Positions 1 to 64,000 of a DNA stretch of 64,000 bases are shown here, in pieces (the first letter of the stretch is position 1; each line of letters opens with the position of its first letter). The notes beneath the pieces are model-generated. The model had not been told where the DNA came from and did no database searches. It saw only the letters and a program-made list of their open reading frames with translations. Location: positions 13,324,275-13,388,274 of the forward strand of contig NC_134032.1 of assembly GCF_964204645.1 (NCBI RefSeq), read 5' to 3'. Made by a program: the position numbers and the translations under genes. The DNA comes from Tubulanus polymorphus (Eukaryota; Nemertea; Palaeonemertea; Tubulaniformes; Tubulanidae).

Positions 1-1
1 A

Positions 2-3000
2 GAACCGCCGGAAAGCGACAGAAATTTACCCGACTTGAAATATATGATCGATACATTGAACGAGGACGTGGAAGATTTAGCGGCCACAACGGCGCCACCT
101 TCGTTATTCACTCGCCCAGAGCACGTCGATTCGTATAAACAGATCGCCGATTTACGTTTGCAAATCGAAGAGGAGGAAATTCGTCGTTACGTCGAAGAAT
201 TCGAACAGCGAATCAAAGATGACGTTTTAATGATCGGCAGTATTTCACTGGACGAAATACAGGTAGAATCACCCCTCCTGCACCGCAGGACAATCTGCAG
301 CCTGGAATCATCCCTTCCCACGGGACAATCTGTAGCCTGGAATCACCCCTTCCCGTGGGACAATCTGTAGCCTGGAATCATCCCTTCCCGCGGGACAATC
401 TGTAGCCTGGAATCACCCCTTTCCAGGACAATCTGCAGCCTGGAATCACCCCTTCCCCGGACAATCTGCAACTTGGAATCACTCCATCTGTTCCTCAGTC
501 TACGGACTGATCACCCCCACATCCCCTTCAGACAGTCGGTAGCCTGAAATCCCCTGATATACTGGGTACCCAAGCCTAAAATCTACCTCTCCTTCAGACA
601 ATCTGCAACCTGGAATCACTACCCCCTCAGACAATCTACAGCCTACAATCCAGAAACACCTCTTTAGACAACCCTACTTTCCTGAAACCGTCACTTTAGA
701 AAATCTACTTTGCTAGGAACCACCCCTACTGACAATCTTCTGCTTAGAGTCATCACTTTAGACAGTGTTATCTACTGCCTGGTTGACGACTATGGAACTG
801 GGTGTTGAACCTGCAGGATTTGATTGTTGTTTTAGGATGAAGAGAAAAGACTTCGCAATGAACACGTTCTCTACCAGTCGCAGGAGGCGGAACGGGCGCG
901 AACGATCCAAGAGGAAATCGTCGTACGCGAAGAACTGGCGAAAAAACACATCGCTGAAATGTTGAAAGAGCATCGAAAACATTTACAAAACAGAGAGGTT
1001 TGTTAAAATCACGGACCGTTTACTACAGAAAGCAGGGTTCTACAGATCAGGGGAATCTGGGAATAGTTAGGGGATTTGAATTTTAGAATCTTGTTGTTTT
1101 TGCTGGTAATGGGCGGCGCAATGAACTGCTAGAAAACGAACAGCTCCTACTGAGGATATCTTATGTTTTAGTCAGGGAAATATCACAGGATTTTGGATTC
1201 CCTGAACTGTAAGAACCCCGGGAATGAATTCGTTCACAATGCTATGAAAAAGTTTTACTTGGTCTGCGAATGTTTGAGGTCGTAGTTATGTAAATCTGTG
1301 TTTTTTGTATTTCATTCAAAAGGTGTTGGCTCAGCAGAGAGAGAGAATTCTCAGAGATCGTTTGCACAAAGCCTTTCGACAATCCGAAAATCGTCTTGTG
1401 AACATTTTACAACGCAGAAAAGCTGAAATACAGGTATTTGTCGTACAGAATAGAAAACAAATTTTAATGGTCTTCGACTGATTTCATAGTTTGATATTTT
1501 GCGAAAAAGAGAAACGAATTATCAATTTTTTTCCATTTGTTGATTTGTGTCTCTGACGTGTAGGCGATGTATGGAGATTTACAAGTGGCTGATGGAGACT
1601 ATGGAGGGAGTAAGGGCAGACGTTGGAAAGTCGATTGGACAAAAACTCCGCAACCCGTTCAAGTAAAACTGAAATCTCTTCGCGGCGTCAAAGATAAACT
1701 TCCAGGTAACGTTGTGAAGCGGTTTATTTTGAAGTTTCAACATCTCTGCATTGAGACACTTCGAAAGATGCGTAGAAAATGATTGGGTTAAGCAATAGTT
1801 TGAAAAGCTAACTTACGAGCTAGGCAAGATTTTAAACTGAACTACATGTCCAGCCCTTGCAATTGGGTCCATAGTCATGGCTTAGACCACTTTCAGACTG
1901 CTTAAGACCATTTTAGCTCTATAGCCAACCTAACAAACTACTTTAGGCCGGACTTAAGATTTAAGACCACTTTTGGACTTGTAATGACTATAAGACCACC
2001 CACTGGGTTGAAACTGGTATATAAAACCGGCCCGAGTTAAGGTTGATTTTTTTGTGGTTTTAATTTTTCAGGTGGCCGCTACGTGATCGTAACATCTTTG
2101 TACGATCGTTTGGGCGGTCATGTGTTAAAATGGTCGAATTTAAAAGGACAAAAGTGGGGTGGCTCCACTTTACCGACGAATCATGACGGACATTTCTACA
2201 ATACAGAAATCCGGGTAAAATTCATCTCTAGTTTCCACAGGTGTCTGGCGCAAAAACCTTTTGCCTCAGTCCCTTATATGTTTATACAGACCTGGCTATA
2301 GCTACTATTTAAGATTTATTCATATTCTTTACATATATTTTACATTCATGTTCAAGAGCTCATACTCAAAAATATCTTAATAATCTAAAAATCAAAATGA
2401 TTTTTAGCTCATTTAAGTTTAATTATCGTTTTTGGAGTCAAATTACTCCCATTTTTGATGAAAACACTACAACCATAGATATCAGGTATTCTGGTCTTAT
2501 GTACCTGTAGATCAAATATTGAAAAACAAATAACAGTATCTTAGGTTCTAGATAATCAACTAATGATATTTTGTGTTTTTTTTAGATTGATCAGAGCACA
2601 TTCACTGTATTACCTTCCAAGCCTGCTATCCGCCCCAGTATGGTATTAATGTTTGAACTGTATCTATTGCGTGGAGCCGTCGTCCCAACTGACCACATCG
2701 TCGGCTGGGGCTGCTTCCCGATCTGTGACGCCAATTTCGAAGTCATTGAAGGAAAGTAAGTTAAAAACTTTGAAACCGACTCTGCTTTGATACAAACGGT
2801 AGCCCTAGTAGACCCATCATCCCGCGAAGGACTTTGAACCTGATGGTGTCATGAGATACTGCCACAGTACAAATCCCTACCCTAGTAGACACATGCTCCC
2901 TTAGCAGGAATTCTAAGCTGATGACATCATGAGACTCTGTCACAATACAAACCCTTACCCCAGTAGGCTCAACCTCCCTTAGCAGGGATTCTAACCTGAT

Positions 3001-6000
3001 GACATCATGAGACTCTGCCACATTTCAAACCCCTGTCCTAGTTGACACATCCTCCTGGGGTTTGAACCTGATGGCATCATGAGACTGCTGGAAAACATCA
3101 TGGGACTGCTATAGTACAAAACCCTGCCCTGGTGTAGATCCATTCTGTTTCAATGAGATTTCTACTTTCATTGATCAGGCAGTTTCTTTTCTTATTTCTT
3201 AATGATAACATCATACTCTGGGAAAATGCTTAGAATATTTCATGGATTTTGCTTTTCTTTCGAATTTTTTCGCAGATATAAAGTTCCGTTGCTGCGAGGT
3301 CCGATGGATTATAGAATCGACAAACATGAAATCGTCGAGCGACTGGTCTCTACGGATCTCGATCACTGGCTGTGTAACTTCTATTTCGAGATCGTTCGTT
3401 TACCCAGGTCAGTATCTCAAATATCTCGAAAAAAATATATCATCTCCTTATACAAATAACAAAAAGATATATTTTCGCGGGATTTTTTTTAGGTATCTCG
3501 GTGGACAGAAAGAGTTCGAGGTCGAGTTGCAGTTCAGTTCGGCCATGTTGAATTATCCCGATCGCGTGAAATATGCCGAGGATAACCGTGATGGGGAGGA
3601 TCCGGTCATCGGATCGGGACTGACAGCAATCATGGAGGACGATTCTCCGAGGTAGGTCTCGATACCGCTGATTAAGATTGAATTTTGAAATATCGTGTTT
3701 TTTAATTACGCGTAACATATTGTGAAAAAATAAAATCTAATTGATAGAGCCTAAATCAATGAATAGTGTGTAAACCCCTTTGTGCTTCTACACTGTAGTG
3801 CAGTGTATATAAATGGGTGATTGACTTTGCTAGTACACTGCATTGCGGTGTAGCAATTTAATGATTGTTTAGTTCTGTGAAAGATGGCAGCATTGTGTAA
3901 TAAGCTAATGATACACCGCACTGTGGTGTAGATGTACTTAAGCAGTTTGCCTTATATACAACGCACTGGGGTAGAATTTTCCAAAATTTTCAAATTACCC
4001 CCAGGGAGAAATTGTCCGCACTGAAAGGGTTTTAACGGATTTATTTTCTGCATTCAGGGAGAAATTGACGGCTGGTAGCAGCGGTGGTGGCTCGGAGAGC
4101 AGCCTGGACGAGCGACGCGCCCCGCCGCCGTACGACAGCCACGGAGAATTCGTCGATCGTAAACCGCCGATATCGAAGTCGACCGTCGCGGTTCACCGCG
4201 CCGCTGATAAAATCGACGCGCAGTCAATCAGCGACGAGAGCGTTGCGTGGGATCGACCGACCACCGGCGCAGTCACGACGATGTTCGGCTCGAGAGCGAT
4301 ACAAAAAAGAAAGATGGCCGATTCTGACTCGAGCGATAGCGAACAGGACGAGGAGATCTACGTGTTGGATAAGAATAAAGAAGAGTTCAAGTCAATTGCT
4401 GGGCATCCAGGACTGTTCTATAAGGTAAGAAAGTGAATATTTCATTGAACTTTCAATTTTGCTTGATTAGAGGAGTCATTGTTTTACCCATTGACTTCCA
4501 GTGTCAATTGCTTAACCACTGATGATAGGAGTCATTGTTAAACCCATTGACTACCAAAATCAATTGCTTAATCGACCAATCATAGGAGTAATAGTTCAAC
4601 CTATTGACTCGAGATTGAATTGTTATTGACTACTGGATTCAAATGTTTAATCTCTTAAAGACTGGTGTCGTTGTTCAGCCTCCCGTCTACAAGAGTACCG
4701 GTATTACTATAAGATTCATTTTGTTTTCATAGCGTCATTTGAATACGAACCCAGCCGACACGTACCACAAACAACTGTACTCTCTGTTACCGAAAACACC
4801 GCTGTTGACTAGAAAAAAACCTAAACGTCGATTGACGAGAATGGAGGAACTTGAACTGCATACATTCAGTGTTCAGTAAGCAAAAAAAAACAAAAGTTAC
4901 TTTTTTCTTTTCTTCTATACCTGGGGACACTGGTCCCACGGGGGCATGTCATGTTAGCTGGAGATTCAAAATCAAAGATAAAGGTATCGTACGTACCACC
5001 TTTCTTTTTCTTAAACGTGGTAAGCCTCTGTGACAGTTTTGGGCCAGGAAGTTGGACAAATTTGAAGCCCAATCTTCGTTTTAAAACCAAATGTACTCAG
5101 TAGTTTTATTCTTCTATTTGTTATCATTATTATTATTTCAGGCCACCGTTTTCCGACAAGGGCCATGTGAAATCCGCCGGTCGCGAGAAACTCGACTACG
5201 TCACGCGAATGTTTTTATCCGAACTCGGATTGTCGCAGTGGCGCAGCGCCGAATTCTGGACGATGATTTTCCTGTTTGTTTTCGTGTTTTTCTTGCGGAT
5301 TTTTGTACATTACATTCTTCAATGGGTTCTGCTGATGGCGATCGGTATTCCCGTCAACAAGTACGTTTCAATTTGACTCTACAGCCATAACGAGATCATC
5401 GATAATCTATTGAGCTTTCCAGTGCCAACCAATTTCTTACCCTAAAGTGCAGGAGAAGATTTGAAAATTCCACCCCAGTGTGTTGCATTCAATGTGCATA
5501 GTGCTAAAGTACATCTACACCCTGGTGCGGTGTATCTGTTATTTTACTGTATCTGTTACTGTTATTTCAAAATGTTTGAGAGGTTCTGGTATGGGAACCT
5601 CGCACTAATTTACAATACCGTAGGTAGAATGATGTTCAAGAGGGGAAAAGAAACCTTGAACTTGCTAAAAACGCCCTGAGTGGTGCTAAGTGGGTGGTTG
5701 AGGGGAACTAAAGTCTACTGTGCAACTGGATTTTGAGATATCAAATTTCTTTTTGATTTTCAGATTTGAATATGTCGGGTACACGGTCAACTTGAACTAT
5801 CAAAGCACATTGTTGAAAACAAAAGAAGAAATCGCCATCGTTATTCTTGGTTGCCTCGGCAACATCATCGTCTTCTGCTTGTTGATCTGCATCAGTTACG
5901 CGTGTCAGAAGATTTTGTCATCGTTTCCAGATCTCGGCTCGAAATTTATTCTCGTTTACGGAATTTCTACGTTCCTTGATGCTATACTGATTGCTGTTGT

Positions 6001-8298
6001 CGACTGCGCGCTTCTGGTAAGCACCTCGTACACATACAGAATCCAACTTTCCCCTCCTCTCCCAAAAATTCTCATCCTAAAAATGTTCTGCTATCCCTGA
6101 ACATGATCTACTATTCCTAATGATCTACTATCCCTAACATTACCTATTGTCCCAAAAAGGTCCTACTGTCCCTAATAATCACCTATTTTCCCAAGAAAGA
6201 CCCGCTGTCCCTAAAAATGACATACTGTTTTAAGTGCTCCGTTACCTTTACTGTTATTCTAACTTTGAATATTTATTTTTTCAGCGCTTTCAGAATCTCG
6301 GTGGCGATCAACCGATTGCTGATTGCGCGAAGTTATGGTGGCATTTCGTGCGTACTCAGGGTACAGGTCTCGGAGGTGTATTCATCACCGCGTTTCTGTA
6401 TCTGTTCTGCATGTTCTTCACCGCTTCCATCCTTTACATGTACTTCTTACGGTAAGCAAGACAGGGCGAGCGTGGAGTAGCGAGCTCATCTTCACAGGCT
6501 TACATTGTCTATCATAGAAACCTTTTTTCAAGTTTTCAATTCGAATATTTCATTGATTTTCCAGGCTGCACAATAACGGACGAATGCTCGATATTTTCTG
6601 GCGTCTCCATGGTGAGGAGTCGGCGTTCTTCTTGCCGTACGACCTTGAAATGTCGAACTACGAGTTGAGTTTCCTGTGTCGTAAAGCGGAACAATTCCGC
6701 GGTGAAGAGGGCGCCCGTCGTAAAGTGGCCATTTACGATTATATCTGGGAAGAAGATGAGGTAAGAGCATAACAATGTCTTGAAGCCTTGAACACATGTG
6801 AAGGGTGGATGATGAGTTTTTGAAAGTCCTCTACAAAATGTCCAATATCTGATATTTGTAGTTCACTTTCAATTATTATCTCAAGTAAAGCCCTGGTTCC
6901 AGTTGCACAGTCGTGACTTAAGTCAAAAAGTGGTCTTAAATCTTAAGACTGGTCTTAAGTTGTTAGATTGGCTATAGAACTGAGTTGGTCTTAAGTCTAA
7001 GCCATGACTATGCAACCGGCCCCTGAAGACAATGTGATGTGCGGATGGTCATTTTTCAAAAATGTGCTGATTAAATGTCTAAGTCTGGTGTTTGTAGTTC
7101 ATTTTCATTTATAAAATGCTCGAAAAAGTGAACTACTGAACACATGAACACATGTGAAATTGGAGTTTGCAAGATTGGCAATGATTTACCTGAAGCGGTG
7201 CAGGCTTCAGGCTGTAAATTGATACCTGGCTGCATGGGAAGGCCTATGTAAAATTCGATTTTTTTATTCATTGTTTACGAACAATTTTTTCAGATGATCG
7301 ATTCTGTTTGGGACAACGAAAGCGTGACGTCGTCTGAGCAACGCAACACGAAACAGGAAACAACAACTCACGTTTCAATTCACACGATTCACCTCGATGG
7401 CTTACGTGAACTGTATCGTCATTTCTTACGACTTCCAGATGGCGCCATTGTTGAGGTACAGTGAAAGGTTGATTTGATTGGAACACTAGAGGCACCTGGT
7501 GGATCCTCACTTACCACAGGTGGTATCCTCTTTAGCCACAGTAGTTGATGCCCTACTGTACGCTAGCAGCACCTGGTGGATCCTCACTTACCACAGGTGG
7601 AATTGTCTATTGCTGCAGTAATTGATGTCCCACTGCACACTAGCGCACCTAGCAGATCCTCACTTGCCACATGTGGAATCCTCTATTTGCACGCATGGTG
7701 AATCCTCACTTGCCACAGTAGTATTCTCATCTACAAAACAAAGCCTTTACTTTCCATGAACTTATTTTCTGTCATCAATTTCTATCGTCAAAATTGTCAC
7801 TTCTTTTCTCGTATTTCAGGTGTTCGGTGAAATGGCCATCCCCGGGTTGGGCAAAGACATCACTAGCGCTCTCACCGAAGGTGCTCAAATGATGGAGGAT
7901 TTGAAAAAAACGGAAATCAACACGAACAAGGTACGAATACTGAATATCTTGAATATATGATAGAATAAGCGAGAAATACAGTAAACTGTCTCTAATACTC
8001 GGGGTAAAGTTGAGAGGTTTCTACTGGTGTCTGGTCTAATACGGAGTGCCAAATACAGCAGTCCCTTATCCTGCCTCTTACTGAATTAATCAATTAACCA
8101 ATTGTAATCAGTCCTAATTAGCCCGAAAAACTGCTTTTCTAGGGTCGGCGTCCGATGACATCTTGGACGACGAGCGGACTTGAAGCGGATGGCACGTTCT
8201 TCATTTCGACAGGAGACATCATCGGCACTACGAAACCTCTCCCAACGACGACGACTAAATCTGACAACGACTCCGATTACAAGAAAAAAGAAAAATAA
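2..8298 (+). CDS. Coiled-coil, C2-like, multi-span membrane protein (3' part of gene, 16 exons)
   Basis: I do not recognise the family. Exons: 2-262, 836-997, 1323-1433, 1564-1705, 2072-2214, 2586-2755, 3276-3407, 3493-3651, 4058-4424, 4733-4875, 5142-5360, 5764-6016, 6285-6451, 6565-6760, 7294-7455, 7820-7930 and 8143-8298 (the first is open upstream). All have GT-AG borders and the phases join without a stop, giving about 1,017 residues ending at TAA 8296-8298. Visible order: a charged Glu/Arg-rich coiled coil (about residues 25-178); a globular region with Trp-rich strands and a GWGCFPICDANF motif (about 190-430) that resembles a C2-type beta sandwich by inference; a Ser/acidic low-complexity linker; then about four hydrophobic segments (near 635-670, 695-720, 730-754, 785-810); and a soluble tail ending in Lys/Glu. 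The architecture recalls ciliary membrane proteins with C2 and transmembrane parts, but that is only analogy. The start codon lies outside the window. Confidence 0.85.
301..475. repeat. 35-bp intronic tandem repeat
   Basis: Copies beginning CCTGGAATCA start at 301, 336, 371, 406 and 439, so the period is 35 bp with slight shrinkage at the end. Degenerate copies continue to about 760. The array lies wholly in the intron between exons 2-262 and 836-997 of the membrane-protein gene. Translations through it are not real coding sequence. Confidence 0.85.
1865..2036. mobile_element. Palindromic MITE, family A (degenerate copy)
   Basis: Family A elements are about 130-170 bp. They begin near GGCCGGTTGCATAGTC and end in its reverse complement, with internal words AAGTGGTCTTAAATCTTAAG and TTAGATTGGCTATAG. 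This copy is decayed and lies in an intron. Better copies occur at 6891, 9570, 23926, 28347 and 37333. Confidence 0.6.
2796..3130. repeat. ~75-bp intronic tandem repeat
   Basis: Four diverged copies of about 75 bp each contain CCTGATGACATCATGAGACT and a CCCTAGTAGACACAT-like block. The array fills most of the intron between exons 2586-2755 and 3276-3407. It creates a spurious minus-strand ORF at 2761-3021. Confidence 0.75.
3760..3985. repeat. Dispersed repeat with CACCGCAGTGTAG-type inverted words
   Basis: Words such as ACTGCATTGCGGTGTAG and CACCGCACTGTGGTGTAG recur in both orientations around TTGACTTTGCTAGTACA. A related copy is at 59505-59612 and a partial one at about 5470-5535. It looks like a short fold-back element within an intron. 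No coding capacity. Confidence 0.5.
4455..4665. repeat. ~70-bp intronic tandem repeat
   Basis: About three diverged copies carry AGGAGTCATTGTT, CCCATTGACT and CAATTGCTTAA in the same order, between exons 4058-4424 and 4733-4875. It is another simple expansion inside an intron of the membrane-protein gene. Confidence 0.6.
6891..7023. mobile_element. Palindromic MITE, family A
   Basis: An intronic copy about 133 bp long. It starts with CTGGTTCCAGTTGCACAGTC and ends with CATGACTATGCAACCGGCCC, which pairs with the start. The centre has the family words AAGTGGTCTTAAATCTTAAG and TTAGATTGGCTATAG. There is no ORF. Confidence 0.75.
7490..7735. repeat. ~72-bp tandem array of the CACCTGGTGGATCCTCACTT repeat (family D)
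   Basis: Three to four copies carry CACCTGGTGGATCCTCACTT, CCACAGGTGG, GATGCCCTACTG and CTAGCG. The same unit forms a second array at 21700-21965 and single or palindromic copies at 26345-26515, 30020, 31628 and 34005. It lies in the intron after exon 7294-7455. Confidence 0.75.
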
Positions 8299-8473
8299 CT
8301 TCATAAACAGGAACTCAAAATACCGTTAAGTTTGATTATTTATTAAACGAATTTTTTCGATTTTTCGTTCAACTGCTGTAAACTCTAGCTTGCTGCGTCG
8401 GGTACCAACGTTTTACAAACACTAACCTAGTTTCCTGATCCTCACCTTAAATGAAGACTTAAAAACTAAACTA

Positions 8474-8694
8474 AGGCCAAAAAAAATTGATACCTTGTTT
8501 CTCCGCTCTGCTGAGCTGTAAAGTTGACCCGGCGGCCGCCTATCTTCCCTATACATTACTTTTTTTTAAATCGTGATCAATTTTACCATAAAAGACCCGG
8601 CCGCTAATGAAATAAACTGTTTACAAATTTTATCATATTTTACAAAAATGACCCGGCCGCTGCGGAGAAACAAGGTATCATTCTTGTTTAGCCT
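8474..8694. mobile_element. Harbinger-like MITE, family B, with TAA target duplication
   Basis: The terminal inverted repeats are GGCCAAAA...GATACCTTGTTTCTCCGC on the left and its complement ending TTTAGCC on the right, flanked on both sides by TAA. GACCCGGCGGCCGC/GACCCGGCCGC repeats lie inside. A second copy at 24727-24940 is flanked by TTA. Three-base TWA duplications are the known mark of PIF/Harbinger elements, and the element encodes nothing, so a non-autonomous derivative is inferred. Confidence 0.75.
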
Positions 8695-9569
8695 AAGGTG
8701 AAATATTTATGGTTCCGACACTAGCATGGTCGAGTTTACTGTATGAATGTACTGAATGAATGTATAGCTTCTAATACTTTGAACGATGCTATCCAATGAA
8801 AAATCCATCGAAATATCATAGTATATAAGTATTATTATAATCATTAGTATTAGTATTAAACTGCTGAATCATATCGTATTTTGTCAAAACGAAAATTGTT
8901 TTTGTGATAAAAATTAACTGCTGATGAACTGTTAAGAGAATGAAAGTTCAAATCATTCTCGTTATTTCAACGGTATTCCGTCCAATGATTTTATGCATGT
9001 ATTTATTTATTGATTCGTTATATTTTAAGTAGGGACTGCAATATAGCGCGTGCAATTCACGATTCAGTATTGATATATATACTTCGATCTCATGTTTGAG
9101 AAATATTCATGCTTTAATTTGTGATACATTTTTCGACCTATCAATCACTTTATATAATAATGTATCGTACACGTGTACTAACTTTACTTTAGATGAATTG
9201 AATGAGGTATTAATAATCGCTATTTTACGAAAAAATTATTTTGAAATTATTATCATTCTCGAATACTGGTAATTCGTCATATGATTCTATGTTTATTGAT
9301 TGTTATTTGTGGTGAACTGCTGGTCAGTTTCGAAATAAATTCTTGCACGCTATAACGTGCTTAGTAGACATTAGTAAAATGCTGACGTTCACTATTTCTA
9401 TTTTGAAAATATTGTTAGTTCATGATTATTCAACCAGGGGCGGATACAGGGGTGAGTTCCGTTGGTTCGAACCCATACCTTTTATCGTCAAGTGTCCTTT
9501 TCAAAAAGCTTCCTTCTTTTGCGGTGGTGCTATTTGATTCTACACAGTATAGTAACAATGTATTTCACG

Positions 9570-9708
9570 GGCCGGTTTCATAGTCGAGACTTAAGTCCAA
9601 AAGTGGTCTTAAATCTTAAGACTGGTCTTAAGCTGTTAGATTAGCTATATATGTAAAAGAGTCTTAGACTAGTCTTAAGTCTAAGTCATGACTATGGAAC
9701 CGGCCCCC
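9570..9708. mobile_element. Palindromic MITE, family A (well preserved)
   Basis: This copy begins GGGCCGGTTTCATAGTCGAG and ends CATGACTATGGAACCGGCCCC. The two ends are near-perfect inverted repeats and the whole element is largely self-complementary through its AAGACTGGTCTTAAG core. No ORF. Confidence 0.85.
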
Positions 9709-10085
9709 TGTAGCCCGAAAATGTCTTAAATGTCACCTAAAAGTGACACCTGTAAGTGTTACATAAAGGACATATCAGAGTCTTGGGTAACTGATATCCT
9801 GTTAATTGCTTATTGTTCTCAAGTGGCTACCCGGTGAAAGTAGACATTTTAACTCGTAAGTGGGTTGAAACGGTTTTTAGATTCAGGGCTTTCGATCAGT
9901 TTATCTGCGTGTCCAGTTGCCGTGTATCGCGTTGGAAAAGGAATAGCTCTAACTAATCTGACTGCATGCATGTTGATTCAAGGTAAATTCATAGTATTGA
10001 TTAAGCTGGTTACGGTCCATCGACGCTTCCTGTGTACACTTCTCTAACGATGGACAACGGCCATCATGTCGGGGAATCCCCGCAG

Positions 10086-11782
10086 CTAGAACCACATCGT
10101 ACCGTAAGTAGGAGACGTCCATCGCTGGTATCCGCTATTCATTTTACATATACCCTCGGGTCTCCACCAGTGATCATAATTGGACACGTATCGTCTTTTA
10201 TCGGCGTCATCGGCGTGGCTCAGCATGCATAAACGACACCAGTAATATAAACGACGGCCAGTGAGCATTTTACCCGTTCCTTTCCATCGGAAATATGAAT
10301 TGTATAAATGATCGTTTTTGTCTAATCTGTGCAGATATTCGGCAAGTTGTTTCGGAGACTCGAAATCGTCAACGTGTATGAACGAATGTGGAGGAGCAAC
10401 GCGTTCATAATCATCTTTATGAGCGCCGTAAACTATTGGTACAACATCCCGACTGAAAGATAGAATTAGAACGGGTTTAGAACAAATCTCTTAAACGGTT
10501 CCTGAAAGGAAACAGAAACTATAAGCAGAATTGATGTTTCACTCCCCTCAATCTCTTATTCGAGAAAGTGTCATTAGCAGGTTTCGGTACCTCAGCCTCA
10601 AATTTATATTTGAACCCATACCGTGGCTTTTACCACTCGACTACCGAGAAAGATGACTCAAGATGATACTTACGATAAACCGTTCAAAAAGAACTTTTCC
10701 GTGATGTACTCCCTACAGTTAGAGTTCTCGAAAGCCAGGTAGAATTTGTAACTCGAGTCCAACAGATGAAAACATTTTCTGCCCAGGCGTCTAGGACATT
10801 TCCGCGTACCGCATCTGCCGTATATATCCACACTGATGTATTTGGACAGTTCTTCAGCTAGTTTCATTCGCTCATTTTTGTCGTAACAGTTCGAAACGAA
10901 CCAGGCGACTTTCTTCGTTTTACCTGCGGCGTAGTTCCTTTTGAGAACTTTAAAACGAACTGATTCGTTGTAACGTACAAAAAGCCCGTGCGGAACGGGA
11001 ATGGTCGAGTCGCGTCGGTAAGTAACCGTCCAGTTTATACTCGATTGATAACCGGTTCCGTAGTGTAAAGGAGTGTTTAGTGGGGATTCTTTGTTTAACA
11101 TCACTTGTATTTGATGTTTAGGTCTGGGGCCCGATGGTTCCACGGACCCGATCGCGGAGCGTTCAATCACTATGACGTCAGCTGTTCCGATTTTAGAGCG
11201 GTCTTCGGTAATCTCGCAAGTATTTATTGGACAGCGCAGAAACGGGTTTAGATTGCGTCTAGGGAGTAATGCTGTTTTAAATCCACCCCACAATAAAAAC
11301 AATTTGAATTTCCCCAGTTTAGATAGTTTGACGGCCTGTTCGGGAACATGTTGCAGTTGGGCGGTCAGTCTTATATCGTGATCCATCTCTGGCCATATCG
11401 CGGACGGGTCTGATAGAGGTACAAGTCTAAGGGCTTTTACGAAGTTTAAAGCGCGCCTACGAAGATGATCACTAGTATTGCTGCGTTTTTCGGACACTAA
11501 TTCACTGTCATTCCGACGGTTGCCTGAATCACCAACAGCTCCGCAGACGATATCAGTACGATTCGAAGACCTAACACGCGTTCCCTCAAAAATGATCATC
11601 ATATCGGAAAATACTGCTCTTGCTTTTTGGATTCTGATACTGTTTAACGCGCAGACGATCGCGCCGATGACGACAACGACCAGAAAGTACACACGTAATC
11701 GTTTCATCGACGAGGCCCGTGATACTTGCTTTAGATATGACGATGATTTCCATAAATCTTCGAATATCATGTTAACTAACAT
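10086..11782 (-). CDS. Alpha-1,3-fucosyltransferase (GT10), tandem copy 1
   Basis: Exons: 11782-10674 and 10452-10086, joined by GTAAGT and a TTTCAG acceptor. The frame is continuous and gives 491 aa from ATG 11782; the equally conserved ATG at 11770 would give 487. The product should be a type II Golgi enzyme that moves fucose from GDP-fucose to GlcNAc on glycoproteins or glycolipids. Visible features: a short cytosolic tail, one membrane anchor (YFLVVVVIGAIVCALNSI), a stem with N-glycosylation sequons, the GT10 N-domain (LFLLWGG... CPINTC), the hinge block NWTVTYRRDSTIPVPHG, and the donor-site block FYLAFENSNCREYITEKFF continuing across the intron into SRDVVPIVYG, APPHSFIHVDDF and YNSYFRWKG. 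The C-terminal Cys-rich CRLCML segment fits the family. The 5' splice acceptor kept in copies 2 and 3 is mutated here (11884-11885). Confidence 0.9.
10555..10655 (-). repeat. tRNA-derived SINE remnant in the copy-1 intron
   Basis: Read on the minus strand, it shows a tRNA-like start CTCGGTAGTCGAGTGGTAAA with an A-box-like word and then GGGTTCAAAT, a B-box-like word. A homologous remnant occupies the same intron in copy 2 (13490-13625). Pol III activity is not claimed. Confidence 0.5.
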
Positions 11783-11893
11783 AGAAAGAGTTACCCGTTT
11801 TGCACAACGATAAGTTAGTCTAGTCGGATTGGGTGACGAACCCCTCCGAATGACACGAAGAAGTTTATGGAGCACTTCGTTAGCGGAAATCAC

Positions 11894-12919
11894 AAAAACA
11901 GATCGGGTAAGGATCAGCGTTCGTCAGAGATCATCATATTTTCGTTTGCCATCAAAACAAAACGTGATCCTATAGTTGCACCTCCTTCTTTTCTATGACA
12001 TGAATTTCTGTCGTTTCCCTGGTGATCGAGCTGACGGAACATATAAACCGTAAATGAACAACGTACAGTTTTCTCTAGACAGAACCGAAGAACACTGACT
12101 CAAAACTTTATTCCTCAAGCACATATATAAACAGCCAGAAATAATCGGGCGTGAAACTCCGTGAATCCCTATCGCGGGATTATACTTCACAGTTTATCTA
12201 TTTTGAAATCTGATATTCAGTTTAACAATACATCATAGACATTATTCAGTACTTGACGATAGCAGCAATTTAACCTTCGACAAATTATATACATTGAACT
12301 TGAATATTTCAGATGCTCGTCCTTTCTCAACGCTGGATGGCCAGATGAGGTATGAATTGAGATGAGGTAGTTTTTGAGTCACCCAATTCTGTGGCAGACC
12401 CTCCCTGAGAGAGATGGAAGCGGATTTTGTATTGGAATCTACTTCGTAGTGAAGTTGATTCATTGTTCATTATTCCTCATCCAAAGACAAAATTCGCTTC
12501 CAACGCGTTAAATCTACAATCAGTTCGCGTATTAGACTTTATGGATAGAAAGTTCGGGCCTCCTCCAGCGATTGGACTCGAATAGCGTAATCTATGTGCA
12601 GATACCAGTTTAGACAAGGGTATATCGGGTATAGACATTTGAACTCAAAATTGGGATCCTGGATGTGTACTGGGATTATGCGTGTCTCCAGTTGAGTTCG
12701 ATTAAATCTAGTTGTGTTGATTCAAGAAGACCAGCTCGTGTAGATGTGGTTGCTGCCTACGTAGCATCACGAAACATTCACCCAGTCCTGGCAGTGTGGC
12801 TGTCTCCACAGTGATCAACGTTGCCCTACGATCCTAAAGCGTTACTTCAGACACAAGGTTCTTGTCGAACATAAAACGGTGAATCTGCTTGTGTCGGGTA
12901 TAAACACCCCATCGCGCTA
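11894..12919. other. Spacer between fucosyltransferase copies 1 and 2
   Basis: No supported gene. ORFs here are short and lack family motifs. The part next to copy 1 should contain its promoter and 5' UTR. The words GAAATCACAAAAACAGATC just upstream are shared with copy 2, so this flank was included in the duplication. Confidence 0.5.
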
Positions 12920-14753
12920 CTAGGACCACAGTGTACCGTAAGTAGGAGACGTCCATCGCTGGTATCCGCTATTCATTTTACATATACCCTCGGGTCTCCA
13001 CCAGCGATCATAGTTGGACACGTATCGTCTTTTATCGGCGTCATCGGCGTGGCTCAGCATACATAAACGACACCAGAAATATAGATCACCAGTGAACACT
13101 TTACCGGTTCCTTTCCATCGGAAATATGAATTGTATAAATGATCGTTTTTGTCTAATCTGTGCAGATATTCGGCAAGTTGTTTCGGAGACTCGAAATCGT
13201 CGACGTGTATGAACGAATGTGGAGGAGCAACGCGTTCATAATCATCTTTATGAGCGCCGTAAACTATAGGTACAATATCCCGACTGAAAGATAGAAAGAA
13301 CACGTTTTTTAGTAGATCTAACAAATCTTTTAAGCGTGAAATGAAAAGGGCATTATATTTTATCTTAAAATAGGGATTGTCCCCATTATTTATTTATTTG
13401 GCTGGTAAATTTTGTTTGATTTTTCGATTGAGTGTCCCTTACAGACCCACCACACCTGCAGGGAGCGAAACAGGGGGCATTATTAGCAGGTTTGATGTTA
13501 TCTCTCTCAATCCACTGAGTTCTTCCAAGTATCATTAGAAGGCTTCGGTATATCTGCCACCAAGATTCGAACGCATAACGTGTGGCTTTTTACCACTCGG
13601 ACGCGAGAAATGTGACTCAAGATTATACTTACGATAAACCGTTCAAGAAGAACTTTTCCGTGATGTACTCCCTACAGTTAGAGTTCTCGAAAGCCAGGTA
13701 GAATTTGTAACTCGAGTCCAACAGATGAAAGCATTTTTTTCTCAGGCTTCTGGGACATTTCAGAGTACCGCATTTGCCGTATATATCTACACTGATGTAT
13801 TTGGACAGTTCTTCAGCTAGTTTCAGTCGCTCATTGTTGTCGTAACAATTCGAAATGAACCAGGCGACTTTCTTAGTTTTACCTGCGGCGTAGTTCTTTT
13901 TGAGAACTTTAAAACGAACTGATTCGTTGTAACGTACAAAAACTCCGTACGGAACGGGAATGGTCGAGTCGCGTCGGTAAGTAACTGTCCAGTTTAGACT
14001 CGATTGATAACCGGTTCCGTAGTGTAGAGGAGTGTTTAGTGGGGACTCTACGTTTAACATCACTTGTACTTGATGTTTAGGTCTGGGGCCCGATGGTTCC
14101 ACGGACCCGATGGCGGGGCGTTCAATCACTATGACGTCAGCTGTTCCGATTTTAGAGCGGTCTTCGGTAATCTCGCAAGTATTTATTGGACAGCGCAGAA
14201 ACGGGTTTAGATTGCGTTTAGGGAGTAATGCCGTTTTAAATCCACCCCACAATAAAAACAATTTTAATTTTCGCAGTTTAGATCGTTTAACGGCCTGTTT
14301 GGGAACGTGTTGCAGTTGGGCGGTCAATCTTATACCGTGGTCCATCTCGGGCCATATCGCGGACGGGTCTGATAGAGGTACAAGTCTAAGGGCTTTTACA
14401 AAGTTTAAAGCGCGTTTATGAAGATCAGTAGAGTTCTGACTAGAGGTAGTTGTTGAATTGCTGCGTTTTTCAGATATGAATCCACTCTTATTCCGACGGC
14501 CTGAATCACCAACAGCACCGCGGACGGTAGCAGTACGATTCGAAACATTACGCTTTCCTTCGACCGCGATCGTCATTTCGGAAAATATCGTATTTACGTT
14601 TTGAATTCTGATACTGTTTAACGCGCAGACGATCGCGCCGATGACGACAATGACCAGAAAGTACACACGTAATCGTTTCATCGACGAGGCCCGTGATACC
14701 TGCTTTAGATATGACGATTTCGATAAATCTTCGAATATCATGTTAAATAACAT
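12920..14753 (-). CDS. Alpha-1,3-fucosyltransferase (GT10), tandem copy 2
   Basis: Exons: 14753-13633 and 13283-12920, in frame, 494 aa from ATG 14753 (490 from ATG 14741). It has the same layout as copy 1: anchor YFLVIVVIGAIVCALNSI, a Ser/Thr/Asn-rich stem, CPINTC, NWTVTYRRDSTIPVPYG, YISVDIYGKCG, FYLAFENSNC, then RDIVPIVYGAHKDDYERVAP and FIHVDDFESPKQLAEYL in exon 2. All the usual GT10 blocks are present and no stop interrupts them, so the enzyme is probably active. A good splice acceptor (TGATTTCAG, exon side from 14867) suggests an upstream non-coding exon. A short upstream ORF of about 31 codons lies between that acceptor and the start. GTG/TTG-initiated extensions further upstream are not credible starts. 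Confidence 0.9.
13490..13625 (-). repeat. tRNA-derived SINE remnant in the copy-2 intron
   Basis: The reverse complement reads CTCGCGTCCGAGTGGTAAAA followed by GCGTTCGAATC, so it has A-box- and B-box-like words like those in the copy-1 intron. It sits at the matching place relative to the exon-1 donor. Copy 3 lacks an obvious equivalent. Confidence 0.5.
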
Positions 14754-15630
14754 AGAAATAGTTATTTGTGCACCACTAGAATTTGATTGTTGGTGCGACT
14801 CGAGTTTAAGTTGGGTGACGGGCCCCTCCGAAAGAGACAAATGAATTCAGTGAGCATGTTTCGTTAACTGAAATCACAAAAACAGATCTGGTAAGGTCCG
14901 TACGTAGTTCTTCATCTTTTCGGGCAAGAGAATACGTTAAAATTATGTTTTTCCTTGTGTATTTTCACACGTCTGCACGCGCCCGGCTCTGTAGATCAGG
15001 CTTTGTAAATACATGTAGATTATCCGGTTTTTTTCGAATTCTAGCTGTAACCTCTCTCCGGTGCGATATTTTTCTCCCAGCGGAAATCACACTGGCTCCT
15101 GAATACGCGGGCATCATCATTTCAGTTGACGATTCATTTTTTTCTTTTCTGCGACATGAATTACCTTGAACTTGACGGTTTTTAGATATTTGTACTTCCT
15201 TCGCATTATTAAAACATGACGCGTGGAATTGAGATGGTCGTAGTTTTTCAGTCACCCGATTCTGTTAAAAATCCACACTAGTGAAGTTGATTCCTCGGTA
15301 TGTTTTCCCATATCCAAAATCCGCTTCTATCTCTCTACATGTTAAAATCTATAATATCGCGTGTGTTTGGTATTTCTATATATATGGATCAGAGTTCAAC
15401 GACGAGTTCAAGATAATTTATTCTATAGGAAAAAACGATATAGCCAATAGGACATAATGAACATCTCATAGCTAAGAATACAAACAGGTTCGTGAAATCA
15501 TGCGAGGTAGTTTCGTGTCGATAGAATCGTAAAAAAAACTAGCTTTTCCAAGACGGACAATAGCTCAGTTCAGAACGCCGCGGCAAGACTGGGTCAAGGC
15601 CGTGGCGCGTGTGCGAGCGCGTACGCGTAC

Positions 15631-15662
15631 GCGAGCGGGCACTGTCCCCGGTGCCCGCTCGC
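15631..15662. repeat. GC-rich perfect hairpin
   Basis: The 12-base arms GCGAGCGGGCAC and GTGCCCGCTCGC are exact reverse complements around an 8-base loop. It lies in a CpG-rich patch (15570-15665) that stands out from AT-rich surroundings. The function is unknown; it may belong to a decayed element. Confidence 0.7.
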
Positions 15663-15930
15663 TAGATGAGGACTCCACACGCGGAGAATTTCAGTTTGTA
15701 CCTTGGTAAACTTACATCATAAGTCATTAAACAAAAACTCGTGTTTTGAAAAAAATACTTTTGTGAAGATCTTTGAGATTGTAAAGCGCTTTTCAAATGA
15801 CAAATAATCATCATTATTATCTATCTATTTGGCAAAAAAAATATCAATAATTTACTTTTGTGGATTTGTTTCGGTATAATGTTTCTAGGTGAGCAGGGCC
15901 GGCCCGGCGGTCGCCAGTGTGTAAGATCCT

Positions 15931-16078
15931 GACCGTCAAGTGCTGCCCCTATGTATATCATTAGCGGTGAAAACGCGAACTAACTCGATCACACAATATT
16001 CTTACTGTGGCATGCAAGTAATAGATAGTTCACACATTCTCCGCCAACGATGTATATAGGGGCAGCACTTTACGGTTA
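15931..16078. mobile_element. MITE, family C (GACCGTCAAGTGCTGCCCCT ends)
   Basis: The left end GACCGTCAAGTGCTGCCCCT is answered by AGGGGCAGCACTTTACGGTT on the right. Paired inner words GCGGTGAAAA and GTTCACACATTCTCCGC lie between. Related copies are at 19930-20072 and 55520-55670. Non-coding. Confidence 0.7.
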
Positions 16079-16184
16079 AGAATTCCTCCGGTAGTGTGTG
16101 TAAATAGTATGTTGTAAATAACGTTTGTTATGTTTCAAAGTGCTTTTATCTACTGTTTTTGTAAATAATTGTAAATACTGTTTC

Positions 16185-16263
16185 CTTTCCTCCATATACC
16201 ATGGAAATGGTTGGAGTGTAATAAATATTCGTATTCGTATTCGTATTCGTATTCGTATTCGAA
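16185..16263 (+). repeat. Retroelement-like 3' end with (TATTCG)n tail
   Basis: The block CTCCATATACCATGGAAATG-GTTGGAGTGTAATAAATA is followed by six-base TATTCG/ATTCGT repeats. The same block occurs at 29790-29862 (TAATCG-type tail) and reversed at 25790-25835. A shared 3' block plus a short tandem tail suggests a non-LTR-mobilised SINE-like family, by inference. Confidence 0.65.
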
Positions 16264-16718
16264 TTCGCATAATTAAACATCAATCATGAACTTTCATCAA
16301 ACAACACTATATTCTATTTCAATACATAATTCAATTGAAGGTCTTTGTTAATCAAAATTGAATTCGCTTTTGAAACGAGATTTAAAGTCACCTTGATAGA
16401 ATGAGCTACTATTGAAACAGCACATTATTTCAAAGCGACGTCGTTAATTATACTTTGTTGCGGAAATCGTTTTCGATTGGCTACTTAAAAGAATATTGAT
16501 AATAATAGTAACAAAATTTCTATATAGCGCTAAATCCCATAATGACCCAGAGCGCTTAAAAACAATGGCCTTCCTTTTATAAAACGCGCAATTTTATTAG
16601 AAAATGATGCTGCATTGTTTGGGCCGACCAAGAAATCAAGCGAACAACTTCATGTAGGTCAGACGTGATTGGCACCTATCATCACAAATCTTCCTGACAC
16701 TAGGGACCCCTCGCGCTA

Positions 16719-18607
16719 CTAGGACCACAGTGTACCGTAAGTAGGAGACGTCCATCGCTGGTATCCACTATTCATTTTACATATACCCTCGGGTCTCCAC
16801 CAGTGATCATAATTGGACACGTATCGTCTTTTATCGGCGTCATCGGCGTGGCTCAACATACATAAACGACACCAGAAATATAATCCACCATTAAAAATTT
16901 TACCGGTTCCTTTCCATCGGAAATATGAATTGTATAAATGATCGTTTTCGTCTAATCTGTGCAGATATTCGGCAAGTTGTTTCGGAGACTCGAAATCGTC
17001 AACGTGTATGAACGAATGTGGAGGAGCAACGCGTTCATAATCATCTTTATGAGCGCCGTAAACTATAGGTACAATATCCCGACTGAAAGATAGAAAGAAC
17101 ACGTTTTAGTAAATCTAACAAATCTTTTAAGCGTGAAATGAACCAGTCACTATTAGCAGGTTTGTTGTATCTTTATTCTCTCATTCCACTGAGTTAAGTA
17201 GTATTATTAGCAGGAAATAAAGGAACCTCTGTCGCCATATCTCAATAGTAGTAACAATATCAAACATTTTCTTATGTAGTGCTGTTTCCCGAGATATGAA
17301 GACGAACAGCACATGGCGATATGGAACAAACATTTATGGACGAAAAATTCTGAATAAAATGAATTTTTACTAGCTATTAATGACAGCACAACGATACGTG
17401 AATGCTTTGTGATTTAAAAATGTATTGAATCGGAATATCACCACGAACATTCTTCAAAAGGGAATTCCAAAAATTAGGGCAAAAACGGTGACTCCAATAA
17501 TGATTATACTCACGACAAACCGTTCAAGAAGAACTTTTCCGTGATGTACTCCCTACAGTTAGAGTTCTCGAAAGCCAGGTAGAATTTGTAACTCGAGTCT
17601 AATAGATTTAAACATTTTTCACGGTCGCTTCTAGGACATTTCAGAGTACCGCATTTGCCGTATATATCCACACTGATGTATTTGGACAGTTCTTCAGCTA
17701 GTTTCAGTCGCTCATTTTTGTCGTTACAGTTTGAAACGAACCAGGCGACTTTCTTAGTTTTACCCGAGGCGTAGTTCTTTTTGAGAACTTTAAAACGAAC
17801 TGATTCGTTGTAACGTACAAAAAAACCGTACGGAACGGGAATGGTCGAGTCGCGTCGGTAATTAGCTGTCCAGTTTATACTCGATTGATAACCGGTTCCG
17901 TAGTGTAGGGGAGTGTGAAAGGGCGATTCCATAGTAAACATCACTTGTACTTGATGTTTAGGTCTGGGGACCGATGGTATAACGGACCGGATCACGTGGC
18001 GTTCAATCACTATGACGTCAGCCGTTCCGACTTTAGAGCGGTCGTCGGTAATTCTACACGTATTAACAGGGCAGCCCGAAAATGGATTCGAATTACGTTT
18101 AGCTAGGAATGTTTTCTCGAATCCTCCCCACAATAAAAGCACCTTCGATTTTCGCTGTTTAGATGCTAGGACGGCCTGTTTGGGAATGTGTTGCAACTGG
18201 GCGGTCAGTCTTACACCGTGGTCCATTTCGGGCCATATCGCGGATGGGTCTGATAGAGGTATAAGTCCTACGGTTTCGATAAAATCTAAAGCGCGTCTAT
18301 AAAGACTAAAGTGCTGACTAGAGGTAGTTGTTGAATTGCTGCGTTTTTCTAATATTAATCCACTGTTATTCCGACGGTTTTCCGCATTGTCAACATCACC
18401 GTGGGTACGATTCGAAACATTACGCTTTCCTTCGACAACGATCGTCATTTCGGAAAATAACGTATTTACGTTTTGAATTGTGACACTGTTTAACGTGCAG
18501 ACGATCGCGCCGATGACGACAACGGCGAGAAAATAAAAACGATATCGCTTTAACGATGAAGCCCACGATACCAGCTTTAAATATGACGTCGAATCTTCGA
18601 CTCCCAT
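16719..18607 (-). CDS. Alpha-1,3-fucosyltransferase (GT10), tandem copy 3
   Basis: Exons: 18607-17514 and 17082-16719 (GTGAGT donor, TTTCAG acceptor), in frame, 485 aa from ATG 18607. This is the most divergent of the three. It has a shorter tail before the anchor (YFLAVVVIGAIVCTLNSV), a different stem, CPVNTC, NWTANYRRDSTIPVPYG, VSNCNDKNERLKLAEELSKY and FYLAFENSNC. Exon 2 is almost identical to copy 2, with the same WRPEGICKMNSGYQRWTSP tail ending in Ser. Its start methionine aligns with the second methionine of copies 1 and 2. A non-coding upstream exon is suggested by the acceptor AATTTCAG before 18770. All GT10 blocks are present, so a functional Golgi enzyme is expected. Confidence 0.9.
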
Positions 18608-18770
18608 GTTGTCCTTACGCAGAAATAGTTATCAAACAACGCGCGGCTATGATTTGATAAGCACTAGACGTACGGAGTGGGCGCGCGACGGGTTAAGTCT
18701 AGTTGTACGTTAGGTTAAGACCTTCAGAAGACACGCCAAAACGTTTTAGCTATATCAAGCACTCCGTAAA

Positions 18771-20329
18771 CTGAAATTAAATGATAGAGAAATATTTTTC
18801 GTTTTTAGTTTTCAACGAAATGCACTCGGAGAAATGATTAATGAATTGATTGGGGTCCAGAAGAAATCGAAAGGCATTTTTCTGATGAAGCAGCCAAGTC
18901 AAAGGCCTCTATATGAGCTTACGCATGGTTCCACACTCGGCTTTAGATATTTGCGAAGACGTACATCGAATAGTTTAAATCCCTGTCCCTACGAAATAGC
19001 CACCTCAATTCAATTTGAATGCTCAGATCCGGACCCCTAAGATCACAATCTAATTACTATGCCCCTGTCATTTACTATTACATCATTAAGTTTGAATTTT
19101 GTAAATGATTTATTTGGTTATATAGAATTCGAGCCGTTTACCTTTTCTGTGATGTTTTAATGTTTTTCTCGCTATATCGTCAAAGCGTCTATACCAGCGA
19201 AAAATCACAACCTGATACGTGCAGATGCTTCGCGATATCACTGTGTGTAGAAAAGACAAGAATTAGAAAGTAAGGCAGCAACGAACAATACGTAACTTTG
19301 TTACAGCCGTCGATGTCTCCGTTGCAGCTGTTGTCCGTTTGTCACAAGTGTTTCGAATCCAATTATGATTCCTTTCATCAACCGGCTGATGGTTTTTACC
19401 AGTAAAATGCCATAAGCAACGACGAGTTGATTGTGTAGAAAATATGACATAGAGCTTCAGTTTATCCTTTTGGCTATCACATCTCGAGCCATGCGTGGAA
19501 CGAAGATGCTGCTGCAAGGGATTTTTGAGCCATCTTAGTTGAAATATATTTATCAGTCCATTTACAAATAATTCGGGGGCCATCGAGACGTCGGTTGACC
19601 ACCCGTAGAGCAGAGGCAGCGCAACGAGTATCGCACGGAAAAATTAGACCCATTACTGGTAATGTTTCAGGGGCGGGTCCAGGGTGGGGGTTCACTCTCA
19701 TGTGATATAAACGTGCGCGGATGCTCTTTGCCGCCGGGAATTCTGGAAAATTTAGGTACATTTTAATGCAATTTTAGTGCATATTACTGCTATTAGAAAT
19801 ACTGTGGACATTTGTCGGATGGAATTCTTCACATGTGATTTTCAAAAGGGCACTTGGTCAGGAAGGATTCGGCCGGATTCGAACTCAATCTTATTATCAA
19901 ATCTTCCTTTGGCATGCGCGCCAGATTGCAAACGTTACGTGCTTCCCTATTACGTTGACGGTGGAAATGTGAACTAATTTACTCGCATACCGCAGTAGGA
20001 ATAACCCGTTCGTTGATTAGTTCACAGATTCACCGTCAATGTTATACATAGGGGCAGCACTTGACGGTCAATATCTGACAGCACGGAAGGCGGGCCGGAA
20101 CCGTTGAATAAAATTCGGCAATTTTTGAGATATGACCTTAACTTCAACTGACACTTCCGCAACCCTGTTATATAAGCTTGTTTATCTATTTGTATTCAAA
20201 AACTGAAATTGTTTTTCACTGAGTATTTGAAATAAATCATCTTCTGGAATGAAAGATATGCTGAGGGGGTGATTCTATTAAAACCCGTGCACTGGTATGA
20301 ACTGTTTTATTCGTCGTGAGTCCTCGCCT
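18771..20329. other. Spacer between the fucosyltransferases and the K2P gene
   Basis: The short ORFs here lack motifs and are not supported. The stretch contains a family C MITE (19930-20072). It probably includes divergent upstream regions of fucosyltransferase copy 3 (minus) and the potassium channel (plus). Confidence 0.5.
19930..20072. mobile_element. MITE, family C
   Basis: GTTGACGGTGGAAATGTGAA on the left pairs with TTAGTTCACAGATTCACCGTC, followed by AGGGGCAGCACTTGACGGTC on the right. It matches the right half of 15931-16078. The left terminal GCTGCCCC part is missing or decayed. Confidence 0.55.
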
Positions 20330-20597
20330 GCGCTATCATCGATAATTGTTCTCCTAGTGCGTGCGTGTGTGTGTGTGTGTGTGTACGACAGTGCTGCGCG
20401 CAGCTGAATCATCACTAGCTTCATGTCGCGGTACTGTTTGTTGCTAGAGACGCCGCGAGCCCTCAGACTGCCGCCGCTGTCTCTGCGCGCAGTACCGGTG
20501 CTTTTTCTTCTTGCTGAACATCGTTTCTCCTCATCCGGCGCGGTGGTGCCGATACCGCGATGGCTCCGACCACGGATTACTTAATCCTCTAGATCAA
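20330..20597 (+). promoter_or_regulatory. Likely 5' non-coding exon and promoter region of the K2P gene
   Basis: This CpG-rich patch stands out from AT-rich DNA. It includes a (TG)n run near 20362-20385 and ends at a strong donor AAGTAAGT (GT at 20598). The next plus-strand acceptor, TCTTTTACAG at 22042, opens the exon that carries the channel start codon. A spliced 5' UTR is inferred; the transcription start cannot be seen. Confidence 0.45.
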
Positions 20598-21699
20598 GTA
20601 AGTCGCGTTGAAGTATCCACGAAACCGTTTTGGTCCGTTGTCTAAAAATACGGCCGTTATTGTGAAAATCTATAAAAGGCGTGTACTTTTTTATTTAATC
20701 CATATCATGTACGATAGAATAATTGATTACTATCTAATATGTATAGAAAACAGTACTACTGAATCGATAGTAGATGCAATTCAAGTTAATACAAAGTGCA
20801 CCTGGACAGGATTCCTGAATATCGCGTGCACAATGAAGATTTGATTTTTCCCGATTTTCTGGGATATGGTACCGTGGCCATTCCCCACAAAATGCTCGTT
20901 TCGTCTATGCGTCTGTACTTTGATGAAATGTCATATTCTAATGTCAAAATGCCTGAGCGTAACGCCAAAACGGTCGGCTATTTAACACAAGGGGGCGGCA
21001 CTGTACGGGTAGTTAAATATGTCGTGTTCCTCCTGCTTCGGGATGTTTTCAATTCCACTCAAAGAATTCGAGCACCGTTATCCCTCAAATTCTAAGGATT
21101 CCGCCAAGGGGATCCCTCAATTTCAACGATTCAGTATTAGGGGATCGCTCACTTTTAAGGATGCAACTCGAGGGGATCCTGCGATATCAAGGATTTCAGT
21201 TTCAGTTGTGAAGCTCTATTATCTGTATCCATGAGATCGTCCCGTCGGAGATGTAGACGACATTATTTGAATTCCAGACCAAATACACGTAGAACCGAAT
21301 CAACGAAATGAATTAATTTACTGTAGTGAATTATTCTATTGCTCCGAGTGGGGGATCAGTAAATAACGCCTCTCCTGGAATTAACGGATTTATGTTTCAT
21401 GAATACAAAATTTCAATGGCTCGAACTTGCAGAATCATTAGTTATCCCACCAGATGGCGTCACTAATCTGGGGCTTACGTTAGTCAATAGTAGTTTATTT
21501 TCAATTCCCTTTTTGATTAGATTCTTAGACACCAGAATCCAAATGTTATCTTACGAGCCTCTCAAAAGATCATGAGATTTATTTTTCTTCTTTCGGTGTT
21601 CGGCATAGTTTTCATTGATAATTGATTAACTTCGAAAATAAGTTGGTTCGATTTCTAATTCGATCCAAAGTATTCGAAGCACGGAAAAGCGAACCTAGC

Positions 21700-21965
21700 G
21701 GATCCATACTTGCCACAGGTGAAATGTTCGATTGCCGACAGTAGTTCATGTCATATACTGCACACTAGCACTCCTAGCGGATCCTTACTTGCCACCGCCA
21801 AAATAAATGGAACCAAATTACACACACACAGTACTTGATATCCTACTGCACACTAGCGCCACCTAGTGGATCCTCAAGTGGAGTCCTCTATAGCCGCAGT
21901 AGTCGATGGGCTACTGCACACTAGTGGCACCTAGTGGATCTATCCTTGCCACGTTGTATAATCCT
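21700..21965. repeat. Tandem array of family D repeat
   Basis: Three or four diverged units carry CTAGCGCCACCTAGTGGATC, CTTGCCAC and ATACTGCACACTAGC. The period and words match the array at 7490-7735. It lies in the proposed 5' UTR intron of the K2P gene and makes a spurious plus-strand ORF. Confidence 0.7.
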
Positions 21966-22152
21966 CTACCGTGGACACTCCCCCTCCCCCCCAAATTTAT
22001 TTCACGCCAATCACTACAAACTTCTAGGTCTCTCTTTTACAGGGATCGTCATAGACCACGCGCTGATAATGAAGTGACCAGTCCAGAAGCTGCTTCTATA
22101 GGTATAGATGCTGGAGACGTACTCGGGCGCCATCTGTCGGTGGTGGTTTTGA

Positions 22153-32741
<10,589 letters not shown>

Positions 32742-32885
32742 TACCAAAAAAGTTTGCTATTCTTAAAATGAAACTTCGTATTTTATTGTTTTATGAAAAT
32801 ATCGGTTTATGAGCTCTACCTCAAAGTTAATATATACATGTATGGATTACCGGGGACTCCCAGGACTCTTGGGAGTCGTCACCAG

Positions 32886-33250
32886 CGCCCAGTTGCACGG
32901 ACATGAAGTCAGTCGGAAATCGTAAGACTGATTTTACGTTTTTAGATAAGTTTTAGAACTAAAATGAGCTTAGAGACTGGTCTAAAAGTTGTGAAAATAT
33001 AGCTTAAATGTAGGTCAATAGCTTTTATGTCAAATACGTTGTTAGTTTGGTTATAGTTGAACCAAAATGACCTTAAACTGGTCTTAAGTTGATAGATTGG
33101 CTATAGAACCAAAATGAGCTTAGACTGGTCTTTAGTTTTTGCTTTAGTATATATATATACAGAATGAGCTTAGACTGGCTGTAGGTTAGTAAAGTAAGGC
33201 TATATAACAGGACCATCTTAGAGTAAAGCCAGTATACCGGTGCAACTGGA
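32886..33250. mobile_element. Degraded, expanded family A MITE
   Basis: Family words (ACTGGTCTTAAGTTGATAGA, TTGGCTATAGAACCAAAATG, GCTTAGACTGG) are repeated internally several times between CCAGTTGCACGGACATGAAG and CCGGTGCAACTGGACCCTGG. The length of about 365 bp suggests internal duplication. Confidence 0.55.
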
Positions 33251-34313
33251 CCCTGGGTTTCTATTCACCCACTTTTCACTTTTGTGGGGACTTAGGTTTC
33301 AAGGCACCTTCGCCTTGGAATTTAGATAAGAATGCATGTTTCAACACTTTTCCACTTCACCAATCTCTTCCCCTCCCTCTCCATGCCCGTTCCCTCTCCC
33401 TTTTCTTTCCAATCCTCACTGCCACCCTCCCATCCTTAACCCCAATCGCTCCCTCTCACGACCCCAATCAGTGACGCTCAAACCGAGACGCTTGTTCTAT
33501 ATATGTGTGTGTCATTTTTCATTAGTTTTATTGCGAATCACTCCCGAACGGTTTATTGACACGGATCTCGTCGTCAGGTCATAAATACCGCAGCTCTGCG
33601 AGAGAGTTATCGTCAATAAAATCCCGTTTATCCCCACTACTATTAGTACATAAAACCATCGCCAGCGACTCCGCCGGATTCATATACCCCAACATCCTCG
33701 CTTGCCACGGTTTGATTTCCCGCGCCGAAGCTCGCACCAACGATACCCCCAAAGGTCAAGCAGCGGTATAAAGCCAGCTATCCCACCAGATGGCGCCACT
33801 AAAAGGCTAAACATTAGTAAAATCAGGAAGGTGGAATACCATCCTGGTAAAATTTATTCATTTTCAGTCGGCGTTTGACTGAATCTTTAGGTAGGCTTCC
33901 GAATATTATCATCGTCAAACGAGCCGAGAAAAAGATTGGATTATCAACAGTCGGTGTTTTCATCAACTTCAGAGAAATGCTGGCGGGTCGATTTAAATTG
34001 AAATCTGAAAAGTAATTGAAGCGCGGGCGATCATCACTAGCGACACCTAGTGGCTTCTCAGTCGTATCATTTCATTGCTGGTGACACCTATTCATCCTCG
34101 CTTGCCAGGGGTCCGGTATCACTCCCGCTTCCACCAGCCCCCTGGCCTCACGAAGCGTGATTTCATTACTGGCGCTGTTGCGCATGACGTCATATATCGA
34201 TTTGCGAAATACTTCCTTGTTCGGTAAAACGTTCGCTGATTGGTCAATTTAACGGGAAACCCAACATCAAAGTCTACTGACGGGTTGTTACGAGCGCTGT
34301 GATTGGTACGACC

Positions 34314-34467
<154 letters not shown>

Positions 34468-36309
34468 CTATTTATAGGCGTAGAAACGTAATTCACTATC
34501 TGCGCAGGGGAAAATTACACGTTACCGAGATCAAACATGTGCCGCGTGTTTGAGTCGTGTCGGATTCGAGTATCTTATCGTTTAACGTCAACACGGGACG
34601 GTGTTTCATCAAGGTTATCAACGATAGTCGATCGAATGCAGTGTGTGATTAGCCCCGAGGCGGGAAAAAAAGTTCGTCGTCGTATACTCGATGATTAAAT
34701 GCTCTCTGGGAAAGCTGTTGTTGTTCGTGTGGTTTATTTGTATCAATAACAAGATTAATTGATCGATAAATCCGATGAACACCGATTACAAAGCAATCAA
34801 CCGATACTTGTCATGATCGTAAATAGCGCTTAGCTAACTACTGCACTCAATCGGTGTATCGATCAATCAATAAATGTAACGAGTAAATCAATATCTCTAA
34901 TTATATATCGACTGTACTAGAGAGCGACGACGGGTTCGCTCGACGTGAAGTTTCAGTACACAACGTAAAACATGAGTAGACCCGGTAAAACGTTTTAGAA
35001 AACGTCCCAAATTTGAGATCTAATGAAAACAGCAGCGGCGTGCCCACACGATTAAACGTCGAAAAGCAGATTGAGAGTATTGTTTTCCGTCATTACCATG
35101 GCAACCGCAGACGAAAATAATGTTGTTGTATAGCCGTAGCTGAAGAGAGAGAGAGAAGCTAGTGTGGAGCGATGAGTCCTGGTTTGCAATGAGTACATCA
35201 GAGAGTGAGCAGGTGATTCAATTAGTAAAAGACACTGGGTTCAATCAGACCAGGGCTTAATTATCATGGTATTGTCCATAACAGCTGAGTGTAAACACTA
35301 CCCTAACACCCCCCCCCCCTTCACTACAGCCCGGCCACACATTGCGTTGTTTAAGTTGTTTGCGTGCTGGTGATAAAAATAATGTAATGTCTGGTGTTTG
35401 TAGCCCGTTCCCGCCTCGCCATTGTGATTGTTTGTTGGTCGTCATTTAATGAAAATGCTGATAAAAGTTGTCTAATGTCTGGTGTTTTAGTTTATTTTCA
35501 ATTAAAGATATCTCAGGTGAAGTCCTGAACACACGCGTGAAGTGTGGACGATCGGTTTTTTGAAAGTGTATAATGCCTTAAGTTTTGATTCATTTTCAAT
35601 AAGAAACGTCGCGAATGAAATCCTGATAATTTTCGGGGTCGTGCGTCGAACACAAGTTGAAGCCCTCTGTGCGATGAAATAATCGAATATCAAATTTGTG
35701 AAGTGGTTGTGGGTCCGCGGCTGTAGACGAGTCTCTTTCGATAATTGTTACGTATAAATTACTGAAATAGTTTTCCAATAAATCAATTGCAATTTTCGTA
35801 AAATCTCTTTGTATTACAACGATATTCAAAACGAAATACATGAACTGTTCAACAACTTTACTGACGCAACGTTTAAACCCAAAGATAAGGTTGGTCCATT
35901 TTATTTATTTGATTGGTAGATATGATTTAGTTTGTTTCGATTTGCGGTGTCCTTACAAACCCACCACCAGAAACAGGGAGGGGGTGTTGATTTTTGAAAT
36001 CGGAGTATATACAGATTGTGTGATCCAATGGGCGGTCGAATTTACAACAACATAAGTCTGGTGCGGTATCTATTTTTTGCCAGACGTCATTAGTGACACT
36101 GCACACAGGACGCCAAGTGAAGACACACGCGCATCTAGCGCTGGTATTCAATACACATATATCCGATGAGACAGACATATAAAATCCATTAATACAATTG
36201 CCACTTCATCATGTTTTATTGTGATAACTCATCATTACGCTACATTAGCTATATCTGATCTCCCTTCGACCTGTCAGCACAATTTCCGCTCCGTTCTTGA
36301 CTGCTTCTA

Positions 36310-36440
36310 CACTCTTAGAACTACAGGTTCTTCTGGGGTTCTTCAAAGAACTTATGAGTTCTTATTCAGCACTTAAAAGGGTTCTTCGTGGTATAAAGGG
36401 GTTCTTGGTTGAGCGAATGGTTCTTCAAAGAACCCGAAAC
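36310..36440. repeat. GGTTCTTC/GAAGAACC clustered repeat
   Basis: At least six GTTCTT words and the palindromic GGTTCTTCAAAGAACCC occur within 130 bp. It resembles the AGAACC-rich short repeats found in several animal genomes. No coding meaning. Confidence 0.6.
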
Positions 36441-37332
36441 TTCTATTCCATTATATATCCAGTCTATATAGCCTTGCTCACACCTCTTGTTCTTACCACA
36501 TCCCTCATATTCCCACCATCATCCCCCTTATTATCATCCCCATATATCCCTCATTATTTTCTTCCTGCCCCTTCGTTGCAGGGCCGTACCGGGACAAGGG
36601 GCTGTTGCCCCCAGCTTTTTCCTTGTTTCTGTGCTCCCCCCAACATTCAAATGCTAGTTACCTGAATTGTCAGACATACAGTCCTGACTGTATTATCCCT
36701 CATACCACCCCCCCCCCCCCCTTCTCACCCCTTATTGTCATCCCCCCTTTGCCAATAACACAACATCAACGACCGATCATTTGAAGAAATGATTTAAATC
36801 TATCAATCAATTTACATTACATGATAATATGTATTGCTTTCACGTTCAGCGACATGTAGTCCCGTGTACAATTTTGAGGTGCCATATCAATATTATAATA
36901 ATATCAAATTGATAAGTCGATTTGTCGGTCCTCGATCACAATATTCATATTTTATATATGTAGCTAGCTGTTGTATACAAATTGTCATATTTCTTCTTTT
37001 TCTAAAAATCTTTTTGCGCTTTGTATATCAATCTGAAATTTCTATAAATAAATATGAAATCGATTGGAAATTCTATCGAACGACAAAGTTTAGTGTTTAG
37101 AGTTGCGTTAGTTCTTTTTTTTCTATTAAAAATCGATACACAGGCGACTATATAGATTGGGAAGAGCAAAACATTAGTCTAGACACAGCAGATGGTGTAC
37201 CGGTATGTTCCGTCATAGTGCTTGTATTGTTGATATTGTTTATCGGAACTTTATAGCGGATAAATAAACAATATTATCAACGCAAGGTATTTCTGTGATA
37301 TTTTGAATTTATTCGCAGTTCAAATTCAGCAC

Positions 37333-37460
37333 CATTCCGGTTGCATAGTCATGGCTTAGACTTAAGACCAACTTATACAATAGCCACTCAAACAACTTAA
37401 GACCAGTCTTAAGATTTAGGACCACTTTTGGACTTACGTCAGGATTGTGCAACTGGCCCC
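37333..37460. mobile_element. Palindromic MITE, family A
   Basis: It runs from CATTCCGGTTGCATAGTCAT to GGATTGTGCAACTGGCCCC, with the usual inner words reversed. It lies about 420 bp from the tRNA fragment. Confidence 0.75.
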
Positions 37461-37878
37461 AGAGGTGCAAAATCCAAAAGGCCCCATCGAAGGGGCATCA
37501 CCATCTCAGTTGGCTTGAAGACGCGAAACCGTTGCAAGTTAGTGTCGAAACCAGGGGTGCATCCAGAAATTTGAGCAAATCCAAAAATTTTCCCAAATAT
37601 GAATTTATTTTCATATCTCAATGAAAAATGCATTCATAAAAAGATTTGTGCATTACCTTCAGTAATTTCTGGCAAACGAGATGAAACAGTAATTGATAAA
37701 GCAGTTTGGTGAGTATTACATTAATATCGATTGGTATCACTACCAGAACATTTTCGAACACGGAAGAAGGGATCGATGAATATGAACTTGTTGAACTCAA
37801 GACCCCTAAAAACCGCCCATTGGACATATTCGTCAACTTAAAAAATTGTTTAAACTGAGAAAAACAGAAAAAATACAG

Positions 37879-37939
37879 CGCCCAACGTGGGGCTCGAACC
37901 CACGACCCTGGGATTAAGAGTCCCATGCTCTACCGACTG
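37879..37939 (-). tRNA. tRNA-Lys(CTT), 3' 61 nt, interrupted by the mobile element
   Basis: Read on the minus strand, this is the tRNA from nucleotide 13 to the 3' end: CAGTCGGTAGAGC, anticodon loop with CTT in GGGACTCTTAATCCC, then the T arm GTGGGTTCGAGCCCCAC and acceptor strand GTTGGGC plus the discriminator G. The first 12 nt are missing here and lie 16.5 kb away at 54458-54469. The two pieces add to 73 nt, the normal length of tRNA-Lys. The D-stem is cut, so this locus should not make tRNA unless the element leaves precisely. Confidence 0.92.
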
Positions 37940-39143
37940 CGCCAAAACTTCTACTCACTCGGCTCGGTTGCGTTTCCTGAATGCCGGAGGGGTACTGCTA
38001 GATGCAAACCACTACAGTACTTGAAACTTCCATTCACTCGGCGTAGGGAATCCCGTACTATTGAGGGGTCAGTGGTTCGAATCTGGGAGTAGATTAATGA
38101 GTTTTAATTAGTTTATTTCCATCCTGCCAATCTTCATATTCTCAGCTCATTTTATCAGTGAAAAATGACCTGACAACTAAATAAATGATACCTTTTTCTA
38201 TAAAATCTCTCCTCTGCTTTTTAAGGGCTTGGAACCTTCTACCATGTTTTTGACATAGTAGGCAGCATTAAAAATTTTATAGTTTGTCATTTGCATAACA
38301 GGCAGGCTTCTAAGCACAATGCACATACACACTCAATCGAAAAATTACAATTTTGGACATATACACTGAATTGAAAAATTACAATTTTGAGGGACTTCTA
38401 GTTTAAAATAAGTTCTACTACTAAACTACAAATTCTAAATGTTAGAGTGAAATTTCTTAAGTCAAACTACCACTGAATCAAACTACAAATTTCAAATTTT
38501 ATAGTGAATTTTCTAAAGTTGAACTACCATTAAATCAACCAAATATTTCTGGAATCCCTATTCTAGTATAAAACAAATAAAAGATACAAATTTAAAAAAT
38601 AAAACTCAAAATTAAAACTGCCAATTATTAATAAACAATTATAAAATAATAAACCATCAAACTAAATAAATTATAAACAAAACCATCAAACTGAATAAAT
38701 TATAAACAATCAGTCCAGTGTGATGAAGCAAGCCTGAAATTCATCAAGGGTTTTTCAAAAACTTGTTACAATCTAAGGAGAATTCTGGATACAATTTTAT
38801 ATTTCTTTCACATGGTCCTTAGATTTTTCACAAATTTTCACATAAAATGTCACAAAGTTAGATTTGTGCAGCTGTCAATCTGTTGTCTGTGCCTAGCCCT
38901 TCAGACGATCACCTTTTTGAATAGCGAAGTCTGGACAAACCACGATTTTTCCCAAATGGTGAGGTGATCGAATGTCTGTCGGACATCAAACTGAGGGGTT
39001 GTACAGACAGCAGGTTGATAGCTGCATGAAAATGTCAAAATCGAGTAATTTCTGAAAGATTTTACCAGGCACACATACCCATATCTACGCGATACGCACA
39101 GTTGATAGATCTCTAGTCCTGGAATCCTGTCACTAATCGAGCT

Positions 39144-42100
39144 TCACTTCTTCTTCTTGTATCCCCTGGCCTGCATTTGCTGTCTCCACTCTTCCAGAGT
39201 CACCGTTGACGTTTCACTACAGTACCAATTTCCGAAAAACTGCTGATGCGAGGGCTTCGATCTCTCCTTTTTACACTTAGGACAAGTAACCTTTGTCCGT
39301 GGAGTGTACTTTCTGCGACTCACCCCAGCTTCTAATTGCTGCTGCCTTTGTAATCTGTGCATATGGGTTGTGTAAGGAACAACCTGTATATTTCCCATGG
39401 ATTCAGAATGGATGACCTTAGGCAGAACGGCCTGGTCTTTTGGCGGTGCAACAATTATCAGCTGGGTAGTGGCTGGCTGCAAACTTTCAGCTTTCTGCTC
39501 CTTAGACGCAACAGGTCCTGTCATGATTTGTGAGCAACCCATCAATCGAGTAGTATCTGCGGTAGTATCTGTATTGAGGGACTGATGAGCGCCTGACAAA
39601 TCAATAACATTCTGAGGAATCTGCGGTGCAGGCCGCGTACTAGTTGCTGCCGCAGCTACTGATGCGAGAGTCGCAGTTGCGGAAGGAGTTGTTCTTCGCC
39701 GCTTTATTTTCGCCATTCCAGCAGTGTTCGTAGGAAGTACAAAGGTATGGCGATCATCAGAGGATCCTCTCGGCAGCACAGAAGGCTTTTGACAAGCAAT
39801 AAGCAATGGTTGCTGGCTTGCCAAAGGAGGATTCGGGATTTGAATTCCCTGCCTGAGAACCATTTCCTCTTGCTTCTTAGAACGTCGATTCCACCTAAAA
39901 TGAAAAAAGAAATAGACCATTTTATGAACATAATCTCAATATGATTAATAATAATTTAGATGGTTAAGAGGTGGGGCATAAAAGGTTAACTTACCATTGG
40001 GTTATAGTCGTCATATTCAACTCTGGAAGCTGAATGTTCGAGTGATGCATAACCACAGGATTTCCGACGACGACGTCTCTTATGTGCTTGTAGGCGCGGG
40101 AGATAAGGATCCATCGCGTAACTCGCACTCCTGCAACCGTTTTTGATGCTGGATACTTCGCACAGAGCTTCACCATGGTTGTCTCGACGTAGCGATTACA
40201 AGTCGGCCACTGAGCAGGTGCCGAATTTGGTCCCAGAAAAGCTCTAAAAATTATCATAAATACTTGATTAACATAAAGTTTATTTAGGTTAACCCATGTA
40301 ACCTCTATTGTAGGGTCAAATTGAACTCAAAGATTATATTGCCATTTAATATTCAATTGGCAATTTCGACTTATTAGTACATTTATTTTGAAATGAAAAA
40401 TACAGTAGATTAGGCTTACCTCCGTGAACTTTCAACTCCAGGAGCCAAGCCAGAACGTTTCTTTGTTGCTCGAAATCTACCTTGACTGAGAGTTGGTTGA
40501 TGGCGTGGTTTGATGATGGACCTCTTGTCGTAGTCGTCCAAGTTCTGCCACAAATCAATGATTTCACGAGCTTCGTTGTTTGTAAGAGCCAGTGAATTCT
40601 CATCCAAGTTTACCAGTTTCTCAGCCAAAGCATCAACCTTTCCAAATCCAGCAATACCGTCTGGTCCCAAAGAATCCTGAATAAAATAGATATTTGAAAT
40701 TAAATTCTTTAACAACATCAACACAACTCGAACGAAAACCTTTTTTTATAGAAAACTTACATGCTCATCCGAATCCCCCAGGGGAGATTCAATAGATGGA
40801 ACATTCGACAGTTCAAAGGGCTGCAGCTCTGGAGTATCAAGGGTCGGTAAGCGAAATTCTGGCACAGCATCATCGGGTTCAAGCTCAGTGACCTCCTCAG
40901 TTTCCATCGGCAACGGAGTATCAACGGACATGGTGTCAACGGGAAGAACTGGTGCAGTTGGTGTCACAGTCGGAGAAACTACAATGAAAAATAATACACA
41001 AAACCATTATCCCTTAGTCAAAATGTAATGGATTCAGCTGAGGGCATATCACAAAGTCAACAGTAATCAGAGGAATCAATTACAGGAATGAACTTAACAG
41101 AACTGAAATAGAATTATTATTCAAACAATTTTCTAAAAACATTGTGACTTACAGAAGTCGTTATCCTCATCAGTAGGCACAGCTAATGTCAAGTCTTCCA
41201 CATCATACAGAGGCAGCGGCTCATCAACAGGGCTGTCACTAAATTCCTGGTCAGAAGCAGAGTCCAGCAAGCGTTCCTCCTCGGCTAGACGCAACCTAGT
41301 GTTAGACACTGGTGCCTCTCCTGTTTGGCTGTAAAGATAATCAATACCTATAGGTTCACCGGTGTAACGCAATGGCCCTTGGAATGCTGGTAAAAGCTTC
41401 TTTCCAAGGACAGTTTGACTTAGCTCATTGATATGATGGCGTAGCTTTCCACTGTAGCAGGAAATCTGTTTGTCTTGAGTTACAGCTGCAATAGCTCGAT
41501 CCTCATTCCAACGCGCTAAACCATCAACCAGGTACATCTGGAAACTGACATCGCCAGCCACAGTACCTATAAATATGAAATCATGAAATTAGCTTATTAG
41601 TTAGAGAAAGCTACAAGAGAAGATTTCATATGGTGAAAGTGATTTTTAATCTTACCTGGAATGAATCTGTTTAGATGAAGGTGGAATGATTCCAATGACG
41701 TCGAACCACGGGCACATCTGTAGATAGGCAGTGTCGTCTGTCCTTTCTTGATCGTTCCGGTTTGTGTGTACAACTGAACGCCAGGTGGATCCTGCAGGCA
41801 GGCAACATGCTTAGCTTGAGACTTATAAATCTCCGCCATGCGCTCAGTGTTTATGAGCGGAACACCCAAGGAGTCTTTCCCTTTGTCACCCGAGAAGGAA
41901 GCGACGAGCTGACCCAGTAGGCGGACAGTAGCATCTGTTCCACGTGTGGTACGTTTACAGTGCCGTGCCAACTCGGCCGAAGAAATTCGCTCAACTAACT
42001 GGCGGTCACTAAGACCAGTGATAGCTTTCAGGGCTAGCTCCTCACGCTTCGCTCTCTTTAGACGGTCAAGATCCTCAGGGTCCCACTCAAAGATACACCG

Positions 42101-44934
42101 GCTAAGGCCTCTCATAAAACTCGCATACAGCCGATGTGAATCTGTAGTACACCCTGTAGAGAACCGCCGCATGAAATGCCAAACGTCCAATCTGATGATG
42201 ATATCTGTCCAAGGGGCTAGGTTTGTTTTCAGTACGCTGTGGCCACAACAATCCCGATCAGTGTATATCACCTCAGGGGCAGGCACACCAGCAGTATCAT
42301 ACCTTTTGATTAGGCCATCAATCATTTGACTGAGACCATAGCCTTCGCCAGTAGTAAGGACAGACATAAGGACCTGACCATGCTCGTTCCCTACATTGGT
42401 GCACCACATCGCGGTCCCCTTGGCATGACCAGTCAACTTCTTGACTATTTTCTTAGTTGAGTCAATTTTGAGAATTCGACCAAACTGAGACGTAATGGCT
42501 GCCCTGACCTCGTCCAGTCTCGACAACACATCACTGACGTACACAAGCATGAGCCACCGAAACTGCGGGATGCTCAAAGGCTGTGGTGGGTCAGCGAATT
42601 CGTGCGGTTTTACGAGACCAGAACGGATAGCCTTGGACAAGCCTTCACACTCAGTGAGGTACTGTGAGACACGCTCGAGGTAAGCTTCGCCATGTTGCTC
42701 CCGCAGCTTCTTCTGGATCTGAGTAGTGCTGTTACCCAGACCTCTCTGACGAAGCAGTCGCACAACCTTATAATCGCACGCGTACTTCTGTGTCAGTATA
42801 CACGGGAACTGGAGCTGGTAACCGACGGCTAGTTGCGAGATGATCTCAGCAGTCGTTCCAACATATTTCGCCTTGCATCTATAAATACGAGACAAAAAAA
42901 AAAAATCATTCATAAAATCACAACCTGTAATCAGCAGGTCACACTTTAACATGGACACAATCTTACTTCTGACATTCCAAACTTTCTGTTGCGATGAAGT
43001 AGTGCGAATCGATATCGAGTACCTGCCGCAACCGCTTGTATAATCCTGCTGATGTCAACTCTCTCCCTTGGCACGTTGCGACTGGACATCTAAGTTGGAC
43101 TTGCCACAGTCGTCGAGGCATCCACAAGAACAGGCGGTGGGCAAAGTACTGCTCGACGTTGGGTACCTGGCCTGCAACTACCAATGGCTGTGGAGGATTC
43201 CACCAAAGCTGATTGACGCGGCTAAAATCCATCTCCAGCCTCCCACTCTTGGTTTTCATGAAGAGGGTTTTGGTGATCCACTTCTGTTCATATTCGGACA
43301 GAACTTTACGCCATTCTGGTAAAAGCAAGCGGTGGTCGTTATCGATCGCGGTTGTCGTAGTCGGTGTAGTAGTAGTAGTAGTAGTAGTCGTGGTCGGTGT
43401 AGTCGTAGTCGCTGTAGTCCGTGTTGTCCGAGAGGCTAGATAGAGAAAAATAGAATATGAATTTACTATCTCATTCATGATTGAGGTTTATAGCATAAGA
43501 ATTCTAAATCATCATAAAGTCCGGTACAATTTCACTGAAATATTAAACAAAAACAGAATGATAGACAAAAGGAACAAAAGAAAACCGCATCACTGTAATG
43601 TTACCATCTAAATACCTATAAATGAGGAATAAGAGTGACTCACTGGAAAAATGAGATTACAAAAGGGAAATCACCTTAAAAAATAAGTTATTAAGCAGGA
43701 GAGGATAGAAGTGTTGCATTTTGCTAGTGACAGAGAGAGACAGAGAGAGTGTGTGTGTTATCATATTCATAATGTCCATTATAGCAACTATATACCAATA
43801 TCATAAAGATGGATTATGTAATAATGAGACAGTACTGCATACATATAAAGCATGATTACCCAGTTTTTGTAAAGAAACAGGTACATTAAAATAGATAGGA
43901 AGAAAATACCATTTTACAATAGCTACACATTTATAAAAGCATATTCTAGGAACCCTACACAACATAAATCTTACCAACTTATCCAGATATAAACTGTAAA
44001 TTTTGAGAAATAAATGATTAAATGTTACAATATGGCTGCAATTACTAGGAGTGGATGGCCGAAAGGGAGGACTGCGGTTAACTTGGATGGAATCTTTACA
44101 ATCCGTCCAAAACACTGCAAAAATTTGTAGGATGTATATCTCATGATGTATCAATTGAATCTACAATAAAAATATCATTAGAATTAAGTTATATTACCAG
44201 ATAACTGCGCTTCAAGAGTGATGACACTTGTCAGTAGATCATCATCATCATCAGACGGCATCGAGACGTTCTCAGTTGTAGTCGATGAGCTGGGTTGACT
44301 CCTAGTTGTCGCAGTTGGTTGGCTCCTGGTTGTAGCAGATGGGCGACTCCTCCTAGTTGTCACAGTTGGTTGGCTCCCGGCTGGTTGAGTCTGACGAGCT
44401 TCTGTGAAAATAAAAAATTTTTCATAAATAGAACAAGCACAAAACAACTCTGATATCAAACGATCCGACTGTATATTGAAAACTTGACTTACTTGAAATC
44501 GTAGGTTTCACACGCTCTTGATGGACAGCTCTCCTCCTCTCAATCGCGTCCTTGGCTTCGGGAAACAGCCTCATGTATTTGAAGAGGGCTTTCTTGTTGT
44601 CGGCATGGTTCTTGTGGTCTATCTTGGGATGTGGTTTTTGCTTCTCACATTCATCCATCACGTAGAGGTTTACTGCAAAGCCAAGAGCATTAGAGAGTAT
44701 CCACTGAAATTTCTTACCCCTAAACTTACCAAACTGAAGTGTATACTGGCCTAACAAATGTTTCGGGTTTGACTGATCTCCTCTGGCCTGGGCAACCCGG
44801 CGCATCGCATCCGCCAAAACTTTCTCCGCAGGGTCCTGAGTTGCCCAACCACTAGTGCTTTTATGGTTCTTGGCGGCATCGGTGTCAAACGTGTCGATCG
44901 TACGATTTTTTAGGCGACGGAAAATTGGTTCCAT
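39144..44934 (-). CDS. DDE-type transposase, 1,408 aa, nine exons (unit 1)
   Basis: Exons: 44934-44493, 44401-44198, 43435-42967, 42878-41656, 41566-41153, 40978-40761, 40676-40420, 40243-39995 and 39894-39144. All splice sites are GT-AG and the sum is 4,227 nt with no stop. Visible order: an ExoX-C-like motif LQFGKFRGKKFQWIL (about 66-80); a Thr/Ser-rich linker with a poly-Thr run; a Trp-rich zinc domain with Cys332, Cys337, Cys370 and Cys373 (the type often labelled DUF6729); a catalytic RNase-H-fold core with candidate acids Asp511 (KIDSTKK), Asp579 or Asp581 (YTDRDCC) and Glu768 (GSTSLESFHLHL); an acidic region; and a C-terminal zinc ribbon (Cys1363, Cys1366, His1375, Cys1384) with a Lys-rich end. 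This protein family is repeated in many fish and marine invertebrate genomes. Insertion in a small-RNA gene recalls the Dada superfamily, but that assignment is inference. Confidence 0.85.
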
Positions 44935-46198
44935 GCTAGAACAAAAAGAGAAACATCAATTAAACATCGAACAAATTTTAAGGGTCCAGTTTAACATAAT
45001 TTCAATTTTCATCTTACATATGAAAGTAATTACATCAACTAGGTAATTGAGAAATTAGCAAGCTAGGGCTTTATTGTCATTGGAAATCAAAACATTTGAA
45101 TTGATAACCACATTGGCCTATGTTTTGATAACCAAGTCTTTGTGAGCACAATGCCTGTCATAATAAAGGGATATAATAAGCTCCCACTTATATTGACCTT
45201 TCACAGAATACACAAAACAATAATAGAGACAGCCAGTGGCTGTGGTATCATTGTGACTATTGTTTCAAGTTAATTGCAAGTTGTAGGGAGAGATTTCTGG
45301 TCAATGGCCTATATGCATAAGTACAGGGAGGGTCGCATTCACAAATTGAGTTGAAAAAAGATTTAGACAATTGATGATTTTTAATTTATATAATTCAAGG
45401 GGGGATGATAGGAATTTTAAGGGGAATGCTGAGTCAGAATTTTAGATTTTACCCCTGGCCTGGATTCTAGATTTCTTGATTCATAGCGCATCAAGGAATT
45501 TACGGACCCATAGGCTAATACGCAGTTACGACGCTGGAAATACTGAATGATTCGCTAGGAAGGACCTGTTTCATTTTTGGGCTGATAATCGACCTATTCC
45601 ACGCACGGGAGTAGGCCTAAATAAAAAAAGGACTTATAGGGCCTAACAGTAACAGAATTGACAAAATATCACGGAATGGAAAAATGAAACAATCCGTAAT
45701 GCCTTCTAGTGAAAACTTCTACTCTCTCGCTCTTCTAGTGTTCACGATTCACATTTTGATGATGAATGATAGGCTTAACCCAAAATAATTGTAATAAATT
45801 GAAGTTGATTGAATTTGCGAGTGAAAAGTAAGAAGTTTTTCACCAAAAAATTGGCATAAGCAAGCATTTGCGATAAAAGATTTAATCGGGTATGAAACCT
45901 CGGATGTTGGAAGTACTGAATTCATACACTTACGTGATAATCGGGTAATCTAATCAGATGATCTAGAACGAATTAGTCTGCTTTCTGTGACTGTAACTGC
46001 GCTGTGTGTTTACGATCGGAAAATCAAATATGGCGCTCGTCAACGGTATATCCCGAAATTACGTCATCGCTAACAAGCACAGCGATTGGTCAATTTCAGG
46101 AAATTTCAGGAAATGAATTGTGGATATCCGTGGATTTGATTGGCTGTTTCCACAATTCATTTCCTGAAATAAAACACCGCCTCACGCGCGCCCGCTAG
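44935..46198 (-). promoter_or_regulatory. Upstream region of the transposase gene, unit 1 (right end of the element)
   Basis: This 1.26 kb lies between the transposase start and the element edge. Near the edge are two ATTGG words (CCAAT boxes on the minus strand) at about 46085 and 46139, an AAATATGGCGC word and TTACGTCATC, which are promoter-like. The 22-bp inverted repeat lies among them. Promoter function is inferred. Confidence 0.4.
46103..46170. repeat. Subterminal perfect hairpin, unit 1
   Basis: The 22-base arms 46103-46124 and 46149-46170 (ATTTCAGGAAATGAATTGTG-GA and complement) flank a 24-base loop, 28 bp from the unit end. TTTCCTGAA also occurs 30 bp inside the left end (37972), so it may be part of a transposase recognition site. 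Confidence 0.8.
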
Positions 46199-49100
46199 AG
46201 CTAAAACTTCTACTCACTCGGCTCGGTTGCGTTTCCTGAATGCCGGAGGGGTACTGCTAGATGCAAACCACTACAGTACTTGAAACTTCCATTCACTCGG
46301 CGTAGGGAATCCCGTACTATTGAGGGGTCAGTGGTTCGAATCTGGGAGTAGATTAATGAGTTTTAATTAGTTTATTTCCATCCTGCCAATCTTCATATTC
46401 TCAGCTCATTTTATCAGTGAAAAATGACCTGACAACTAAATAAATGATACCTTTTTCTATAAAATCTCTCCTCTGCTTTTTAAGGGCTTGGAACCTTCTA
46501 CCATGTTTTTGACATAGTAGGCAGCATTAAAAATTTTATAGTTTGTCATTTGCATAACAGGCAGGCTTCTAAGCACAATGCACATACACACTCAATCGAA
46601 AAATTACAATTTTGGACATATACACTGAATTGAAAAATTACAATTTTGAGGGACTTCTAGTTTAAAATAAGTTCTACTACTAAACTACAAATTCTAAATG
46701 TTAGAGTGAAATTTCTTAAGTCAAACTACCACTGAATCAAACTACAAATTTCAAATTTTATAGTGAATTTTCTAAAGTTGAACTACCATTAAATCAACCA
46801 AATATTTCTGGAATCCCTATTCTAGTATAAAACAAATAAAAGATACAAATTTAAAAAATAAAACTCAAAATTAAAACTGCCAATTATTAATAAACAATTA
46901 TAAAATAATAAACCATCAAACTAAATAAATTATAAACAAAACCATCAAACTGAATAAATTATAAACAATCAGTCCAGTGTGATGAAGCAAGCCTGAAATT
47001 CATCAAGGGTTTTTCAAAAACTTGTTACAATCTAAGGAGAATTCTGGATACAATTTTATATTTCTTTCACATGGTCCTTAGATTTTTCACAAATTTTCAC
47101 ATAAAATGTCACAAAGTTAGATTTGTGCAGCTGTCAATCTGTTGTCTGTGCCTAGCCCTTCAGACGATCACCTTTTTGAATAGCGAAGTCTGGACAAACC
47201 ACGATTTTTCCCAAATGGTGAGGTGATCGAATGTCTGTCGGACATCAAACTGAGGGGTTGTACAGACAGCAGGTTGATAGCTGCATGAAAATGTCAAAAT
47301 CGAGTAATTTCTGAAAGATTTTACCAGGCACACATACCCATATCTACGCGATACGCACAGTTGATAGATCTCTAGTCCTGGAATCCTGTCACTAATCGAG
47401 CTTCACTTCTTCTTCTTGTATCCCCTGGCCTGCATTTGCTGTCTCCACTCTTCCAGAGTCACCGTTGACGTTTCACTACAGTACCAATTTCCGAAAAACT
47501 GCTGATGCGAGGGCTTCGATCTCTCCTTTTTACACTTAGGACAAGTAACCTTTGTCCGTGGAGTGTACTTTCTGCGACTCACCCCAGCTTCTAATTGCTG
47601 CTGCCTTTGTAATCTGTGCATATGGGTTGTGTAAGGAACAACCTGTATATTTCCCATGGATTCAGAATGGATGACCTTAGGCAGAACGGCCTGGTCTTTT
47701 GGCGGTGCAACAATTATCAGCTGGGTAGTGGCTGGCTGCAAACTTTCAGCTTTCTGCTCCTTAGACGCAACAGGTCCTGTCATGATTTGTGAGCAACCCA
47801 TCAATCGAGTAGTATCTGCGGTAGTATCTGTATTGAGGGACTGATGAGCGCCTGACAAATCAATAACATTCTGAGGAATCTGCGGTGCAGGCCGCGTACT
47901 AGTTGCTGCCGCAGCTACTGATGCGAGAGTCGCAGTTGCGGAAGGAGTTGTTCTTCGCCGCTTTATTTTCGCCATTCCAGCAGTGTTCGTAGGAAGTACA
48001 AAGGTATGGCGATCATCAGAGGATCCTCTCGGCAGCACAGAAGGCTTTTGACAAGCAATAAGCAATGGTTGCTGGCTTGCCAAAGGAGGATTCGGGATTT
48101 GAATTCCCTGCCTGAGAACCATTTCCTCTTGCTTCTTAGAACGTCGATTCCACCTAAAATGAAAAAAGAAATAGACCATTTTATGAACATAATCTCAATA
48201 TGATTAATAATAATTTAGATGGTTAAGAGGTGGGGCATAAAAGGTTAACTTACCATTGGGTTATAGTCGTCATATTCAACTCTGGAAGCTGAATGTTCGA
48301 GTGATGCATAACCACAGGATTTCCGACGACGACGTCTCTTATGTGCTTGTAGGCGCGGGAGATAAGGATCCATCGCGTAACTCGCACTCCTGCAACCGTT
48401 TTTGATGCTGGATACTTCGCACAGAGCTTCACCATGGTTGTCTCGACGTAGCGATTACAAGTCGGCCACTGAGCAGGTGCCGAATTTGGTCCCAGAAAAG
48501 CTCTAAAAATTATCATAAATACTTGATTAACATAAAGTTTATTTAGGTTAACCCATGTAACCTCTATTGTAGGGTCAAATTGAACTCAAAGATTATATTG
48601 CCATTTAATATTCAATTGGCAATTTCGACTTATTAGTACATTTATTTTGAAATGAAAAATACAGTAGATTAGGCTTACCTCCGTGAACTTTCAACTCCAG
48701 GAGCCAAGCCAGAACGTTTCTTTGTTGCTCGAAATCTACCTTGACTGAGAGTTGGTTGATGGCGTGGTTTGATGATGGACCTCTTGTCGTAGTCGTCCAA
48801 GTTCTGCCACAAATCAATGATTTCACGAGCTTCGTTGTTTGTAAGAGCCAGTGAATTCTCATCCAAGTTTACCAGTTTCTCAGCCAAAGCATCAACCTTT
48901 CCAAATCCAGCAATACCGTCTGGTCCCAAAGAATCCTGAATAAAATAGATATTTGAAATTAAATTCTTTAACAACATCAACACAACTCGAACGAAAACCT
49001 TTTTTTATAGAAAACTTACATGCTCATCCGAATCCCCCAGGGGAGATTCAATAGATGGAACATTCGACAGTTCAAAGGGCTGCAGCTCTGGAGTATCAAG

Positions 49101-52100
49101 GGTCGGTAAGCGAAATTCTGGCACAGCATCATCGGGTTCAAGCTCAGTGACCTCCTCAGTTTCCATCGGCAACGGAGTATCAACGGACATGGTGTCAACG
49201 GGAAGAACTGGTGCAGTTGGTGTCACAGTCGGAGAAACTACAATGAAAAATAATACACAAAACCATTATCCCTTAGTCAAAATGTAATGGATTCAGCTGA
49301 GGGCATATCACAAAGTCAACAGTAATCAGAGGAATCAATTACAGGAATGAACTTAACAGAACTGAAATAGAATTATTATTCAAACAATTTTCTAAAAACA
49401 TTGTGACTTACAGAAGTCGTTATCCTCATCAGTAGGCACAGCTAATGTCAAGTCTTCCACATCATACAGAGGCAGCGGCTCATCAACAGGGCTGTCACTA
49501 AATTCCTGGTCAGAAGCAGAGTCCAGCAAGCGTTCCTCCTCGGCTAGACGCAACCTAGTGTTAGACACTGGTGCCTCTCCTGTTTGGCTGTAAAGATAAT
49601 CAATACCTATAGGTTCACCGGTGTAACGCAATGGCCCTTGGAATGCTGGTAAAAGCTTCTTTCCAAGGACAGTTTGACTTAGCTCATTGATATGATGGCG
49701 TAGCTTTCCACTGTAGCAGGAAATCTGTTTGTCTTGAGTTACAGCTGCAATAGCTCGATCCTCATTCCAACGCGCTAAACCATCAACCAGGTACATCTGG
49801 AAACTGACATCGCCAGCCACAGTACCTATAAATATGAAATCATGAAATTAGCTTATTAGTTAGAGAAAGCTACAAGAGAAGATTTCATATGGTGAAAGTG
49901 ATTTTTAATCTTACCTGGAATGAATCTGTTTAGATGAAGGTGGAATGATTCCAATGACGTCGAACCACGGGCACATCTGTAGATAGGCAGTGTCGTCTGT
50001 CCTTTCTTGATCGTTCCGGTTTGTGTGTACAACTGAACGCCAGGTGGATCCTGCAGGCAGGCAACATGCTTAGCTTGAGACTTATAAATCTCCGCCATGC
50101 GCTCAGTGTTTATGAGCGGAACACCCAAGGAGTCTTTCCCTTTGTCACCCGAGAAGGAAGCGACGAGCTGACCCAGTAGGCGGACAGTAGCATCTGTTCC
50201 ACGTGTGGTACGTTTACAGTGCCGTGCCAACTCGGCCGAAGAAATTCGCTCAACTAACTGGCGGTCACTAAGACCAGTGATAGCTTTCAGGGCTAGCTCC
50301 TCACGCTTCGCTCTCTTTAGACGGTCAAGATCCTCAGGGTCCCACTCAAAGATACACCGGCTAAGGCCTCTCATAAAACTCGCATACAGCCGATGTGAAT
50401 CTGTAGTACACCCTGTAGAGAACCGCCGCATGAAATGCCAAACGTCCAATCTGATGATGATATCTGTCCAAGGGGCTAGGTTTGTTTTCAGTACGCTGTG
50501 GCCACAACAATCCCGATCAGTGTATATCACCTCAGGGGCAGGCACACCAGCAGTATCATACCTTTTGATTAGGCCATCAATCATTTGACTGAGACCATAG
50601 CCTTCGCCAGTAGTAAGGACAGACATAAGGACCTGACCATGCTCGTTCCCTACATTGGTGCACCACATCGCGGTCCCCTTGGCATGACCAGTCAACTTCT
50701 TGACTATTTTCTTAGTTGAGTCAATTTTGAGAATTCGACCAAACTGAGACGTAATGGCTGCCCTGACCTCGTCCAGTCTCGACAACACATCACTGACGTA
50801 CACAAGCATGAGCCACCGAAACTGCGGGATGCTCAAAGGCTGTGGTGGGTCAGCGAATTCGTGCGGTTTTACGAGACCAGAACGGATAGCCTTGGACAAG
50901 CCTTCACACTCAGTGAGGTACTGTGAGACACGCTCGAGGTAAGCTTCGCCATGTTGCTCCCGCAGCTTCTTCTGGATCTGAGTAGTGCTGTTACCCAGAC
51001 CTCTCTGACGAAGCAGTCGCACAACCTTATAATCGCACGCGTACTTCTGTGTCAGTATACACGGGAACTGGAGCTGGTAACCGACGGCTAGTTGCGAGAT
51101 GATCTCAGCAGTCGTTCCAACATATTTCGCCTTGCATCTATAAATACGAGACAAAAAAAAAAAATCATTCATAAAATCACAACCTGTAATCAGCAGGTCA
51201 CACTTTAACATGGACACAATCTTACTTCTGACATTCCAAACTTTCTGTTGCGATGAAGTAGTGCGAATCGATATCGAGTACCTGCCGCAACCGCTTGTAT
51301 AATCCTGCTGATGTCAACTCTCTCCCTTGGCACGTTGCGACTGGACATCTAAGTTGGACTTGCCACAGTCGTCGAGGCATCCACAAGAACAGGCGGTGGG
51401 CAAAGTACTGCTCGACGTTGGGTACCTGGCCTGCAACTACCAATGGCTGTGGAGGATTCCACCAAAGCTGATTGACGCGGCTAAAATCCATCTCCAGCCT
51501 CCCACTCTTGGTTTTCATGAAGAGGGTTTTGGTGATCCACTTCTGTTCATATTCGGACAGAACTTTACGCCATTCTGGTAAAAGCAAGCGGTGGTCGTTA
51601 TCGATCGCGGTTGTCGTAGTCGGTGTAGTAGTAGTAGTAGTAGTAGTCGTGGTCGGTGTAGTCGTAGTCGCTGTAGTCCGTGTTGTCCGAGAGGCTAGAT
51701 AGAGAAAAATAGAATATGAATTTACTATCTCATTCATGATTGAGGTTTATAGCATAAGAATTCTAAATCATCATAAAGTCCGGTACAATTTCACTGAAAT
51801 ATTAAACAAAAACAGAATGATAGACAAAAGGAACAAAAGAAAACCGCATCACTGTAATGTTACCATCTAAATACCTATAAATGAGGAATAAGAGTGACTC
51901 ACTGGAAAAATGAGATTACAAAAGGGAAATCACCTTAAAAAATAAGTTATTAAGCAGGAGAGGATAGAAGTGTTGCATTTTGCTAGTGACAGAGAGAGAC
52001 AGAGAGAGTGTGTGTGTTATCATATTCATAATGTCCATTATAGCAACTATATACCAATATCATAAAGATGGATTATGTAATAATGAGACAGTACTGCATA

Positions 52101-54457
52101 CATATAAAGCATGATTACCCAGTTTTTGTAAAGAAACAGGTACATTAAAATAGATAGGAAGAAAATACCATTTTACAATAGCTACACATTTATAAAAGCA
52201 TATTCTAGGAACCCTACACAACATAAATCTTACCAACTTATCCAGATATAAACTGTAAATTTTGAGAAATAAATGATTAAATGTTACAATATGGCTGCAA
52301 TTACTAGGAGTGGATGGCCGAAAGGGAGGACTGCGGTTAACTTGGATGGAATCTTTACAATCCGTCCAAAACACTGCAAAAATTTGTAGGATGTATATCT
52401 CATGATGTATCAATTGAATCTACAATAAAAATATCATTAGAATTAAGTTATATTACCAGATAACTGCGCTTCAAGAGTGATGACACTTGTCAGTAGATCA
52501 TCATCATCATCAGACGGCATCGAGACGTTCTCAGTTGTAGTCGATGAGCTGGGTTGACTCCTAGTTGTCGCAGTTGGTTGGCTCCTGGTTGTAGCAGATG
52601 GGCGACTCCTCCTAGTTGTCACAGTTGGTTGGCTCCCGGCTGGTTGAGTCTGACGAGCTTCTGTGAAAATAAAAAATTTTTCATAAATAGAACAAGCACA
52701 AAACAACTCTGATATCAAACGATCCGACTGTATATTGAAAACTTGACTTACTTGAAATCGTAGGTTTCACACGCTCTTGATGGACAGCTCTCCTCCTCTC
52801 AATCGCGTCCTTGGCTTCGGGAAACAGCCTCATGTATTTGAAGAGGGCTTTCTTGTTGTCGGCATGGTTCTTGTGGTCTATCTTGGGATGTGGTTTTTGC
52901 TTCTCACATTCATCCATCACGTAGAGGTTTACTGCAAAGCCAAGAGCATTAGAGAGTATCCACTGAAATTTCTTACCCCTAAACTTACCAAACTGAAGTG
53001 TATACTGGCCTAACAAATGTTTCGGGTTTGACTGATCTCCTCTGGCCTGGGCAACCCGGCGCATCGCATCCGCCAAAACTTTCTCCGCAGGGTCCTGAGT
53101 TGCCCAACCACTAGTGCTTTTATGGTTCTTGGCGGCATCGGTGTCAAACGTGTCGATCGTACGATTTTTTAGGCGACGGAAAATTGGTTCCATGCTAGAA
53201 CAAAAAGAGAAACATCAATTAAACATCGAACAAATTTTAAGGGTCCAGTTTAACATAATTTCAATTTTCATCTTACATATGAAAGTAATTACATCAACTA
53301 GGTAATTGAGAAATTAGCAAGCTAGGGCTTTATTGTCATTGGAAATCAAAACATTTGAATTGATAACCACATTGGCCTATGTTTTGATAACCAAGTCTTT
53401 GTGAGCACAATGCCTGTCATAATAAAGGGATATAATAAGCTCCCACTTATATTGACCTTTCACAGAATACACAAAACAATAATAGAGACAGCCAGTGGCT
53501 GTGGTATCATTGTGACTATTGTTTCAAGTTAATTGCAAGTTGTAGGGAGAGATTTCTGGTCAATGGCCTATATGCATAAGTACAGGGAGGGTCGCATTCA
53601 CAAATTGAGTTGAAAAAAGATTTAGACAATTGATGATTTTTAATTTATATAATTCAAGGGGGGATGATAGGAATTTTAAGGGGAATGCTGAGTCAGAATT
53701 TTAGATTTTACCCCTGGCCTGGATTCTAGATTTCTTGATTCATAGCGCATCAAGGAATTTACGGACCCATAGGCTAATACGCAGTTACGACGCTGGAAAT
53801 ACTGAATGATTCGCTAGGAAGGACCTGTTTCATTTTTGGGCTGATAATCGACCTATTCCACGCACGGGAGTAGGCCTAAATAAAAAAAGGACTTATAGGG
53901 CCTAACAGTAACAGAATTGACAAAATATCACGGAATGGAAAAATGAAACAATCCGTAATGCCTTCTAGTGAAAACTTCTACTCTCTCGCTCTTCTAGTGT
54001 TCACGATTCACATTTTGATGATGAATGATAGGCTTAACCCAAAATAATTGTAATAAATTGAAGTTGATTGAATTTGCGAGTGAAAAGTAAGAAGTTTTTC
54101 ACCAAAAAATTGGCATAAGCAAGCATTTGCGATAAAAGATTTAATCGGGTATGAAACCTCGGATGTTGGAAGTACTGAATTCATACACTTACGTGATAAT
54201 CGGGTAATCTAATCAGATGATCTAGAACGAATTAGTCTGCTTTCTGTGACTGTAACTGCGCTGTGTGTTTACGATCGGAAAATCAAATATGGCGCTCGTC
54301 AACGGTATATCCCGAAATTACGTCATCGCTAACAAGCACAGCGATTGGTCAATTTCAGGAAATTTCAGGAAATGAATTGTGGATATCCGTGGATTTGATT
54401 GGCTGTTTCCACAATTCATTTCCTGAAATAAAACACCGCCTCACGCGCGCCCGCTAG
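46199..54457 (-). mobile_element. tRNA-inserted DNA transposon, unit 2 of 2 (8,259 bp)
   Basis: Every compared feature is shifted by exactly 8,259 bp from unit 1, and all predicted translations of the two units are identical. The junction with unit 1 reads GCTAG-AGCT-AAAACTTC, whereas the left outer edge reads GACTG-CGCC-AAAACTTC. The right edge GCTAG is followed by AGCTAGCCGGGC, the missing tRNA 5' end. So unit 2 is flanked by AGCT on both sides, like a 4-bp target duplication. The subterminal hairpin recurs at 54362-54429. Confidence 0.88.
47403..53193 (-). CDS. DDE-type transposase, 1,408 aa, nine exons (unit 2)
   Basis: Exons: 53193-52752, 52660-52457, 51694-51226, 51137-49915, 49825-49412, 49237-49020, 48935-48679, 48502-48254 and 48153-47403. 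The gene is the exact counterpart of the unit 1 gene, with the same splice sites, candidate catalytic residues and zinc clusters, and no frame damage. Having two intact, identical copies means the duplication is very recent or a product of sequence assembly. Its upstream side ends at the tRNA 5' fragment. Confidence 0.85.
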
Positions 54458-54469
54458 AGCTAGCCGGGC
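54458..54469 (-). tRNA. tRNA-Lys(CTT), 5' 12 nt
   Basis: On the minus strand it reads GCCCGGCTAGCT, the acceptor 5' strand, positions 8-9 and the start of the D stem. It joins CAGTCGGTAGAGC at 37939 to complete a canonical tRNA-Lys. The minus-strand upstream flank begins at 54470. Confidence 0.88.
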
Positions 54470-56814
54470 TGGTACTTGTGCCACTCGTCACTTATTTATA
54501 AACATTCTAAACATTATCCAGGCGCGTAATTTATTGAAAAGTTCTGAGAGATGATGATCGTGATAGCTGGAGAGGATTTTCGTAGATGAGGCTTACTTAC
54601 TGAGTATTAAAGAAAAAACAGCGTTTTTCACAACGCCCTAAATTACTTTAGAGCATTATTACTTACACACATTGAACAGCTTGTACGATAGATGGCGCAT
54701 TGGTCGAGTGTGTGGCGCGCGAATTGATGAAATGTGACACTTGGCAGTCCTGATGGAGGCGCGGGGCCGTGCTGTCCCCATCAAAGGTTCCCATCATAAA
54801 CTGGATATCTTTCCCGAGCAAAAGCCACGCATTGAAAGTAGGCCCTCTGTAGTTAAATTTATACAAGCTGACAGTATGTACTTGAAATGAGTTTTATTTT
54901 AAAACCAGGAAACCAAACAAGTCTGTGTCCTTGCATATATAAAATGATTTTCAATTCATTTTATAAACTAAACATAATAATCTACGAAATAATCACTAGC
55001 TCAAACAATGGTGGCATCTTCATCAAACGGATCATAAAGAAGAATATTGACAGCTATTTTTCCTCTACTCTAAGCTATTTCCCTAGGAAATAGTTGTCAG
55101 TGCTGCAGATTCTGTATCGTACGGATGCTGAACAGCTAGGATGGTGCCCCTCACCTCAGTAGTTCAATGGAATAAGGACTGACTATGGTCCGTTCCAGTT
55201 CCAGTAACCGGTTCCAGTGGGCTGCGCTTAACAATAGTAGGAACTGAATCGTGATTTCAATGCTCCAATTCGACAGGACTTTGGCAGAGTTTGGATCCAA
55301 AGTGGGTATTCTTAAGACGGAACTACCGAAGTACGGGGACGTCCCAGATTCGAACCCAGTCTTGGGACTGACAGCAATTTTGAACGGTGAAGCTGAATAG
55401 GTGATAGGTTTGACTGGGCTAGAACGTGGATTATGGGTAATTCTGGCAAGAAGCGGATGCCACGGATTTGCTTGACACTGCCCGAGTGCCCCGCCGCACC
55501 GCGGGGCTTTGCAAGTTAGTTCCCATATTTACCGCTGATGGTTTATATAGGGGCAGCACTTTACGGTCATAGACCGGCACTTGTCAATATTCTTACTGTG
55601 GTACGCGAGTAATAAGTTAGTTCGCACTTTCACCGCTATTGTTTTATAAAGGGGCAGCACTTGACAGTGTGAAATCTGCCACAGATGACATTTCTACTGC
55701 GGCATGCGAGCATTTTCCGGGTGTCCCATCAGGTTCGAACCTGGTCCATTGTGACTAGAATGCTGAAGAGTGGATGGGCAAAGGAGTCCGGTTCGAACCA
55801 GGCTTAGAGAACAAATTGTGATGCTGCATAAAAAATAAATGATAAACCGTCTAAGAAAATCTGTGTTGGTGAAATCCTACACTGATAAAGACCAAAATCC
55901 CCTTGACATTTTACCAGTCAAACTCAATTCGTCTCTGTAAAATTCGTCACATCATTTTCAAGTCGTCACTCTTTCAATGAAAAATACTCATATCATGGAT
56001 TCATGTCGTTTTATCAAAAATTCATGTCACATGACGCTGTCAAAAATCACGAATTTCATGCATAACTTTTCAATTATTCACAAATTCGGTTCATAAAAAG
56101 TTTGAAACCACAGTTAACGAAAAAATAGAGTCCCTCTTGATACAAGTAGTCCTCGAAACCTAAATATAAAACCTTTATGGGAATTGTAATTCTTTGTGTG
56201 AAATTCCTGTCCTTCTAATCAACCAAAAGTCAAACAGATTGGACGACTACGGATATTATTTTTATCTGACAAAATCCAGTTTATTCACGACGTACGTTTT
56301 TGTACATCACACGTATCAGTGTTTACAATACCAAATCATATAATATAACAACTTAACCGATAATTCATAACGATAATACATTTATACATGCATATAATAT
56401 ATACTTATTGATATTACACTGTTTGATTGCCACATTGAAATATTATGATGATAGATATCTATTTATAATATATAAATTATTAAAATTTTCGAAATATATC
56501 TTAATATCACAGTGAATATGATGAACGATGGACTGCGCCTTACCGCATACAGACAGGTACGCATCAGTGCGCATAAATATTTAAATTGAAGAAATCAATT
56601 CAGACTAGTACCAGTCTATGAAGTGTAGAAGGGAACCACAATATGAAGGTGTAACAAATTAACGAGATTCATTCAAAAACAATTTTGAATAATTCTCCGA
56701 AAATGGATAGAATCTATCCGAAATGTCAGGACAACAGTTCAACAGTTATAAAGTTAAGATTTGCAAAGATTTTAAGAGTCAACTGTCTAATTTTCACTCT
56801 CAAGATTACTCACA
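54470..56814. other. Intergenic, repeat-rich
   Basis: No coding region is supported; ORFs are short and without motifs. The stretch contains family C MITE pieces (55520-55670) with GGGGCAGCACTTTACGGTCA and GGGGCAGCACTTGACAGTG. Near 55732 and 55790 are GGTTCGAACC words, which are B-box-like but without a foldable tRNA around them. Confidence 0.5.
55520..55670. mobile_element. MITE, family C (two partial copies)
   Basis: Two successive right halves each end in GGGGCAGCACTT(T/G)AC, preceded by TTCACCGCTATTG- and TTACCGCTGATGG-like words. They match the family at 15931 and 19930. Confidence 0.55.
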
Positions 56815-57330
56815 ACTGCTGAACTGGACTCCTGAGTTCAGAGTTAACTCTTACTTAGAACTGTAGAACTGGATCCTGAGTTTCAAGTTAACTCTTATAC
56901 TTACAACTGTAGAACTGGATCCTGAGTTCAGAGTTAACTCTAACTCACAACTGTAGAACTGGATCCTGAGTTCAGGGTTGACTCTAACTCGCAACTGTAG
57001 AACTGAACTCATGAGTTCAGAGTTAACTCTAATTCATAACTGTAGAACTGGATCCTGAGTTCAGAGTTAACTCTAATTCATAACTGTAGAACTGGATCCT
57101 GAGTTGAGAGTTAACTCTTACTCATAACTGTAGAACTGGATCCTGAGTTCAGGGTTGACTCTAACTCGCAACTGTAGAACTGGATCCTGAGTTCAGAAAC
57201 TCTAACTCACAACTGCTGAACTGGACTCTTGAGTTTCAAGTTAACTCTTATACTTACAACTGTAGAACTGGATCCTGATTTCAGAGTTAACTCTAACTCA
57301 CAACTGTAGAACTGCATGGATCCTGAGTTC
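56815..57330. repeat. ~45-bp tandem array (AACTGTAGAACTGGATCCTG unit)
   Basis: About eleven copies of a unit carry ACTGTAGAACTGGATCCTGA, GTTCAGAGTTAACTCTAACT and CACA. The same words build palindromic single elements at 28685-28745, 60130-60245, 60828-60938 and 62390-62760. So a dispersed element core seems to have expanded into a satellite-like array here. Confidence 0.85.
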
Positions 57331-58009
57331 ATTTTAGTTATCAAATCTTCACATCAAGGTCTTCTACATCGAGAATCAGGTCATTCAAGGTACCGTAAAA
57401 TAACTGCAGTAACAGTAAATAATGTATCACAGACACAAAACGAGAGCAGGCAAATTTTTTCGATTGTCAAAAGTCCATAACTAACTTTCTATTCCACAGT
57501 TGAAATATTTTACTCTGTGCATGGAGTTTATACGCCCATGCTCTGTGTGAACAAAAATCAAATCAGTAATCATTGGGTACAATTTTGATTTTCTGCAAAG
57601 AATGTACTACTCGAATGAAACTTGAATGCTGAGCAGAGAACAGATCAAATAAAGGAGATTTCTTATATTCTTCTACATGTGTATACCGGTATGCGTTAAG
57701 CTGTCTTGCAGCCATTTGCTTTTACAACATGACCACACCACATTTTGAACAGTCAAACACAGTAAGCCAGGACTCACATGAAGTTTGTAAACCCCCCCGA
57801 TTATCTTTAGTTTCTATGTACAGCAAGTCTCCAAAACAAACTACAACTTCACGTGTTCAGACCTCTATACAGTGGACTGGTGAGCAATGGGTTAATAATG
57901 TGTGATTGGAAGACAATCCGTGAAATACTATAAAATATATAAATTGTGCTGCCATTTAATATATATATATACAATATTGTAAGAATTACATGATACGTTG
58001 ACTTCATAG

Positions 58010-58300
58010 GGCAGGTTTTGATTGGTGTCTACTGATTTCGTGCGCGTTCCGTTTCAACCAGAATTATTACGCTCTATTTCAGAATAGCTTCATAATCTGT
58101 AAACCTGATATAAGCGGCTGGTAGAGAATTTTTAGGTACATCTCTAACCGACGCCGGAATTCTCTTCTGGCGCTTCCGTTTCGACCAGAATACGCTCAAC
58201 CTATTCCAGAAATCTGTAGACCAGATTGCAGCTGGTGAGTTTGTAATCCGGAATTCCTCAACTGCAATACATTCGATCAAAACCTGCCTCAGTTTCTCTC
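58010..58300. repeat. Diverged tandem duplication of about 120 bp
   Basis: CGTTCCGTTTCAACCAGAAT...CTGTAAACCTGATATAAGCGGCTGGTAGAG is followed by CGCTTCCGTTTCGACCAGAATA...CTGTAGACCAGATTGCAGCTGGTGAG. A minus-strand ORF (58074-58280) runs through both but has no recognised motif, so I do not call it a gene. Confidence 0.5.
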
Positions 58301-59408
58301 TAGAGAGTGAATGCTTCTATTTTGGGATCATGGATTTTTTGTCGAAATCTAAACAATGAATAAAGGTGCAAAGAATAAAATAATGTCTATACAGATTCGA
58401 CACACCAGATGGCGCCACGCCAGAAAATAGTTATCTCGAAATTCAACGCGTTTATCACTTCGAATCTAAATCCCGACCTTAAAAGTAGTCGATCGAAAAA
58501 GAATCAATTACACAAGAATCAATCGAAATACAATCATGTGTAAAAATCATGAAATACAATAAATTTTATGAACATATAATCATCGTATATTTATTATTAG
58601 TATCATCAATCTTATTATTATGCTTTCATTTATGTAAATCGTACGTATATTCAATAGATATATAAATTTGTGTAAAACCCTTTCAATTTTAAATTTCAAT
58701 ATGTGTATCCACACAAAGCCAAACAAATACAGGCTGCTCGTTTCATTCACTCTGAACACTGTGCGAAGCAAAGAAATACACTAGAACAGGTTACGTGACT
58801 CTCTCAGACGCTACTCTGCTACTCCAAAAAATTTGGTGGGGCAGCGAGAATTCCGCTAGATGGCACTGTTCGGAGTACTCCGCAGAGTGAAACGAGCAGC
58901 CTACTAATAACACCCTCCCTCTCCCTGGCAAATACCCCCCACATGCGGATGCGTATATGAACAACCCCTGACATCGTGTGAAACATATTCTTCATATAAA
59001 TAAATCATACGTAAACAGAAACATATTCATATAAATATTTCGATAACTTCTTTTGAAAATTCTTGCGAAATTTGTTTCAGTCGGTAAATTATCAAAATTG
59101 ATTAAATTAAATCAACCGCAATTAATATCGAAAAAAATAAATAACATATGACCGGGCATAAATACATCAATATCTATAAATTAATTTCAATTGAACAATT
59201 GCTAATTTGTTGCGTAAAATAGTGTCGATAAATAGTGAAACATAGCCTTGCTTAATTTATGATTAATTAGGCTCTTTTTTAAGTAGGTGAAATTTTATTT
59301 TGTTATCTTAAAATATTCGTTTATTTGTTTTTAAAGCTATAACGACCGTCGTAGTTTTGTTCAGCCGGTAGAAAGTTGACTGCGATCTGTAATAAGTTGA
59401 TGTCCGAG

Positions 59409-62400
59409 TTATTTCGCCGAGGCCTGTTCCTCCTTCAACTGGAAAACAAAATACCGACAGATTTTAGAATAATCTAATGAAAACTAAGCAAGTTAAACCG
59501 TTCTACGCCGCAGTGCGGTGTATGAATCAGTGATGGACTTTGCTAGTACATTATATTGTGATTTATTGATGTTATATTAGTAATGTTAAACCGCACCGCA
59601 GTGTAGACGCACCAGGCCCGTTATTCAAGGCACTGCACAAAATTCTTAAATCATCTCTAGCTATTTCAAACAAGATAACGTTTCTTTTTACACATTGTTT
59701 TGGGCAACATCAACACATGAAAAAAACCTTGTGATATGCCTCCAAAAAGAACTGACTTAAGTGAACTCTACTCTATCAAACAACTCAGATATCATTCTCT
59801 GGTCGAAGGACCTGATTTGAACGGTCTACTGTAACATCCAACCATGGACATTATATCTAGTTTATACGTTCATGATATCGTTCTCAAGTCAAAAGATCCT
59901 TGAGCCTTGAGCAGAGTAAACTGTACCTTTCTGAGTCAGATATCACTAGTCAAGATTTGTGACCATAAATGGCAACCATAGATAAAAGAGTAATCAATGA
60001 GTGAAGGTGCTGTTGTGCCGAAAGTATAACTAAGAAGTGTTCAACTCACAATGTGAAAAGTTTGCTGGGTAAATAGAAGAGCCAGTCAAGTAACAATATA
60101 CATCGGGTGTAGTTATCAGTTGGGATGTACCCTGGGTCCAGTTCCACAATTCAGAGTTATGATTTAACTCTGAGTTAAATCATTGAAAATGAACTACATT
60201 TAACTCAGATTTAACTCTAACCCACAACTGTGGAACTGGGTCCTGTATTGTAATAACCGAGATAAAACTATTATCAAAAATGCGAGTGCTAGGTTTTTGC
60301 TCATTTGGAAGACAAGGAAGGATCAGGAATGAGAGGATGGTAATAGAACAGGAAAGAGAATAGAATAGAAGGTGAACGGATAGATTTAGTCGACAAATTG
60401 CGATAGATTATCAGCAGGAATGCTCGAAAGACTTCTATAATTACGATTGATCGAAAGAACAAAATAAAAGAGAAAGATCATGAAAACCTGAGACATCGAT
60501 TGGTAATAATTATGTCGAGAGTTTTTCGACATTGAGAAGAAGCAGGTGGAACAAACAGTGCTGAGTGAGCTACACAAATACACTGGTGATAGAAACAAGA
60601 GGCACAAATGGTGCAGCGGATACATACACTGATCAGGGTGGCCAATATTTTTGGTTTACAATGCATTCTCCAATTTTTCCCTGACATACACATTGTTTTG
60701 ATCTTCTAAGAATCCGATCAATAAACAGTAAAATATGTAAAACATAGACAGAAACTGTTTGATAATACGCGCGATCTCACCAAAATTCCCCGACTTTTAG
60801 CGTTTTTACAAAATTCCCTGACTATCCCCAGGATCCAGTTCCACAGTTGTGAGTTAGAGTTAAATCTGAGTTAAAATGAGTTCATTTTCAATGAGTTTAC
60901 TCAGAGTCAAATCTTAACTCACAACTGTGGAACTGGGTCCAGGTTTTTTAAAAGAAAAAATATCCCCTGATTTTTCCCTGATTTCCGGGCAAGTGGCCAC
61001 CCTGCTAGTGATGGCGCGAGTTTTCGTATGAAACTACCTTCTGTGTATCTTTACGCGATTTAAAGCCGCGATAGTTCGACTGAATTCGAGTGGCCGCTTC
61101 GTTCTCCTGTAGAAAAACCAAAATATCACGATCACGAACGGATTTGAACGGATGATGTCGACGAGGAAATGAAAAGCACTCGATTGAAAAGCAAAAGCGT
61201 TCAGATGGTGCACCTGCACCCCTTAGACATTCGATACTTTGACCACCAACTGTTTGTCAAATTTTACCAAACGAAAAATTAAATTTTTAATGAACTACAA
61301 ACACTAGTGAGACCATTTTATCAGCACACTTTAAAGCCAACTAGTTGCAAGGCAGTTTTCGGCGCATGAGAGGAACTGGCTGGATACGATCAGTTGCTTG
61401 AACGTGTCGATGTGAGCGAGCTTACGATTGGTAAGCGTCGATCTATCTCCAGTTCCAGCCAGTTGCCCATGTTCTACTTTTGAGCAACTGGTTGTACTCA
61501 ATCGCAGTCATATCCGTCGATGTGCGCGCTCTGGATCTCGACGATCGACACGCGCCATGCAGTTGCTGCAACTGACCGGTTGTAACTAGATTTCGATGTG
61601 CGCGGGGTAATCGTTCGGTAGCAACTAGTTGTCTCCAATCGCAGTGTCGATGTGCGCTAGGCTTAAGAAACTGATCATCCACACTTCACATGTGTTCAGT
61701 ACTTCACTTCAGACATTTCTAATTGAAAATGAACTACAAACACTAAGACATAACATACGTATTATCAGCGCACTTCACGCGTGTTCAGTACTTCACCTCA
61801 TTTTTAATTGAAAATGAACTACAAACACCAGACATTAGACATTTTATCAGCGCACTTTCAAAAACTGATCGTTCACATTTCACACTCTAACTATGGCGAA
61901 TGTCTGAAGGGGTTGTTCAGGAGGACTGCATATTGACAAAGCCACTGCAATAACTGATCAAAACAGATACTCTGAATGCTGATTAATGCATATTGAATAT
62001 TTCTGTACCTTTTTGATGTTTTTACGGGTGTTATATCCCCGATATCCTGCCTGGATTTTAGTCGCTGCCGCATTTGACTGAAAATTTATATCTTGTCGTT
62101 ATGAAATAAATGTTTTTTATAAATATGCTCATTAAGATTATGCTTTTTGTAGAAATTATTCGTATTAGGTTTTATGATAAATCATTAAGATTTTTAGATA
62201 GACTTTATCTACTTTTTGATTACTAAATATGGTAGATTAAAAAGTGCTTGATTTGATGAAATATACGGTGCAAGTCGATATTTACGCCAAAACTACATAA
62301 ACTACATTTAGAAAATGGAGTGCAATTCATAGTTTTTAAGACTATTTCATGGAGACTGAAAGGGTCAGTGCGTACTGATATATATCAACTGGACCCAGTT

Positions 62401-63345
62401 CCATAGTTCTTATAGTAAGAATTCAACTCTAGAAGTTGAAACATTGGGAACGAACTACCGGTTACTGAAATTCTAAAGCTGCGATCACATGAACATTTCT
62501 AGCCCTGAACAACTGTTCACCAGGATGCCAAATTGGTCTATGCCGGTTTTCCGGAAATGACTCGTTTCGCTTTGGTTGAGCATTGTTTAGTATAAAATGA
62601 GTGGTTTACAAGTGAATGCGCTCTCTAATTAGGCACGGGCCAAATTTGACCAGGCCTGATTCGTGCCAATTTGGCCCAGGACGAATTGTCTCCGTGTGAT
62701 TGCAGCTTAAAGTTAGATTCAGACTCTAACTCATGATCGTGGAACTGGATCCTGGTCCTGAAGGCATCACTGTCTGTCTAATAAAACTATGAGGTAACTA
62801 CCGATCACGTAAAAAATGTACCTTTTCTATATCTTTACGGGCTTTACGCCCGCGTTGTACCGACTGAATTTTAGTCGCAGCATCATTTTCCCTTTTATTC
62901 TTCGTAATAAATGATATTTCAATTATGTTATTGATTTCTCGCTTTTTTTAATCCTTGCTCTACCACGATGGGCAAAACTCGGAAGAAAAATCTCATGAAT
63001 TTCGTTCTCATTCATTTTTGATTGAAGTTAATTCTTTTATGTTAAGTTGATATAAAGGTCCTGTTCTCAGAATAAAATTCAAGTTCGAAACGTTTCCTGT
63101 AGTGTTTATTCAATGTTTTGGACTATTTCCTATACATAACATGTAGTAGAAGCATTGAAACTACAAACTCAAGGAACCATTTCAGGCTTCATTTTTCATT
63201 CTTAGTGAAGGCGATTTTTATATCATCAATAATACATGTAGTTTTTATGTTAAGCTAATTCGAAAAATTTAACAACACATGAAATTCAACCAAAAAATTA
63301 TCGTACCTTCGCTTCATCTGACTCATCATCTGCTGGTTTCTCTCC
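59409..63345 (-). CDS. Multi-IQ calmodulin-binding protein (igloo/neuromodulin-like), 3' part
   Basis: Small phase-0 exons: 63345-63307 (GEKPADDESDEAK), 62899-62822, 62077-62009, 61106-61038 and the last 59438-59409 (LKEEQASAK and stop). The three middle exons each encode one IQ motif: DAATKIQSVQRGRKARKDIE, AAATKIQAGYRGYNTRKNIK and EAATRIQSNYRGFKSRKDTQ. All exons are multiples of three with GT-AG borders. The product should bind calmodulin. The acidic linker plus AATKIQ-type repeats resemble Drosophila igloo and vertebrate neuromodulin, by family knowledge. The exon at 62899 uses a weak acceptor (ACGAAG); the stronger-looking AAAAG eight bases downstream would bring in a stop at once. The gene's 5' end lies beyond 64000. 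Confidence 0.8.
60130..60245. mobile_element. Palindromic element, family E
   Basis: TGGGTCCAGTTCCACAATTC-AGAGTTA on the left mirrors AACCCACAACTGTGGAACTG-GGTCC on the right, around GAGTTAAATCATTGAAAATGAAC. It sits in the last intron of the IQ gene. Its core matches the 56815 array. Confidence 0.65.
60828..60938. mobile_element. Palindromic element, family E
   Basis: GGATCCAGTTCCACAGTTGTGAG on the left pairs with CTCACAACTGTGGAACTGGGTCC on the right; TGAGTTCATTTTCAATGAGT is the centre. Same family as 60130 and 62390. Confidence 0.7.
62390..62760. mobile_element. Family E element split by other sequence
   Basis: The left end GGACCCAGTTCCATAGTTCT and the right end AACTCATGATCGTGGAACTGGATCC are the family E termini but lie 370 bp apart. 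The intervening DNA looks like an unrelated insertion. It is within an IQ-gene intron. Confidence 0.45.
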
Positions 63346-63694
63346 CTGAAAATGAACAGAAATATTTTCTTACTATAAACTTTCACTGTGTTAATATCAT
63401 AACTATAGTAATGTGGATATCAATCTGCTGCCAATTGTCTGTCACACATGCTCTCTGTGCAACATTTTGATCCGCATAATTTCATCAATAATCAGATGAT
63501 CTGCCTGATGTTATGCATCGATTCATTCAGAAAGGGTTTCGAATTGAGAAATAAGCTATTAATTTTGCATGAACCGTCAAATGTCAGATGGAACGATTCC
63601 AGGCTGCAGATTGATGACATCATTTTAAGATTCATTTTATTTCATATTATTACACTTATTACATTTAATTGTGCAGAGACATAAAAACATGAAT

Positions 63695-64000
63695 CAAGCA
63701 GGTGTAAGATGGTTAAAGATGTGTCATACAGGTATCAGTATGTAGGTGTTGAAAAGTTAAACATGTGTCAAGCAGATGTTAGAAAAGATGTACCATGCAG
63801 TTGTCAGCATGCAGGTGTTAGGAAGTTAAAGATGTAACATACAGTTGTCAGCATGCAGGTGTTAGGAAGTTATAGATGTAACATACAGTTGTCAGCATGC
63901 AGGTGTTAGGAAGTTATAGATGTAACATACAGTTGTCAGCATGCAGGTGTTAGGAAGTTATAGATGTAACATGCAGTTGTCAGCATGCAGGTGTCAAAAA
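63695..64000. repeat. 44-bp tandem repeat running off the window
   Basis: TTGTCAGCATGCAGGTGTTA recurs at 63801, 63845, 63889, 63933 and 63977, so the period is exactly 44 bp. More diverged units lie upstream to about 63695. The array is in the IQ-gene intron and its end is not in the window. Confidence 0.9.

Follow-up and report, generated by a model that had tools for sequence, protein, structure and literature searches.

A tRNA-Lys gene split by a tandem Dada transposon in the nemertean Tubulanus polymorphus, with a putative twister ribozyme past the transposase stop codon

Introduction

A tRNA-Lys gene on contig NC_134032.1 of Tubulanus polymorphus is interrupted by more than 16 kb of DNA, which raises the questions of what kind of element lies between its two parts, whether its position reflects chance or target choice, and what its junctions and internal features say about how it moves. 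We addressed these questions in the 64,000-nucleotide stretch that holds the gene (positions 13,324,275 to 13,388,274, hereafter the window) and in the genome as a whole. The anatomy of the locus, the position of the target and its recurrence elsewhere in the genome are direct observations. With regard to the explanation as a whole, we consider it likely that the locus holds a Dada DDE transposon that has moved recently and targets nt 8-13 of tRNA-type genes (the Pol III A box) and, at times, a 5S rRNA gene, that moves in a form carrying a donor hexamer and whose transcript is cut by a putative twister.

Results and Discussion

Anatomy of the Split tRNA-Lys Gene

Two head-to-tail element units, each of 8,253 bp and the same in every letter, break the minus-strand tRNA-Lys(CTT) gene at nt 8-13 (Table 1). 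The larger tRNA part still scores as a tRNA (40.2 bits, E 4.8e-5, Rfam), the intact tRNA-Lys relative (L008) scores 65.4 bits (Rfam), and ARAGORN found no whole tRNA anywhere in the window. The preliminary description, which was made from the sequence of the locus, had given the insert as 16,518 bp, exactly 2 x 8,259, and this was borne out: each period of 8,259 consists of an 8,253-bp unit and a 6-bp junction, and twice the period is therefore two identical units with two such junctions. Its division of the tRNA into pieces of 61 and 12 nt misses a difference at the left hexamer, which is GCGCCA here and GAGCTA in the intact gene (plus strand). Likewise, its statement that no tRNA base is lost is right in that all tRNA positions are present, although one of the junction copies of nt 8-13 is foreign. 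Chance matching of tRNA halves from independent loci is not a serious rival, because the units are identical over 8.25 kb and other copies of the element break tRNA-type genes at the same position. The split tRNA-Lys gene with its two tandem units is thus confirmed as real.

Table 1. Features of the split tRNA-Lys locus, in window coordinates.
Feature	Coordinates	Strand	Basis
tRNA-Lys(CTT) nt 14-73, 3' part of split gene	37879..37938	-	Rfam, intact relative L008
Left junction hexamer GCGCCA (tRNA strand TGGCGC), foreign to tRNA-Lys	37939..37944		Junction reading
Dada unit 1, 8,253 bp, transposase on minus strand	37945..46197	-	Unit comparison
Type-P1 twister ribozyme motif, unit 1, 869 nt after stop codon of last ORF	38206..38274	-	Rfam RF03160
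Last transposase ORF, C-terminal CCHC zinc finger	39144..39935	-	ORF list, motif
485-aa ORF: second half of DUF6729 (PF20499) and DDE core D198, D266, D290xxH293, E455	41597..43054	-	Pfam, motif
ORF with first half of DUF6729 and first cysteines of CCCC finger	42963..43487	-	Pfam, motif
Upstream ORF, same strand, probable N-terminal exon	44422..44955	-	ORF list
Inter-unit junction hexamer GAGCTA, native tRNA-Lys	46198..46203		Junction reading
Dada unit 2, 8,253 bp, identical to unit 1	46204..54456	-	Unit comparison
Type-P1 twister ribozyme motif, unit 2	46465..46533	-	Rfam RF03160, 53.6 bits, E 3.5e-9
485-aa DDE ORF of unit 2	49856..51313	-	ORF list
Right junction hexamer GAGCTA (tRNA strand TAGCTC), native tRNA-Lys nt 8-13	54457..54462		Junction reading
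tRNA-Lys nt 1-7, 5' part of split gene	54463..54469	-	Comparison with intact gene

Each unit carries, shortly before its right end, a long palindrome (ATTTCAGGAAATGAATTGTGGA... and its reverse; about 54355-54430 and 46096-46171), which yields weak opposite-strand matches in the right-end search. Elsewhere in the window, at 10670-18628 on the minus strand, ORFs of 417, 405, and 372 aa are accompanied by similarly placed antisense ORFs of 114, 115, and 115 aa, an arrangement that suggests a tandem gene family.

Transposase and Dada Membership

The catalytic set of the 485-aa ORF (D198, D266, D290-V-W-H293, and E455) consists of motifs that are kept in relatives. Its D-D spacing of 68 is equal to that of Dada-U6_DR (567 to 635), while its D-E spacing is 189 vs. 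176 there. An 88-nt intron with GT..AG ends connects the ORF at 42963..43487 to the 485-aa ORF, and the CCCC finger is made up of CPVATC from the upstream of these two ORFs and CQKC created by splicing of the intron; in relatives the finger lies within one ORF. The CCHC finger, CPKCKKERSKPSHQQFFGNWYC, in the last ORF (39144-39935) is present too in the relatives L054 and L056, and the pattern fails in L055 because cysteines are changed there. DUF6729 was the sole Pfam family above cut-off in a scan of nine ORFs, the ORF at 44422..44955 having no Pfam match; neither a Kolobok- or KDZ-type family (at E up to 1) nor a Dada model was among the Pfam matches. No inverted repeats of at least 30 nt were found in the region, and the longest match between the outer 90 nt was 6 nt. 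Sub-terminal inverted repeats shared with the target were not found either, the element ends matching over at most 6 nt and showing no match of at least 8 nt with the tRNA. Short repeats of this kind are a trait of the U6 and U1 lineages and not of all Dada, according to the available text of PMC3706591.

The combination of a DDE transposase with a D-D spacing of 68, DxxH, CCCC and CCHC fingers, no terminal inverted repeats, 6-bp junctions, small-RNA-gene targets, introns, and tandem insertion supports the identification of the element as a Dada DDE transposon by the published marks of that group, the comparison with known Dada being by description. The initial guess of Dada membership was therefore well founded on the points of transposase motifs, zinc fingers, absence of terminal inverted repeats, junction length and targets. 

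Other kinds of element were considered. A tyrosine-recombinase (Tn916-like) element, suggested by the coupling-sequence-like hexamers and the lack of terminal inverted repeats, was rejected on the grounds of the DDE/DxxH motif set and of the best structural neighbors of the ORF, which are DDE transposases. The structural neighbor PDB 6xgx, which we take to be ISCth4, an IS256-family transposase, was returned at a score below the tool's safe level from a model with a mean pLDDT of 58.8. A Helitron and a non-LTR retroelement, considered on account of the head-to-tail form and the choice of target, were set aside, as Pfam gave DUF6729 alone above cut-off in the nine ORFs.

Genome Copies, Targets, and Age

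Across the 267.8-Mb assembly (77 contigs), near-full matches were found to the left end at seven places and to the right end at ten, each count including two ends of the window array. Targets with intact relatives are the tRNA-Lys gene of the window (relative L008) and a tRNA-Met gene (C8:14.09 Mb; relatives L068 and L069). Further targets are a tRNA-like SINE (C10:4.16 Mb; relatives L071 and L072) and a 5S rRNA gene (C11:7.73 Mb), where the insertion lies inside a 5S array with intact 5S genes on both sides of the broken one. The insertion point at tRNA nt 8-13 (the A box) is common to tRNA-Lys, tRNA-Met, and the SINE. The element thus inserts at a fixed site in multicopy small RNA genes. The fixed insertion point that had been proposed holds in that it recurs in tRNA-Met and the SINE, but a 5S gene was hit too, and targeting specific to tRNA-Lys is contradicted, as tRNA-Lys is one locus only among identified targets, the others being tRNA-Met, the SINE, and 5S.

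The genome search for copies and their flanks, which the preliminary description had advised, returned these RNA-gene targets but also several copies without a recognizable RNA gene, a finding that counts in part against targeting. The copy at C6:20.19 Mb has GCGCCA on both sides and its strand reads TGGCGCAAGTTAG, which is A-box-like by eye, with no RNA gene recognized. None was recognized in the flanks of the C10:8.82 Mb copy or of the right ends on C19 (one) and C9 (two). On C19 there was no unit match in the stretch examined for the left end, and the two C9 copies point outward and are joined without left ends.

The tRNA-Met copy is 100% identical to the window unit (three pieces compared), and the C6 copy differs from it at a single base, in 4,455 bp, and matches it otherwise (three pieces compared); the near-identity of these copies points to very recent movement of the family. 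In the 5S copy, identity is 99.3-99.5% and stops interrupt the DDE ORF. Two C10 copies (L004/L017 at 4.16 Mb and L007/L018 at 8.82 Mb) share an internal deletion at unit positions of about 1213-5262, and their common deletion and retained twister end make them look like a mobile non-autonomous form.

Junction Hexamers and the Route of Integration

Read on the tRNA strand in the order element 5' side / 3' side / intact gene, the hexamers are TAGCTC / TGGCGC / TAGCTC at tRNA-Lys (with TAGCTC also between the units), TGGCGC / TAGCGC / TAGCGC at tRNA-Met, TGGCGC / TGGCCG / TGGCCG at the SINE (with a few extra letters) and, read in reverse, TGGCGC / CCATCC / CCATCC at 5S (with a few extra letters). 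The junctions are of 6 bp, and in all four insertions with a comparable intact target just one side is equal to the target, the other being TGGCGC, foreign to it. Furthermore, GCGCCA lies within a few letters of the end in all eight right ends outside the window. The pattern of one native hexamer and TGGCGC at four of four sites argues for a hexamer brought in by the element as opposed to plain target duplication.

The alternative is an ordinary Dada with a classical 6-bp target-site duplication, in which the foreign hexamers arose by later mutation or gene conversion and the twister motif described below is a passenger without a role. Dada has been described with target-site duplications of 6-7 bp (PMC3706591, in part), native GAGCTA stands at the middle as well as the right junction of the window, and the C6 copy has GCGCCA at both sides, all of which would fit this alternative. 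Against it, the foreign hexamer is the same TGGCGC at each of the four sites and not a random one. Later mutation is a poor account of this, as the copies are nearly identical, with a native side that varies by target and a foreign side that is constant; a change of one or two bases within just one hexamer is improbable given that no piece compared shows any difference between the window units and the tRNA-Met copy. We regard this alternative as unlikely. One-sided replacement of the hexamer has been noted in Dada-tA and Dada-tY, with the speculation that the flank was transposed with the element (Kojima 2022, PMC8869645, in part).

We infer instead that the mobile form bears a 6-bp donor-site flank. 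One such form would be a circle whose abutted ends are separated by a 6-bp spacer; another would have an overhang. The donor hexamer would pair imperfectly with the target hexamer and come to lie on one flank of the insertion, with the target's own hexamer kept on the other.

A Type-P1 Twister Motif Past the Stop Codon

Both window twister motifs lie on the coding strand and match all 68 model positions of RF03160 with no broken pair (53.6 bits, E 3.5e-9), a score below the gathering score of 67.2; a relative at C11:4.46 Mb is at the gathering score (67.2 bits, E 4.3e-13). A genome-wide RF03160 search at E up to 0.001, with 62 of 9,949 candidates scored, reported ten matches, and 14 control genomes gave none. 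All ten are in Dada elements, on the coding strand, and represent four lineages. The window element family accounts for seven of them, two internally deleted copies included, and the other three (67.2, 60.8, and 54.4 bits at C11:4.46 Mb, C9:11.30 Mb, and C11:4.48 Mb) are on the coding strand of relatives. An eleventh copy with its core deleted (38.9 bits) follows the C9 one, so that L055 (C9:11.30 Mb) has tandem twisters at 1255-1310 and 1501-1562, about 250 nt apart, the second core-deleted. Were both of them intact, such a pair would set free a short RNA. The distance from transposase stop codon to ribozyme is 869 nt in the window, 231 in L054, 244 in L055, and 170 in L056. No Rfam match was found in L064-L066, which are stretches downstream of three other Dada copies.

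In full-length alignments there is no broken pair in the window, L054, or L056 and one in L055, and the window core reads GGUUCC vs. the consensus GGUCCC. By a pair count over six rows, two of them from the window family and two from the C9 locus, 96.1% of pair cells are paired vs. a shuffled mean of 87.9% and 35.8-52.9% when slid. Four pairs of stem 3 have changed on both sides, and two-sided changes as numerous were matched in 72 of 500 shuffles by pair count and in 0 of 500 by cell count; one stem of the predicted twister covaries by this comparison. Identity between the window ribozyme and those of the other lineages is 41-49 of 55-65 positions, vs. 16-17 of 39-40 in the 40-nt flanks. Protein identity is about 45-60% between the window lineage and the others and about 50-89% among the other three, C9 and C11:4.46 Mb being closest. 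On single-strand folding, the window and L055 motifs took the twister-like form, L054 came near to it and L056 folded differently; z-scores were weak (-1.77 to -0.19). That the twister letters are alike where the flanks differ between lineages, and that a stem covaries, speaks against a passenger without a role.

It is also conceivable that the twister came from another mobile element, such as an RTE-type retrotransposon, which landed once in an ancestral Dada. Truncated twisters are stated, as work in preparation, to be conserved at the 5' end of RTE retrotransposons (PMC7761336, in part), and by eye retroelement-like sequence comes soon after the twister in L054. However, the ten twister-P1 matches reported genome-wide are without exception in Dada, the 40-nt ribozyme flanks in the window lineage bear little likeness to those in the other lineages, and the motif lies beyond the transposase stop codon in all four lineages, leading us to consider such an origin quite improbable. 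We think it similarly improbable that the head-to-tail pair is an assembly error with one unit read twice since, while the units are identical over 8,253 bp and the tandem is known from assembled sequence alone, the internal junction is an exact right end, one native hexamer and an exact left end, and tandem Dada-U1 copies separated by a hexamer are in print (PMC3706591, in part).

Several features near the motif or in relatives deserve mention. Between the twister and the element end (window 38070-38085) the coding strand reads GATTCGAA/GATTCGAG, the reverse of the Pol III B-box-like GGTTCGAATC; the reverse motif is also downstream of the twister in L055 and L056 and absent in L054, and it could be a binding site for TFIIIC or a remnant of a tRNA. 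In L054 (C11:4.46 Mb) a frame that is reverse-transcriptase-like by eye, which we take to be a Penelope-type reverse transcriptase, is found about 30 nt past the twister, and GAAGATTGCGGGGGA, at the boundary of the twister and this retroelement-like sequence, is seen again in L055 and L056. A U6 remnant that begins with GCGCAA is located on the coding-5' side of a Dada relative (L037 about 2551-2597, C9:11.303 Mb; Rfam 40.3 bits, below cut-off, and also read by eye) and points to Dada-U6 in the same genome.

Proposed Role of the Twister

The putative twister would cut the transposase transcript past the stop codon, which could limit or shape the transposase message and separate it from the small RNA gene beyond. 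In the window family, the coding strand past the stop codon has its only AATAAA/ATTAAA sites 157 and 166 nt beyond the start of the ribozyme, and cutting would consequently part the message from its poly(A) site. This account is not general, as the other lineages have a poly(A) signal 25-127 nt before the ribozyme. We tentatively favor, over a passenger role, a predicted twister that cuts the transposase transcript and thereby limits expression or sets the 3' end, although our confidence in this falls a little short of even. A bolder proposal, which we hold to be less likely than not, would make Dada a class of ribozyme-bearing eukaryotic DNA transposons in which self-cleavage of the transposase transcript by the twister is ancestral and working, and in which integration from a circle-like form would bring its 6-bp spacer along from donor to target, one junction of every new insertion recording the previous site.

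Retroelements and phage-rich regions of bacteria are known settings of small ribozymes. If conserved in a DDE DNA transposon, a twister would have a role in an element class without RNA-mediated movement. The hexamer pattern bears on a question left by the Dada papers, that of the reason for the frequent replacement of the native hexamer. The Dada authors also see a practical use in gene delivery for insertion at specific sites in tRNA genes (PMC3706591 and PMC8869645, in part).

Comparison with Known Systems

Type-P1 twisters have been described near Mu-like phage genes in bacteria (PMC10085705), and in the available parts of PMC10085705 and PMC7761336 no eukaryotic DNA transposon is named among their associations. 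A whole-word text search of the open-licence literature, in which the plural was unmatched, found no link between Dada and a ribozyme, text searches on twisters and transposons, judged mainly by their listings, likewise showed none, and the portion of PMC8869645 available to us does not mention a ribozyme for fish Dada. In the four Dada lineages described here, all 68 model positions of RF03160 are matched and the pairing is kept.

In other respects the resemblance to known Dada is close, as far as the accessible text of PMC3706591 and PMC8869645 goes. Dada-U6 and Dada-U1 have, like the element here, a D-D spacing of 68, DxxH, CCCC and CCHC fingers, no terminal inverted repeats, introns, and tandem insertions separated by a hexamer (PMC3706591). 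Dada-tK and the A-box lineages tY, tN, tR, and tS of ray-finned fish share the insertion point at tRNA nt 8-13, the hexamer TAGCTC or TGGCGC, and one-sided replacement of the native hexamer; as here, several tRNA genes may be used by one family, and a Dada-5S also exists (PMC8869645). The differences, compared by description, are that one family here spans tRNA-Lys, tRNA-Met, a tRNA-like SINE, and 5S, unlike the fish A-box Dada, and that tRNA-Lys, the main target of Dada-tK, is here just one locus among the identified targets. Dada-tK, A-box insertion, 5S targeting, tandem Dada, and hexamer replacement have thus already been published (PMC3706591, PMC8869645), and the tRNA-Lys insertion itself is an ordinary, if elegant, Dada case. 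The twister motif past the stop codon and the constant foreign hexamer TGGCGC go further than the published Dada, and it is these that are worth following.
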